Positions 1 to 51,813 of a stretch of 51,813 nucleotides of DNA are shown here, piece by piece. This DNA comes from Deltaproteobacteria bacterium (GTDB lineage Bacteria; Desulfobacterota; Deferrimicrobia; Deferrimicrobiales; Deferrimicrobiaceae). The stretch's first letter is position 1; each line of letters starts with the position of its first letter. The stretch spans positions 1 to 51,813 of the forward strand of contig JACRCO010000032.1 of NCBI GenBank assembly GCA_016218975.1, given 5' to 3'. The position numbers and the translations under genes were made by a program. Below the pieces are notes generated by a model. That model worked only from the letters and a program-made list of their open reading frames with translations. It made no database searches and was not told the DNA's origin.

Positions 1-172
<172 letters not shown>

Positions 173-178
173 TCAAGT

Positions 179-254
179 TGGAGCCCACGAGCAGGATTGA
201 ACTGCTGACCCCGTCCTTACCAAGGACGTGCTCTGCCGACTGAGCTACGTGGGC
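179..254 (-). tRNA. tRNA-Thr (anticodon GGT)
   Basis: A complete cloverleaf can be read on the minus strand. The acceptor arm GCCCACG pairs with CGTGGGC, the discriminator is T, and CCA is encoded. The anticodon stem CGTCC/GGACG closes the loop TTGGTAA, giving anticodon GGT, and the T arm carries GTTCAATCC. It is the last tRNA before tuf, the same position as thrT in the E. coli tufB operon. Confidence 0.97.
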
Positions 255-275
255 GAATATCCCTCCGGGAATCTC

Positions 276-351
276 TGGAGCGGGCGACGGGAATCGAACC
301 CGCGACCAACAGCTTGGAAGGCTGTGACTCTGCCAACTGAGTTACGCCCGC
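276..351 (-). tRNA. tRNA-Gly (anticodon TCC)
   Basis: A complete cloverleaf on the minus strand. The acceptor arm is GCGGGCG/CGCCCGC, followed by T and an encoded CCA. The anticodon stem ACAGC/GCTGT closes the loop CTTCCAA, giving anticodon TCC, and the T arm contains GTTCGATTC. It corresponds to glyT of the E. coli tufB cluster. Its own promoter lies at 388-416, so it can be transcribed separately from the two upstream tRNAs. Confidence 0.97.
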
Positions 352-387
352 CCATTACCCGTATATCGGGTTCACCGGAATCTTACA

Positions 388-416
388 ATTTTATATAGGT
401 AAAATAGCCCTGTCAA
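388..416 (-). promoter_or_regulatory. Sigma-70-type promoter for tRNA-Gly / tRNA-Thr / tuf
   Basis: Reading the minus strand, a perfect -35 TTGACA (416-411) is followed after 17 bp by the -10 TAAAAT (393-388). Predicted transcription start is near 381, about 30 nt before the tRNA-Gly 5' end. Both hexamers lie in an AT-rich patch that contrasts with the GC-rich surroundings. Confidence 0.8.
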
Positions 417-438
417 TCATTATTGCCGAATAAAACGC

Positions 439-480
439 AAAAAAATCCCTCCCCTTCGCACGCCTTCCGGCGGGCGGGGG
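439..480 (-). terminator. Rho-independent terminator after tRNA-Tyr
   Basis: On the minus strand a GC-rich hairpin is followed by seven T (445-439). The inner stem pairs 58-64 with 69-75 of the 400-series (GCC-GGAA-GGC core, one mismatch), and an outer CCCC/GGGG closes it. It separates tRNA-Thr(TGT)/tRNA-Tyr from the tRNA-Gly/tRNA-Thr/tuf unit. Confidence 0.7.
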
Positions 481-521
481 AATGGAAAGTTGGCGGACAA
501 CCGCGATTTAAAACCTAAGGT

Positions 522-606
522 TGGTGGAGGGGGGAGGATTCGAACCTCCGTAGGCGCTGCCAGCAGATTTACAGTCTGCCCCCTTTGGCCACTCGGGTAC
601 CCCTCC
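522..606 (-). tRNA. tRNA-Tyr (anticodon GTA)
   Basis: An 85-nt class II tRNA with a long variable arm. The acceptor arm is GGAGGGG/CCCCTCC, with discriminator A and encoded CCA. The anticodon stem GCAGA/TCTGC closes the loop CTGTAAA, giving GTA, and the T arm contains GTTCGAATC. It is the second tRNA of the tufB-type cluster (tyrU position). Confidence 0.97.
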
Positions 607-654
607 ACGCTATCGTGCCGTTACCCTGCGCCCGGCACGCTTTCGAGCGAAGGC

Positions 655-729
655 TGGAGCCGACGAGAGGAGTTGAACCTCCAACCATCTGATTACAAAT
701 CAGACGCTCTGCCGTTGAGCTACGTCGGC
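655..729 (-). tRNA. tRNA-Thr (anticodon TGT)
   Basis: A complete cloverleaf on the minus strand. The acceptor arm GCCGACG/CGTCGGC is followed by T and an encoded CCA. The anticodon stem TCTGA/TCAGA closes the loop TTTGTAA, giving anticodon TGT. It is the first tRNA of the cluster (thrU position) and lies about 28 nt after the start predicted from the promoter at 764-792. Confidence 0.97.
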
Positions 730-763
730 GCATTCCGAAATCACGGCGATTCCGAAACATTGA

Positions 764-792
764 ATTTGAACCCTTTTACGGGAGGTTGTCAA
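764..792 (-). promoter_or_regulatory. Sigma-70-type promoter of the tRNA-tuf cluster
   Basis: On the minus strand a perfect TTGACA (792-787) is separated by 17 bp from TCAAAT (769-764). Predicted start is near 757, just upstream of tRNA-Thr(TGT). The -35 box contains the TGA stop codon of rlmB (791-789), so the tRNA promoter begins inside the end of the preceding gene. Confidence 0.72.
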
Positions 793-1514
793 CGTTTTTC
801 GGACATTCCCCTCAAGAAGAATGCCAGGATGCCGGATGCTACCCCCACGTTCAGGGAATCTATGCCTGGTTCCATCTGGATCCGAACCGATCCGTCGCAT
901 TTCTCCCGGACGAGCTTCCTTATCCCGTGTTCCTCGCTGCCCAGAACGATGCCTGTCCGGGCCGCTGGTTTCAGGTCGAAGAGTCCCGTCTCTCCCTTTT
1001 CGGCGGCGGCGTACATCCAGAATCCTTTTTCCTGCAGTCCCTCGACCGTCCGGGCCAGGTTCGTAACCAGGATCAACGGCACATGCGCGGCGGCGCCCGC
1101 AGACGACCTGAAAACCGCCGCGGTCACAGGGGATGACCGGTCCTTCGGAACGACAACGCCGTCCACTCCGAACGCCCTGGCATTTCTCAGGATGGAGCCG
1201 AGGTTCTGCGGGTCGGTGATCCCGTCGAGCAGAAAAACGAGGGCGTTTTGGCCCAGTCCCGCCGCCCAGTCGTGGAAATCCGCGTAATGGAACTCCGCGA
1301 GCTCCGCTGCGATTCCTCCCCCGCCCCGGTCTCCCGTACGCCGTTCCCACTCCTCCCTTTGACACGTGGCGCACGGGATCCGCAGCCTGCCCGCTCGTTC
1401 CGACAGGTGCCTGACGGTTTCGGCGGGCATGGAATCCGAGAGCAGGAGCCGCGTCGCCTTCTGGCGGATCGACCCAAGCAGTTCCTCGACCGGATGCTTC
1501 CCCGTGATCCACAT
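789..1514 (-). CDS. rlmB: 23S rRNA 2'-O-methyltransferase, RlmB/TrmH family (SPOUT)
   Basis: A SAM-dependent 2'-O-ribose methyltransferase of the SpoU/TrmH family, most like RlmB, which methylates G2251 (E. coli numbering) of 23S rRNA. The 241-aa length is normal for RlmB. The N-terminal substrate-binding domain begins WITGKHPVEELL. The SPOUT knot carries all three family motifs: GITDPQNLGSILRNARAFG (about 94-112), GSEEHGI (about 192) and SLNVGVASGI (about 219). The ATG start follows pyrF by 12 bp, with only a weak Shine-Dalgarno, so translation probably depends on the operon. Another TrmH-family rRNA or tRNA target is possible. Confidence 0.9.
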   Translation of the reverse strand: MWITGKHPVEELLGSIRQKATRLLLSDSMPAETVRHLSERAGRLRIPCATCQREEWERRTGDRGGGGIAAELAEFHYADFHDWAAGLGQNALVFLLDGITDPQNLGSILRNARAFGVDGVVVPKDRSSPVTAAVFRSSAGAAAHVPLILVTNLARTVEGLQEKGFWMYAAAEKGETGLFDLKPAARTGIVLGSEEHGIRKLVREKCDGSVRIQMEPGIDSLNVGVASGILAFFLRGMSEKR

Positions 1515-1526
1515 GCGATGCCGCCG

Positions 1527-2222
1527 TTAACCTTTGGCGCGTTGCATTTCGGTTGCGAATTTGCGGGCGGCGGCCACGGGGTCCGCGGCTTTCGTAATGG
1601 GCCTGCCGACGACAAGGTAGTCGGCGCCCGCTCGCACGGCGTCGTAAGGGGTGACCACGCGCTTCTGATCTCCCACGGCGTCTTCCGGAAGGCGGACGCC
1701 GGGAGTTACGAGCGTGACCTTGCTCCCGAGCCGTTCCCGCAGCGAGGCGACCTCTTTCGCGGAGCATACGATCCCGCCGATGCCTGCATCGACGGCCAGT
1801 CCCGCCAGCCGGCCGACCGCTTCCCCGGCGGGCACGGAGAACCCTATGGATGAAAGATCGGCGTCGTCGAGGCTGGTGAGCACCGTTACCGCGAGGATCG
1901 CCGTTCCGCTTCCCGCTGCGGCTTCCGCGGCCGCAGCGAGCATCGCCTTCCCCCCCGAGGCGTGAACGGTCGCGAACGATACTCCGAGCGCAACGGCGGA
2001 CCTGACCGCCCCTGCGACGGTGTTGGGAATGTCGTGGAACTTCAGGTCGAGAAAAACCCGGGAACCGGTTTCTCGTATCTTCTCGATGAGCCGCGGCCCG
2101 CCTCGGGGAAACAGCTCCATCCCGACCTTGAACAGCCCCACCTCGCCTGCAAGCGCAGAGACCGTGTCAAGGGCCTTTTCCGGCGAATCGGTGTCCAGCG
2201 CGACGATGATCCTTTCCTTCAT
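1527..2222 (-). CDS. pyrF: Orotidine 5'-phosphate decarboxylase
   Basis: Last step of UMP synthesis: OMP to UMP plus CO2, cytoplasmic. The 231-aa TIM-barrel protein matches the usual length of the PyrF1 family. The N-terminus IIVALDTDS holds the first active-site Asp, and the family signature DLKFHDIPNTV (about 58-68) carries the catalytic Lys/Asp cluster. The C-terminal phosphate-binding loop reads VVGRPIT. Its ATG directly abuts the proS stop codon, so the two genes are in one transcription unit with translational coupling likely. Confidence 0.95.
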   Translation of the reverse strand: MKERIIVALDTDSPEKALDTVSALAGEVGLFKVGMELFPRGGPRLIEKIRETGSRVFLDLKFHDIPNTVAGAVRSAVALGVSFATVHASGGKAMLAAAAEAAAGSGTAILAVTVLTSLDDADLSSIGFSVPAGEAVGRLAGLAVDAGIGGIVCSAKEVASLRERLGSKVTLVTPGVRLPEDAVGDQKRVVTPYDAVRAGADYLVVGRPITKAADPVAAARKFATEMQRAKG

Positions 2223-3953
2223 TCAGGCGCACTCCTTCCTTTTCGCTTCGACGGCGGCCCGAACGCTTTCCGCCAGCCGGGAGATTTCCACCCGGACGGT
2301 CTCCCCCGTCCTCCTGTCCCTCACCTCCGCGAACCCCGCCGCGAAATTCTTTTCACCGAACGTCACACGAAGGGGGATGCCGCTAAGATCGGCGTCCTTG
2401 AACTTGATTCCCGGGCGCTCGTCCCGATCGTCCAGCAGCGTCTCGATGCCGCCTGAGGAAAGTTCTTCGGCGAACCGCGCCGATTCCTTTGCGATCCCCT
2501 CGTGCTTCACGTTGACCGGGACGACGGCGACCTCGAATGGAGCGATGGAAATCGGCCAGACGATGCCGTCCGCGTCGTGGTTCTGCTCGATCGCCGCCGC
2601 AGCCGTGCGCCCGACCCCGATCCCGTAGCACCCCATTACGATCGTGCGCTCCTTCCCGCCGGCGTCGAGATATACGGCGGAAAGCGCCTTGCTGTATTTC
2701 GTTCCGAGCCGGAACACGTGCCCGACTTCGATACCGCGCGAAAAACGCAATGCGCCCCCGCATCGCGGGCAGGGATCGCTTTCCGTCACGAGCCGCAGGT
2801 CGGCGTATCCTTCCGGAGAGAAGTCCCTTCCCGGCACGACGTCGACGAGGTGCGCATCCTTCTCGTTCGCGCCTGTAGCGCCCGCCCGGATATGCCGGAC
2901 GGAACTGTCGGCCAGCATACGCAATTTCAATCCGACCGGCCCCGCATAGCCGGTCGGCGAGCCGGTCAGCTCCCGCACGCGCTCTTCCGGGGCAAGGCGG
3001 ACCCAGTCCGCTCCGAGAAGGTTCCTGACCTTGATCTCGTTGACGTCGTATCGGCCCGAGACCAGCACCGCCACGTCCCCCTTGTCCGACTCGAAGATCA
3101 GCGTCTTGATCAGCGATGCGGGATCGATGCCGAGAAATTCCGCGACTTCCGCGATCGTCCGCTTGCCCGGCGTCGAGACTTTCCTCGGCGGGCCCGCGGC
3201 CGCTCCTCCTGCGCCGGTTTCGTCCGCCGCAGGCGGAACTTCCGCCTTCTCCAGGTTGGCCGCGTAGTCGCACGCCTCGCAGGACACGATGGCGTCCTCC
3301 CCCGAATCCGCTATCACCATGAATTCGTGAGAGCTGCTCCCGCCGATCGACCCGGTGTCCGCCTCCACCGCGCGGAACGATAGCCCCATTCTGCGGAAGA
3401 TGCGGCAATAGGCCTCGTACATCTTCCGGTAGGATTGCGCGGCGCCTTCCTCGTCGGCGTCGAAGGAATAGGCGTCTTTCATGAAGAACTCCCGGCCCCG
3501 CATCAATCCGAACCGCGGGCGGATCTCGTCCCGGAACTTGTCCTGGATCTGGTAGAGGTTCAGCGGAAGCTGGCGATACGACCTGACCTCGCGGCGCACG
3601 AGGTCCGTGATGACTTCCTCGTGGGTCGGGCCAAGGCAGAACTCACGGTCGGCGCGGTCCCGGAACCGGAGAAGTTCCTTTCCGTATGCGTCCCACCTGC
3701 CGCTTTCCTTCCAGAGTTCCGAAGGGATGACCGTGGGCATCAGGACTTCCTGTGCGCCCGCGCGGTCCATCTCTTCGCGAATGATCTTCTCCACTTTCCG
3801 CAGCACACGCAGTCCCGCGGGAAGATAGTTGTAGATGCCCGAGGCCACCTTCCGTATCATCCCCGCGCGAAGCATCAACCGGTGGCTTGCCACTTCGGCG
3901 TCGGAGGGGGTTTCCTTCGTCGTCGGCATAAGAAATTGCGAGTACCTGATCAA
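2223..3953 (-). CDS. proS: Prolyl-tRNA synthetase, bacterial type with editing domain
   Basis: Charges tRNA-Pro with proline. The 576-aa length fits the bacterial ProS that carries an inserted editing domain. The N-terminus SQFLMPTTKETPSDAEVASH is typical. Class II motif 2 is visible around FRDEIRPRFGLMRGREFFMKD. The YbaK-like editing insertion spans roughly residues 230-390 (KTLIFES and following). The C-terminal anticodon-binding domain starts near PISIAPFEVAVVPV (about 470). The start overlaps the ispG stop by 4 bp (ATGA), which indicates coupling. Confidence 0.97.
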   Translation of the reverse strand: MIRYSQFLMPTTKETPSDAEVASHRLMLRAGMIRKVASGIYNYLPAGLRVLRKVEKIIREEMDRAGAQEVLMPTVIPSELWKESGRWDAYGKELLRFRDRADREFCLGPTHEEVITDLVRREVRSYRQLPLNLYQIQDKFRDEIRPRFGLMRGREFFMKDAYSFDADEEGAAQSYRKMYEAYCRIFRRMGLSFRAVEADTGSIGGSSSHEFMVIADSGEDAIVSCEACDYAANLEKAEVPPAADETGAGGAAAGPPRKVSTPGKRTIAEVAEFLGIDPASLIKTLIFESDKGDVAVLVSGRYDVNEIKVRNLLGADWVRLAPEERVRELTGSPTGYAGPVGLKLRMLADSSVRHIRAGATGANEKDAHLVDVVPGRDFSPEGYADLRLVTESDPCPRCGGALRFSRGIEVGHVFRLGTKYSKALSAVYLDAGGKERTIVMGCYGIGVGRTAAAAIEQNHDADGIVWPISIAPFEVAVVPVNVKHEGIAKESARFAEELSSGGIETLLDDRDERPGIKFKDADLSGIPLRVTFGEKNFAAGFAEVRDRRTGETVRVEISRLAESVRAAVEAKRKECA

Positions 3954-5023
3954 TGCGCTTTCCTCCCCCCGGCCAGTCTTTCCGCGTACCTGACCAACTC
4001 GGCCACGATGTCCTTTTCCTTCACTTTCTTCACGATCTCTCCTTTTACGAAGATCAATCCTTCACCCCGTCCGCCCGCCACCCCGACGTCGGCCTCCCTT
4101 GCCTCTCCCGGTCCGTTGACGGCGCACCCCATCACGGCGATCTTCAGCGGAACGGGGAGCCGGGAGAGCCGCCGTTCCACTTCCTGTGCGATGCCGACGA
4201 CGTCGATCGAGACCCTGCCGCAGGTCGGACAGGAGATGAAATCGGGGCCGCGGTCGCGCAAGCCAAGGCTTTTAAGTATTCTCCAGCCTATGCGGACCTC
4301 GTCTTCCGGAGGACCCGTAATGGAAACCCTGAGAGTGTCGCCGATGCCTTCGGACAGGAGGATCCCCAGCCCCACGGCGGACTTTACGGCCCCCGAGATC
4401 AATGTACCCGCCTCCGTAACCCCGATGTGGAGCGGATAGTCGAAACGCCTGGAAAAGATTCTGTACGCCTCGACGGTAGTGGGGACGTCGGAGGCCTTAA
4501 GGGAAAATTTAAGGTTCGTGAAGCGGGCCTTTTCGCAGAAGCGCGCCCAGCGGGCGGCGCTTTCGGCAAGAGCCCTCGCCGTCGGGCCGCCGTGCTTGCG
4601 AAGGACGTCCTTTTCCAGGGAGCCCGCATTGACCCCGATCCGCACGGGAATCCGGTTCTCCCGGGCCGATCGAAGGACGCGGAGCGTGTTCTCCTCGCCT
4701 CCGATGTTTCCCGGGTTTATGCGCAGCGCGTCGGCCCCTGCCTCGGCGCACGCGATCGCAAGCCGATGATTGAAGTGTATGTCGGCGATTACAGGTATGG
4801 GCGATGCGGCGCGGATCTTCCGGAAGGCCTTCGCAGCGGCTTCGTCGGGCACCGCCACCCGAACGATCTCGCACCCCTCGCGCGCAAGCGAACGGATCTG
4901 CCCGACCGTCGCCCTCACGTCGCGAGTATCCGTGGCGGTCATGCTCTGGACCGATACCGGCGCGCCGCCGCCCACCGGCACGCTTCCTACGCGTATGCGC
5001 CGAGTAATCCTTCGTTCCTTCAT
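3950..5023 (-). CDS. ispG: 4-hydroxy-3-methylbut-2-en-1-yl diphosphate synthase (flavodoxin)
   Basis: Iron-sulfur enzyme of the MEP isoprenoid pathway that converts MEcPP to HMBPP. The 357-aa protein is of bacterial GcpE length. It has the N-terminal SVQSMTATDTRDV strand of the TIM barrel and the cluster-binding cysteines in SCPTCGR (about 268-274) and MGCAVNGPGEAREADVGVAG (about 300). No Shine-Dalgarno precedes the ATG at 5023. A -10-like box lies only 9 bp upstream, which suggests a nearly leaderless mRNA. It is the first gene of the ispG-proS-pyrF-rlmB group, although read-through from the pilus operon upstream is possible. Confidence 0.96.
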   Translation of the reverse strand: MKERRITRRIRVGSVPVGGGAPVSVQSMTATDTRDVRATVGQIRSLAREGCEIVRVAVPDEAAAKAFRKIRAASPIPVIADIHFNHRLAIACAEAGADALRINPGNIGGEENTLRVLRSARENRIPVRIGVNAGSLEKDVLRKHGGPTARALAESAARWARFCEKARFTNLKFSLKASDVPTTVEAYRIFSRRFDYPLHIGVTEAGTLISGAVKSAVGLGILLSEGIGDTLRVSITGPPEDEVRIGWRILKSLGLRDRGPDFISCPTCGRVSIDVVGIAQEVERRLSRLPVPLKIAVMGCAVNGPGEAREADVGVAGGRGEGLIFVKGEIVKKVKEKDIVAELVRYAERLAGGRKAH

Positions 5024-5032
5024 GATCGCAAT

Positions 5033-5062
5033 ACTATATGCGAGATGCGGAAGCCCCGTCGA
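5033..5062 (-). promoter_or_regulatory. Candidate promoter giving near-leaderless ispG mRNA
   Basis: On the minus strand TCGACG (5062-5057, 4 of 6 matches) and TATAGT (5038-5033, 5 of 6) are 18 bp apart. The -10 box ends only 9 bp before the ispG ATG, so the transcript would have a leader of about 3 nt, in agreement with the missing ribosome binding site. Confidence 0.5.
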
Positions 5063-5071
5063 TTCCCTTTT

Positions 5072-5515
5072 TCACCGTTCCGCGCTGCCGGTCGCCGCCG
5101 CCGGCCCGATCTCCTCCCATCTGACGATGCGCGTCCTTCCGCCCTCCATGCGCACTTCCGCACGTACCATGTACCTGCCTGCGGAGGAACCGGGTACCGT
5201 GCCCTCTGATACCAGCCTGTACCCGTATCCGGCGCCCGGGATGCGTTGCGAGGTGACCGAATATCTTCCGGTCGCATCCTCCCCCGACGGTATCCGGCGG
5301 ACATACGGAGCGCCTTCCGGGAACACCGAGGGCAATTGAGCTATGGCGGCGTGCGCCCCTCCCCGTGCCATGTTGCGGGCCACGAAAGATTGGTGATGAT
5401 GCCTTGCGGAATCCGGCACGGGAACAGGGCGGGAGACGGCATACATGCCGATCGCGTTGAGCAGGACGAGCAGGAGCATCGCCAGCACGATGGCGCTTCC
5501 CTCGCGTCCGCGCAT
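5072..5515 (-). CDS. PilX-like minor pilin assembly protein (second copy)
   Basis: Probably a PilX/GspK-like type IV pilus accessory protein anchored in the inner membrane. The N-terminus MRGREGSAIVLAMLLLVLLN has the basic-Gly-hydrophobic form of PilX proteins, without Glu at +5. The rest (147 aa) is soluble and rich in beta-prone segments, with the AARNMA-like helix (FVARNMARGGAHAAIAQL) typical after the PilX N-terminus. The start chosen is the ATG 1 bp after the upstream stop; an ATG at 5533 that overlaps the upstream gene is an alternative. It is the last gene of the pilus operon, followed by ispG. Confidence 0.7.
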   Translation of the reverse strand: MRGREGSAIVLAMLLLVLLNAIGMYAVSRPVPVPDSARHHHQSFVARNMARGGAHAAIAQLPSVFPEGAPYVRRIPSGEDATGRYSVTSQRIPGAGYGYRLVSEGTVPGSSAGRYMVRAEVRMEGGRTRIVRWEEIGPAAATGSAER

Positions 5516-5516
5516 G

Positions 5517-5990
5517 TTATCTGTAAGCCGCATCCGAACGCTGTGTAACGAGGAGAACCTGGCGCCACGTACCGTCGCCCTGCTTCCAGCAGCACCATGC
5601 CGACAAGGTCTTCAACGCGGGGATTTCCGTATCCTGCGCCACCCGCCAGACCCGGTAATATGCGGTCCCCTGAACCGTGACCGCGTCCCCCGCCGCCAAA
5701 GGAAACTTCGAAAATGCCGGGGACGGCCCGTGGGGCCCCTCTTCTAATCCGCCGGAAGGAGAAGAGCCGAGACTTTTCCACTCGATCCCCTGCATCCGTT
5801 CGAGCTTTTCCTGCGCGAGCCCCGTAGCTATGCGATTTCTGGAAGCGGCCTGCGGGTTCCTCGCGGTGACGGCGGTCAGCTGGATCATTGCAAGTCCGAA
5901 GATTCCGGCGGTCAGGATAAGCAGGGCGATGACCGCCTCGAGGAGGGAGAACCCTCCCGCGCATCGACGTTTTCGACGCGGGCTAAACAT
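5517..5990 (-). CDS. PilV-like type IV prepilin (second copy)
   Basis: A minor prepilin predicted to be cut by prepilin peptidase and assembled at the pilus tip. The sequence CAGG/FSLLEAVIALLILTAG shows the peptidase site (Gly13/Phe14), Glu at +5, and the hydrophobic helix of type IV pilins. The protein has 157 aa. The C-terminal half contains YYRVWRVAQD, a motif common in PilV proteins just before the final strand. It lies between the lipoprotein gene and the second PilX-like gene, so the operon holds two PilV and two PilX-type genes. Confidence 0.8.
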   Translation of the reverse strand: MFSPRRKRRCAGGFSLLEAVIALLILTAGIFGLAMIQLTAVTARNPQAASRNRIATGLAQEKLERMQGIEWKSLGSSPSGGLEEGPHGPSPAFSKFPLAAGDAVTVQGTAYYRVWRVAQDTEIPALKTLSAWCCWKQGDGTWRQVLLVTQRSDAAYR

Positions 5991-6021
5991 CGGAATTGAA
6001 CTTGCCTTCCGGCTGGAAATC

Positions 6022-6759
6022 CTACCGTCCCCGGGAGGGAGGCTGCTCCGCTATCGTCACGTTGAAGCGGGCGGTCGCCTCTCCTCCGGACCCGTCGGAG
6101 ACCGTGACGGTGAACGGGACCTTTCCGGTTTCGCCCGGGGCGGTTTCCCATCGCACCCATCCGGTTTCCCGGTCGATTTTCATCCCTGCGGGGGCGTCCT
6201 TGACGGCGAAAGACAGCTTGTCGCCGTCCGGGTCGGAAGCCTTGACGCGGAAGGTGACGTGGTTTCCGTCGGCATTGAACTGTTCCTGCCCTTCGACCAC
6301 GGGAGCGGAGTTTCTTATCTCCCGGTGAAGCGTCGCGATCTTCCCCTGCGCATCGCCGTCGCGCGGTATGACGGTGACGTCGATCCTGTCCCCTCGTTTC
6401 ACCGGGACTCCAAGGCGGTTCCCCGTTCCCGCAGGCTCTCCGTTTTTCCGCCATTCGACATCCACGCGCACGGAATCGCCGTCCGCGTCGAACGTCCCCG
6501 TTTCCACCCCTATCGAATTAGCCTGCCCGCCGTCGCCAAGGACGAAGCGGATCCACTTGATCTCGGGCGGAGTGTTATGTTTCTTCGCTTCACGCGAAAC
6601 GTCGGGTACACCAACACTGCCGGGCGTCGATTGCGCCGGCGCGCCTGCCATGGAATCGTTACCGGCCGGAGACGGAGCTGGTGCGGGTCCCGGACTGCCG
6701 GAACATCCCGCCAGAAAGATCAATCCGGCAGCGAGGGAGCGACGACGATTGAAAAGCAT
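6022..6759 (-). CDS. Lipoprotein with Ig/cadherin-like repeats in pilus operon
   Basis: Function unknown. The N-terminus MLFNRRRSLAAGLIFLAGCS is a lipoprotein signal with lipobox LAGC (Cys19). A Pro/Ala/Ser-rich linker follows. Two beta-sandwich-like repeats come next; the second, about residues 145-240, has the SDPDGDKLSFAVKDAPAGM and WVRWETAPGETGKVPFTVTV pattern of putative-Ig/cadherin-like domains found in surface proteins. The ATG at 6759 is preferred because it directly precedes the signal peptide; an upstream TTG at 6768 overlaps the previous stop codon. Its place among minor-pilin genes suggests a pilus-associated or surface-adhesion role (inference). Confidence 0.75.
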   Translation of the reverse strand: MLFNRRRSLAAGLIFLAGCSGSPGPAPAPSPAGNDSMAGAPAQSTPGSVGVPDVSREAKKHNTPPEIKWIRFVLGDGGQANSIGVETGTFDADGDSVRVDVEWRKNGEPAGTGNRLGVPVKRGDRIDVTVIPRDGDAQGKIATLHREIRNSAPVVEGQEQFNADGNHVTFRVKASDPDGDKLSFAVKDAPAGMKIDRETGWVRWETAPGETGKVPFTVTVSDGSGGEATARFNVTIAEQPPSRGR

Positions 6760-6764
6760 AGTCG

Positions 6765-7331
6765 TCAATACTGGTATAAGACCGATATCCTGGATCGGTC
6801 GGTGGGATTCGCATCGGCCTGGGACAGGACCTCGATGGTGTACAGATAAGGAACGCTCACGACCGTCACTTCCCCGGAACCCGTATTGACCACGCTTTCC
6901 TTCAACAGCCCTTCGTCGGCCCCCGAATTTCCTTCAACGGTATCGGCGATCTTCGTGTACACGAGATAGGTCCCCAAGTGTACCCTCATGTCATATGTGG
7001 ACGGGGTATTCGGATCTATCGTCGTCGTGTTGTCCAATCCGATCCACACGCCGGTCGGACTTCCGAGCTTTGTGTTCAGTCCGGTCGAGTTCGGGGTGAA
7101 TTGCTCGTTGTAGACATTGTCGAGATAGCCCCTGCTGGAAATCATCTGGAGCATCGTCTCAGCGCCCCCGTGCCCCGCCTCCACCGCCGTCCGGTATCTC
7201 TTCTGCTGGCCGGAGAGGAACGAGCCCCTGCCCACCATGGTAAGCATGGCGATAGTGAATACGAGGGCGATCACCGCAAGGATTAGGACGAACGCCAGGG
7301 CGAACCCTTTTTCGTTCCGAAGTGTTTTCAT
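6765..7331 (-). CDS. PilX-like pilus assembly protein
   Basis: A 188-aa protein with N-terminus KTLRNEKGFALAFVLILAVI, a long hydrophobic helix after a Gly-Phe junction but without Glu at +5, as in PilX of pseudomonads. The following helix with QQKRYRTAVEAGHGGAETML matches the conserved region after the PilX membrane segment. The start is the ATG at 7331, 1 bp from the pilW stop; longer frames would overlap pilW. It probably helps assemble the minor pilin/PilY1 tip complex in the inner membrane. Confidence 0.75.
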   Translation of the reverse strand: MKTLRNEKGFALAFVLILAVIALVFTIAMLTMVGRGSFLSGQQKRYRTAVEAGHGGAETMLQMISSRGYLDNVYNEQFTPNSTGLNTKLGSPTGVWIGLDNTTTIDPNTPSTYDMRVHLGTYLVYTKIADTVEGNSGADEGLLKESVVNTGSGEVTVVSVPYLYTIEVLSQADANPTDRSRISVLYQY

Positions 7332-7332
7332 T

Positions 7333-8436
7333 TCACTGCGCCAGGTTCCAGGGTTTAACGGCCAGGTGGTACACTTTCCAGCGATAGTTCGTGTATCCGG
7401 TGATGTCGAAATTGTTCCCGAATCCGGCATCCGCCATTCCCACATAGATCGGGTTTACCGGATGCGTGTAGGAATCGTCCCGCATCCCTTCCTGCGCCAG
7501 GATGGAGACCCTGATTTCCCTCAGCTGCGTTCGCATTGTCGCGGCGGCCGTGGCGCCTGCGGCGGGCAACCCGCCGGCGTTGGTCCATTGGTCCACCGAC
7601 CCGTTCCCGTCGACGTCAAGGCCGTACACCACCTGCATGTCGGCCACGCAGTCCAACAAGGGCAGGAGGTTCAAGGTGCCGTTGTTGTCGTGGGACACGA
7701 AACCTTTTACGAGCACCCCGGTGTTCGGCGCGCATCTCAGGGGAACAGTTACCGGCGGATTGGACGATGCATTCGCGACGTAGTAATCCGCGCGGTTGAA
7801 TGGCCGCATCGGGGGAGAGCCATCGACTCCGTAGACGATATTCGCCGAATAAGGTTCCGTGGGAACGTACGCCGCCGTGCTGCTGAATTGTGCGTACGGG
7901 GAGGCGGGATTGACCAGAGACCGCCGGTTGGCGTCCGTGCTTCCCAATGCGAGCACGATTACATATTCGGTGCCCGCGATGTTCTCTTCCGTGGAACCCC
8001 AGTTCCGCGTCGTCCCCGCCTGCGTCAGCGTCGTCCACTTGCCCGCCGCGTCCGCCGTGCCTACGGTCACCGACTTGACCGTTAAATAGTCGGACCGGTT
8101 CACGGTGAAGGCCGCATTGTCGATGCCGGCCGCCGCGCGCGGTGCGTTCGGGAAATCGTTGAGGGTGCTCAGGTTGTCCGCGGACGTTTCACTGTACAGT
8201 GGAGTGGACGTCGGCAGGTTGTTCCACGGCAGTCCGAAACCGAGGCTTTCCATATCCCTTCGAAGGAGTTCCAGTCCCAGGATCCCTTCAATGTTCGTTT
8301 CCACGATTTTCGTCTGGGTTTTGTACTGTTTCACCGACATGATGAAGAACGTCGAGGCCGCTGCGAGTACGAATCCCACGATCGCGACTGCGATGAGAAT
8401 CTCTATAAGTGTGAAGCCGGAATCGCGCCGTTTCAT
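7333..8436 (-). CDS. pilW: PilW-like minor type IV prepilin
   Basis: A 367-aa prepilin. The N-terminus MKRRDSG/FTLIEILIAVAI shows the prepilin peptidase site (Gly7/Phe8), Glu at +5 and the pilin hydrophobic helix. The segment GILGLELLRRDMESLGFGLP is the PilW signature after that helix. PilW is a large minor pilin that joins PilV, PilX and FimT in the priming complex carrying PilY1. The ATG at 8436 overlaps the upstream pilV stop by 4 bp, so translation is probably coupled. Confidence 0.87.
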   Translation of the reverse strand: MKRRDSGFTLIEILIAVAIVGFVLAAASTFFIMSVKQYKTQTKIVETNIEGILGLELLRRDMESLGFGLPWNNLPTSTPLYSETSADNLSTLNDFPNAPRAAAGIDNAAFTVNRSDYLTVKSVTVGTADAAGKWTTLTQAGTTRNWGSTEENIAGTEYVIVLALGSTDANRRSLVNPASPYAQFSSTAAYVPTEPYSANIVYGVDGSPPMRPFNRADYYVANASSNPPVTVPLRCAPNTGVLVKGFVSHDNNGTLNLLPLLDCVADMQVVYGLDVDGNGSVDQWTNAGGLPAAGATAAATMRTQLREIRVSILAQEGMRDDSYTHPVNPIYVGMADAGFGNNFDITGYTNYRWKVYHLAVKPWNLAQ

Positions 8437-8834
8437 CGCGGCCTCACTATGGTCATGATCGTATGGTTGTAAGTCCTCGGCTGGCCGTACTCCGTCCGGG
8501 TCCATGACACGGTGACCGTCACCTGGCGGCCCAACGCGGCGTTGACGTTATCGATCGCCGCGATGTTCCTTGTGACGGCGTAAGTCCGGTCGCTCCCGCG
8601 GACCTGTACGAACACGTTGTCCGTTGTCGTGGTGAGAACAAGATTGTCGTACGGGATGTTTCTCGCCTGCTGCATCACGTTGTCGGCCACGCTCACAGCC
8701 TGGTCGCGCTGCAGGTTCTTGATGTTCTGATCGAGCACCACGAGCCCGGCGTTCGTGATCCCCAGGAAAATGACGAAGGTGATCACGACGGCCACGAGCA
8801 CCTCGATCAGCGTCAGGCCGGCTTCACTTCTCAA
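8433..8834 (-). CDS. pilV: PilV-like minor type IV prepilin
   Basis: A 133-aa prepilin with MRSEAG/LTLIEVLVAVVIT, the class III signal with Glu at +5. Downstream, VSVADNVMQQARNIPYDNL matches the PilV region where two helical turns follow the membrane helix. It is a member of the minor-pilin priming complex. It overlaps fimT by 11 bp upstream and pilW by 4 bp downstream, which places it firmly in the operon. Confidence 0.85.
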   Translation of the reverse strand: MRSEAGLTLIEVLVAVVITFVIFLGITNAGLVVLDQNIKNLQRDQAVSVADNVMQQARNIPYDNLVLTTTTDNVFVQVRGSDRTYAVTRNIAAIDNVNAALGRQVTVTVSWTRTEYGQPRTYNHTIMTIVRPR

Positions 8835-9354
8835 CGCAGGACCCTCCCCCCGCGCTCGAGTACCTTCCCGTCCGCATCCTCGTTTGCGCGATCGAGATGC
8901 AGTCGTAATCCGGGTTGACCGACGACCCGGCCGGGGGGGAAATCAGGATATACCCCGTCCCCGTGGCCTCGCCGTGCCTGTTGAAGATCACGTTGTCCTG
9001 CGTTCCGGTAGCTGAAAGAAAGGAGACTACCGGGTAATTCACCGTCCCGCCGGCGACCTGGTTGTCTGATCCGGCATCGTACTGCCGGTTTCCGTCGGGC
9101 AGCGGGTTGGTGTCCTCGTAAGTGGCATACCCGTTGGGCGTAAATCGCACGAAATGGAACCGGCTCCTCTGCATGGAACGTCCCCGCGCATCCATAAGGT
9201 ACGCATACAACTCCTTCGTCTCGGCCTCCATTCCGTATTTCACCCTGAGATCGCTGAACGAACTGATGGCGAGCATCACGAGAATCCCGAGGATGGCGAC
9301 CGCCATGGCGATCTCAACAAGGGTGTACCCTCCCCTGCCGGTCCTTTCCTTCAC
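8824..9354 (-). CDS. FimT/GspH-family pseudopilin
   Basis: A 176-aa protein with the prepilin signal TGRGG/YTLVEIAMAVAILG (Glu at +5), followed by the GspH/FimT pattern of a long helix (LRVKYGMEAETKELYAYLMDARGRSMQRS) and beta strands with VIFNRHGEATGTGYILI. FimT-type minor pilins take part in pilus initiation and, in some species, bind DNA. The ATG start lies 6 bp after the pilY1 stop codon. The C-terminus has two Cys (in DYDCIS and GGSCVEK) that could form a disulfide. Confidence 0.85.
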   Translation of the reverse strand: MKERTGRGGYTLVEIAMAVAILGILVMLAISSFSDLRVKYGMEAETKELYAYLMDARGRSMQRSRFHFVRFTPNGYATYEDTNPLPDGNRQYDAGSDNQVAGGTVNYPVVSFLSATGTQDNVIFNRHGEATGTGYILISPPAGSSVNPDYDCISIAQTRMRTGRYSSAGGGSCVEK

Positions 9355-9360
9355 GGATTC

Positions 9361-12300
9361 CTACCTCTCCCTCATGTGCAGGATCCGCTTTACCGGCGGC
9401 GGCTGCGAGAGAAGCGACAGCCCCTGCGCAGTCGGCGGCACACCCTCCAAAGCACTCGTTCTGCGGCCTCCCTTTTCCGAAAAAGCGCTGGACAGGTCAA
9501 CCTGTTCCACGCTCGCCGTAGATACCTGGACAAGTCCCTGCCCTTTTAAAACTTTCGGCGCGCCTCCCGTGTTGTATCGTGTCGCCCAGATGAAACTCTT
9601 TCCTCCCAGCGCGCACTCGTCGGCATACGGCTTGAAAGTCGTGAAGAACACGATTCCTGAGGTGGTGGCCAGGGGATCTGTTATGACCCTTTCCGCCCGG
9701 TACGGCCGCGCAACATTGTCATAGGTATACCATGACATTGTGTTATCGATCGTCGAGGACGGATCGAGGTCTATATACCATCCCTTGAACGACGCACTGC
9801 TCGCAGTTAACTCCGATGGAACGCTGTTGTTGTCGGTTACGTTCCTGAACGTGTTATCCGTCGGAGGGAAAGCGATCGTGGTCGTGCAGTTATCGTTGAT
9901 CGTGTTGTACTGCGTGAAGCAGGGATCCTTGACCGCGAAAAGACGACGCTGGTTCGTTTCGTCGTCGATGGTGGGACTTGTTTGGGAGCCGGACGGCGGG
10001 ACCTCGAAAAAATATCTCCCGGTCCCGAAGTACAGCCAGTTCTGACTGTAGTTTTTGTTCTGAAGCCTTGCCACGTAGGACGTGACCGGCCCGATATCGT
10101 CGATCACCTTGTTGAAAACCCAACCTGCTCCGGGAGAATTTGACGGCGTCACGTTCTTCGTCACGATCCGGCCGACCCCGCCCTGGGTCCAGGAGTAATT
10201 GCTGCCCGAACCGGTCCTTTTCACGTATCCGACATAGATCGCATCGTCCTGGTAGTCTATGTTGAAATCCGCCACCGAATTGATCATGGAGCCGGCGAAG
10301 GCATACGTGATCGCCGGGCTCGGCGTGATGGTCTGGACCAGCGCCCCGGTTTCAAGGTTCAGGACGAAGAATCGGAGCTGCTGGTTGGACCGGCCGAGGA
10401 ACTGGTTGTTCGCGGTGTCGATCGGTCCGGTCGGCCCCGAGCCGAAAACGACATACCATTCGCCGTTCCGCGACCGGTCGCGCTGGCCGGTCGACGGATT
10501 CACGGCGTTGATCCTGACGATCGCGGGTCCCGTCGTCGTGAACCCGAGCCCGCCGTTCGCAACGGCATCCGGGATATTCACGTTGGAGAATTCCCATAAC
10601 AGGGTGGGAGTCGTCGGATCCGTTACGTCCATTGCGAAGTACGAGGAAAACCCCTTGTCCGCGGCCGGCGTCTTGACACAATCCTCCCCCGTGGAGCAAG
10701 TTGTTGCGTTTTCGCACGCCCCTCCGAAACGCATTCCCGCGATGAGGATCGTCCGCCAGCTTTCCGCAGTGCGGACATCAGTCGTATTGCCCTGTATGCT
10801 CGCGTCGAATACGTACGGAGTAAGGTCGACATAGTACAGGTGGCAATAGTCCGGGTCCTTCAGGTATTTGAGATACGGCAGGGCGTTCCGCGGAATGAAA
10901 GCCCACGCCTCGTCTCCTAGGATCGTGCCGGTGTACGGATTCGTGATCCTGGCTTTTTCCCACGTTTGTTTCCCGTCCCAGTTCAGCTCCAGTTTCCCGA
11001 GGCGGAAAGCGTGCAGCATCCCGTCGTTCCCGCCGGTGAAGACCATTCCGCGGTTTTTATATGCGGTGTTGTCGATGAAGCTTTTATACGTCGTATCGCT
11101 GTAGACCGAGTCGTATTTGTTCAGCTGGATGCCCGCGACGATCCGGGGGGTGGAATTGACGATATCGCCCAGTCTCCACACGCTGTTGTCGCCGCCGAAA
11201 GATACTGTTCGCCTGCGAAGGTTCCAATCATCTGTGTTGTCGATCCCGTTGACGTAATTGATGATCGTGACCACGTTGTCACCGGTGTCGGGCAGAATGT
11301 AGGGACTCAAAGTGGACGCGTTGGCCACGGAAAAATCTATCAATGCCGTGCCGCTCACGGAGGTTTTGATCGTCCGTGGATTGGAAGCCAGGTCACGCTC
11401 CCAAAGTTTTTTCCCCGCCTCCCACAGGCTGCTCACGTCTTCGAACCGCACGATGCGGTTGGGGCCGGGCTGGGTGTCCTTTATGCCGTCGCCGTTACTG
11501 TCATCCCAAAGCCGCACCTCGGTAAGCTGGGTGACAGGGTTGAAGTAAAACTGAAGGATATCGTCGTTCCTCAGGTTAAGTATGTTGTCTCCCGTCGTTT
11601 CCTCGCGGATGGTTGCATTCGCGAAAAACGGGTCCACATAGTACCACTGGTTCTGAAGCGCCCCCGCCCACCAGACGATATCGTCGCCGATCGCGCGCCG
11701 CGGGTAAAAAACCGCCTGAATCAGGTTCGCGCCGCTACCCTCTCCCGAGGCGAGGACCGACGCGGCGGTGCCGGACGACGCACGCTTCAGGATGCTAGCA
11801 AATGCGTTCCGGATCGCCTGCTCCAGTTCATTCCCGTCGTTGGCTTCGTAGAAGGTGTCGGGCTCGCCGTCGAGGTCGGTGTCCCAGCATGACTGGTTGT
11901 TCGCGGTACAGCTGGCGTTGTCCTGGAACCCCCCGTTGATGGCGGCGTAGCGGAGAAGCGTGGATCCCTTCCCGAAGGCGAAGACGTTGTACAGGGTGAT
12001 ATTCTGTGTGCCGCCAATGTCGCTTCGCAGGTCGTTCGTGTGCATGTAGAGCGCCACGTCCTCCATGCCGGCAGTGTAGCCCCCGGCGCCGCATGATCCG
12101 AAGGACGATGAGGAAAATTGCCCTCCCGTAATCGGCTTTGAAACGGCCGGACAGCTTTCGCCTTCGCAATTGTAGTTCGATCTGCCGGACGCATAGTTCA
12201 CCATTATCGCCGGCATATTTCCATCGCCGCACGGCTCGCCGTCCGTGATGTAGAGCACGAAACTCTTCTGGCAAACCGGGTAACGCGGAGTTCCAGTGCC

Positions 12301-13323
12301 GTAATTCATCGGGTCCGCGCTGGATGAAATGTTGTAGTCGCTGGTCTCGTACCTTGGCCCCGGCCCTCCGTGCATCGACGCCTGCTGGGCGAAATATCCC
12401 ATCGCCGTATAAAGCGTTTCCCCCAGCGGCGTGTTCGTAAAGGGCCTCGTGTTGTTTATTTCGTTGACGGTGCTGGAGAGGCTTCCGCTGCCCACGTTGA
12501 CCCTGACCCTGCCGCCTTCATTGTTGCCGCTTGCATCGTTCACTTTGTAAAAAGTTAGCCCGATCCGCGCCCTGGAACCTACGACGTCCTGCAGAACGCC
12601 CTGGACGGGAGACGGCACGCGAACGCGTACATAAAAAGTTCCACTGACGCCGCTGATGGTGAAAGTCGATGTACCCGAGCCGGAGCCGTTGCAGCTCCCC
12701 GACTGGTAATTGAACGTATATGTTTTCGCACCGTTATAAGGGGTATAACTTTGATTGTCCGTGAATTGCTTCAGGACCCCCCGCGCTTCGCAGTCGGATT
12801 TTTCTCCTTCCACCTTGTCCCAGCCGGTCCCCTCTCCTCCTGCGCGCTTCCCCCCTGTCAACACTTTCCGAATTATGTCGACGCGGCGCATGGTCAGCCA
12901 GTTGAGGAAGTTCCCATCCCACTCGGACGAATTCTTCGATCTTGTAACCTTTGTTACGGATTGCACGAATTTATTGCCTGAATTGTCGTACGTGTACCAG
13001 TAGTCCGGGTTGAAATAGCCGTAATATTTATAGTCCGGGTACGTGCCGGGGGTTAGGAATCCGCTGCAGGCCTGGTCCAGCGAGCAGTCGTTGTCGCTCG
13101 CAGAGGGGATCCGGTTGAAACCATCGTAGTACGCCATATTGAACATGCTTCCGGACGTATCGACAACGATCATGACGTTCGGCTGGACGTTCTGTATTAC
13201 ATACGGCGGTACGATGCAGTAATCCGTCATCCCCGCTCGGAGCGTCCCCGGCGAGGTCATTAACAAAAAGGACACCAAGATAAATACAAATGGAAATGCC
13301 GGAGACGACTTCAGGTTCTTCAT
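9361..13323 (-). CDS. pilY1: PilY1-type pilus tip adhesin with VWA domain
   Basis: A 1320-aa exported protein. A Sec signal peptide spans about residues 1-30 (hydrophobic FVFILVSFLLMTS, then LRAG). A von Willebrand A domain follows with the MIDAS motif DTSGSM (Asp55-Ser57-Ser59). The C-terminal half is the PilY1 beta-propeller, with an EF-hand-like calcium loop DDSNGDGIKD near residue 606. PilY1 sits at the pilus tip, controls extension and retraction, and can act in surface sensing and adhesion. Several Cys pairs (for example CGAGGY, CTANNQSC) suggest disulfides. The start ATG has GAGGT upstream. It is the largest gene of the operon and precedes fimT-pilV-pilW-pilX. Confidence 0.93.
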   Translation of the reverse strand: MKNLKSSPAFPFVFILVSFLLMTSPGTLRAGMTDYCIVPPYVIQNVQPNVMIVVDTSGSMFNMAYYDGFNRIPSASDNDCSLDQACSGFLTPGTYPDYKYYGYFNPDYWYTYDNSGNKFVQSVTKVTRSKNSSEWDGNFLNWLTMRRVDIIRKVLTGGKRAGGEGTGWDKVEGEKSDCEARGVLKQFTDNQSYTPYNGAKTYTFNYQSGSCNGSGSGTSTFTISGVSGTFYVRVRVPSPVQGVLQDVVGSRARIGLTFYKVNDASGNNEGGRVRVNVGSGSLSSTVNEINNTRPFTNTPLGETLYTAMGYFAQQASMHGGPGPRYETSDYNISSSADPMNYGTGTPRYPVCQKSFVLYITDGEPCGDGNMPAIMVNYASGRSNYNCEGESCPAVSKPITGGQFSSSSFGSCGAGGYTAGMEDVALYMHTNDLRSDIGGTQNITLYNVFAFGKGSTLLRYAAINGGFQDNASCTANNQSCWDTDLDGEPDTFYEANDGNELEQAIRNAFASILKRASSGTAASVLASGEGSGANLIQAVFYPRRAIGDDIVWWAGALQNQWYYVDPFFANATIREETTGDNILNLRNDDILQFYFNPVTQLTEVRLWDDSNGDGIKDTQPGPNRIVRFEDVSSLWEAGKKLWERDLASNPRTIKTSVSGTALIDFSVANASTLSPYILPDTGDNVVTIINYVNGIDNTDDWNLRRRTVSFGGDNSVWRLGDIVNSTPRIVAGIQLNKYDSVYSDTTYKSFIDNTAYKNRGMVFTGGNDGMLHAFRLGKLELNWDGKQTWEKARITNPYTGTILGDEAWAFIPRNALPYLKYLKDPDYCHLYYVDLTPYVFDASIQGNTTDVRTAESWRTILIAGMRFGGACENATTCSTGEDCVKTPAADKGFSSYFAMDVTDPTTPTLLWEFSNVNIPDAVANGGLGFTTTGPAIVRINAVNPSTGQRDRSRNGEWYVVFGSGPTGPIDTANNQFLGRSNQQLRFFVLNLETGALVQTITPSPAITYAFAGSMINSVADFNIDYQDDAIYVGYVKRTGSGSNYSWTQGGVGRIVTKNVTPSNSPGAGWVFNKVIDDIGPVTSYVARLQNKNYSQNWLYFGTGRYFFEVPPSGSQTSPTIDDETNQRRLFAVKDPCFTQYNTINDNCTTTIAFPPTDNTFRNVTDNNSVPSELTASSASFKGWYIDLDPSSTIDNTMSWYTYDNVARPYRAERVITDPLATTSGIVFFTTFKPYADECALGGKSFIWATRYNTGGAPKVLKGQGLVQVSTASVEQVDLSSAFSEKGGRRTSALEGVPPTAQGLSLLSQPPPVKRILHMRER

Positions 13324-13333
13324 AAGGGATACC

Positions 13334-13660
13334 TCACTCGATCATGTCAGCGGGGTAGACGACCACGGCTGTCACTTTCCCTTTCGACAGGTACAACTTC
13401 ACTTTCCTCCCCCTGGCCACTTCCGAAAGGGAAACCGATATGCCCGACGTCGACCTGACGGTTGCGTGGCCTATGTCGTATGTATTGCCTCTCACCGCGA
13501 CGTGCGTGCCGGACGCACTCTCGACGATTCCCTCGATCGAGGGAAGACGCGACGCTACGGCGGTATCGGGCAGCCCTGCGATCGCGACAAGGAGTATCGC
13601 GAGCGGCAACAAGGCCGCTGCGACCGACTGACAACGTTTCTTCCTGCTCTTCGAACCCAT
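13334..13660 (-). CDS. Small exported protein preceding PilY1
   Basis: Function unknown, about 108 aa. The N-terminus MGSKSRKKRCQSVAAALLPL is a basic stretch followed by a hydrophobic signal (to about residue 31, ending AVAS). The mature part (RLPSIEGIVESASGTHVAVRGNTYDI...) looks like one small beta-barrel. The ATG at 13660 is preferred because GGAGG sits 5 nt upstream of it; in-frame ATGs at 13663 and 13672 lie too close to or upstream of that site. It is 10 bp from pilY1 and is the first gene after the sigma-54-like promoter, so a role in the pilus machinery is likely by context only. Confidence 0.75.
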   Translation of the reverse strand: MGSKSRKKRCQSVAAALLPLAILLVAIAGLPDTAVASRLPSIEGIVESASGTHVAVRGNTYDIGHATVRSTSGISVSLSEVARGRKVKLYLSKGKVTAVVVYPADMIE

Positions 13661-13973
13661 CATCTCCTCCATTCAGGGACGGGAATTTCCCGCTGCTGCG
13701 AAAATCAAGGGATACCCGTTTTCCCGACAGCAAATTTAAAGCGCAGCAATAACGGTGCCGATGCCAGTATATGCTTCCAGTGTCGCATCAAGTCCTTATC
13801 GGCCTGTTCGGGCTGTAACTTCATCTTTTTGATAAAAAAGAGGATTCGGGTTGGGGTGAATTACAGGACATGCGCTTGCAGGCAGTTGGCAGAAACAATT
13901 AATCCTATTTGAAACGCAAAAGGTACCCATGTGAATATTAAACTATTTTATCTCCATTAAATGTTTTAATATA
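13661..13973. other. Intergenic region upstream of pilus operon
   Basis: About 310 bp without a convincing gene. It holds the sigma-54-like promoter listed separately. An AT-rich segment (about 13880-13975) follows the end of the Sir2 gene. A 39-codon minus-strand frame (13824-13705, beginning MKLQPEQADKDLMRHW) has only a weak ribosome binding site and overlaps the promoter, so it is not called a gene. No c-di-GMP (GEMM) riboswitch pattern was found. Confidence 0.6.
13745..13760 (-). promoter_or_regulatory. Candidate sigma-54 promoter of the pilus operon
   Basis: On the minus strand CGGCACCGTTATTGCT matches the -24/-12 consensus TGGCACGNNNNTTGCW at all but two positions, with exact GG-to-GC spacing. 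The start would be near 13733, giving a leader of about 70 nt before the first operon gene. PilS/PilR-dependent sigma-54 control of pilin genes is known in other bacteria, which makes this site plausible. Confidence 0.6.
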
Positions 13974-14738
13974 TCATATCGTTCCTTTCTCCCGCTTGAG
14001 ATGCCCGAGCAGCAATTCCAACGCCTCCGAAGCGCCGGAGCGCAGATGGATATCGGTAACGTTTGCGGTCAAAAGGGTCTCTTCCGGGTTGATTTCAATG
14101 ATGAAGGAACCTTGCCTCCTCGCGATCCGCGGGATTTCCGAAGCCGGGGCGACCTGCGCGGAGGTACCGATGACCAGCAGGACGCTGCATTCCCTCGCTT
14201 CGGTTTCGGAATCCTCCTGGGCGTGCCATGGTATCGGCTCTCCGAAAAACACGATGTCGGGCTTCAGTATCGCACCGCAGGAGCAACGAGGCGGGATCCC
14301 TTCTGCGACCTTTTCCAGGGACGGATAGCGCTTCCAGCAAGTTATGCAGACAAGTTCCGACGGATTGCCGTGGAATTCGATCACCTTCCGGGATCCGGCC
14401 GCCTGGTGAAGGCCGTCGACGTTCTGGGTGATGACGGACCGAAGGATGCCCATCCTTTCAAGTTCCGCAAGAACGTTGTGTGCGGGATTCGGAGCGGCCT
14501 TTTTAAGGACGTCGATCATCTCGGAGAGCATTTTCCAGACTTTTCCCGGGTCTTCGAGGAATGCGCCGATGGTCGCGTACTCCGACGGGTCGAAACGCTC
14601 CCACATCCCCTGCGCGCCGCGGAACGCAGGTACGCCGCTCTCAACGGAAATACCCGCCCCCGTCAGTGCGACCGCATTCCTTCGGGAAGCGAGAACTTCC
14701 GCCGCCTCGAGGTATGGTTCTTTCCTTGCCTTCCTCAA
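13974..14738 (-). CDS. Sir2-family NAD-dependent protein deacetylase
   Basis: Removes acyl groups from lysines with NAD as co-substrate, cytoplasmic. The 254-aa protein has the NAD-binding GAGISVESGVPAFRGAQGMW (about 27-46), the TQNVDGLHQAAGS loop, and the catalytic His in IEFHGN (about 124). Four zinc Cys are CITC and CSCG. C-terminal IGTSAQVAPASEIP completes the Rossmann fold. The Tyr-x-x-Arg pair that marks desuccinylating SIRT5/CobB enzymes is not evident between FLEDPGKVW and NPAH, so plain deacetylation is more likely. The start is TTG at 14738 with AGGAAGGAA upstream. It lies 12 bp after the SCP2 gene and probably shares its transcript. Confidence 0.9.
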   Translation of the reverse strand: MRKARKEPYLEAAEVLASRRNAVALTGAGISVESGVPAFRGAQGMWERFDPSEYATIGAFLEDPGKVWKMLSEMIDVLKKAAPNPAHNVLAELERMGILRSVITQNVDGLHQAAGSRKVIEFHGNPSELVCITCWKRYPSLEKVAEGIPPRCSCGAILKPDIVFFGEPIPWHAQEDSETEARECSVLLVIGTSAQVAPASEIPRIARRQGSFIIEINPEETLLTANVTDIHLRSGASEALELLLGHLKREKGTI

Positions 14739-14750
14739 TTCCTTCCTGTT

Positions 14751-15074
14751 TCAGCCCTTGAGCAGCGATTCCAGCTTTAGAGCGAGACCGAAATCTCCCG
14801 CGACCTTGAGTTTCCCCGTCATGAACGCCATCTGCCCATTGAGTTTCCCCGAGATAAGCGCAAGAAAATCGGCTTCCGCCATCGTGACGGTGCAGTTCGG
14901 GGAAGGCGCCTCGCCCTTCGCCACCGCGGCCTTTCCGTCCGCCAGCGTGACATTGTAAAGCGCGTCTCCCACCCGGAACTGGTAGACGCAGTTCATCCCG
15001 GCCAGCCTGGAAGCGCTCTGCGCCAGTCTCACCTGGAGCGACTCGAAGAACTCCGTTACCGCGGCGTCGGCCAT
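14751..15074 (-). CDS. SCP2 sterol-binding-domain protein
   Basis: A 107-aa stand-alone SCP2-type lipid-binding domain. The pattern YQFRVGDALYNVTLADGKAAVAKGEAPSPNCTVTM... followed by LISGKLNGQMAFMTGKLKVAGDFGLALKLESL is characteristic: the conserved G-K-L-K-V/I-x-G-D near the C-terminus is clear. Such domains bind acyl chains or other hydrophobic ligands; the ligand is unknown here. The start is the ATG at 15074 with GGAGGGG six nt upstream; an upstream TTG in the same frame overlaps that site. It is divergent from coaE and is followed by the Sir2 gene. Confidence 0.88.
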   Translation of the reverse strand: MADAAVTEFFESLQVRLAQSASRLAGMNCVYQFRVGDALYNVTLADGKAAVAKGEAPSPNCTVTMAEADFLALISGKLNGQMAFMTGKLKVAGDFGLALKLESLLKG

Positions 15075-15142
15075 CTTCCCCTCCTTCAACAATTATGAAT
15101 GGTGGTTCATTATGATACGACCGTACCACCGCTTCCGCTGCG

Positions 15143-15170
15143 TTGTCAACGCACAAACGGCTGTTATAAT
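15143..15170 (+). promoter_or_regulatory. Promoter of coaE giving a leaderless mRNA
   Basis: TTGTCA (15143-15148) and a perfect TATAAT (15165-15170) are 16 bp apart. The coaE ATG begins at 15177, only 6 bp after the -10 box, which is where transcription would normally start. No Shine-Dalgarno precedes the ATG, so the transcript is predicted to be leaderless. Confidence 0.65.
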
Positions 15171-15176
15171 CGCGCC

Positions 15177-15779
15177 ATGAAGGTTTACGGGCTGACGGGT
15201 GGAATCGGGACAGGAAAGAGCACCGTGGCGCGCATGCTCGCCGAGGAAGGCATACCCGTCGTCGACGCCGACCTGATCGCCCGCGAGATAGCGGCCCCGG
15301 GAAGTCCTGTTCATGCGGAAATCGTCCGGCGTTTCGGCAGCGGTATCCTTCTTCCCGACGGCGGCATCGACCGTAAAAAGCTGGGGGGTATCGTTTTCGC
15401 CGACCCCGCGAGGCGGGCGGAACTCGAATCCCTCACTCATCCGGCCATCGCAATGGAGATCGCCGGCGCGCTCGGCAGGCTTGAAGCGGATGGCCGCGAG
15501 ATCGCCGTCGTCGAGGCTGCGCTTATATACGAAGCGAATCGCAAGGGCCGCTTCGAGGCGGTGATCGCCGTTCGGTGCGGGTTCGATGAGCAGGTTCGCC
15601 GCCTGATGTCCCGCGACGGGATAACGCGGGAGGAGGCGCTTCAGCGCATCGGATCGCAGATGGACCCGGAGGAGAAGGCGCGCGCCTCCGGGATCGTCAT
15701 CGACAACTCGGGAACCATTGACGCCACCCGCGCCCAGGTGCAGGCCTTCGTCGCATCCTTAAAACGGGGACGTTCCTGA
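15177..15779 (+). CDS. coaE: Dephospho-CoA kinase
   Basis: Last step of coenzyme A synthesis: phosphorylation of the 3'-OH of dephospho-CoA by ATP. The 200-aa length is standard. The P-loop GLTGGIGTGKST is at residues 5-16, followed by the conserved DADLIARE motif (about 32-39). The region LTHPAI (about 88) is also typical. The start ATG has no ribosome binding site but matches the leaderless promoter just upstream. The last codons (LKRGRS and the TGA stop) lie inside the inverted repeat at 15761-15850, so the repeat appears to have replaced or extended the original C-terminus. Confidence 0.95.
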   Translation: MKVYGLTGGIGTGKSTVARMLAEEGIPVVDADLIAREIAAPGSPVHAEIVRRFGSGILLPDGGIDRKKLGGIVFADPARRAELESLTHPAIAMEIAGALGRLEADGREIAVVEAALIYEANRKGRFEAVIAVRCGFDEQVRRLMSRDGITREEALQRIGSQMDPEEKARASGIVIDNSGTIDATRAQVQAFVASLKRGRS

Positions 15780-15850
15780 ACTTTTTTCCACAGGTTGTTG
15801 AAAAAAGTTCAGGAACGTCCCCGTTTTTAAGAGGAACGTCCCCGTTTTAA
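15761..15850. repeat. Palindromic repeat between coaE and ald
   Basis: Two 28-bp arms (15761-15788 and 15800-15827) are perfect inverted repeats around an 11-nt loop. A partial third copy of the outer arm (15832-15850, AGGAACGTCCCCGTTTTAA) follows in direct orientation. The transcribed hairpin could act as a bidirectional terminator, since each arm holds a run of T. The size and form resemble REP-type or other palindromic repeats that spread in bacterial genomes. It contains the stop codons of both convergent genes. Confidence 0.85.
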
Positions 15851-16963
15851 GGTAAGGAGCGTCTCCGGCTGCGTATACACCCTGCGGAGCGCCTTTGCCA
15901 CTCCTTCGCAGGTCACCTTTCCCCGGAAGGTGTTGAGCCCTGCCCGCAGCGCGGAATCCTTACACAATGCGCCCTCCACACCGTCGCGCGCCAGCGAAAC
16001 CACATAAGGGAGCGTCGCTGACACCAGCGCCGCGGTCGAAGTGCGCGGGACGGCCGCAGGCATGTTCGCGACGCAATAGTGCACCACCCCTTCCTCGACG
16101 AAATAGGGGGCAGCGTGCGTCGTCGGGCGGGAAGTTTCGAAAGACCCTCCCTGATCAATGGAAATGTCTACGACCGCCGCTCCCTTTTTCATCATCCGCA
16201 GCATTTCCCGGGATACGAGCACCGGCGCCTTGTCGCCGACCACAAGCACCGTCGAAATGACCAGGTCGGCTTCCGCTATTTCCGCCCGGATCGATTCCTG
16301 CGTGGAAAGGACGGTTCGTACCCCGGCCGGTATTTCACCGGCGGCGCGTACCAGTTTTTCGGCGGAGATGTCGAGGATCGTCACCGCCGCGCCCACTCCG
16401 GCGGCGACCCGCGCCGCGCTCCTGCCCGCGATGCCGGCGCCGATCACGAGGACGCGCGATGCGGGAACACCGCCTGCGCCCGACAGCAGGACCCCCCGCC
16501 CTCCGCAGGACTTCTCCAAAGCCCTCGCGCCTACCTGCACCGACAGGATCCCTGCCACCTCGCTCATGGGTTTCAAAAGCGGCAGCCGGCCTTCCACGGT
16601 AACGGTTTCGTACGCGATCGCCGTAACGCGACGGGCCAGCAACGCATCCGTAAGCTCCGGCAACGCCGCGAGGTGAAGATACGTGAACAGGGAAGTTTTT
16701 TCGGAAAGGAAGGGATACTCGGTTGTAACGGGTTCCTTTACCTTGACGACGAGGTCGGTATCCCAGGCTTCACGGGCCGAAGGGACGATCGCTCCGCCCG
16801 CTGCGGAATATTCATCGTCGGTGAACCCGCTTTCCAGCCCCGCGCCGGCCTGTACGATTACCGACGCACCGGCACGGCCAAGCGCATCCACCCCTTCCGG
16901 TGTCATTGAGACGCGGTTTTCTCCCGACTTTATTTCTTTCGGGATGCCGATCCGCAGGCTCAT
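15827..16963 (-). CDS. ald: Alanine dehydrogenase
   Basis: Reversible NAD-dependent conversion of L-alanine to pyruvate and ammonium, cytoplasmic. The protein has 378 aa, family length about 370. The N-terminus RIGIPKEIKSGENRVSMTPEG is the AlaDH/PNT signature. Substrate-binding Lys is in VKVKEP (about 76) and the catalytic His in YLHLA (about 97). The NAD-binding Rossmann segment is VLVIGAGIAGRSAARVA (about 170). The C-terminus LKRGRSS is encoded by the repeat at 15827-15850. The ATG overlaps the stop of the ADP-forming acyl-CoA synthetase by 4 bp, so the two are coupled and may act together in alanine use via pyruvate and acetyl-CoA (inference). Confidence 0.95.
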   Translation of the reverse strand: MSLRIGIPKEIKSGENRVSMTPEGVDALGRAGASVIVQAGAGLESGFTDDEYSAAGGAIVPSAREAWDTDLVVKVKEPVTTEYPFLSEKTSLFTYLHLAALPELTDALLARRVTAIAYETVTVEGRLPLLKPMSEVAGILSVQVGARALEKSCGGRGVLLSGAGGVPASRVLVIGAGIAGRSAARVAAGVGAAVTILDISAEKLVRAAGEIPAGVRTVLSTQESIRAEIAEADLVISTVLVVGDKAPVLVSREMLRMMKKGAAVVDISIDQGGSFETSRPTTHAAPYFVEEGVVHYCVANMPAAVPRTSTAALVSATLPYVVSLARDGVEGALCKDSALRAGLNTFRGKVTCEGVAKALRRVYTQPETLLTLKRGRSS

Positions 16964-18987
16964 GACTTCGAGTCTGCGGGAACCACCCGCGCATCGACGA
17001 TCGAAACCCCTTTTTCGTGTACGATGACCGGGTTAAGGTCAAGCTCCGCCATTTCGGGATGATCCGCGGCGAAAGCGGACACTTTCATCAGAAGTTCGCG
17101 AACCGCCGCCGTGTCCGAGGAAGCTCCGCCGCGATAGCCTTCGAGCAGTTTCGCGCCCCGTATCCCCGCAATCATTTCCTCCGCGTCCTTTTTCGCCAGC
17201 GGGACGATCCGCAAGGAAACATCCTCCATAGCTTCCACCAGGACGCCGCCCATGCCGAACATGACGGCAGGTCCGAACTGGAGGTCCCTCGCCACTCCGA
17301 CGATGACTTCCTTTCCCGGCTGCGCCATCGCGCTGACGACAACACCCTCGTCCCTCGCGCCAAATCGTTTCACGGCCTGGGCTATGCCCCGGCAGGCCCG
17401 CCGCACGCCTTCATCGTCCGCGATGCCGAGGAGCACTCCCCCTATATCGCTCTTATGCGTAATATCCGGAGAGTTCACCTTCACCGCGACGGGATAGCCG
17501 ATTTTCCTTGCCGCCCTGACGGCCTCCTCCTCGTTCCGCGCGTGCGCGAACGGTACGACGGGAAACCCTGCGTCCGACAGGAGCCGCATGGAGTCCGCCG
17601 GGGCGAGGGCCTTTCCACCTGCCTCTCCGCTCCGCGCGTCAGGCGTCTTCCCCGCCTCCAGCGGGAAGGTTTCCCGCCGGAACCGCGCATGACACGCAAG
17701 GGCGCGCACCGCCCGCTCGGGAGTGGGAAACACCGCTATCTTCTTTTCGTGTAGCAACACCCTTTCCGCGCGCTCGACATCGGCGCCGCCCAGGTAGGAT
17801 ACAAGTTCGCACCTACCCGGCGTGATCACATCGCAGGCGCCCGGGATCGGGTCGCCGAATATGGGCATGACCACGTCGTAATGTCCGGCCGCAGCTTCGA
17901 GGACTTTCCTGTACCTTGCTGCGTCGGTGTCTCCGGTGAGATCCAGCGGGTTCCCCACGATGCAGTGGGAAGGCAGCAACTCCCTCAAGCGCGCCGCAAG
18001 CCCGTCCGGCAACGGGGTCACGCGGAAACCTTCCTCCTCCGCCACGTCGGTGGCGATGATGGCGGATCCCCCCGAGCTTGTCACGATCAGCATACTTGGG
18101 CCTTCCGGCGGAGGCAGGTAGGCAAGCGACTTGGAAAAGTCGTAGAGGTCTTCCAGCGATTGCGCGCGATGGACTCCGAACTGCCGGAACACAGCGTCGT
18201 AGATCTCGTCCCTCCCCGCAAGCGAACGCGTATGGGATTCGGCCGCCTTCCTTCCCCGCTCGGTGCGTCCCGCCTTGAAGATCACCAAAGGCTTTCGGCA
18301 TTTCCCGACGGCCGCGAGGAACTTCGCCGCGTCCTTCACCCCTTCTATGTACAGGGAGATCACTTTCGTGTTCGGATCGCCCGCGAAGAATGCGATGAGG
18401 TCCGCCTCGTCGACATCGGCGCGGTTCCCCATGCTGACGAACGCGGAGAACCCGAGATGATCCTCCGAAGCCCAGTCGGCCATCGCCGCCCCGACCGTGC
18501 CGCTTTGGGATATGAAGGCGATGTCGCCTCTCCGGGTGATGAGCGGCCACGAGGCGCATACCCCGTGATAAGGGTAATTCACCCCCTGGCAATTCGGCCC
18601 TACGATGCGGATCCCGCACCGCGCGGCGTTGCGCGTCATCTCTTCCTGGATGGCTGCCCCCGCCTCCCCCGACTCCGCGAATCCCCCGCTGATGACGATG
18701 GCGGACCGGACCTTCCGCTCGCCGAGCTGGAGAATCGTCCCGGGGACTAGCTTTGCCGGTATGATGAGAACCGCCAGGTCGGTCCCCTCGGGAAGCTCCG
18801 ATGCGGACTTGAGCGAGATCCTGCCGAGCACTGTCTCGCCCTTGGGGTTGACCGGCAGGATTTCTCCCCGGAACCCCGCCTCGACGATGTTACGGAATAT
18901 CTGGAACCCCATTTTTTCCGGATTGGACGAAGCGCCGACGACCGCGATGCGTTCCGGGCGAAACAGGGGAACGAGGGAATCGGACAT
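16960..18987 (-). CDS. ADP-forming acyl-CoA synthetase (acetate--CoA ligase type, fused alpha-beta)
   Basis: Interconverts an acyl-CoA, ADP and phosphate with the free acid, CoA and ATP. The 675-aa protein fuses both subunits. The CoA-binding domain starts IAVVGASSNPEKMGFQIFRN (about 14). Succinyl-CoA-ligase-like domains contain RIVGPNCQGV and SQSGTVGAA. The phospho-His segment is AESHTRSLAGRDEIYDAVFRQFG (about 250); the family usually reads SHTGALAG, so Arg-Ser replaces Gly-Ala. The ATP-grasp domain (about 460-675) has GYPVAVKVNSPDITHKSDIGGV and the C-terminal AELDLNPVIV. It is coupled to ald, which suggests energy conservation from alanine-derived acetyl-CoA. Propionate or 3-hydroxypropionate specificity cannot be excluded. 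Confidence 0.92.
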   Translation of the reverse strand: MSDSLVPLFRPERIAVVGASSNPEKMGFQIFRNIVEAGFRGEILPVNPKGETVLGRISLKSASELPEGTDLAVLIIPAKLVPGTILQLGERKVRSAIVISGGFAESGEAGAAIQEEMTRNAARCGIRIVGPNCQGVNYPYHGVCASWPLITRRGDIAFISQSGTVGAAMADWASEDHLGFSAFVSMGNRADVDEADLIAFFAGDPNTKVISLYIEGVKDAAKFLAAVGKCRKPLVIFKAGRTERGRKAAESHTRSLAGRDEIYDAVFRQFGVHRAQSLEDLYDFSKSLAYLPPPEGPSMLIVTSSGGSAIIATDVAEEEGFRVTPLPDGLAARLRELLPSHCIVGNPLDLTGDTDAARYRKVLEAAAGHYDVVMPIFGDPIPGACDVITPGRCELVSYLGGADVERAERVLLHEKKIAVFPTPERAVRALACHARFRRETFPLEAGKTPDARSGEAGGKALAPADSMRLLSDAGFPVVPFAHARNEEEAVRAARKIGYPVAVKVNSPDITHKSDIGGVLLGIADDEGVRRACRGIAQAVKRFGARDEGVVVSAMAQPGKEVIVGVARDLQFGPAVMFGMGGVLVEAMEDVSLRIVPLAKKDAEEMIAGIRGAKLLEGYRGGASSDTAAVRELLMKVSAFAADHPEMAELDLNPVIVHEKGVSIVDARVVPADSKS

Positions 18988-19035
18988 GGATTCACCGCCG
19001 GGATTGTTTTCGACAATCTAACAAAGGGGTGCGGA

Positions 19036-19071
19036 AAAGAAAAGGCGCCGGGGAGTTGCCCCCCTGGCGCC
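19036..19071 (-). terminator. Rho-independent terminator of cspA
   Basis: On the minus strand GGCGCC...GGCGCC and CCCC/GGGG arms (19071-19061 with 19053-19044) form a strong stem, followed by TTTTCTTTT. It ends the cold-shock transcript before the acyl-CoA synthetase gene. Confidence 0.8.
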
Positions 19072-19095
19072 CGGATTCGATGCGGGAATCGGCGT

Positions 19096-19296
19096 TCAGA
19101 CTTTGCGGACGTTCGCCGCCTTTTTCCCCTTCGGTCCCGCGGTCACCTCGAACTCCACCTTCTGCCCTTCGGCCAGCGAGCGGAAGCCGTCTCCGCGGAT
19201 CTCGCTGAAGTGTACGAAGATATCGTCCCCCTCGTCCTGCGTGATGAAGCCGTACCCCTTTGCGTCGTTGAACCACTTGACCGTTCCAGTCGCCAT
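19096..19296 (-). CDS. Cold-shock protein, CspA family
   Basis: A 66-aa single cold-shock (OB-fold) domain that binds single-stranded RNA or DNA. Both RNP motifs are present: KGYGFITQ (RNP1, residues 13-20) and DIFVHF (RNP2, about 25-30). The N-terminal TGTVKWFND is canonical. The ATG is preceded by AAGGAG. The gene is monocistronic, with promoter at 19447-19475, a leader of about 145 nt with a hairpin next to the ribosome binding site, and its own terminator. A long structured leader is usual for cold-induced csp genes; cold induction here is inference. Confidence 0.97.
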
Positions 19297-19313
19297 TCCC
19301 GTCTCCTTTGGTT

Positions 19314-19328
19314 CGACCCCTCGGGTCG
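19314..19328 (-). promoter_or_regulatory. Hairpin in the csp leader next to the ribosome binding site
   Basis: On the minus strand CGACCC-GAG-GGGTCG forms a six-pair stem with a 3-nt loop, ending about 6 nt before the AAGGAG site of the csp gene. It could modulate translation with temperature or stabilise the leader; this is inference from position. Confidence 0.4.
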
Positions 19329-19446
19329 TTCGTCTGGGGGCGATGCGCCGCCCCGTTGCGTTCGGCCCGTCAGGTGGAAGCTATATTTCGCGCCGGCCAT
19401 CGGCGCGCGCAACGCCCGGACGAAGGACCGAAAAAGTGACGTATTC

Positions 19447-19475
19447 TACCTATCCAAATTGAACCGGGCTGTCAA
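19447..19475 (-). promoter_or_regulatory. Sigma-70-type promoter of the cold-shock gene
   Basis: On the minus strand a perfect TTGACA (19475-19470) is followed after 17 bp by TAGGTA (19452-19447); TAGAAT four bases further is an alternative -10. The predicted start near 19440 gives a leader of about 145 nt. Confidence 0.6.
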
Positions 19476-19487
19476 TGGGATTCTTGA

Positions 19488-19727
19488 TTATCCTGCGGAA
19501 CTTCGTATCCCGGACTCCTGTAGGAGTTCTTCCCTTTCCAGTATGGAATCGTAGCCCACGATGACGATATCGCCCGGCCCGCCGGCAAAAATCTTCTGCG
19601 CGAGTTTCGTAAGGCCGAGCCGGTTCATGCTCCTGCGGCTTCGACGAAATTCGAGAATGGAACCGATGCGCTCGACGTCCTTATCTCCTGCTGCGATGCG
19701 GTAAACGGGATATCCACGAATTTCCAT
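19488..19727 (-). CDS. Hypothetical small protein (79 aa)
   Basis: Not recognised. The sequence begins MEIRGYPVYRIAAGDKDVER, has an Arg/Ser-rich stretch (FRRSRRSMNRLG) and a C-terminal region GGPGDIVIVGYDSILEREEL. It has no signal peptide or membrane segment. Codon use is rich in G/C third positions like the neighbouring genes, which supports coding. The ATG has only a weak upstream purine run. It ends 12 bp before the csp promoter, and nothing in the context indicates its role. Confidence 0.5.
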   Translation of the reverse strand: MEIRGYPVYRIAAGDKDVERIGSILEFRRSRRSMNRLGLTKLAQKIFAGGPGDIVIVGYDSILEREELLQESGIRSSAG

Positions 19728-19972
19728 TCGGCGCCCGCGCTTCTCTGCGAATTAATGCAACGTGGTTGTTCGTTGCATTCACTTGCGTGTATTGAAGCAA
19801 ATTCCAGACCGTGAGGATGCTCATTGGAATAAGAAGGTTTCAAGAGGATTTTTCGGGCTATATGCCGATTTGAAACAAACGAATGGGAAATTATTTTCCC
19901 ACTTTGAGCATTATATTGGCCTGCTTACCCGTATGTTTTATTCATGACCGTACAAAAAACATTATATTCCGC
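19728..19972. other. AT-rich spacer without recognised gene
   Basis: About 245 bp, clearly richer in A and T than the genes around it. I see no coding frame with a ribosome binding site, no tRNA and no clear terminator in it. Confidence 0.5.
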
Positions 19973-20125
19973 TTATTTCTTTAAAAACGAAGATTTCCCC
20001 TCCAATGACTTCCAGAGTTCACGCTCTTTCCTGCCCTCCCAGATCCCCCGGAACACCGAAACGATCATCACGATCATCACGAAAAAACCGGCTCCGAAAA
20101 ACACCCAGATCAGTAAATCCGCCAT
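19973..20125 (-). CDS. Small single-pass membrane protein (50 aa)
   Basis: Function unknown. The translation starts MADLLIWVFFGAGFFVMIVM, giving one transmembrane helix of about 22 residues, then a basic/acidic cytoplasmic tail (FRGIWEGRKERELWKSLEGK...) ending in KK. The ATG at 20125 is preceded by AAGGGGG at good spacing, and the frame ends in TAA at 19973. The pattern of one membrane helix with a short charged tail is that of small membrane regulators or subunit-like proteins. It is divergent from the reductase-hydratase fusion gene, with about 170 bp between them. Confidence 0.55.
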   Translation of the reverse strand: MADLLIWVFFGAGFFVMIVMIVSVFRGIWEGRKERELWKSLEGKSSFLKK

Positions 20126-20295
20126 CGCGACCCCCTTCCGCCGGAAGGTTGGTTCGCGAGTTGCCGCCCATATGCGCCGTTTACCGCAATTTTTATTATA
20201 TGATTCCGTAGAATCGATTTCAATTCACCTGAATCCTAAGAACAAAATATTTCCCCAGGACGCCAGGTGAACAACGAACCCGGAGGTAACAGAAA

Positions 20296-23058
20296 TTGAG
20301 CGGACCGACCCTCGCGCACGGCGGTTACTGGCCCCTTGGAGTTCTCCCCTGCCTCGAGATGGACATCCCCGAACGCATGCAGGCGATCACGATCCACCGC
20401 GAACGATACGGCCCCCCTTCGGAATCGTTGCGCATGGAGACCGTCGCCGCGCCGCGGCTTCGTCCGACGGATGCGAAAAAAGTCATCGTGGCCGTTCTGG
20501 CGACGGGCCCGAACTTCAACACGAACTTTGCGGCCCTCGGATTGCCCGTTCCCGTGTTCGGCCGCGGTGATTCGGCCGCGCTCCATATCCCCGGAAGCGA
20601 CGCCCTCGGCATTGTCGTTGACGCAGGCCCCGCTGTAACGCGCGTCAGGTCGGGGCAGGCGGTCATTCTCGACTCATGGACCGGCAGGAACATCCGCGGC
20701 TACGAAACCCATGACGGTTTCAACGCGCAATTCGTCGTTATCGAGGAAGATCGGGCGATCCCGGTCCCCGCGCCGTTGCGCGGATACACGCCGGAGCGGC
20801 TCGCAGCGATGATGCTCACCTTCGGCACGGCTTACCGCGCAGTTGTCGAGCGCCTTCGGGTTGCGCCGGGCGATTCGGTCCTCGTCATGGGCGGCGGCAA
20901 GGGGACCAGCTTCGCCGGGATACAGATCGCAAAAGCCCTCGGCGCCCGTGTACTCATCATGGGATCGAACCCCGAACTTGCCCGGTCGTTGATCGAACGG
21001 GGGATGGCCGATGCCTTCGTGAACCGCAGGGAAATTCCGGGAGAGGTCTTCGGCGTCGTTCCTTCCGGCGAGAGCCTCGATGAATGGGAAAAAAGGACGG
21101 AGCCGTTCCGCAGGAAGGTTTTCGAAGCGAACGGCGGGCGTCCCGTTGACGCGGTGTTCGAGCATACGGGCGGAGCCCTCTTCCCGCTGCTCGTTTCCGT
21201 CCTTTCGGATGACGGCAGGCTCGCCTTCTTCGGCGCAACGGGTGCGGGCCTTCGCGGCGAATACAAGGAGACGTTCTGGTACCGGGGACGCCGGTTCGCC
21301 ATGGATGCACGGTGGGTGTGGATGCGCCAGAAGCAGATCCTGTTCCGAAAGGGGAACCCGGATGCGATATTCGATGAAATCGGGCTGCTTCCCGGCCGCC
21401 GGGGGTTAATTTGGGGCGCCGATGCCTACGCCCGCAAGTTCGCCCGCGCCGCCCTGTCGCGGAAAGCCGAAATCGCCGTCATCGCTTCCTCGAAAACGGA
21501 AAAGCGGGGAATCGCGGAATTGCGGCGCATGGGGGTGCCGCCGAAGAATTTCCTCGACCGCGACGCCTTCGAATTCCCCGAGGACATGCCCGATCCCCTG
21601 ACCTCCGACGGCCGGCCGAATCCCGGGTACGCCTCCGGTTTCACGAAGCATGCGCAGGCCCTGGGCAAAGCGTTGTGGGGCATCTTCGGCTCCAGGGTCA
21701 GCCCGGACTTCGTAGTCGAGCGAACGGATCAAAGCACCCTCCACTTCAGTTCGTTCGTGCTTCGCGATTTCGATGAGGGAGATGCAATGCCCTCGGGGTA
21801 TATCGTTGTCCGCGGCGGAACGGACCTGTCCATCCTCGGGTCTCACATGTACAACTCCTCGCAGGCGGCGGAAGTCGTACGCCTTCTTGCGGGCGGAGGG
21901 CTGTCGATGGAGCAGGACGACCTGGAGATGACCGGGCTGGACGGCATCCCCGGGCTGCAGCAGCGCATGCTGGACGGCTCGATGACGAAACCCAAGGGGG
22001 TTGCGCTCGTCCAGGCCGATCGCCCGGGACGCACGATCGCGGATTGCGAGGATCGCTACCTCGGCGACGCTTTGCGCGCCCCCGATCCGCGTCAAAACCG
22101 TTTTCTCGGAATTCGCCTTGCGGGCGAGACCGCAGTTCTCTCGTTTCACCGCCCCGACGCATTGAATGCGCTCAGCGAGGAGGTGCTCTCGCAGTTAGCG
22201 GACGTTATCCGGGGAATCCGGGAATCCGGGACGATCGACGGAAAGACGGTGCGGGCGGTTATCCTCACCGGATCCGGAAGGTCTTTCGTGGCAGGCGCGG
22301 ACGTCAAGGAGTTCCTCGGCAAGAGCAGTGAAGAGATAGCGCGTCTCGCCGCGAAAAACATCGGCGTCTTCACGGAGCTGGAAAACCTCCCGGTGCCTGT
22401 TATCGCGGTGGTGGACGGTTTCGCGCTCGGCGGCGGCAACGAGCTCGCCATGAGCGCCCGATACCGGATCGTGACGGAAAACGCCAGCCTCGGACAACCG
22501 GAAGTGAAGCTCGGGATCATTCCCGGTTACGGAGGGATGCAGCGCCTTCCGCGCCTCGCGGGGCCGTGGAAAGCCGCGTCGATGTGCGTCAACGGCGAAC
22601 CCGTCGACGGCCACGCCGCCGTCGGGATGGGGCTTGCCGATGAATTCTGCAATTCGGCGGCCGCCCTCCCGCGCGCGATCCGGGTGGTGAAGGAGATACT
22701 CGAAGGTAAAAGGAAGGCGCCGAAGATCGATTGGGACGGCGCCGCGTCGCGGCAGAAGGCAGCCCTCGACCGCCTTCTCGGACTGCCGTCCGTGCGAGAC
22801 ATCCTTTCCGCTCCCGCCCCCGGCGCCGCCGAAGCCTCCGACCTGCGGGCCGCAAGGAGATTCGCCGCAAGGGTCGCCCTGCAGGCGATGATACACGGTT
22901 TCGAAAACGGCTTCGCGGCGGGTCTCGCGAACGACGCAGTGGCGTTCGGCGAGGCGGCCGCATCGGCGGGAGGGCAGGAATGGGTTCGCCGCTTCGTTGA
23001 GAAGGACCCTCGCCAATCGTCGTTTCTCACATTGCTGACACTTCCGGAGGAAGCATGA
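20296..23058 (+). CDS. Acrylyl-CoA reductase-like / enoyl-CoA hydratase fusion protein
   Basis: A 920-aa two-domain enzyme. Residues about 25-595 form a zinc-free MDR domain of the crotonyl-CoA/acrylyl-CoA reductase kind, with a nucleotide-binding loop VMGGGKGTSFAG (about 197) and the segments DAVFEHTGGALFPLL, EFPEDMPDPL and ILGSHMYNSSQA that resemble, from memory, the reductase domain of propionyl-CoA synthase. Residues about 600-860 are a crotonase domain with RPDALNAL, the oxyanion-hole AGADVKEF, and both catalytic Glu (Glu716 in GGGNELAMSA, Glu736 in GQPEVKLG). Expected chemistry: 3-hydroxyacyl-CoA dehydration and NADPH-dependent enoyl-CoA reduction without free intermediate. Propionyl-CoA synthase has the order ligase-hydratase-reductase; here the ligase is missing and the order is reversed. 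The start is TTG with GGAGGT eight nt upstream. The stop overlaps the next gene by 4 bp. Confidence 0.85.
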   Translation: MSGPTLAHGGYWPLGVLPCLEMDIPERMQAITIHRERYGPPSESLRMETVAAPRLRPTDAKKVIVAVLATGPNFNTNFAALGLPVPVFGRGDSAALHIPGSDALGIVVDAGPAVTRVRSGQAVILDSWTGRNIRGYETHDGFNAQFVVIEEDRAIPVPAPLRGYTPERLAAMMLTFGTAYRAVVERLRVAPGDSVLVMGGGKGTSFAGIQIAKALGARVLIMGSNPELARSLIERGMADAFVNRREIPGEVFGVVPSGESLDEWEKRTEPFRRKVFEANGGRPVDAVFEHTGGALFPLLVSVLSDDGRLAFFGATGAGLRGEYKETFWYRGRRFAMDARWVWMRQKQILFRKGNPDAIFDEIGLLPGRRGLIWGADAYARKFARAALSRKAEIAVIASSKTEKRGIAELRRMGVPPKNFLDRDAFEFPEDMPDPLTSDGRPNPGYASGFTKHAQALGKALWGIFGSRVSPDFVVERTDQSTLHFSSFVLRDFDEGDAMPSGYIVVRGGTDLSILGSHMYNSSQAAEVVRLLAGGGLSMEQDDLEMTGLDGIPGLQQRMLDGSMTKPKGVALVQADRPGRTIADCEDRYLGDALRAPDPRQNRFLGIRLAGETAVLSFHRPDALNALSEEVLSQLADVIRGIRESGTIDGKTVRAVILTGSGRSFVAGADVKEFLGKSSEEIARLAAKNIGVFTELENLPVPVIAVVDGFALGGGNELAMSARYRIVTENASLGQPEVKLGIIPGYGGMQRLPRLAGPWKAASMCVNGEPVDGHAAVGMGLADEFCNSAAALPRAIRVVKEILEGKRKAPKIDWDGAASRQKAALDRLLGLPSVRDILSAPAPGAAEASDLRAARRFAARVALQAMIHGFENGFAAGLANDAVAFGEAAASAGGQEWVRRFVEKDPRQSSFLTLLTLPEEA

Positions 23059-26000
23059 GCGGCGATATGCCGATAACGAAGAAAGCTCCCGGGGACCGCC
23101 ATATCGGCGCCGATGAGATAGAAAGCATCGCCGGCCTTATCCGCGAGAAAGAGGCGGAGGGAAAGGTCTTCGATCTTCCGCAGGCGGCATTGAAAGAGAT
23201 CCTGTTCCTCCTTCGCGGGCACCGGTTTCCCGCTGCGACCGCTTCCATATTTCCGGCCGGCGCGGGCAACGCTTCGGAAAACGCCGCGCGCATTCTAAGG
23301 AAAGGAGAGATAGGAGTCTCGATCGTCGACCTCGACGAACGGACCGGGTTTCCCCGGGATAACGCACGTCCGACCTGCGAGGTCCTGCTCGTCCGTAAAG
23401 GGAGCGAGATCCTTTGGGCGGGGAAAAAGCGGTTTCCCGACGTGGACGGCGCTTCGCCCTGCATCTTCATCACGAAAGCGTTTCTCTCGAAGACGCGGCA
23501 GAACCCGCGCCTTCTTCTTCAGGCGATCCTGCACCCGATCCTCGAGTGGGCCTTCGGCCTGCCGCACATGGCGGCGGTGCTTTGCGAGTCGGCCTTCAAC
23601 GCTTCGCCTCCGTCCCCGGACGGCACCGACATCAGCGACCTGAACCGCTTCATCGCCGGGGAAGCGGGCCGCGACCGGGACTTCGCCTACTTCGACCGCA
23701 TCCTCGGAGCTTCCTACGAACCGGACGAGTTCCGGATGGAGGAACTTGCGGCGGCGTACGGGACGGACGAACGAAGGATCGGCGAGGTGGTCTCCCTCGC
23801 ACGGGCGATGGGCGCAAGGTACCGGGAGCACGTGGAAACGGTCCTGAAAGAGACGCGCGGAGAGATAGCCCGCGAACGCGTGGCCCAGGGAAGGAAAGCC
23901 CTGGAGGAGGGAAACACCGACGACGCATTGGAGATACTTCGGAAGATGGCCCTTTCGCAGGATACCCCGGAGAGCTCGCGGGAGGAGATCTCCGGGCTGA
24001 TCGCCATCGCCATCCGGTCGCATGCGCTCGATGCCGACCCGGGGTACGAAGGGCTCCGCATGGAGAAAGGCGAGATCCTTGCGGAACCATGGGCGGGGAG
24101 GAAAGCAAGGGAACTCGCATCGCTGCTCGGCGCCGCCGCGGAGGTGGTCCGTGGCCGGCAGGAAGCCCTCGGCGGCGACACCGGCACGGACCCGTTGGCG
24201 GAGAAAGGCAGCCCCAGGAGCATCCACGTCATCTCCGATCTCGAGCGGCCCAGTGCGAAGTTCATCGACGGCCATGGACGCGTGCACTGGGTATTCGAAA
24301 AATCGTTCATCGAATCGTTGGGCCGGGAAATGACGTCAGGAAACTTTCCGGAAGGGATTCCGGCCATCCTGGCTTGCCGGTTCGTCCGCGACGGAGCATT
24401 CCCCGATGAAAAACTCAATATAGACAAACAGTTCGGGGTGGCGGTAAAGGGCGCGCTCGAGGGCTACCGGTTCTTCCAGTCCCTGACCGCCGATACCCGG
24501 CGCCTGATGGCGGCCTACTATGAAGCCACCGGCATGGAGGACCCTCTTTACCGCCTGTTCGTCTCGCTCGGCGAAGAGACGAATCCAGCCCGCGCAAGCC
24601 ACCTCATCCGCCGCGCCGTCTCGGTAACCCATTCCTATAACTATGTCCGGTATCCCGATACGTCGCTCGCCGGACAGGTCGTAGTCGTCACGGGAGGGGG
24701 AACCGGGATGGGGAGGGCGATCGCGCTCGAAGCCGCCGGGCGCGGGGCGAACGTCGTCATAACGGGACGGCGGCCCGCGCCGCTCGAGGAGACGCGCGCG
24801 GACATCGAAGACCTGATCCGTTTCCTCGGGTTGACGAACCGGACACTGATCGTGCAGGGAGACTTGAGCGATCCCAAGTACGTCGGCGAGATGTTCGAGC
24901 GGATCGAACGGGAATTCGGCAGGATCGACCTCCTCTACAACAACGCGGGCGTATCGGGGCCTGTGGAATTCGGCTCCGCATACCGGGAGGAGCATTTCGA
25001 CCAGTACCGTGAGGCGATGAATATCCACCTTACGGGGGCATGGCTCGCCAGCCTCGAGGCCGCACGCCTGATGGAAACCAGGCCCCGCGGCGGCGTGATC
25101 GTCATGGTCGGGACCTTCTACAGCGAGAGCATCCACCGCCACGTGCTTCACGCCTACCCCGGCCGGCTTCCGTACACCTCCGCGCAATCCGCCAAGCTTG
25201 CCCTGGGCGATTATCTCGCCTGGATGCTCGCCGAAAAGAACATCTCCGTCCTGTCCCTCAACCCCGCGGCTGTGGCTACAGACCGTATCCGGAAAGGCTC
25301 CGGCGTCTTCGACAAGGGGTCGCAGGCGCGCGCCCGCATCGGGCGCAAGGTATCTCCCGAGACGCTGGAACGGGACACTCTCGACCGCACGGTAGGCCGC
25401 GAATTCGTCCATCCCAGGCATTTCGCGAGGGTAGCGCTCGAAGTCCAGCACGTCGCCTTCCGGCGCACCATAGGGGGGCACCGCCTTCCGATGGGAGGCG
25501 TTACCTACGAGCAGCCGCCGGCCGTGCTGCCATCCCCCGCCGCGCTTTCGCGATACCCGGACTTCGCAGGAAAGGTGGCGCTGATTGCGTTGCACTCCTG
25601 CTCCGGCGGGGACGGACCGCTCATCGAAGCGTCCGCGAAAGCGCTGGCCCGCGCGGGAGGGAACGTCGTCCTCGCCGGAGGCCGGACGGACGAACTCGAG
25701 GAACTCGCCCACCGGATAAATTCCAGCGGCGGCGACGGGACGGCGACCGTTTATCCCGCGGACCTTTCCCGCCAGGCGGAAGTGCAGGAACTCTTCGACA
25801 GCCTCCCCCGAATCGATCTCCTTCTTCATTTCACCGGAAGCGTGGACTGGAAGCGCCCTCTATCCCGATATCCTTTCGAAGAGTGGAGCGGATGCGTCGA
25901 CCGGTTCGGATTTATCCCCCGGCTTCTCTGCTGGCAGGCCGAGCGAAGGATGGACCGCGACGGAGTCGACGGTACGATCGTCATCGTGGGACCGGACCTC

Positions 26001-28049
26001 TCCGGCGTTCCCTCCCTGCGGGAACGGCTTCTCGTGCAGGTTTTCCAGGCGATGCTGCGCCCGGCAGTCGCAACCGAGTCGATGGAACGCGCCCTTATGA
26101 GGAAGGCGCAGGACGACGGCACGTCCCCGTCGCACGTAAGCGACATCAACATCGGCCTGATCCTTCCCGGCAGGACGGACGGAAGGAACAAGGCCGCCGG
26201 CGCCGCGAGGACGGCCGCTACGGTTCTTTGGCTCCTTGAAGAGGGAAAAATCGTATCGGGAGCGGTCCTCCTCCCCGACGAGAAGAACGCGACCGCACGC
26301 CTGCCGGAGGAACCACTGGAAGCGCCCGGCTCGATGGCAGGGAAGGTAGTCGTGGTGACCGGTGGCATCCGGAACCTCGGCAGGGAAATATCGCTGCGGT
26401 TCGCCGCGGAACATGCGACCGTGGTGGCTGCAAGCCGGCATCCGCGCTCGACCGGCCAGACCGCCGAGGAAACGGAAAAGGCCCGGAAGGAGCTGTCGGC
26501 GGCCGACGCCGCGCTTGCCGCCATGCGCCGTGCGGGAGGACGCACGCTCTGGATCGATACGGACGTCTCCAGCCACCGGAAAGTGCGAGCCCTCATCGAG
26601 GAAACGCGGAACCGCTTCGGCAGGATCGACGCGTTCGTGAACAATGCGGGGGCGGGCGGGGATTTCTCCCCGGTCGGAGAGGTCCTCCGCGACCACCGGC
26701 CGAGCTGGGACGCCGTCCTGAGAAGCAATTTCCTCGGACCCTGGACGGCGGTATCAATCCTCCGGGACATCATGAAGAACCAGCCCGGCGGCGGTACTAT
26801 AGTGAACGTGTCCACGTATTACGCCGATCATCCGTACCTGTTCCGGACGATCTACACGGTATCCAAGATCCTTCTCAAGGCCTTGACGCTCGCGCTCCGG
26901 AAACGCCTCGGTGAAGAAAACATCCGGATCGCGGACGTCGCCCCCAGCCTTATCGCGGGACCGCGGATGGATTGGGTGATGAAGAATTACGCCGGCAAAT
27001 TCGCGGAGCGCCTGGGTTCGCTGCGCGACCTCAAGGGAGCCGAGAGCGGGTCTCTCCAGGAACGCTTCCTCCGCTCCTTCGACCGCTCCCTCTCCCCCCG
27101 GGAACGTGAAAGCGCGTCGAAGGCCTTTCTCGCCGGCATCCGCGAGAGCAGCCTGCCGAAGGGGAGGCGCGCGGAATTGGAGGAATGGTTCGGACGTATC
27201 GGGGACTGGTTCCCGGCAACGGTCCCGGGCGACCCGCCCGCGAACGAGCAGGTGGCGGATGCCGTGCTCTATGCAGCGAAGAACTGCCGCTTCCTCGATG
27301 ACCGATTCCTTGAGGTTTCCACCATGGGCTCCTTTTCGACGTTCCCCGGGGAATGCCCTGCCAGGAAGGAACGTATTTCCGGGGAATCATACCAATTCCT
27401 TTCTCTCGGCATACCGCCGGTAACCTATACCGTGCCGGCGGATGCACTCAAGGAGCGCGGCGCGGCGATCACTTCCCTTGCCGAGGATCCATCGAATCCG
27501 GGACAGGTGGCGATCTCCCGGCCGGCGTACGGCGCACCCTCATCGGCGAAGCGCCGGCCCGCCGAAACGATCCGGCGGGACCTGGACCTTTCGGATCCCC
27601 GCTTGCTGGAACCCTGGCTGGACAATACACTCATCGGCGGCTCTCCGCCCGCCGGCGCGGTGGCTGCATTGGGAACGACGACCGCGGGCAAACCGATCCT
27701 GTCCTTCGGACCGGAGGAAAAAGATGGATTCCTCCTGCACCTGAGCAAGGTCCTGAACGTCATCGCCGGGTCTGCGAACGCGGTCCGCGACAACGGTCAC
27801 GTAATCGTTGCGGTCCCTCCGGGGGATTCGGAGGAAGGACTTCTCGTTCGCGCCGCCGCGAGGCAAATGGTGCGAACCCTTCTCGCGGAGCAGCATTTCC
27901 TCCCCGGCGGTAAAACGCTGCGCGTGAGCCTCCTCACCTCTCACCGCGGCGCGGAAGAGAAATCATTCCACCAGCGCATTATCGATATCCTCTCGGGCAA
28001 CTCCCCTCCCGAAGTCGAACCGATCCCGGTCGGGCACCTCCGGCCGTAA
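23055..28049 (+). CDS. Giant multi-SDR protein, malonyl-CoA-reductase-like, with unknown N-terminal domain
   Basis: A 1664-aa protein without signal peptide. Residues 1-525 are not recognised; they include a helix-rich, charged central part. Four Rossmann-type segments follow. SDR-A (about 535-830) has TGGGTGMG, NNAG and YTSAQ at 707-711, where the catalytic Lys of YxxxK is Gln. SDR-B (about 835-1095) has no glycine-rich motif or YxxxK. SDR-C (about 1097-1440) is complete: TGGIRNLG, NNAG, Ser1253, Tyr1267 and Lys1271. SDR-D (about 1500-1664) is degenerate. The alternating active/degenerate layout and the long helical insert in SDR-C resemble the Chloroflexus malonyl-CoA reductase (about 1200 aa), which lacks the N-terminal 525 residues. 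The ATG (GGAGG upstream) overlaps the hydratase-reductase stop by 4 bp. Specificity is a hypothesis. Confidence 0.75.
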   Translation: MSGDMPITKKAPGDRHIGADEIESIAGLIREKEAEGKVFDLPQAALKEILFLLRGHRFPAATASIFPAGAGNASENAARILRKGEIGVSIVDLDERTGFPRDNARPTCEVLLVRKGSEILWAGKKRFPDVDGASPCIFITKAFLSKTRQNPRLLLQAILHPILEWAFGLPHMAAVLCESAFNASPPSPDGTDISDLNRFIAGEAGRDRDFAYFDRILGASYEPDEFRMEELAAAYGTDERRIGEVVSLARAMGARYREHVETVLKETRGEIARERVAQGRKALEEGNTDDALEILRKMALSQDTPESSREEISGLIAIAIRSHALDADPGYEGLRMEKGEILAEPWAGRKARELASLLGAAAEVVRGRQEALGGDTGTDPLAEKGSPRSIHVISDLERPSAKFIDGHGRVHWVFEKSFIESLGREMTSGNFPEGIPAILACRFVRDGAFPDEKLNIDKQFGVAVKGALEGYRFFQSLTADTRRLMAAYYEATGMEDPLYRLFVSLGEETNPARASHLIRRAVSVTHSYNYVRYPDTSLAGQVVVVTGGGTGMGRAIALEAAGRGANVVITGRRPAPLEETRADIEDLIRFLGLTNRTLIVQGDLSDPKYVGEMFERIEREFGRIDLLYNNAGVSGPVEFGSAYREEHFDQYREAMNIHLTGAWLASLEAARLMETRPRGGVIVMVGTFYSESIHRHVLHAYPGRLPYTSAQSAKLALGDYLAWMLAEKNISVLSLNPAAVATDRIRKGSGVFDKGSQARARIGRKVSPETLERDTLDRTVGREFVHPRHFARVALEVQHVAFRRTIGGHRLPMGGVTYEQPPAVLPSPAALSRYPDFAGKVALIALHSCSGGDGPLIEASAKALARAGGNVVLAGGRTDELEELAHRINSSGGDGTATVYPADLSRQAEVQELFDSLPRIDLLLHFTGSVDWKRPLSRYPFEEWSGCVDRFGFIPRLLCWQAERRMDRDGVDGTIVIVGPDLSGVPSLRERLLVQVFQAMLRPAVATESMERALMRKAQDDGTSPSHVSDINIGLILPGRTDGRNKAAGAARTAATVLWLLEEGKIVSGAVLLPDEKNATARLPEEPLEAPGSMAGKVVVVTGGIRNLGREISLRFAAEHATVVAASRHPRSTGQTAEETEKARKELSAADAALAAMRRAGGRTLWIDTDVSSHRKVRALIEETRNRFGRIDAFVNNAGAGGDFSPVGEVLRDHRPSWDAVLRSNFLGPWTAVSILRDIMKNQPGGGTIVNVSTYYADHPYLFRTIYTVSKILLKALTLALRKRLGEENIRIADVAPSLIAGPRMDWVMKNYAGKFAERLGSLRDLKGAESGSLQERFLRSFDRSLSPRERESASKAFLAGIRESSLPKGRRAELEEWFGRIGDWFPATVPGDPPANEQVADAVLYAAKNCRFLDDRFLEVSTMGSFSTFPGECPARKERISGESYQFLSLGIPPVTYTVPADALKERGAAITSLAEDPSNPGQVAISRPAYGAPSSAKRRPAETIRRDLDLSDPRLLEPWLDNTLIGGSPPAGAVAALGTTTAGKPILSFGPEEKDGFLLHLSKVLNVIAGSANAVRDNGHVIVAVPPGDSEEGLLVRAAARQMVRTLLAEQHFLPGGKTLRVSLLTSHRGAEEKSFHQRIIDILSGNSPPEVEPIPVGHLRP

Positions 28050-28092
28050 TAAATAGCGCAACGTGGTGTAGAATATCGCCCGGGAGGTACCG

Positions 28093-29433
28093 GTGACCGA
28101 GCTGGCTCTCGCGCGCGCCCAGATGGCGATGATGTTCGCGTTCCACATCGTCTTCGCCGTCGCCGGAATGGGAATGCCGCTGCTCATGGTGATAGCCGAA
28201 GCGGCCCACCGGAGGACGGGAAAACCTGTGTTCCTCGAGCTGGCGAAGCGTTGGGCGCGCGGGACCGCCGTCCTCTTCGCGGTCGGGGCAGTTTCCGGGA
28301 CCGTCCTCTCATTCGAACTCGGCCTGCTTTGGCCCGGGTTCATGGCGTTCTCCGGCGGGATCGTCGGTCTCCCCTTCGCCCTCGAGGGATTCGCCTTTTT
28401 CGCGGAGGCGATATTCCTGGGGATCTACCTTTACGGCTGGGGGCGCGTTTCACCGGGTGCGCACATTCTTGCGGGGATCGGCGTGGCGCTCGGGGGCCTG
28501 GCATCCGGGATACTCGTGGTGTCCGCGAACGCCTGGATGAACAGCCCCGCGGGTTTCCTCCTCGTCGATGGAAAGGCTACGGCCGTGGATCCTCTCGCCG
28601 CAATGGCGAATCCTGCCTGGGCTACCGAAGCGGTCCACATGTCGCTGGCCGCATTTGCGGCTTCGGGCTTCGCGGTCGCGGGAATCCATGCATATAAGCT
28701 CCTTGGCGACCGGGAGAATCTCTTTCACCGCCATGCCCTCTCCATCGCCCTGTGGGTGGGGGGAACGGCCGCCGTCCTGCTTCCCGTCAGCGGGGACTTC
28801 AATGCGCGTTTTCTCGCGAAGGACCAGCCGTCGAAACTCGCCGCCATGGAAGGCCAGTTCCGCACCCAGCGCGGCGCGCCCCTGCGCATCGGTGGAATCC
28901 CCGACGCGCGAAGCGGCACGACGAGGTTCGCGATCGAGATCCCGAAGGCGTTGAGCCTGCTCGCTTTCCATGACGCGGATGCCGAGGTCAAGGGTCTCGA
29001 TGCGTTTCCGCGGGAGGAATGGCCCGATCCCCTTCTCGTTCACGCCGCCTTCCAGGCCATGGTGGCCTGCGGAACTGCGATGGCAGTGCTCGCGCTGTCA
29101 GCCGGGCTTCTGGCGTGGAGGGCGAGGGAGAATCTGCTCCATCCGAGGTTTCTGCTCGCCGTGCTCGTTTCAAGCCCCCTGGGGATCGTCGCGGTGCAGG
29201 CGGGATGGTGCGTCACCGAGCTCGGCCGCCAGCCATGGGTCATACGCGGTGTGATGAAGACCGCCGACGCCGTCACTCCCGTCGGCGGCCTGGCGCTTCC
29301 CTTCGCATTTTTCTCCCTGCTGTACCTGGCCCTGGGAATTTCGGCCGCCTGGCTTCTCAGGAGAGAGGTATCGAGGAGCCCCTCGTTTCCCGCATCTGAT
29401 GAAAGACCGCCGGTTCGCGGGGGGGAGGGATAA
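28093..29433 (+). CDS. cydA: Cytochrome bd-type quinol oxidase subunit I
   Basis: Inner-membrane haem subunit that oxidises quinol and reduces oxygen with high affinity. The 446-aa protein has about nine membrane segments. Haem ligand His is in FAFHIVFAVAGMG (about 18), a second in VHMSLAAF (about 183), and the conserved GRQPWVIRGVMKTADAVTP motif is near residue 377. The quinol-binding Q-loop is short, as in the cyanide-insensitive/short-loop class. It starts with GTG, preceded by GGGAGGT. A TAGAAT box just upstream may be its own promoter, but the -35 is poor. cydB follows after 1 bp. Confidence 0.96.
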   Translation: MTELALARAQMAMMFAFHIVFAVAGMGMPLLMVIAEAAHRRTGKPVFLELAKRWARGTAVLFAVGAVSGTVLSFELGLLWPGFMAFSGGIVGLPFALEGFAFFAEAIFLGIYLYGWGRVSPGAHILAGIGVALGGLASGILVVSANAWMNSPAGFLLVDGKATAVDPLAAMANPAWATEAVHMSLAAFAASGFAVAGIHAYKLLGDRENLFHRHALSIALWVGGTAAVLLPVSGDFNARFLAKDQPSKLAAMEGQFRTQRGAPLRIGGIPDARSGTTRFAIEIPKALSLLAFHDADAEVKGLDAFPREEWPDPLLVHAAFQAMVACGTAMAVLALSAGLLAWRARENLLHPRFLLAVLVSSPLGIVAVQAGWCVTELGRQPWVIRGVMKTADAVTPVGGLALPFAFFSLLYLALGISAAWLLRREVSRSPSFPASDERPPVRGGEG

Positions 29434-29434
29434 A

Positions 29435-30457
29435 ATGCACGACCTTTCCCTCCTTGCGGCAGGGGCCATCCTCGCATCCCTGATCCTGTACGCGCTGCTC
29501 GGCGGCGCCGATTTCGGGGGAGGCGTTTGGGACCTGCTTTCCCGCGGGCCGCGCAGCCCCGCCCACAGGGCCCTCATCGCGCAGGCCATCGGCCCCATAT
29601 GGGAGACGAACCATATCTGGGTCATCGTCGCGGTGGTGATCCTGTTCACGGGATTTCCGCACGCGTTCGCTCTCGTCTCCACAGCCCTGTTCCTTCCGGT
29701 GACATTGCTGCTTGCGGGGATCGTCCTGCGTGGGGCGGCGTTCGCGTTCCATTCCTACCACCTTCACGACGAGGAGGGGGAGAGAAGGCGCTGGGGGCTT
29801 GTTTTCGCCGGCTCGAGCCTCATCACGCCGCTCCTCCTGGGCGTCGTGATCGGCGCGGTCTCCTCCGGAGGCATACGCGCTGCGGAAGCGGCCGCATTCG
29901 GAGCCTCCCGGGCATGGCTCGCTCCCTTCCCGATCTCGGTAGGGTTCCTCACCCTGTCGGTCTTTTCCTACCTCGCGGCTGTGTACCTGATCTTCGAAAC
30001 GGACGATCCCGCCCTGCGGGAAGACTTCCGCCTTCGCGCCCTTTGGTCGTCGGCGGCAGTCGGGGTCCTGATGGTCATCGTACCGTTGCTGGCCCGGCGC
30101 GGCGCCCAGGATTTCCATCATTCCCTGTTGGGGAGCGACTGGTCGCCGGGGCTCGTTTTCCTTGCCGCCACCGCCGCGCTCGGCGCCCACGTGTCGCTGC
30201 TTCTTCGGTCCTATCCCGTTGCACGAATCTGCGCCGCCGCACAGGCGGTCATCATCCTGGCCGGCTGGGGAGCCGCGCAATATCCGTTCCTCGTCCGCCC
30301 CGACGTCACCGTCCCCGCCGCGGCGTCCCCGCAGGCGACGCTGCGTTTTCTCCTGATCGCGCTCGCGGCCGGCGGCATGTTCCTCTTCCCCGCGATCGGC
30401 TGGCTCTTCTGGGTGTTCAAGAAGGACGCCGTTTTCGGCCGCACCCGCAACCCTTAG
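29435..30457 (+). CDS. cydB: Cytochrome bd-type quinol oxidase subunit II
   Basis: Partner membrane subunit of CydA. The 340-aa protein has about eight membrane segments, the N-terminal GGADFGGGVWDLL motif and the conserved GPIWETNHIWVIVAVVILFTGFP (about 50-72). The ATG at 29435 has GGGGAGGG upstream and starts 1 bp after the cydA stop. No cydX-like small subunit or cydDC is visible downstream. About 40 bp after its stop begins the 182-bp inverted-repeat element. Confidence 0.95.
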   Translation: MHDLSLLAAGAILASLILYALLGGADFGGGVWDLLSRGPRSPAHRALIAQAIGPIWETNHIWVIVAVVILFTGFPHAFALVSTALFLPVTLLLAGIVLRGAAFAFHSYHLHDEEGERRRWGLVFAGSSLITPLLLGVVIGAVSSGGIRAAEAAAFGASRAWLAPFPISVGFLTLSVFSYLAAVYLIFETDDPALREDFRLRALWSSAAVGVLMVIVPLLARRGAQDFHHSLLGSDWSPGLVFLAATAALGAHVSLLLRSYPVARICAAAQAVIILAGWGAAQYPFLVRPDVTVPAAASPQATLRFLLIALAAGGMFLFPAIGWLFWVFKKDAVFGRTRNP

Positions 30458-30496
30458 GAGCCGTCGGGACCCGTCCCCATCGTGCGCCTGGCGGGC

Positions 30497-30678
30497 TAGC
30501 CCGCAATTCTCACCACGGTTCGTCGCGAGACGGTGGAGACGGGTATGTATACAAGGCGTCGCGACCGAGGGCACCGCAGGCGTAGTTGACACTACGTCGA
30601 GGAGCCCGACCGAGCGCAACGCAGTAGACATGGCCGTATCCGCCGCCGCCGCAGAAGCGTGGTGAGAATTGCGGGCTA
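30497..30678. repeat. 182-bp element with 21-bp perfect terminal inverted repeats
   Basis: The ends (30497-30517 and 30658-30678) are exact inverted repeats of 21 bp, beginning TAGCCCGC. The interior has an inner palindrome CGTAGT/ACTACG (30581-30596), the palindrome GTATGTATAC (30543-30552), and no supported gene. The size and structure fit a MITE-like non-autonomous element or a large structured repeat. The right end supplies the TAG stop codon of the WYL regulator. Confidence 0.75.
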
Positions 30679-31641
30679 ACGCTTCCTGTCGGGGTACGCG
30701 GCCGACAGGCGGTCGATTTCGGATTGCACGGCGTCGCGCAGCTCCGCGGGGGCGATGACGGCCGCTTCCCCGCGCTCCTGGAGGACGAGGCCGAGGACCC
30801 ACAGGACCCGCGCTTCGGGAATCTCGAGGACCGCCGAGCCGTCCAGCCCGAACTGGACCCGCTGTTCGGGATGCCATCGCTGCGCTGAAATCCGATCGGC
30901 CCTTCCGGGGGAAAACCGGATCCGCACGCCGCGCGCCATTCCACCGCGGAAAATCGCCGTCCCCCTGCGGGCGGCGGCATCCGCAGCGGCCGCCATCGCC
31001 GAATGAACGAAATGCCGGCCCGTGACCTCGACCCTCCGCATGCGCGCAAGGGGATAAGCGCAGACACCCTTCTTTTTCCCGGCATGCGCGAGAAGAACCC
31101 AGTTTCCGTGCGCGAAATGAAGCCCCAGCGGCTCGGCTTCGAAACCGCGCCCGGAGGCCTCTCCGTCTTCGTAAGGATGGAAGTGGATGCGCACCGCCAG
31201 CTTACGGAGAATCGCGCGAAGCATGTCGAAGAATATCCTTTCGGGAATATCGGCCCTCTGCCCGATATCGAACGAAACCGCGTCTTCCAGTTTTTCGAGG
31301 AGCGGTGAACGGAACATCTCGTCGAGCCGCGCGGAAATGGATTCGGCCTCCGCCTTCAGCGGGGGACGGATTTCCCGGAACAACCGCCTCGCGTAAAGCA
31401 GGGCGACGAGTTCCTCCTTGCGGAAGAAGGCGGACGGAAGGTCGAACGACTTGTCGCCGTAAGCGTAGCCTTTTCCGCCGTGAAGATGCTTCAACGGAGC
31501 CTGCAGGCGGTCTCGCATCGCCTCGATATCCCGCTGGGCGGTCCGGAGGGAAACATCGAAGCGCGCCGCCAGATCCGCGGACCGGGGATTGCGCCCCGCA
31601 CGGAGCTGCTCGTCGAACCAAAGGATCCGCTCCATGGACAT
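30676..31641 (-). CDS. WYL-domain transcriptional regulator
   Basis: A 321-aa DNA-binding regulator. The N-terminal winged helix-turn-helix (about 1-60) reads MERILWFDEQLRAGRNPRSADLAARFDVSLRTAQRDIEAMR. The middle and C-terminal WYL domain (about 140-220) contains EPLGLHFAHGNWVLLAHAG, with Trp in place of the central WYL tyrosine line, and the RMRRVEVTGRHF segment. WYL domains sense small ligands such as nucleotides or nucleic acid. The start is the ATG at 31641 with a G-rich site upstream; the ATG at 31635 is an alternative. It follows livF by 7 bp, so it is probably in the liv transcript and may regulate it. The stop codon comes from the adjacent repeat. Confidence 0.88.
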   Translation of the reverse strand: MSMERILWFDEQLRAGRNPRSADLAARFDVSLRTAQRDIEAMRDRLQAPLKHLHGGKGYAYGDKSFDLPSAFFRKEELVALLYARRLFREIRPPLKAEAESISARLDEMFRSPLLEKLEDAVSFDIGQRADIPERIFFDMLRAILRKLAVRIHFHPYEDGEASGRGFEAEPLGLHFAHGNWVLLAHAGKKKGVCAYPLARMRRVEVTGRHFVHSAMAAAADAAARRGTAIFRGGMARGVRIRFSPGRADRISAQRWHPEQRVQFGLDGSAVLEIPEARVLWVLGLVLQERGEAAVIAPAELRDAVQSEIDRLSAAYPDRKR

Positions 31642-31648
31642 TTTGCAG

Positions 31649-32356
31649 CTACCCCCCCAGGTATGCCTCCCGGACTTTAGGCTCATTCTGCAATTCGGCG
31701 GCATTCCCCTGCAAGACGATATTCCCCGCCTCCAGCACGTACGCCCTGCCGGCGATCGCCAGCGCCATGGAAGCGTTCTGCTCCACCAGCAGGATGGCGA
31801 CGCCTTTGCGGTTCACCTCTTCGATCATGTCGAATATCTCCCCCACCAGGAAGGGAGAAAGGCCCATCGAAGGCTCGTCCAGCAGCATCAGCGCCGGCCT
31901 GGCGACCATGGCGCGGCCGATCGACAGCATCTGCTGCTCCCCGCCCGAAAGCGTGCCCGCGACCTGCCTGGATCGTTCTTTCAGCCTCGGGAACAGCGAA
32001 TAGACCTGCTCCATGTCTTTCCTTACTTCCTGCGCGGATTTCCTGGTGTATCCCCCCAGCTCCAGGTTCTCCGAAACCGTCATGTTGGCGAATACGCCCC
32101 GTCCTTCGGGAACGTGGGCTATGCCCATCCTGGCGATCCTGTGCGGCGGCTTGCCGGTTATGTCCGCCCCTCCGAACAGGACCCTTCCCATGCGCGGTGA
32201 AACGACTCCGGAGACGGCCTTCAATACGGTGGATTTTCCCGCTCCGTTCGCGCCGATCAGCGAAACGATTTCCCCTTTGCCCACTTCAAGTGAAAGATCT
32301 CGCAACGCCGGCATGCTTCCGTAATATACGCTTATTTTATCTATAATTAGAATCAA
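31649..32356 (-). CDS. livF: Branched-chain amino acid ABC transporter, ATP-binding protein LivF
   Basis: One of two ATPases of the Liv importer. The 235-aa protein has Walker A GANGAGKST (about 36), signature LSGGEQQMLSIGRAM (about 133) and Walker B LMLLDEPSMGLSP. The segment FDMIEEVNRKGVAILLVEQNASMALAIA is typical of LivF. The start is TTG at 32356, with AAGG seven nt upstream. The first codons are unusually A/T-rich (ATT CTA ATT ATA), unlike the rest of the gene, which may keep the start site free of structure. Confidence 0.95.
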   Translation of the reverse strand: MILIIDKISVYYGSMPALRDLSLEVGKGEIVSLIGANGAGKSTVLKAVSGVVSPRMGRVLFGGADITGKPPHRIARMGIAHVPEGRGVFANMTVSENLELGGYTRKSAQEVRKDMEQVYSLFPRLKERSRQVAGTLSGGEQQMLSIGRAMVARPALMLLDEPSMGLSPFLVGEIFDMIEEVNRKGVAILLVEQNASMALAIAGRAYVLEAGNIVLQGNAAELQNEPKVREAYLGG

Positions 32357-32365
32357 TTTCCGACC

Positions 32366-33151
32366 TTATCCATTAAGTTCCGGGTCGCGTTTGAAACCCC
32401 GGCCGAGATACGCTTCGATAACCCGGCGGTCGTTCCGTATTTCTTCGGGCGTCCCTTCGGCGATCACCGTACCGAAATCAAGCACGATCAGCCGTTCGCA
32501 TATCCCCATCGCGAGCCTCATCTGGTGCTCGATCAGCAGGATCGACAGGCCGAAACGCTTCCTGATTCCCGTGAGAAATTCCATCAACGCCCTTACTTCC
32601 GACGGATTCATGCCCGCGGCGGGTTCGTCGAGAAGAAGCACTTTCGGCCGGGTGGCGAGCGCCCTTGCGATTTCAAGCCTGCGCTGATCCCCGTAAGGAA
32701 GGCTGCCGGCGAGGTCGTCCTTCCGTACCTGGAGCGAAAACATGGACAGCAGGTCCATGGCCTTTTCCCGCAGCTCCCTTTCTCCCTCGTCGTATCTCCC
32801 CGCGCGGAACAGTGCCGAATACAGGCCGTACGGCGCGCCGGGATGGAGAGCCGTGCGCACATTGTCCATGACCGTGAGGTTCCGGAAGAGGCGGATGTTC
32901 TGGAATGTGCGTGCGATCCCCATCGCCAGGATGCGGTGGGGGGCAAACCCGGATATCGTCTTCCCGGAAACCGCAACCGTGCCTTCGTCCGGCCGGTAGA
33001 TACCGGTCACTACGTTGAACACCGTGGTCTTACCGGAACCGTTCGGCCCGATCAGCCCTGCAAGTTCTCCCTCGCGCAGGCGCAGGTCCACGCCCGACAA
33101 CGCCATTATGCCGCCGAAATGTTTCGTGATGCCCTTGACCTCGAGCATCAT
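32366..33151 (-). CDS. livG: Branched-chain amino acid ABC transporter, ATP-binding protein LivG
   Basis: Second ATPase of the Liv importer, 261 aa. It has Walker A GPNGSGKTTVFNVVTG (about 39), Walker B LLLDEPAAGMNPSE, and the LivG-type ARTFQNIRLFRNLTVMDNV loop. The C-terminal GTPEEIRNDRRVIEAYLG is typical of the family. The ATG at 33151 forms an ATGA overlap with the livM stop codon. The longer open frame upstream is the shadow of livM. Confidence 0.96.
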   Translation of the reverse strand: MMLEVKGITKHFGGIMALSGVDLRLREGELAGLIGPNGSGKTTVFNVVTGIYRPDEGTVAVSGKTISGFAPHRILAMGIARTFQNIRLFRNLTVMDNVRTALHPGAPYGLYSALFRAGRYDEGERELREKAMDLLSMFSLQVRKDDLAGSLPYGDQRRLEIARALATRPKVLLLDEPAAGMNPSEVRALMEFLTGIRKRFGLSILLIEHQMRLAMGICERLIVLDFGTVIAEGTPEEIRNDRRVIEAYLGRGFKRDPELNG

Positions 33152-34122
33152 CCCTCCGTTCCGTCCCGGAAAAACCGGAACTCCCGGAATCCGAACAGGC
33201 CCTGCGGGCGAAGAAGCATCGTCACGATCAGGAGGACCGGGATCAGCACCCAGCGGAATTCGATGAATTCGGAGGGGAGAACGACCCTCAATACCTCCAG
33301 CAGGAAGATCCATCCGAAGGATGCGACCAGCGTGCCGCTGATGTTTCCGAGGCCGCCGAGAACGACGATCACCAGGACGTCGACCGATTTGAAGAAATCG
33401 AAATTGCCGGGATGAAGGAAGGTGTACAGGTGCGCGTAGAGGCCGCCCGCCATGCCCGCCAGGCCGCAGCCGGCGACGAATCCCGCCAGCTTGTACAGGA
33501 ACGTGTCTATGCCGACCGATTCCGCCGCGATTTCGTCTTCCCGGATCGAAACGAGCGCCCTGCCGAAACCGGAGCGGACGAGGTTTCTCACCGCGACCGC
33601 GACGATCCATAGGGAGGCGACGCACCACGCGGCGTTGGTCATCTTCGCGATGCCCGTCATTCCCCTCGCGCCGCCCGCCATCGGAAGGAAGCTGTCGGCG
33701 TTGTCGAACAGCACTTTCATGATGATGCCGAATCCTAAAGTGGCGATGCCCAGATAATCCGACGTCAGCCGCAGCACGGGAAGGCCGACAAGCAAAGCGA
33801 CCGCCGCCGCGCCTGCAGTGCCGGCAGCCAGCGAAACAAGGAAGACCGCCTGCGATTCCCCGCCGGCGGATTTCATCACGCACGCCGCGGTATAGGCGCC
33901 GATCCCGTAGAAAGCGGCGTGACCCAGCGAAAACAGGCCGGTGAACCCGTAGATCAGGTTCAACCCCAACGCCGAGATGGACATGATGCAGGCAAGCTGG
34001 AAGATCTGGATCCAGTACGGATTGACGATGCCGGTCGCTTCCAGAAGGTATCCCGCCGCCGCCGCGGCCGCAAAGGCAGCGGCATTCCGTGCGAAGGATG
34101 CGATGCGTCCGGCGCCGGTCAA
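33148..34122 (-). CDS. livM: Branched-chain amino acid ABC transporter permease LivM
   Basis: Inner-membrane permease, 324 aa with about nine to ten hydrophobic segments. The signature ALGLNLIYGFTGLFSLGHAAFYGIGAYTAA (about 52-80) and SIREDEIAAESVGIDTFLYKL (EAA-like loop, about 195-215) identify LivM. It overlaps livH by 4 bp and livG by 4 bp. The C-terminus RPQGLFG is typical. Confidence 0.96.
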   Translation of the reverse strand: MTGAGRIASFARNAAAFAAAAAAGYLLEATGIVNPYWIQIFQLACIMSISALGLNLIYGFTGLFSLGHAAFYGIGAYTAACVMKSAGGESQAVFLVSLAAGTAGAAAVALLVGLPVLRLTSDYLGIATLGFGIIMKVLFDNADSFLPMAGGARGMTGIAKMTNAAWCVASLWIVAVAVRNLVRSGFGRALVSIREDEIAAESVGIDTFLYKLAGFVAGCGLAGMAGGLYAHLYTFLHPGNFDFFKSVDVLVIVVLGGLGNISGTLVASFGWIFLLEVLRVVLPSEFIEFRWVLIPVLLIVTMLLRPQGLFGFREFRFFRDGTEG

Positions 34123-35003
34123 ACCTTTTCCGTCCGCCGGACGCCGAGGATCCCCGTGGGGCGCAACAACAGGACGGCGATCAGGATCACGAAGGCGATT
34201 CCGTCACGGTAAGTGGAAGACAGGTACGCGGCGGTAAGGGTTTCCGATTGCCCCATGATGAGTGCCCCCAGCACCGCCCCCGGAATGCTTCCGATGCCGC
34301 CGAGCACGGCCGCGGTGAAAGCCTTGAGGCCCGGCATGACTCCCATGAAGGTATTGATCTGCGGATATGCGATGCCGTACAGAACGCCTCCCACCCCCGC
34401 CAGTGCGGCCCCGAGCCCGAACGTGAACGAAATCACCATGTTGACGTTCACACCCATCAACCCCGCCGTCACATGGTCGTAAGAGACCGCCCGCATCGCC
34501 TTCCCCATGCGGGTCCGGAATACGACGAACTGGAGGATCGCAAGGCAACAGAGCGTCACCGCGAAGATAATAACCTGGATGTTGGTCAGTGATACCCCGC
34601 CCGCTTCCCATGAGGTGACGGGAAACGGCCTCGGGAAAGAGTAGTAATTCGGGCCGAAGACCTGCCGCAGCGACGTGAAGTATTCCAGGAACAGCGACAT
34701 GCCGATGGCGGTGATAAGGGACGCGATCCTTGGCGCTTCACGCAGGGGCCGGTAGGCGACCCGCTCCATCGCGACCGCCACGAGGGCGCACCCGAATACG
34801 GCAAGGAGGAAGACGGCGGGAAGGGGCAGGCCGAATTTTTCGATCGCGTACAGGCCGAGGAACGCGCCCACCATGAAGACATCGCCGTGGGCGAAATTGA
34901 TCAGCCTGACGATGCCGTACACCATGGTGTATCCGAGGGCGATCAGCGCATAAACGAATCCTGTCTGAAGACCGTTAAGAAACTGTTGAAGAAAGTATTC
35001 CAC
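34119..35003 (-). CDS. livH: Branched-chain amino acid ABC transporter permease LivH
   Basis: Second permease, 294 aa, with about eight membrane segments. Hallmarks are FLNGLQTGFVYALIALGYTMVYGIVRLINFAHGDVFMVGAF near the N-terminus and MRAVSYDHVTAGLMGVNVN (EAA-like loop). The C-terminus LLLRPTGILG matches LivM-type ends. The start is GTG at 35003, 12 bp after the livK stop. It forms the channel with LivM. Confidence 0.96.
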   Translation of the reverse strand: MEYFLQQFLNGLQTGFVYALIALGYTMVYGIVRLINFAHGDVFMVGAFLGLYAIEKFGLPLPAVFLLAVFGCALVAVAMERVAYRPLREAPRIASLITAIGMSLFLEYFTSLRQVFGPNYYSFPRPFPVTSWEAGGVSLTNIQVIIFAVTLCCLAILQFVVFRTRMGKAMRAVSYDHVTAGLMGVNVNMVISFTFGLGAALAGVGGVLYGIAYPQINTFMGVMPGLKAFTAAVLGGIGSIPGAVLGALIMGQSETLTAAYLSSTYRDGIAFVILIAVLLLRPTGILGVRRTEKV

Positions 35004-35015
35004 ACGGGTTCACCG

Positions 35016-36149
35016 TCAGGGATTCACCACCTTGAGGTATTTCTGCCTGCCGTTTACGATCTGCAGGATCACGGCGCTCTTGACGGCGTTGCCGTTGTCG
35101 TCCATCCCGGCCTCCCCCGTCACTCCCTTGTATCCCTTGATGGATGCGAGCGCCTGCCGGATCCTGGCGGGATCGTCGCTGTTGGCCTTCCGGATCGCTT
35201 CAAGCAGGAGGTTCGTGGCGTCGTAGGCGAGCGTTCCGAGCGCGTCCGGCGTCTGCCCGAACTTTTCCTTGTACTTCTTCACCCAGTCGACCACTTCGGG
35301 GCGCGTGTCTTCGGGCGAGTAATGGTTCGAGAAATACCCGCCTTCAACGGCGTTCCCGGCGATCTTCACCAGGTCCGGCGAATCCCACCCGTCGGGGCCG
35401 ATAAGCGAGGTCTGTATACCCTTCTCCCTTGCCTGTTTCGCGATCAGCCCGACCTTGTTGTAATAGTCCGGCAGGAATATCACGTCCGGCGAGGCGGCCT
35501 TCACCTTCGTGAGCAAGGCGGAGAAGTCCACGTCGTCCTTGCCGTACGATTCGTAGGAGACGACCTTTCCGCCCATGGACCGGAATGCGTCGCCGAAATA
35601 TTCCGCGATCCCCCTGGAGTAGTCGTTGGAAGCGTCGTACAGGACGGCGGCCTTCTCCTTGAAAAGCGATTCGCGGGCGAACTTCGCCATCACCCTGCCC
35701 TGGAAAGGATCGATGAAGCAGGCGCGGAACATGAAGTCTTTCCGTTTCCCGTCGGCAACCGTGACCTTCGGGTTCGTGGCGGAAGGGGTGATTGCGGGGA
35801 TCTTCGAACCCTGAGCGATATCGGATACCGGGATCGTGGCCTTCGAGGTTACGGATCCGACGATCGCGCGGACGCGGTCCTGCTTGATAAGCTTGGTTGC
35901 TGCGTTTGCCGCCTCGGTGGGATCGTTCCGGTCGTCCTCCACGATGGGGACTATTTTCATCCCGGCGACCCCGCCTGCCCGGTTCGCCTCGTCCACGGCG
36001 ATGCCGAATGCGTTTCTCACCGACTCGCCGTAGGTCTTCACATCCCCCGTCAGCGGGGTGATGAGCCCGATCCTGATTTCGTTCGATGCTTGAGGTTTGC
36101 ACCCGGCAAGCAGCAACGCCGCCGCCGCGACCGCCGCGAGTTTTTTCAT
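35016..36149 (-). CDS. livK: Branched-chain amino acid ABC transporter, substrate-binding lipoprotein
   Basis: Captures the amino acid (Leu/Ile/Val or a related compound) outside the inner membrane and delivers it to LivHM. The 377-aa protein has a lipoprotein signal MKKLAAVAAAALLLAGCK (lipobox LAGC), then the periplasmic-binding fold type 1: RIGLITPLTGDVKTYGES, VDEANRAGG, and the YDATNLLLEAI helix. The ATG at 36149 has GGAGGG upstream; a frame starting at 36188 would place 13 residues before the signal and is less likely. First gene of the livKHMGF-WYL operon; the exact ligand is not known. Confidence 0.93.
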   Translation of the reverse strand: MKKLAAVAAAALLLAGCKPQASNEIRIGLITPLTGDVKTYGESVRNAFGIAVDEANRAGGVAGMKIVPIVEDDRNDPTEAANAATKLIKQDRVRAIVGSVTSKATIPVSDIAQGSKIPAITPSATNPKVTVADGKRKDFMFRACFIDPFQGRVMAKFARESLFKEKAAVLYDASNDYSRGIAEYFGDAFRSMGGKVVSYESYGKDDVDFSALLTKVKAASPDVIFLPDYYNKVGLIAKQAREKGIQTSLIGPDGWDSPDLVKIAGNAVEGGYFSNHYSPEDTRPEVVDWVKKYKEKFGQTPDALGTLAYDATNLLLEAIRKANSDDPARIRQALASIKGYKGVTGEAGMDDNGNAVKSAVILQIVNGRQKYLKVVNP

Positions 36150-36194
36150 GGGACCCTCCATCCCCTGGACGGATTGAGAGCGATTCATCCCCTT

Positions 36195-36223
36195 ATCCTA
36201 TTTTGAGTTACCCGTTTCGTTAA
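36195..36223 (-). promoter_or_regulatory. Candidate promoter of the liv operon
   Basis: On the minus strand TTAACG (36223-36218) and TAGGAT (36200-36195) are exactly 17 bp apart in an A-rich segment. Each box has 4 of 6 consensus bases. The leader before livK would be about 40 nt. Confidence 0.45.
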
Positions 36224-36251
36224 GCCTTTTTTTGCAACGCCCATGCGTCCC

Positions 36252-36281
36252 TTGACATCCGTTACATGCCGGGGGCACACT
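36252..36281 (+). promoter_or_regulatory. Possible promoter of trxB
   Basis: A perfect TTGACA at 36252-36257 stands upstream of trxB; the best -10 is CACACT (36276-36281, 18-bp spacer), which is weak. The start would lie about 25 nt before the trxB ATG. Confidence 0.35.
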
Positions 36282-36314
36282 TTCCCGGATAACGCAAGAA
36301 CGGGAGGAAACCAG

Positions 36315-37235
36315 ATGACCCGCAACGTGATCATCCTCGGCTCGGGCTGCGCCGGGTCCACGGCGGCGATCTACACCGCACGCGCCAATCTCGGCCCGCT
36401 TGTGCTGGAAGGAAGGGAGCCCGGGGGCCAGCTCACGCTGACGACGGACGTCGAAAACTACCCTGGTTTCGTCGACGGCATCCAGGGACCGGAACTGGTC
36501 GACATCATGAAACGCCAGGCGCAACGTTTCGGCGCCGAATACGCGTTCGAAACGGCGATGGAAGTGGATCTCCGAAACCGTCCTTTCACCGTCAGGACGG
36601 AGTCGGCGGAGTACCGGACAAGAACGTTGATCGTCGCCACCGGAGCCTCCGCGAAAACCCTCGGGCTTGATTCGGAGAAACGGCTCATGGGCCGTGGCGT
36701 ATCCACATGCGCCACCTGCGACGGGGCATTCTTCCGCAATCGGGAGGTGATCGTGGTGGGAGGCGGCGACACCGCGCTCGAGGAGGCGATATTCCTCACG
36801 CGTTTCGCAAGCAGGGTCGCCCTGGTGCACAGGCGCGACCGGTTCCGCGCGTCCAGGATCATGATCGACCGGGCGATGAGGAATACGAAGATCGAATTCC
36901 TCCTGGATCGCGTCGTCGTGGACATCCTCGATTCCGAAAAAAACGAGGTGTCGGCCGCGCGCATCCGGAACACGAAAAGCGGCGCGGAAGAAATACGGAA
37001 GATCGACGGGGTCTTCGTCGCCATCGGTCATGAGCCCAACACGAAAATCTTCGAGGGACAGCTCGATATGGACAAGGGTTATATCGTGCTCCGCGACGGC
37101 TCGAAGACGAGCGTGGAGGGAGTGTTCGCCGCGGGGGACGTGCACGACCTTTCCTACCGGCAGGCGGTGACCGCAGCGGGAAGCGGATGCAAGGCCGCCA
37201 TCGACGCGGAAAAATTCCTGGAAGCGGAAGACTAG
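36315..37235 (+). CDS. trxB: Thioredoxin-disulfide reductase
   Basis: FAD enzyme that uses NADPH to reduce thioredoxin in the cytoplasm. The 306-aa protein has the FAD-binding GSGCAGSTAAIYTARA (about 10-25), the redox pair CATC in STCATCDGAFF (about 131-141), the NADPH-binding GGGDTALEEAIFL (about 153) and the C-terminal FAAGDVHDLSYRQAVTAAGSGC (about 271). GSGCAGST replaces the more usual GSGPAG, putting a Cys in the FAD loop. The ATG has GGGAGG upstream. It is divergent from livK. Confidence 0.95.
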   Translation: MTRNVIILGSGCAGSTAAIYTARANLGPLVLEGREPGGQLTLTTDVENYPGFVDGIQGPELVDIMKRQAQRFGAEYAFETAMEVDLRNRPFTVRTESAEYRTRTLIVATGASAKTLGLDSEKRLMGRGVSTCATCDGAFFRNREVIVVGGGDTALEEAIFLTRFASRVALVHRRDRFRASRIMIDRAMRNTKIEFLLDRVVVDILDSEKNEVSAARIRNTKSGAEEIRKIDGVFVAIGHEPNTKIFEGQLDMDKGYIVLRDGSKTSVEGVFAAGDVHDLSYRQAVTAAGSGCKAAIDAEKFLEAED

Positions 37236-37297
37236 CCCCTGCCCCCCATTTCCCGCCAGGCTTCTGCTGCGGCGGGGAAGGCGGCGCAGGAACCCGT

Positions 37298-37648
37298 TCA
37301 GCCGGCGGGTGGCGCGGGCGGAGCCGTTTCCTCCTGCCGTGGCGTTAAGGCGGTGTTCCTCGCGATTTCCGCCGTGTGTTCGGAGATGCGGAAAACGACG
37401 ATGGCCAATTCGTAGACGATCCGGGAGGATATCACGAGTATCAGGAAGACGAGAGGAGACACGAAAAACAGCGACAGGAACCCTTTTCCCGCCGACTCGG
37501 AGAACCCCTCGATGACGAGCACCACGGCGATGAAACCGGCCGCCACGATCGACAGCGCGTAGAGGACCTTGATGATCCGCGGCGTGACAAGAGTCTTGAA
37601 GGAAATGTCGAACAGCGATTCGAACAGCCCGCGCTTGTCGTCGGGCAT
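37298..37648 (-). CDS. DUF4282-type small membrane protein
   Basis: Function unknown. The 116-aa protein has two membrane helices (about 28-47 and 58-78) and the family-like opening LFESLFDISFKTLVTPRIIKVLYAL, then RIVYELAIVVFRISEHTAEIA, which matches DUF4282 proteins as I remember them. The tail is Pro-rich (EETAPPAPPAG). The ATG at 37648 has GAGGTG upstream. The gene lies after the cold-shock gene's terminator and is convergent with trxB. Confidence 0.8.
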   Translation of the reverse strand: MPDDKRGLFESLFDISFKTLVTPRIIKVLYALSIVAAGFIAVVLVIEGFSESAGKGFLSLFFVSPLVFLILVISSRIVYELAIVVFRISEHTAEIARNTALTPRQEETAPPAPPAG

Positions 37649-37664
37649 ACTTCACCTCAAGTAA

Positions 37665-37696
37665 ACATTAAAGCCCCGGCAATGATGCGCCGAGGC
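37665..37696 (-). terminator. Rho-independent terminator of the second csp gene
   Basis: On the minus strand an 8-bp stem GCCTCGGC/GCCGGGGC (with one G-T pair) around an 8-nt loop is followed by TTTAATGTTT. It separates the csp gene from the DUF4282 gene, although some read-through is possible because the T run is short. Confidence 0.6.
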
Positions 37697-37737
37697 CTCA
37701 ATTGTCAGGGGCGCTGTTTCCCCCGATTCTTATGCCG

Positions 37738-37941
37738 TCACTTCACTTTGACGACGTTCGATGCCTGCGGTCCCTTGGGGCCCTGGGTGATTTCGAAATC
37801 GACCCGGTCTCCCTCGTTGAGCGACTTGAAGCCTTCGCCCTTGATTGCGCTGTAATGCACGAACACGTCCGGCCCGCCCTCCTGGGAGATGAAACCGAAC
37901 CCCTTTGCGTCGTTGAACCACTTCACGGTGCCTTGTACCAC
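37738..37941 (-). CDS. Cold-shock protein, CspA family (second copy)
   Basis: A 67-aa cold-shock domain with RNP1 KGFGFISQ and RNP2 DVFVHY. The N-terminus [13 protein letters not shown] is canonical. It starts with GTG at 37941, preceded by AAGGAGGAA; longer frames run into the leader. It differs from the csp at 19096-19296 mainly in the loop [21 protein letters not shown] and the C-terminus, so the two may differ in regulation or target. It has its own promoter and terminator. Confidence 0.96.
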
Positions 37942-38007
37942 TTGCCCTTCCTCCTTAAGATTATTCCCGCCGTCCGACGCGGACTTACGCTTCGATCGAC
38001 GCTGCAC

Positions 38008-38037
38008 ACTCTAACAGCAATTCCGCCAAGGCGTCAA
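38008..38037 (-). promoter_or_regulatory. Candidate promoter of the second csp gene
   Basis: On the minus strand TTGACG (38037-38032) and TAGAGT (38013-38008) are 18 bp apart, giving a leader of about 60 nt. The -35 is strong (5 of 6), the -10 is moderate (4 of 6). Confidence 0.5.
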
Positions 38038-38115
38038 GGAAATATAAACCCATCGGAATATACAGGTTTGCGCCCTCTATTCCTGAGATGCATTCAGCCG
38101 GCGCCCCGGTTTGCG

Positions 38116-38529
38116 CTACGCGCCCAGCGCTTTCGCCGCTTTTCCGACGTCCTTCGGCGCGACCCAGAGAATGGCTCCGTATCTTCCGCCGCCCGCGGCT
38201 ACGGCGTCGAGAGCGACTATGCCCACTCCCGCCTCCGCCAGTTTCCCCGCAACGGCGGCCACCGCGCCTGCGCGATCCTTCCCCTGGATCAGAAAGCATG
38301 TCTTCTTTTCCGTGATGTCGATTCCCGCCCGCCTGGCCGCCCTGCGGAACTCAGCGCCGTCCTTCGCGACGAAATCGAGCTGGGCCTTTTTACCGCGCGG
38401 GAACCCGCTGAATGCCAGCAGGTTCACCCCTTCCCTTTTCAAGGCCTCAAGGGTTTTCGCACCCTCTCCGATTTTGTTGGAAACCATGGCTTTGAAGTAA
38501 TCGACCTTTTTCACCGAATCGGCCATCAT
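38116..38529 (-). CDS. ACT-domain protein
   Basis: Function unknown. A 137-aa cytoplasmic protein with two ACT-like alpha/beta units: FKAMVSNKIGEGAKTLEALKREGVNLLAFSGFPRGKKAQLDFV (about 13-56) and CFLIQGKDRAGAVAAVAGKLAEAGVGIVALDAVAAGGGRYGAILWV (about 80-125). Stand-alone ACT proteins bind amino acids or similar small molecules and regulate enzymes. The ATG at 38529 has GAGAGGAG upstream; the next codon is also ATG. It is divergent from the acyltransferase gene. Confidence 0.75.
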   Translation of the reverse strand: MMADSVKKVDYFKAMVSNKIGEGAKTLEALKREGVNLLAFSGFPRGKKAQLDFVAKDGAEFRRAARRAGIDITEKKTCFLIQGKDRAGAVAAVAGKLAEAGVGIVALDAVAAGGGRYGAILWVAPKDVGKAAKALGA

Positions 38530-38632
38530 GATTCTCCTCTCTCGGCGTATTTTCCGCTTGATGGAATTATAGATGCTTTTCCCCGTAAAAAATGACGGTA
38601 ATATTGAAGATCCCATCGAAAAGGGAGCCGGA

Positions 38633-40060
38633 ATGACCGGAAACGTGACCCTCCCTCTATGGCTTGCCGCCGTCGTGGCCCTGCTGGCGATTTGGGCCGT
38701 GCTCGAACGCCTGCTGATCCCCGGCGTACGATGGTTCTTCCGGCGGAGAGCGGCCATGTTCATAGAGGAGATCAACAAGCGCCTCCATCTCGAGATTCAT
38801 CCTTTCGCGATGACCAGGCGGCAGGTACTCATAGACCGGCTGATGTACGACCCCAGGATCATGGAAGCCGCCGGAATATGCGCCCGCCGGGACAACGTGC
38901 CCCGCGACGCAGTGATGGCCGAAGTCGGACGGTATGCGCGCGAGATCGTCCCTTCCTTCAACGCCTACGCCTACTTCAGGCTCGGTTATTGGCTGGCGAG
39001 GCGGGCGGCGCGCATGCTTTACCGGGTGCGGGTGGGATTCACCGACGACGCGGGTCTATCACGGGTCCATCCGAAGTCCAGCGTGGTCTTCGTGATGAAC
39101 CACCGAAGCAACATGGATTACATCCTTGTGGCGTACCTTGCCGCGACCCGCACGGCGTTAAGCTATGCAGTGGGGGAATGGGCGAGGATATGGCCTCTGC
39201 AGGCTCTCATCCGTTCGCTGGGCGCCTATTTCATACGGCGCAAATCCGGCAATCCGCTTTACCGCCTCGTGCTGGAACGGTACGTGGGCATGGCCACCGA
39301 AAGCGGCGTCGTCCAGGCGATCTTTCCCGAAGGCGGCCTTTCACGCGACGGGACGCTGCGCCCGCCGAAGCTCGGCCTGCTCGATTACATGTTGAGGTCT
39401 TTCCCGCCCGAGGGCGAGCGCGACCTCGTATTCATCCCCGTGGGGATAAACTACGACCGAACGCTCGAAGACCGCAGCCTGCTGGCCGACCTCGAGCCCG
39501 CGGCGGAACGGAAAAGTTTCCCGTTCGCTCTCGCGAAAACCTTCGGCTTCTTCTTCCGGAACCTTTACCTTATGCTTCGCGGGCGCTGGTACCGGTTCGG
39601 CTACGCCTGCGTCAACTTCGGCACGCCGCTTTCGATGAAGGATTATTGCCGCGAGCTGAGTATCGACTTCCGCTCGATGGAGAAGGAAGAGCGGTTCCCG
39701 GAAGTGGAGGCGCTGGCTCGGCGTTTGATGGATTCCGTGGGAAACGTCATCCCGGTGCTGCCGGTTTCCCTCGTCGCTACGGCATTCCTCCGTAATCCCG
39801 GAACAGGACTCAGCGCCCTGGAGCTGAAGGCCGAGGTGCACCGTTGCATTCGCGGACTGGGCGCGGGGGCGCGTGTCTACATTCCGCGCGGCGACCAGGA
39901 TTACGCCGTCGACGTCGGGCTTCGAATGCTTATGCTCCGCCGCCTTGTGGACGAGAGGGACGGGCTCTATTCCGCGCGCCCGGATGAGTTGCCGCTTCTG
40001 TGTTACTACGCCAACGCCATCACCCACCTGTTCCGGTCACCCGATGCCGCGTCCAGGTGA
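38633..40060 (+). CDS. Glycerol-3-phosphate/1-acylglycerol-3-phosphate acyltransferase-like protein
   Basis: A membrane-bound acyltransferase of the PlsB/PlsC superfamily, 475 aa. An N-terminal membrane helix (about 4-24) is followed by a helical region, then the catalytic HX4D motif NHRSNMDY (about 157), a GAYFIRR block (about 202), FPEGGLSRDG (about 243) and IPVGINYDR (about 285). The sequence order and the C-terminal extension resemble PlsB more than the short PlsC. It would acylate glycerol-3-phosphate or lysophosphatidate at the inner membrane. The ATG at 38633 has AAGGGAG upstream. Its stop is 1 bp from that of the convergent gene. Confidence 0.83.
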   Translation: MTGNVTLPLWLAAVVALLAIWAVLERLLIPGVRWFFRRRAAMFIEEINKRLHLEIHPFAMTRRQVLIDRLMYDPRIMEAAGICARRDNVPRDAVMAEVGRYAREIVPSFNAYAYFRLGYWLARRAARMLYRVRVGFTDDAGLSRVHPKSSVVFVMNHRSNMDYILVAYLAATRTALSYAVGEWARIWPLQALIRSLGAYFIRRKSGNPLYRLVLERYVGMATESGVVQAIFPEGGLSRDGTLRPPKLGLLDYMLRSFPPEGERDLVFIPVGINYDRTLEDRSLLADLEPAAERKSFPFALAKTFGFFFRNLYLMLRGRWYRFGYACVNFGTPLSMKDYCRELSIDFRSMEKEERFPEVEALARRLMDSVGNVIPVLPVSLVATAFLRNPGTGLSALELKAEVHRCIRGLGAGARVYIPRGDQDYAVDVGLRMLMLRRLVDERDGLYSARPDELPLLCYYANAITHLFRSPDAASR

Positions 40061-40061
40061 C

Positions 40062-42512
40062 TTACTCGCCGCCTTTTCGGATGCCGACCCTCGGATATAG
40101 CGCCCCGGCCGCGAGGTAGAGGGCTGCGCCCGCGATCACGGTGCCGCGGAATCCCATCCACATTGCACCGACCGACGCAAGGGAAGCGCCCGCCACGGAA
40201 AAGAAGCCGTTGATCCCCCACGCGAACGGAATGGAGGAAGGCGCGGAAACCGACAGGCGGGACATGGCCGCGGGGAACGGCGCGCCCATAAGGAGGGCCG
40301 CCGGGGCAAGTGACGCCAGGAATGCGATCGTACGCAACGCCTCTCCGGAGGACAAAAGGTTATCCGCCGACAGGGAGAGGAACGTATATCCCGACAGGGT
40401 GAAAACTGCGATTGCGGGGAAAACACGCCGGCTCATCGTCCGCGGAGCATCCCACCGGCCGGACGCAGCGCTCCCCAGTCCGGAAAAGAACGCGAAGCCG
40501 CCGATCGCAGCCGTCGCGGCACGGATGGAATCGCCCAGGATCAGGATGCCGATTTTAAGCCAGGTCAGCTCGATCAGCATGTAGGCGAGCCCGAGCGCGG
40601 AAAAGTATGCGGCGAACGGCGCACCGCCGGCCGACTCCCGGAAGCGTGAGAATCCGAGGGGGGCAAGGAGGCAGACAGCGGCAAGCGCCAGCGAAACGGC
40701 AAGGGACAAAAGAAGGAACACGACGCCCCACTCCGCGAACGGAATCCACTGGCTTCCAAGTATCCGCCGAAACTCCGGAAGTTTTCCCGGCTTGAGCAGG
40801 CGGTAGAAATACGGAGAATCGTCCGTGACCGGGGAAAGGTCGAAAAAGTCGGCCGAACGATCTCCGGAATATCCTTCCATCGTCCTTTTCACGGCGGCCT
40901 GCAAAGCCCTCTCCTCTTCTCCCCCGGAAACGGATCCCCTCCCGGCAGGCCAGACCATCGAAAATCCCCTCTCCTCGCAGAACCGCCGCGCCCGGAGAAG
41001 ATCCTCCTCCGTGAACGGCGTGCGCCGTGCAAGTACGACGAAGGTCCCCCATCCCCTCGCTATAATGATCCGATCCGATGCGGGCGCCGCTCCGGAGCGT
41101 TCAAGCTCCAGCCGCACCGTCGCAAGGATCTTCACGCTTTCCCTTGGAGGCGACTTGAGCCACCCGGAAAAGGAAAGAAGCCCCCTGTCCGACAAGCGGG
41201 ACAGGGCGGAACGCACTCCTTCCCGCGTCAGGAGGAACGTCTCGCCGGTAGCGTGGATTCCCAGCGAAGTGAAGGAAGGAGACGAGATTTCCGCAGCTTC
41301 GATCAGGTCGAACCTGCCCGAATTCCTCGCGAGGAAATTTCTCGCCCCTTCGGTCCGTATCTCAGTGCCCGCCGGGGCCGGCCATCCGCCGGAGAATGCG
41401 GCAAGGTCGTTCCTGAGCAGGGATGCGAGTTCTCCCGCGGGCTCGACGACCGTTATGGAGGAGGCTCCGTTGCCTGCCGCCGCCAGGATCCCCTCGGTCC
41501 CCCTCAAACCGAATTGCAATACAGCCGGCCGTGTTACGAGGCGGTAGGCGAGCGAGGACGGGAAGTAATCGAGATAGGCGGGATAGCGTATCGACCCTTC
41601 CGCGGGTACGATCCCTCTCGCCTCCCCGTCGCAGAAAACGACCGCCTGCGGAGGGATATCCCCTGCGAACCGGAAGCTCAATCCGGGGGCGACGTGGATC
41701 CCCGGCGCGTACACCGCCCTGTAATCCCCCGACGGCCCGTAACGGGCGGCAAGCTGTCTTGCCCCCGGGAGCTTGCGCGCAACGGCCAGGTCCTTGTAAG
41801 GGGACGGCGACAATTCGGCGGGCGGAAGAAGAAGCAGGAGAAGGGAAAACCCCCAGGCGGCCCTCCGGCCCCATCGGCCCCCCCGTCGCGGTTCGCGAAG
41901 GAAGAGGAGTCCGGCGGCGAGGCATAACGCCAGGGGGATTCGCAGCAGCGATTCCGTCCGGACCAGCGGGAAAACCGCCAGCGCGATGACGGCTCCCGCC
42001 GCCGAGCCGGCGAAACTCGCAGCATAGACCGGCCCCGGCCTTCCCATCCGGAAGGAAAAGGGTACGGCGATGGCGCCGCCCGCCAGGAAGAACGGCACGG
42101 CCAACAGTATGAAAAACAGTCCGAACGCCGGCCAGGCTCCAGGCTCCCAAAGGAGCAGGAACGGATCGAACGCGATCCGTTGCGAAGCGCGGAATGCAAG
42201 ATCGAACGACGGGGCCGCAAGAATGATCAGCCAGGCGAAGACCCGGCGGGGATATTTTTCGATTCTCTCTCGCAGCAGGTGAAGGGCTACGCCGGCCGCT
42301 CCGAAACCGAGCATCGCCTGGGACACTATCATCGGGACGAAATGCGGCCAGAACCGGATGGACAGGAGCCGGATAAGGAATATCTCGTCCGCCAGCGCAG
42401 CAGCCGACAGGAGAAAGACGGCGTGTATAACTCCCCGGTGGGACTTCTCCTCAGTGTCCAAGGAGGCGGACGAAGGCGACGGGCAGGACGTTTCGCTGGC
42501 TGATGTTTCCAT
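40062..42512 (-). CDS. Spermidine-synthase-like multipass membrane protein
   Basis: An 816-aa protein with three parts: an N-terminal membrane block (about residues 28-245, seven or so helices), a soluble SpeE-like methyltransferase-fold domain (about 260-540), and a C-terminal membrane block (about 560-810, seven or so helices). The soluble part keeps the Rossmann outline (VLQFGLRGTEGILAAAGNGASSITVVEP, then FLARNSGRFDLIEAAEIS, LTREGVRSALSRLSDRGLLSFSGW). The Asp-x-x-Asp catalytic segment of true spermidine synthases is replaced by EAAEIS, so polyamine synthesis is unlikely. The start ATG overlaps pcm by 62 bp but has GAGAAGGG at correct spacing. Role unknown; a transporter or lipid-related function is possible. 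Confidence 0.75.
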   Translation of the reverse strand: METSASETSCPSPSSASLDTEEKSHRGVIHAVFLLSAAALADEIFLIRLLSIRFWPHFVPMIVSQAMLGFGAAGVALHLLRERIEKYPRRVFAWLIILAAPSFDLAFRASQRIAFDPFLLLWEPGAWPAFGLFFILLAVPFFLAGGAIAVPFSFRMGRPGPVYAASFAGSAAGAVIALAVFPLVRTESLLRIPLALCLAAGLLFLREPRRGGRWGRRAAWGFSLLLLLLPPAELSPSPYKDLAVARKLPGARQLAARYGPSGDYRAVYAPGIHVAPGLSFRFAGDIPPQAVVFCDGEARGIVPAEGSIRYPAYLDYFPSSLAYRLVTRPAVLQFGLRGTEGILAAAGNGASSITVVEPAGELASLLRNDLAAFSGGWPAPAGTEIRTEGARNFLARNSGRFDLIEAAEISSPSFTSLGIHATGETFLLTREGVRSALSRLSDRGLLSFSGWLKSPPRESVKILATVRLELERSGAAPASDRIIIARGWGTFVVLARRTPFTEEDLLRARRFCEERGFSMVWPAGRGSVSGGEEERALQAAVKRTMEGYSGDRSADFFDLSPVTDDSPYFYRLLKPGKLPEFRRILGSQWIPFAEWGVVFLLLSLAVSLALAAVCLLAPLGFSRFRESAGGAPFAAYFSALGLAYMLIELTWLKIGILILGDSIRAATAAIGGFAFFSGLGSAASGRWDAPRTMSRRVFPAIAVFTLSGYTFLSLSADNLLSSGEALRTIAFLASLAPAALLMGAPFPAAMSRLSVSAPSSIPFAWGINGFFSVAGASLASVGAMWMGFRGTVIAGAALYLAAGALYPRVGIRKGGE

Positions 42513-43173
42513 CGCTGCCCTTCTCGATGAATACCAGGTTCTGCGTCAGGAAGGGGCCCCCGACCGGCATGACCATCCTGCCGCCGTTCTTCAACTGGCG
42601 TAGAAGCGGCGGAGGAATGTGGCCGCCTGCGCAGGTCACGATTATCGCGTCGAAGGGGGATTTCTCCTCCCACCCGTAATATCCGTCGCCCTGCCGGACG
42701 TGGACGTTGCCGTATCCCGGGGCGGCCAGGGCGGCCCTGCTGCGCGAGGCCAGCGATTCGAAGATTTCGACGGAGTAAACTTCCGCCGCGATTTTCGCGG
42801 CGACCGCCGCCTGGTATCCCGAGCCGGTGCCTACCTCAAGGACGCGGTCCGTCGGTTTCAGACGCAGGATTTCGGTCATGAACCCCACGATATAGGGTTG
42901 CGAGATGGTCTGGCCTTCCCCGATGGGCAAAGGACGCGGATAGTATGCGCGGGAGCGGTACTCGCCGGGCACGAAGAGGTGTCGGGGAACCTCGCTCATC
43001 GCCTGCAGCACGCGCGGATCGGCGATCCCGCCGCCCCGGATCTGATCCCTCACCATGGCCAGGCGTTCGGCCGCGTACTGATCGTCTCCCCCCCACAGGC
43101 ACGGGGGAAATTGAAGGGACACGGCCAACAGAATAAATATAAACCGGTGGATGAATGACATAATATCGCTCAT
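42451..43173 (-). CDS. pcm: Protein-L-isoaspartate O-methyltransferase, exported form
   Basis: Repairs proteins by methylating L-isoaspartyl residues with SAM. The catalytic part (about 38-240) has MVRDQIRGGGIADPRVLQAM, the substrate-loop GEGQTISQPYIV, and SAM motif I LEVGTGSGYQAAVAA (about 112). In front lies a signal peptide (SFIHRFIFILLAVSLQFPPCLWG), so the enzyme is predicted to be periplasmic or membrane-tethered, as in some other Proteobacteria. An ATG at 43161 is an equally possible start. It is between the Lon-like protease and the membrane SpeE-like gene. Confidence 0.9.
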   Translation of the reverse strand: MSDIMSFIHRFIFILLAVSLQFPPCLWGGDDQYAAERLAMVRDQIRGGGIADPRVLQAMSEVPRHLFVPGEYRSRAYYPRPLPIGEGQTISQPYIVGFMTEILRLKPTDRVLEVGTGSGYQAAVAAKIAAEVYSVEIFESLASRSRAALAAPGYGNVHVRQGDGYYGWEEKSPFDAIIVTCAGGHIPPPLLRQLKNGGRMVMPVGGPFLTQNLVFIEKGSDGNISQRNVLPVAFVRLLGH

Positions 43174-43182
43174 TCGGATTCA

Positions 43183-43212
43183 GCGGGCACCCCGCCTCGG
43201 CGGCTCGCCCGC
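43183..43212 (-). terminator. GC-rich hairpin between lon-like gene and pcm
   Basis: GCGGGC (43183-43188) pairs with GCCCGC (43207-43212), with an inner CCGCC/GGCGG. It lies just after the protease stop codon on the minus strand. No T run follows, so it is either a weak terminator or an mRNA stability element that separates expression of the two genes. Confidence 0.4.
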
Positions 43213-43236
43213 AGTTTTAGTTTTTAACGAGTTTTT

Positions 43237-45657
43237 CTAATCCTCTTTCTTGTCTTTCCTCTCCGCCTCGCCTTCCTTTTTTACGGCCTCGCGCAGCTCC
43301 GTCAGCCGGTCTTCCACCTTTCGGTTCATCGTGCCTTCCGGGTACTTCCCGCCCGCATCAGCTTCCCCGGCCCGGATTCCGGCCAGTATTTCGATTCCCT
43401 CTTCCACGTGCCCGATGGCGTGGATCCGGAATTTTCCCTGCGCGACGGCATCGACGACCTCTTTTTTCAACATCAGGTTCCTTACGTTCCGCTCCGGAAT
43501 TATCACCCCCTGCCCGCCGGTGAGCCCCCGCAGGGAGCACAGGTCGAAGAATCCCTCTATCTTCTCGTTCACCCCCCCCACGGGCTGCACTCCCCCGTTC
43601 TGGTCCATGGAGCCGGTGACCGCCACCCCCTGCCGGATCGGCACTCCCGCGATCGCGCTCACAAGCGAATAGAGCTCGGCGCACGTGGCGCTGTCGCCTT
43701 CGATCATCCCGTAGAGCTGCTCGAACGTGATCGACGCCGACAGGCTGATCGGCCGTCTCGCGGCGTACCTGCTACCGAGGTAATTGGAAAGGATGAGAAT
43801 CGCTTTCTCATGGATCTTTCCCGAAAGCTTCGTTTCGCGCTCTATGTTCACCACGCCCGCTTTCCCCGTATAGACTGCGGTGGTGATCCTGGAAGGGCTG
43901 CCGAACCTGTAGTCCCCGGTGTCAAGGACGGCAAGCCCGTTCACCTGCCCCACCCGCTCCCCCGAAGTTTCGACGATGAGCGACCCTTCCGCCATCATCT
44001 CGCGCATCCTGTCCTCGACCCTGCTGTGGCGGTAGATCTTCTCGCCGAGCGCCTTCTCCACGTGTTCCCCGGTGACGATGTCGGCGTCTTCCTTTTTCGC
44101 CCAATAGTGCGATTCACGTATCAGGTTGGAGACGTCGCTGAACTTCGAAGAAAGCTTCTCCTGGTGCTCCGCCAGCCGCGACCCGAACTCGACGACACGG
44201 GCCACGCCCGAGGGATCGAAGGGAAGCAGGTGCTCCTCTCCCGTCTTCGAGGCGACGAACCCGGCGTACTTCAGGATATTCCCGTCGTTGCGGTCCATGC
44301 GGTTGTCGAAGTCCGCCTTCACCTTGAAGAGCTCGCGGTATTCCTCGTCCAGGTTGTACAGGATGGTGTAGATCTCCGGGCTTCCGATCAGGATGACTTT
44401 CACGTTCAGCGGGATCGGCTCCGGTTTCATGGCCGACGTTGTGATGAGGCGGTACTGCTCCCACACGTCTTCGACCCTCACCTCGGAATTCTTTATCGCG
44501 CGCTTGAGCGATTCGTATGAGAAGAGGTTCCGGAGGAGGTCCAGGGCGTTCACGACGAGATATCCGCCGTTGGCCTTGTGCAGGGAGCCGGCCTTGATCA
44601 TCGTGAAATCGGTGATGGCGGCGCCGAGCTGCAGCTTGTGCTCGAGGCGTCCGAAGAGGTTGTAATAGGTGGGGTTGCTTTCGAAGACGCACGGACTCCC
44701 TGCAGCGTTCCCGTTGTTCACAAGGACGTTCACGGCGTATCTCGTGTAACTCGGCTCCTCCTTCTGCATCTTCAGGAAAGGGAGGGGCGGGGCGGGCTGT
44801 TCCTCCGCCTGCGCCTTGAAGTCGTCGATGTTGCCGAGGATGTTCTCCTGCGCGGAGTCCAGGTATGAGATAAGTTTCGAGTTGTTCGGGTACCTGGACT
44901 TGATGTCCTCGATCAGGTGCCCCAGTACGGACAGCGCCGCGAACCGTTCGAGCTCGTTAAGCTTCTCACCGGTCGCCTTCTCCTCCTTTTTCACGAGCCG
45001 GATCGCATCGTCCATCTTCTCCTGGATCATACGGCCGTTCTCCCGGAGCTCTTCCTTCCGTTGATGCTCCAGGGAGTTGTATTCCTCCTCCGTGATCGGT
45101 TCGCCCGAGGCGCCTATCGCGACGATGGAGAATCCGCCCATAGCCGACTTGATCCGGAAACCCTTCGATTCAGCCTCGCGTTCGATCGCCCCGAATTCTT
45201 CCTTCTGCTTCGCCTGGAATTCCTCGGTCACGGCGCTCCGCCGCCTCTTGTATTCCTTCGACTCGAACACCCGGGGGATCTCCGTCTTCAGGAAGGCGAT
45301 GAGCTCTTGCATGTCCTTCTGGAATTCGGCCCCGCGCCCCGGCTCGAGCCAGATGGCGATCGGCTCGCCGGTCTCCCGGAAATTGTTGACGTAGCACCAG
45401 TCGGGGGGAACGATCTCCTTCTCCGCCTTGCGGGAAATGAAAGTGCGGATCGCCGATGCCTTGCCCGTACCGCTTTCCCCGAGAGCGTAGATGTTGAATC
45501 CGTCGCTGTGCAGGTTCAGCCCGAAATCGATCGCGTCGATCGCGCGCTTCTGGCCGATGATCCCTGCCAGGGGGGGCAGGTTCGCGGTCGTCCTGAAGGG
45601 CAGCGACGAGGTGTCGCACCGCCTGTAGAGTTCGTCCGGCGTGAGGCTCTTTGCCAT
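43237..45657 (-). CDS. LonB-like ATP-dependent serine protease
   Basis: An 806-aa AAA+ protease of the Lon family (S16) lacking the classical Lon N-terminal domain, like bacterial LonB-type proteins with an AAA_32 domain. Walker A is GESGTGKAS (about 59-67). A coiled-coil-rich insertion (about 125-260) follows, then the ATPase core with HKANGGYLVV. The protease domain has Ser656 in GDSATCAE and Lys699 in NEKIEGFFD; the 43-residue distance equals that between Ser679 and Lys722 of E. coli Lon. The C-terminus is highly charged (EAERKDKKED). It probably degrades misfolded proteins in the cytoplasm. A strong hairpin lies between it and the upstream Cache-protein gene. Confidence 0.92.
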   Translation of the reverse strand: MAKSLTPDELYRRCDTSSLPFRTTANLPPLAGIIGQKRAIDAIDFGLNLHSDGFNIYALGESGTGKASAIRTFISRKAEKEIVPPDWCYVNNFRETGEPIAIWLEPGRGAEFQKDMQELIAFLKTEIPRVFESKEYKRRRSAVTEEFQAKQKEEFGAIEREAESKGFRIKSAMGGFSIVAIGASGEPITEEEYNSLEHQRKEELRENGRMIQEKMDDAIRLVKKEEKATGEKLNELERFAALSVLGHLIEDIKSRYPNNSKLISYLDSAQENILGNIDDFKAQAEEQPAPPLPFLKMQKEEPSYTRYAVNVLVNNGNAAGSPCVFESNPTYYNLFGRLEHKLQLGAAITDFTMIKAGSLHKANGGYLVVNALDLLRNLFSYESLKRAIKNSEVRVEDVWEQYRLITTSAMKPEPIPLNVKVILIGSPEIYTILYNLDEEYRELFKVKADFDNRMDRNDGNILKYAGFVASKTGEEHLLPFDPSGVARVVEFGSRLAEHQEKLSSKFSDVSNLIRESHYWAKKEDADIVTGEHVEKALGEKIYRHSRVEDRMREMMAEGSLIVETSGERVGQVNGLAVLDTGDYRFGSPSRITTAVYTGKAGVVNIERETKLSGKIHEKAILILSNYLGSRYAARRPISLSASITFEQLYGMIEGDSATCAELYSLVSAIAGVPIRQGVAVTGSMDQNGGVQPVGGVNEKIEGFFDLCSLRGLTGGQGVIIPERNVRNLMLKKEVVDAVAQGKFRIHAIGHVEEGIEILAGIRAGEADAGGKYPEGTMNRKVEDRLTELREAVKKEGEAERKDKKED

Positions 45658-45673
45658 CGTTGTCTCCCGAAGC

Positions 45674-45706
45674 GCGGGGCCGGCCTTTAAAAAACGCCGG
45701 CCCCGC
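45674..45706 (-). other. Strong 11-bp-stem hairpin upstream of the Lon-like gene
   Basis: GCGGGGCCGGC and GCCGGCCCCGC (45674-45684, 45696-45706) pair perfectly around an 11-nt loop that includes a T run on the minus strand. It lies 10 bp after the Cache-protein stop and 16 bp before the protease ATG. It may be a terminator for the upstream gene or limit protease translation. Confidence 0.5.
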
Positions 45707-45715
45707 CGCGAAATC

Positions 45716-46183
45716 CTATTCCCAGATCCCCGCGCCCGCCAGCAGGTCCTTTCCGGGTACGCGGTAGATGAAGCTGATCTTCTTCCTCGGCTTCGGATCG
45801 CCGGGGTTCATCCACATGTAATCTACCCATCCCTCGCCCTTGGCCTTGGCGAGATCCACGAACTCCTTGAAGAGGAGTTTCCCGGGTTCCCCCTTGTCCT
45901 TCCTGTCGAGCAGGTTCTGCCCGATCAGCGCCGGACTCATCGGATGGGCGAGCATCTTTCCGTCAAGATCCATGAGGAACACGTACGTGTCCTTCCAAAC
46001 GAACTTTCCCTGCTTGTTGTTGATCTCCTTTACCGCATCGTCCAGCCCCTTCTCGTTGATCATCATCGCGGCTTCCTTCGTCTTCGCCACGCATTCATCC
46101 TTCGTGGCGCTGTCTGCCAGGGCTCCGGCGGCAAGGAACAGACCGAACACCATCACCAGCATCGTCACGGCGGCCTTTCTCAT
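45716..46183 (-). CDS. Secreted single-Cache-domain protein
   Basis: A 155-aa exported protein. The signal peptide is MRKAAVTMLVMVFGLFLAAGALA. The mature part (DECVAKTKEAAMMINEKGLDDAVKEINNKQGKFVWKDTYVFLMDLDGKMLAHPMSPALIGQNLLDRKD...) is an sCache_2 domain, as found in sensor ectodomains, here without any attached signalling domain. The segment YVFLMDLDGKMLAHP and the C-terminal YRVPGKDLLAGAGIW are characteristic. It may be a periplasmic ligand-binding partner of a receptor. The ATG has GGAGGAA upstream. Confidence 0.87.
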   Translation of the reverse strand: MRKAAVTMLVMVFGLFLAAGALADSATKDECVAKTKEAAMMINEKGLDDAVKEINNKQGKFVWKDTYVFLMDLDGKMLAHPMSPALIGQNLLDRKDKGEPGKLLFKEFVDLAKAKGEGWVDYMWMNPGDPKPRKKISFIYRVPGKDLLAGAGIWE

Positions 46184-46284
46184 GGGTTCCTCCCTGGAAT
46201 TTCCTTCATCCTTTCGTTTGTTCGATTTCTCACTACGCGGCCCCATGCGACACGTTCGCGGATCTCCCCCGACCACCCCCTTCC

Positions 46285-47589
46285 CTACTCAGGATATGGA
46301 TAATAAACGTAGAATGAAAGAGCGAGCGCCGCCAATACCCACATGCCGGCGGTCACCTCCCGGCTGCGCCCCGAGAGCGCCTTGATCACAGGGTATGCCA
46401 TCAGGCCCGCCGTCATCCCGACGCCGATGTTGTAGGTGAAGCTCATAAGCACGATCGTCAGGAACGCCGGTATCGATTCGGTGTAGTCCGAAAAGTCGAT
46501 CCTCGCGATCGGCGCGATCATGAACACCCCGATGACTATGAGAACCGCTCCATACGCATGGGGAGGAACGGCGGTAAGCAGGGGCGCGAAGAAGAGGGAC
46601 AGAAGAAACAGGAACGCCACGACCAGCGCCGTGAACCCGGTCCTTCCCCCCTCTTCTATCCCCGCTGCGGATTCGATGAAGGCCCCGGTAGTGGTCGTTC
46701 CCAGCAAGGGGGCGGCGGTCGTGGCGAGGGCATCCGCAAGCATCGGCTTCTCGATGTCCGGCAGGTTTCCTTTTTCGTCCAGCAGCCCCGCACGGGCGGA
46801 CAGGCCGATCAGCGTTCCGACCGTGTCCACGAAGGCCATCACGAACATCGTCAGCACTATGGGAAAAAAGCGGAAACTCAACGCTCCCCGGATATCGAGC
46901 TGGAGCAGTATCGGACGGGGATAGGGAGGAAGGCCGATCCATTCTCCGGGGACCGGAGAGACTTTCCAAAGGAACGACAGGAACGTGGCCGCGAGAAGGC
47001 CTATCACGATTGCGCCCCGTATCCGCCGGATCATCATCAGCACGATCGCGAGAAACGTGAACAGCGCGAGAAGCGGTGCAGGCTGGGCAAGATTTCCCAG
47101 GGCGACGGGGGCGCCGGGGACGCCCAGGCGCACCCAGCCGGTTTCGTTGAGGCCGATGAAGGTCATGAAGAGGCCGATTCCCGCCGCGAAGCTGAATTTC
47201 AGCGTCTGCGGAAGCGCATCGGCCAGCCAGCTCCTTACCTTCAAGACCGTCAGCAGGGTGAACAGGACGCCCGCTACGAACACGGCGCCCAGCGCCGTTT
47301 GCCAGGAATACCCCAGCACCTTCACGACAGTGTAGGCGACGAATGCGTTCTCCCCCATGTAAGGAGCGATGGCGAACGGGCGCTTCGCGTATAGCCCCAT
47401 CACGACGGTGCCGAAGACCGCGGAAACGATCGTCGCAACCATCGACGGGCCCTTCGGAATGCCGGCCGCCGCGAGGATAGCCGGATTCACGATGACTATG
47501 TACGACATGGTAAGGAAAGTCGAAATTCCGGCGAGCGTCTCCCGGCGGTATCCGGTTCCGTGGCGGGAAAACTCGAAGTAATCCTTCAT
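46285..47589 (-). CDS. NCS2 permease, AzgA/adenine-guanine-hypoxanthine type
   Basis: An inner-membrane purine-base importer, 434 aa with 12 or more membrane segments. The N-terminus FEFSRHGTGYRRETLAGISTFLTMSYIVIVNPAIL matches the AzgA-like family, as does PYMGENAFVAYTVV (about 75) and the GTTTTGAFIESAAGIEEGGRTGFTALVVA motif (about 312). The substrate is probably adenine or guanine/hypoxanthine. The ATG at 47589 has GGAAGGA upstream; the upstream in-frame codons lack support. No purine riboswitch was recognised in the 90-bp leader. Confidence 0.93.
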   Translation of the reverse strand: MKDYFEFSRHGTGYRRETLAGISTFLTMSYIVIVNPAILAAAGIPKGPSMVATIVSAVFGTVVMGLYAKRPFAIAPYMGENAFVAYTVVKVLGYSWQTALGAVFVAGVLFTLLTVLKVRSWLADALPQTLKFSFAAGIGLFMTFIGLNETGWVRLGVPGAPVALGNLAQPAPLLALFTFLAIVLMMIRRIRGAIVIGLLAATFLSFLWKVSPVPGEWIGLPPYPRPILLQLDIRGALSFRFFPIVLTMFVMAFVDTVGTLIGLSARAGLLDEKGNLPDIEKPMLADALATTAAPLLGTTTTGAFIESAAGIEEGGRTGFTALVVAFLFLLSLFFAPLLTAVPPHAYGAVLIVIGVFMIAPIARIDFSDYTESIPAFLTIVLMSFTYNIGVGMTAGLMAYPVIKALSGRSREVTAGMWVLAALALSFYVYYPYPE

Positions 47590-47678
47590 TCGGATCCTTC
47601 CCGGAATCGCGTATGGCAACCGCGCGCGGCGTCAGGCAGATACGAAAATGTACCACAAGGCACCGGTTCGGGATAAGT

Positions 47679-48506
47679 TCAACTCTTTCGGCGGGCTGTT
47701 CGCCTGCCGGCGGGATCGTACGAATTGTCCTGTTCCTCAGGCCTCCTCTCACGCTCCCTTAACCTCATCACCCGGAAGCTTTCCGCGTACATAGGCCGCG
47801 AAACGCGGCCCGGGCGGCCTCCGCCGCCGCGCCGCCCCGCGCTCTTCGAGTTCCGCGCCTCCGCGCCCGCCCAATCCCGGATCCTGCTCGATGGATCCCA
47901 TCCGTTCAACTGGCTGGCGTGCGCTTTCAGCGCCTCGATCTTCGTGTCGATCGTGGCCGAGATGTCGACCCAGGTGTTCGGCGACTGCGTGGAGCATACG
48001 TAAACGGCCTGGACGCGGTGCGGTTTCCCCTTGCCCGGCCATAGAAGCTCCATTTCCGAAGCGGGAAAGACCGCTTCGAGCGCGGCCACTCCCGCCGCCC
48101 GGTGGTCCGGGTGGTTTATATAGCGGTCGTCGAAGAACCAGGCCTGGGGATCGCCGCAGATCACGGCCTCGGGCCGGAACTTCCGAATCTGCCGCACCAG
48201 TTCCTTGCGAAGATCCAGGGTCGGTATAAGGCCGCAGTCGTCCTGCCTTAAAAAGACTACGTTCCTCACTCCGAGGATCCGCGCCGAGGCGCGAGCCTCC
48301 TTCTCGCGCAGGCGGGCGAGCGTTCCGGGGGTAAACACCGCATCGTGCGTCCCGGCGTTTCCGCTGGTCAGCAGCACAAGGGTCACTTCGCAACCGGCTC
48401 TCGCCCACCGCGCGATCGTCCCGGCGACCATGAATTCCGCGTCATCGGGATGGGCGAAGATCCCCATCGCCGAATCGGGAACGTATTCCGAATCGTATTT
48501 CATCAT
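47679..48506 (-). CDS. PIG-L/LmbE family deacetylase
   Basis: A zinc-dependent N-acetyl hydrolase of the GlcNAc-PI de-N-acetylase superfamily, 275 aa. The metal site motif AHPDDAEF (about 18) and the second motif HPDHR (about 128) are present. The opening of the fold, LVLLTSGNAGTHDAVFTPGTLARLREKEARASARILGV, is typical. Substrates of such enzymes include glycoconjugates, bacillithiol or mycothiol precursors and antibiotics; none can be chosen here. The ATG at 48506 has GAGGAG upstream (the next codon is also ATG). The C-terminal 40 residues are Arg-rich and unusual. Confidence 0.88.
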   Translation of the reverse strand: MMKYDSEYVPDSAMGIFAHPDDAEFMVAGTIARWARAGCEVTLVLLTSGNAGTHDAVFTPGTLARLREKEARASARILGVRNVVFLRQDDCGLIPTLDLRKELVRQIRKFRPEAVICGDPQAWFFDDRYINHPDHRAAGVAALEAVFPASEMELLWPGKGKPHRVQAVYVCSTQSPNTWVDISATIDTKIEALKAHASQLNGWDPSSRIRDWAGAEARNSKSAGRRGGGGRPGRVSRPMYAESFRVMRLRERERRPEEQDNSYDPAGRRTARRKS

Positions 48507-48619
48507 GCGGCTCCTCTCGAAATTCAGATGCGCAGAGGCACTCTCCGGATTTAACCCGCTTTTCCCACCCGGATCAATTCCTTGAGAAACCTTGTCCACC
48601 GATACGCACTCTTAAAAGC

Positions 48620-49252
48620 ATGAATGCACGCGTGATGTTCGTAACGCTTACCATATCCCTGGTTGCCGCGGCGATCGCGTCCGCCGCAGGGAAAGAGCCG
48701 GCCGGGGAGGCACGGCCCCTCGAAAAGGCGACGTTCGCCGGCGGATGCTTCTGGTGCATGGAGCACCCTTTCGACGAACTGGAAGGAGTCGTTTCGGTCA
48801 CCTCCGGATACACGGGCGGCACGAAGAAGAATCCCACCTACGAAGAAGTGTCCGGCGGCGGAACCGGACACGCGGAATCGGTCCTTATTGTGTTCGATCC
48901 GTCCCGCATAGGCTACCGAAAGCTGCTGGATGTCTTCTGGCGAAACATCGACCCGGTCGCGGTCGATCGGCAGTTCTGCGACTCGGGCAGGCAATACAGG
49001 TCCGCGATTTTCTACCATGGGGAGGAACAGAAGAGCCTTGCCGAGGAATCCAGGCGTGAACTGGAGAAAATGGAGCAATTCCAGGGAGTAATCGCGACGG
49101 AAATCGCGCAGGCATCGGATTTCTACCCCGCGGAGGATTACCATCAGCATTACTATAAGAAAAACCCGATACGGTACAGGTTTTACCGTGCGACCTGCGG
49201 CCGCGACCAACGGCTCAAGGAAATCTGGGGAAAGGCGCCGAACGATAAATAA
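48620..49252 (+). CDS. msrA: Peptide-methionine (S)-S-oxide reductase, exported form
   Basis: Reduces methionine-S-sulfoxide in proteins. The 210-aa protein starts with a signal peptide (MFVTLTISLVAAAIASAAG), so the mature enzyme should act in the periplasm. The catalytic motif GGCFWCMEHPF (about 41-51), the GYTGG segment, GTGHAESV (His and Glu of the active site) and FYPAEDYHQHYYKKNP are all present. The gene is plus-strand and divergent from the PIG-L gene. No promoter could be assigned with confidence. Confidence 0.95.
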   Translation: MNARVMFVTLTISLVAAAIASAAGKEPAGEARPLEKATFAGGCFWCMEHPFDELEGVVSVTSGYTGGTKKNPTYEEVSGGGTGHAESVLIVFDPSRIGYRKLLDVFWRNIDPVAVDRQFCDSGRQYRSAIFYHGEEQKSLAEESRRELEKMEQFQGVIATEIAQASDFYPAEDYHQHYYKKNPIRYRFYRATCGRDQRLKEIWGKAPNDK

Positions 49253-49493
49253 TTGCTAATATATAATGTATTATTAATACATTATCAACTAATATCTCAT
49301 CTATTCGTTAATATTTGGTCAATTGCAAGTCCACATTGATATTCGTTCCACGTCAGTCACAGACATTTATTTCATGAATATGAAATATTTCCCTGAAGAT
49401 TACTTTTCCGACCGCCGATAAGGATTCCATTGGATCCATGCGCAAGGTCGGCGGCGCCTGCCACCGTGTAAAAATGGACGAAACGGAAACGAC
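49253..49493. other. AT-rich intergenic region with two palindromes
   Basis: About 240 bp, much richer in A/T than the genes on both sides. A perfect inverted repeat TAATGTATT/AATACATTA with 3-nt spacer is at 49264-49284, just after msrA. A second, TATTTCAT/ATGAAATA, is at 49368-49387. These could be operators or weak terminators. The region probably holds the promoter of the sensor kinase; no clear -35/-10 pair was fixed. A minus-strand frame across 49353-49643 is a shadow of the kinase gene. Confidence 0.55.
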
Positions 49494-51813
49494 ATGGCTG
49501 AGCAGCCGGTTATCGTAAGGAGAATGCGAATCGCCCTGAAGAAGGCCCTGATCTACGCCCGTAAAACCGAAAGCCCGGAGCGGGACCAGGGGTACATCCG
49601 GTTCATACTCTGCGTAGTATTCAACATCTACCTTTTCAGGCACGGGAATGTACCGACCGCGGTGCTGTGGGCGGCATTGACCTACAACTTCTACTCCACC
49701 GTGATGCTCGTTTCCACGTTCATCCAGCCGGGGAAAAGCAACCTCCGCCGCATTTCCGGCCTAACGCTCGACACTCTCATAATCTGCTACTGCATGTTTC
49801 TTTCGGGGAAGGCAGGGGCCCCGCTCGTCCTCGTGCTCTTCTGGAACATGTTCGGCTACTCGTTTCGATACGGTAAAGGTTATCTTTTATACGGCAGCGC
49901 GCTCTGCATCATATTCTTCGGGTATGTCATAACGCAAACGCCGTACTGGATCGAAAACAAGGAGATGGGCTACGGACTTCTCGCCGGCGTGGTCTTGATC
50001 CCGGCGGTTTTCGTCGGCTTCATGATCAGCAAGGTCACCGCCGCCATGGAAAAGGCAGAGGTAGCCAACCGGGCGAAGTCACGGTTCGTCGCCAACATGT
50101 CGCACGAGATGCGCACTCCATTGAACGGAATCCTGGGAACGGTCGAGCTGTTCTCCGGGACACGGCTCGACCCCGAGCAGCAGGAGTACGTGAAAACGGT
50201 CAAGGCTTCCGCGGCCGCGCTCCTTTCCCTGGTCAACGACGTTCTCGATTTCTCGAAGATCGAGGAAGGGAAGGTGTCGATCCAGCCGGAGGAGATGGAC
50301 CTTCATGCCTTCATAAAGACCACCGCGTCGATTGTCGCCCGCCAGGTAAAGGCGAAGGGGCTGGCGTTCCGCGTCATGGTTTCTTCATCCGTCCCCTTCC
50401 TGGTGACGGGGGACCTGGGAAGGATCCGCCAGGTGCTGACGAACCTTCTTTCCAACGCCACCAAGTTCACGGAACGGGGAGAGGTCACTCTTCGGGTTCT
50501 CAAGGTCGCGGAGGACGAAAATACCGTAACGGTGCGCTTCGAGGTTGCGGATACCGGGATCGGAATGACCAGGGAGGCCAAGGGGCTGATCTTCGAACGA
50601 TTCACCCAGGCGGACGACTCGATCACGCGGAAATTCGGCGGAACGGGGCTCGGGACGACGATCTCGAAAGAGCTCGTCGAGCTCATGGGCGGGAAGATCG
50701 GCGTGGAGAGCGAATCCGGGAAAGGAAGCACGTTCTGGTTCACGATCGCCCTCGGGAAGCAGCCGGAGAACGCCGCCGTGGGTTCCATGCGAATGCCCAT
50801 CTCGCGCACGCGGGTGCTCCTGGTTTCCGCGGACGACTCGATCGCCGAAACGGTCAACGGGTTCCTCCTTTCATGGGGAGTGGGCCATATCCGCAGGGTT
50901 TACAACACCGGGCAGGCGTACGATTACTCGAGCCGCGTCGTCAGGGACCGTTCCACCTGCCATATCGCCATCGTCGTCAAAAACGAGCTGAACGAAGACC
51001 CGTTCAGGTTCATCGCCTCTCTGCGGCAGATGGACGCCCTCCAGAACATGCGCCTTGTCCTCGTCGGCGAAGGATGCGACGGCGCTTACGGGGAAGAAGC
51101 CTCCCGGCACGGTTATCGGGCCATGCTGGAATCCCCGGAAAACGTCCGCGATCTGATCTGCGCGATGCATTACGTCCTCCCCTACGACGAGGGATGGCAT
51201 CCCGCCCTGCCCGTGATGGCCGGCGCCGCCGGCGCATCTCCTCGCCGACTGAAGATCCTGGTCGCGGAGGACAATCCGACGAACCAGATGGTCATCCAGA
51301 AGCTGCTGGAGCGGGCCGGGCACGAAATCAAGGTCGTCTCCGACGGCAAGATGGCGCTGGAGGTCCTCCGGACCGGGACGGTCGATATCGCCCTTCTCGA
51401 CCTGAACATGCCCGTCATGGGAGGACTGGAAGCCGCGAAAATCTACCTTTCCGAAACGAAGGAGGGGCCTCCCGTGCCGCTCGTGGCCCTGACCGCGGAC
51501 GCCACGCTGGATTCGAGGAAGGCTTGCGAGGAAGGCGGAATGAAAGCCTTCATCACGAAGCCTTTCGAAACGAGGAAGGTACTCGCGCTGATTGCGACGC
51601 TGACTGCTCAGAACGGCGTCTCTCCCGGGGCGGCGACTCCGCCGTCCCCGGCGGGGGCGGCTGGCGAAAAGGAAATCCGGCCCGGCCTCGACGAAGCGAC
51701 GATCGAGGAAATCGAGGCCATGGGTCCGACCAGGGACTTCGTCAAGAACCTCGTCTGGATCTTCATCAGGGACAGCGAAAAGCGTATCCGGGAAATGGAA
51801 TCAGCCGCCGAGG
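49494..51813 (+). CDS. RpfC-like hybrid histidine kinase (cut by window edge)
   Basis: A membrane sensor kinase, first 773 residues visible. Several membrane segments (about 30-180) form the input region, with no periplasmic domain, as in RpfC, the receptor of the DSF fatty-acid signal. The HisKA domain has [18 protein letters not shown] with His204. The ATPase domain has NLLSNATKF (N box), [24 protein letters not shown]. Two receiver-like regions follow: the first (about 440-560) lacks the phospho-acceptor Asp ([12 protein letters not shown]), the second (about 583-700) is intact with Asp636 in [12 protein letters not shown] phosphotransfer domain begins at about 735 ([13 protein letters not shown]) and is cut off. 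The start ATG has only a weak ribosome binding site. No rpfF-like synthase is in the window. Confidence 0.9.

Follow-up and report, generated by a model that had tools for sequence, protein, structure and literature searches.

A conserved gene pair for an MDR-crotonase fusion and a malonyl-CoA reductase-like multi-SDR protein in a Deltaproteobacteria bacterium: a possible reductive acyl-CoA line

Organization of the locus

The window analysed here is a 51,813-nucleotide stretch of DNA from a Deltaproteobacteria bacterium (contig JACRCO010000032.1 of assembly GCA_016218975.1). Its plus strand carries two overlapping genes. P1 (20296..23058) encodes a 920-aa protein in which an MDR reductase is fused to a crotonase, and P2 (23055..28049) encodes a 1664-aa protein composed of an N-terminal region and four SDR-type domains. 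The overlap described in the initial annotation was seen at positions 23055-23058, where the two reading frames share the ATGA of the sequence gcATGAgc. The TTG start codon previously assigned to P1 is acceptable, as a GGAGGT motif (20282-20287) is located 8 nt upstream and similarity to orthologs runs up to residue 1. P2 orthologs are 59-80% identical and are devoid of internal stops. P1 and P2 are real, conserved genes rather than chance reading frames. A gene for an ADP(NDP)-forming acyl-CoA synthetase (16960..18987, minus strand) divergently adjoins P1.

P1 combines an MDR reductase and a crotonase

Pfam domains ADH_N and ADH_zinc_N mark the MDR portion of P1, and are followed by an ECH_1 crotonase domain (E=1.4e-42). 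Among solved structures, propionyl-CoA synthase (PCS, 6eqo) is the top match (E 1.1e-47), and the similarity extends to both modules in two separate stretches. The MDR module (residues ~24-590, 20365..22065, plus strand) aligns over residues 36-492 to residues 1265-1729 of 6eqo, including a C-terminal extension that continues past the core present in crotonyl-CoA carboxylase/reductase (Ccr). When the MDR part is taken alone, the highest PDB score is obtained with Ccr (4gi2), to which the core is ~33% identical over ~350 aa; unlike Ccr, P1 features the C-terminal extension and a crotonase. Carboxylation by this module was considered but seems unlikely. P1 scores 195.8 bits against the NCBIfam crotonyl-CoA carboxylase/reductase family TIGR01751, about half of the 378.55-bit cut-off. 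Carboxylating Ccr proteins have a GSH motif, which the ILFRKG that follows MRQK in P1 does not seem to resemble.

The crotonase (enoyl-CoA hydratase) module (residues ~603-905, 22102..23010, plus strand) aligns over residues 617-904 to residues 911-1203 of 6eqo. As anticipated in the initial annotation, it retains both catalytic Glu residues, which are located in GGGNEL and GQPEVKLG and are invariant in seven orthologs, as is a PGYGG loop that PCS has too. By hand count, the Tyr of this loop occupies the position of Tyr142, one of the residues shaping the small pocket of the Metallosphaera 3-hydroxypropionyl-CoA dehydratase Ms3HPCD, from which the pocket residues were taken (PMC6048173). A Phe follows AGADVKE in the P1 crotonase.

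P1 and PCS thus both unite, in a single chain, a crotonase and an MDR bearing this C-terminal extension, but the order is MDR-crotonase in P1 and ligase-crotonase-MDR in PCS. P1 has no ligase part, and Pfam revealed no AMP-binding domain in either P1 or P2. Neither the MDR nor the crotonase domain tree places P1 within the PCS clade, although the deep branches of the trees are long and poorly supported. The reversed order, the missing ligase and the position in the trees sustain the earlier proposal that P1 is a separate assembly.

A second PCS-like giant (2514-2571 aa) is encoded elsewhere in the same genome (contig C1). Its modules are ordered ligase-MDR-crotonase, so that the MDR precedes the crotonase as in P1, but it possesses its own AMP-forming ligase and an extra N-terminal crotonase, and is ~27-33% identical to P1 in the common modules. 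Because a further rearranged giant with its own ligase is present in this genome, the class seems to have assembled PCS-type modules more than once.

P2 resembles malonyl-CoA reductase

Residues 1-530 of P2 (23055..24644, plus strand) form a conserved, unrecognised region, which had been overlooked in the initial annotation although the SDR repeats had been correctly noted. Pfam searches, which gave repeated SDR matches in the remainder of P2, returned for this region no family at E<0.01 and only sub-threshold TPR matches, and the model of the region (pLDDT 66) matched no PDB fold at E<0.1.

The malonyl-CoA reductases (MCRs) 8hjw and 8hi4 are the top solved matches of P2 by sequence. The model of residues 515-1664 is of modest confidence (pLDDT 60, pTM 0.46); in a Foldseek search, its top 24 PDB matches are all MCRs, including the full-length 8hjw and 8hi4 structures, aligned over ~1,311 columns. 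This ranking may in part reflect the fact that MCR is itself a four-SDR chain. The motif YxxRxxY is more specific evidence of likeness. In MCR, it occurs in both catalytic SDRs, Tyr172 and Arg175 coordinate malonate semialdehyde, and the catalytic Lys is essential (PMC10470521). The same motif is found in the first (YPGRLPY) and third (YLFRTIY) SDR domains of P2 and is conserved in P2 orthologs, while it is absent from all 29 other SDRs of the class used as a control set, many of which are FabG-like.

SDR1 (residues ~537-825, 24663..25529, plus strand) retains the nucleotide-binding glycines, Thr687 and Tyr707. Its motif YPGRLPYTSAQ (25155..25187, plus strand), corresponding to Y701-x-x-R704-x-x-Y707, ends in Gln711, which replaces the Lys of YxxxK in every ortholog covering the site intact. 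SDR3 (residues ~1092-1430, 26328..27344, plus strand) features NNAG and a complete triad, T1254-Y1267-K1271. Its motif YLFRTIYTVSK (26835..26867, plus strand) corresponds to Y1261-x-x-R1264-x-x-Y1267-x-x-x-K1271, and a long helical insertion is found at residues ~1305-1410. The four SDR folds had been assigned the order active/degenerate/active/degenerate of MCR. The SDR repeats and the MCR fold match agree with this description, but the label "active" is doubtful for SDR1, because the Lys that is essential in MCR is an invariant Gln. Judging from its sequence, SDR1 would be either unconventional or inactive. The domain nevertheless belongs to the most strongly conserved portions of P2, which argues against its being a mere remnant. 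A FabI-type motif in SDR1 (Tyr-x6-Lys, Y707...K714) was also evaluated and discarded; by hand count, the spacing from the Tyr to the next strand appears to be that of an ordinary SDR, which would place the Gln at the catalytic position.

SDR2 (residues ~833-1088, 25551..26318, plus strand) is degenerate; its profile matches are to generic SDRs only, as are those obtained with VIA-align, and it lies inside the MCR-like model. The degenerate C-terminal SDR4-like domain (residues ~1440-1664, 27372..28046, plus strand) yielded no matches in a sequence search of the PDB and is included in the full-length MCR fold alignment. On the basis of architecture and of the moderate-confidence model, the two domains may correspond to SDR2 and SDR4 of MCR. 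Sequence features are also suggestive of a swap of the two halves of P2 relative to MCR, as SDR1 has an MCR-C-like long loop and a GGxxYExxP end and SDR3 is MCR-N-like; the long SDR3 insertion contradicts this arrangement.

Overall, P2 and the MCRs of Chloroflexus and Roseiflexus share four tandem SDR-type domains, the first and third of which bear cofactor and substrate motifs. P2 differs in the additional ~530-aa N-terminal region, in an SDR4 that cannot be recognised by sequence, in the Lys to Gln change, by which the Ser/Thr-Tyr-Lys triad is not present in both catalytic SDRs, and in its fusion or coupling with an MDR-crotonase protein. Since one MCR feature (the second Lys) and three PCS features (ligase, domain order and clade) do not hold, P1 and P2 were filed in neither family. 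They appear to act like MCR plus PCS, yet are not simple copies of the Chloroflexus bicycle enzymes.

PCS and MCR, the comparisons chosen at the outset, are the right ones, as 6eqo tops the P1 matches and 8hjw and 8hi4 those of P2. Single domains were also compared by profile. SDR3 scores 85.6 bits to MCR-N vs 85.9 bits to a glucose dehydrogenase, and SDR1 scores 45 bits to MCR vs 82 bits to a FabG-like SDR; scores of this kind do not set MCR apart from ordinary SDRs. P1 and P2 could act on another acyl-CoA, aromatic or of longer chain, their likeness to MCR and PCS reflecting generic SDR, MDR and crotonase folds. The per-domain similarity, which is not MCR-specific, and the unrecognised N-terminal region of P2 are in line with this alternative. 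We regard it as decidedly unlikely, given the occurrence of YxxRxxY in both SDR1 and SDR3, the rank of MCR as top fold at full length and that of PCS as top match of P1.

Distribution and fusion of the two genes

We surveyed 26 genomes of the class and a sample of the phylum outside the class. P1 is present in 16 of the 26 class genomes and P2 in 13; P2 is absent from the phylum sample outside the class. The named relatives are mostly "Deltaproteobacteria" MAGs, two of which are from groundwater according to their names. In five genomes (L014, L017, L018, L019 and L029), P1 and P2 form one uninterrupted ORF, 2,614-2,690 codons long in the four complete cases and cut by the contig end in L029. 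The genes are split in the window and in other genomes. At least two changes are needed to explain how fusion is distributed over the tree of P2.

Five genomes carry P1 without P2, and the gene neighbourhood is the same in three of the four that were inspected. P2 is found without P1 in a single genome (G226), in which the P2 frame has a break close to an ambiguous nucleotide. The search for the gene pair in related genomes that the initial annotation had suggested thus recovered it, fused in five relatives, but the two genes also occur apart in some genomes; the modules are therefore separable. No MCR-like proteins were found in the plasmids searched.

A candidate ligase in trans

The synthetase encoded next to P1 is a member of the wider NDP-forming acyl-CoA synthetase family, as indicated by Pfam and by its NCBIfam relatives. 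These include the ADP-forming 3-hydroxypropionate--CoA ligase (NF045492), against which it scores 436 bits, under the cut-off of 1300. At an identity of at least 70%, an ortholog is present in all 16 P1 genomes vs 1 of the 10 others (Fisher p=3e-6); when weaker orthologs are counted, the figures are 16/16 vs 3/10 (p=2e-4). Both p-values are optimistic, as the genomes are related. In the fused lineages, with the exception of L014, the ligase gene is unlinked to the fused gene yet retained, and in genus g7 it is found only in the species carrying P1 and P2. The synthetase could supply the ligase step that is absent from P1.

A Haladaptatus plasmid encodes a stand-alone MDR of the P1 type; enoyl-CoA hydratase genes and the gene for an ADP-forming ligase lie in its vicinity, with no MCR-like gene beside it.

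The co-occurrence of P1 and ligase also fits a scheme in which the two use acrylate or 3-hydroxypropionate taken from outside, while P2 serves as a carbonyl reductase that converts malonate semialdehyde to 3-hydroxypropionate through SDR3 alone, with no thioester reduction. Such a scheme would account for the genomes having P1 and ligase without P2, for the lack of Lys in SDR1 and for the Haladaptatus arrangement. Against it speak the conservation of SDR1, which ranks among the best conserved parts of P2, and the P1-P2 fusion, which, being found in several lineages, favours channelling. We give this scheme a low probability.

Genomic and metabolic context

Methylmalonyl-CoA mutase is encoded in all P2 genomes, and in the genome of the window one mutase copy (contig C9) lies ~2 kb from a carboxyltransferase gene. 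Isocitrate lyase was found in none of the 13 P2 genomes vs 3 of the 13 others, a difference that is not significant (p=0.22). In G127, which carries P1 only, a gene for a CoA-acylating methylmalonate-semialdehyde dehydrogenase adjoins P1, pointing to semialdehyde chemistry. Branched-chain-type ABC transporter genes are located downstream in most relatives.

Some of these neighbours recall a branched C4 route, in which methylmalonyl-CoA would be converted, via methylmalonate semialdehyde, 3-hydroxyisobutyrate, 3-hydroxyisobutyryl-CoA and methacrylyl-CoA, to isobutyryl-CoA. The G127 dehydrogenase and the transporter genes fit this route, the YxxR motif would suit any beta-carboxylate, and a PCS-like giant is already available for C3 substrates in the genome. 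However, the pocket residues of the P1 crotonase fit C3 enzymes, and the transporter genes constitute a separate operon that may be unrelated. The C4 route is, in our estimate, unlikely.

Discussion

P1 and P2 may be two halves of one reductive acyl-CoA line that leads from malonyl-CoA through propionyl-CoA to succinyl-CoA, with the ligase acting in trans; we consider the chance of this nearly even, if slightly on the lower side. The elements on which the proposal builds, namely gene structure, homology, motifs, fusion and ligase co-occurrence, are observed. Substrate, direction, step order, the assignment of SDRs to steps, the activity of SDR1 and the physiological role are what we propose. 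In favour of the proposal are the match of P1 to PCS on both modules, the pocket residues of its crotonase, the MCR fold matches and YxxRxxY motifs of P2, the fusion, the ligase co-occurrence, and the mutase found in all P2 genomes. Against it are the Gln in place of the SDR1 Lys, the single-domain scores of SDR1 and SDR3, the genomes in which P1 and P2 are found separately, the non-significant isocitrate lyase pattern, and the second PCS-like giant, given which a duplicate role calls for explanation. On P2, MCR-type SDR pairs would convert the CoA thioester of a malonyl-type acid to the semialdehyde and then to the 3-hydroxy acid, and the separate ADP-forming synthetase would add CoA to 3-hydroxypropionate. 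The P1 crotonase would dehydrate 3-hydroxypropionyl-CoA to acrylyl-CoA, to be reduced to propionyl-CoA by the P1 MDR with NADPH. Succinyl-CoA would then be reached through propionyl-CoA carboxylase and methylmalonyl-CoA mutase, and the outcome would be the assimilation of acetyl-CoA without the glyoxylate shunt.

A bolder version, possible but somewhat unlikely, is that one polypeptide of ~2,600 aa, divided into two proteins in the window, performs all the reductions and the dehydration from malonyl-CoA to propionyl-CoA, the Lys-less SDR included, and leaves only ligation to a separate enzyme. It would be an independent counterpart of MCR plus PCS and would provide this uncultured "deltaproteobacterial" class with an acetate-assimilating or anaplerotic route that has not been described for it.

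The 3-hydroxypropionate bicycle has MCR and PCS as its hallmark enzymes, which also find use in synthetic carbon fixation and in the production of 3-hydroxypropionate. Enzymes of the two types have been reported from Chloroflexota, Actinobacteriota and Proteobacteria (PMC9802188). The literature that was searched contained no description of the P1/P2 arrangement. If the proposal is correct, an independently assembled line with both activities on one polypeptide and the ligase in trans would represent a new channelled enzyme.

The published genome analysis of the candidate phylum MBNT15 (PMC9386147) reports none of the enzymes that are key to 3-hydroxypropionate pathways. Should the proposal hold, and should the lineage correspond to MBNT15, as hinted by habitat and MAG names, a propionyl-CoA-forming route would be added there. 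The rearranged order and the divergent domains would also help to understand how routes of this kind may escape standard profile searches.

Distribution of P1 and P2

The P1 (reductase-crotonase fusion) and P2 (four-SDR protein) genes also occur separately, as in genomes G127 and G226. Genome G127 encodes P1, adjoined by a CoA-acylating methylmalonate-semialdehyde dehydrogenase (L064:5065-6576; TIGR01722, 698 bits), and lacks P2. Genome G226 carries P2 without P1 on contig C57 (locus L066), in surroundings that are quite different and include an HmcB-like gene. The reading frame of this P2 is interrupted in SDR1, close to an ambiguous base, and the break is probably an assembly fault. A public MAG titled 'Actinomycetota bacterium CoA_1_bin.34' (L015) has the window's locus at 77% identity, flanked by neighbours identical in kind; the 'Actinomycetota' label is therefore probably wrong.

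A second giant protein (2514-2571 aa), also found in several genomes of the class, is encoded on contig C1 of the window's own genome (L067:2839-10551), adjoined by LivH/LivK-type genes. It is similar to propionyl-CoA synthase, but its domains are rearranged (crotonase, AMP-forming ligase, MDR, crotonase).

Genes flanking the module

Upstream of P1, the window carries type IV pilus minor pilin genes and a PilY1-like protein of 1320 aa, all on the minus strand (6765-13323), and, nearer to P1, an alanine dehydrogenase gene (15827-16963) overlapping the acyl-CoA ligase gene by four bases. The dehydrogenase is conserved in most relatives, adjoining either the ligase gene or P1. Cytochrome bd oxidase genes (28093-30457) lie immediately after P2, and where P2 is lacking they come after P1 in some genomes; they are conserved, but their function is probably separate from that of P1 and P2. 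A complete branched-chain-type LivKHMGF ABC transporter, encoded on the minus strand (31649-36188), is kept downstream in most relatives, and its substrate could point to the role of the P1-P2 module.
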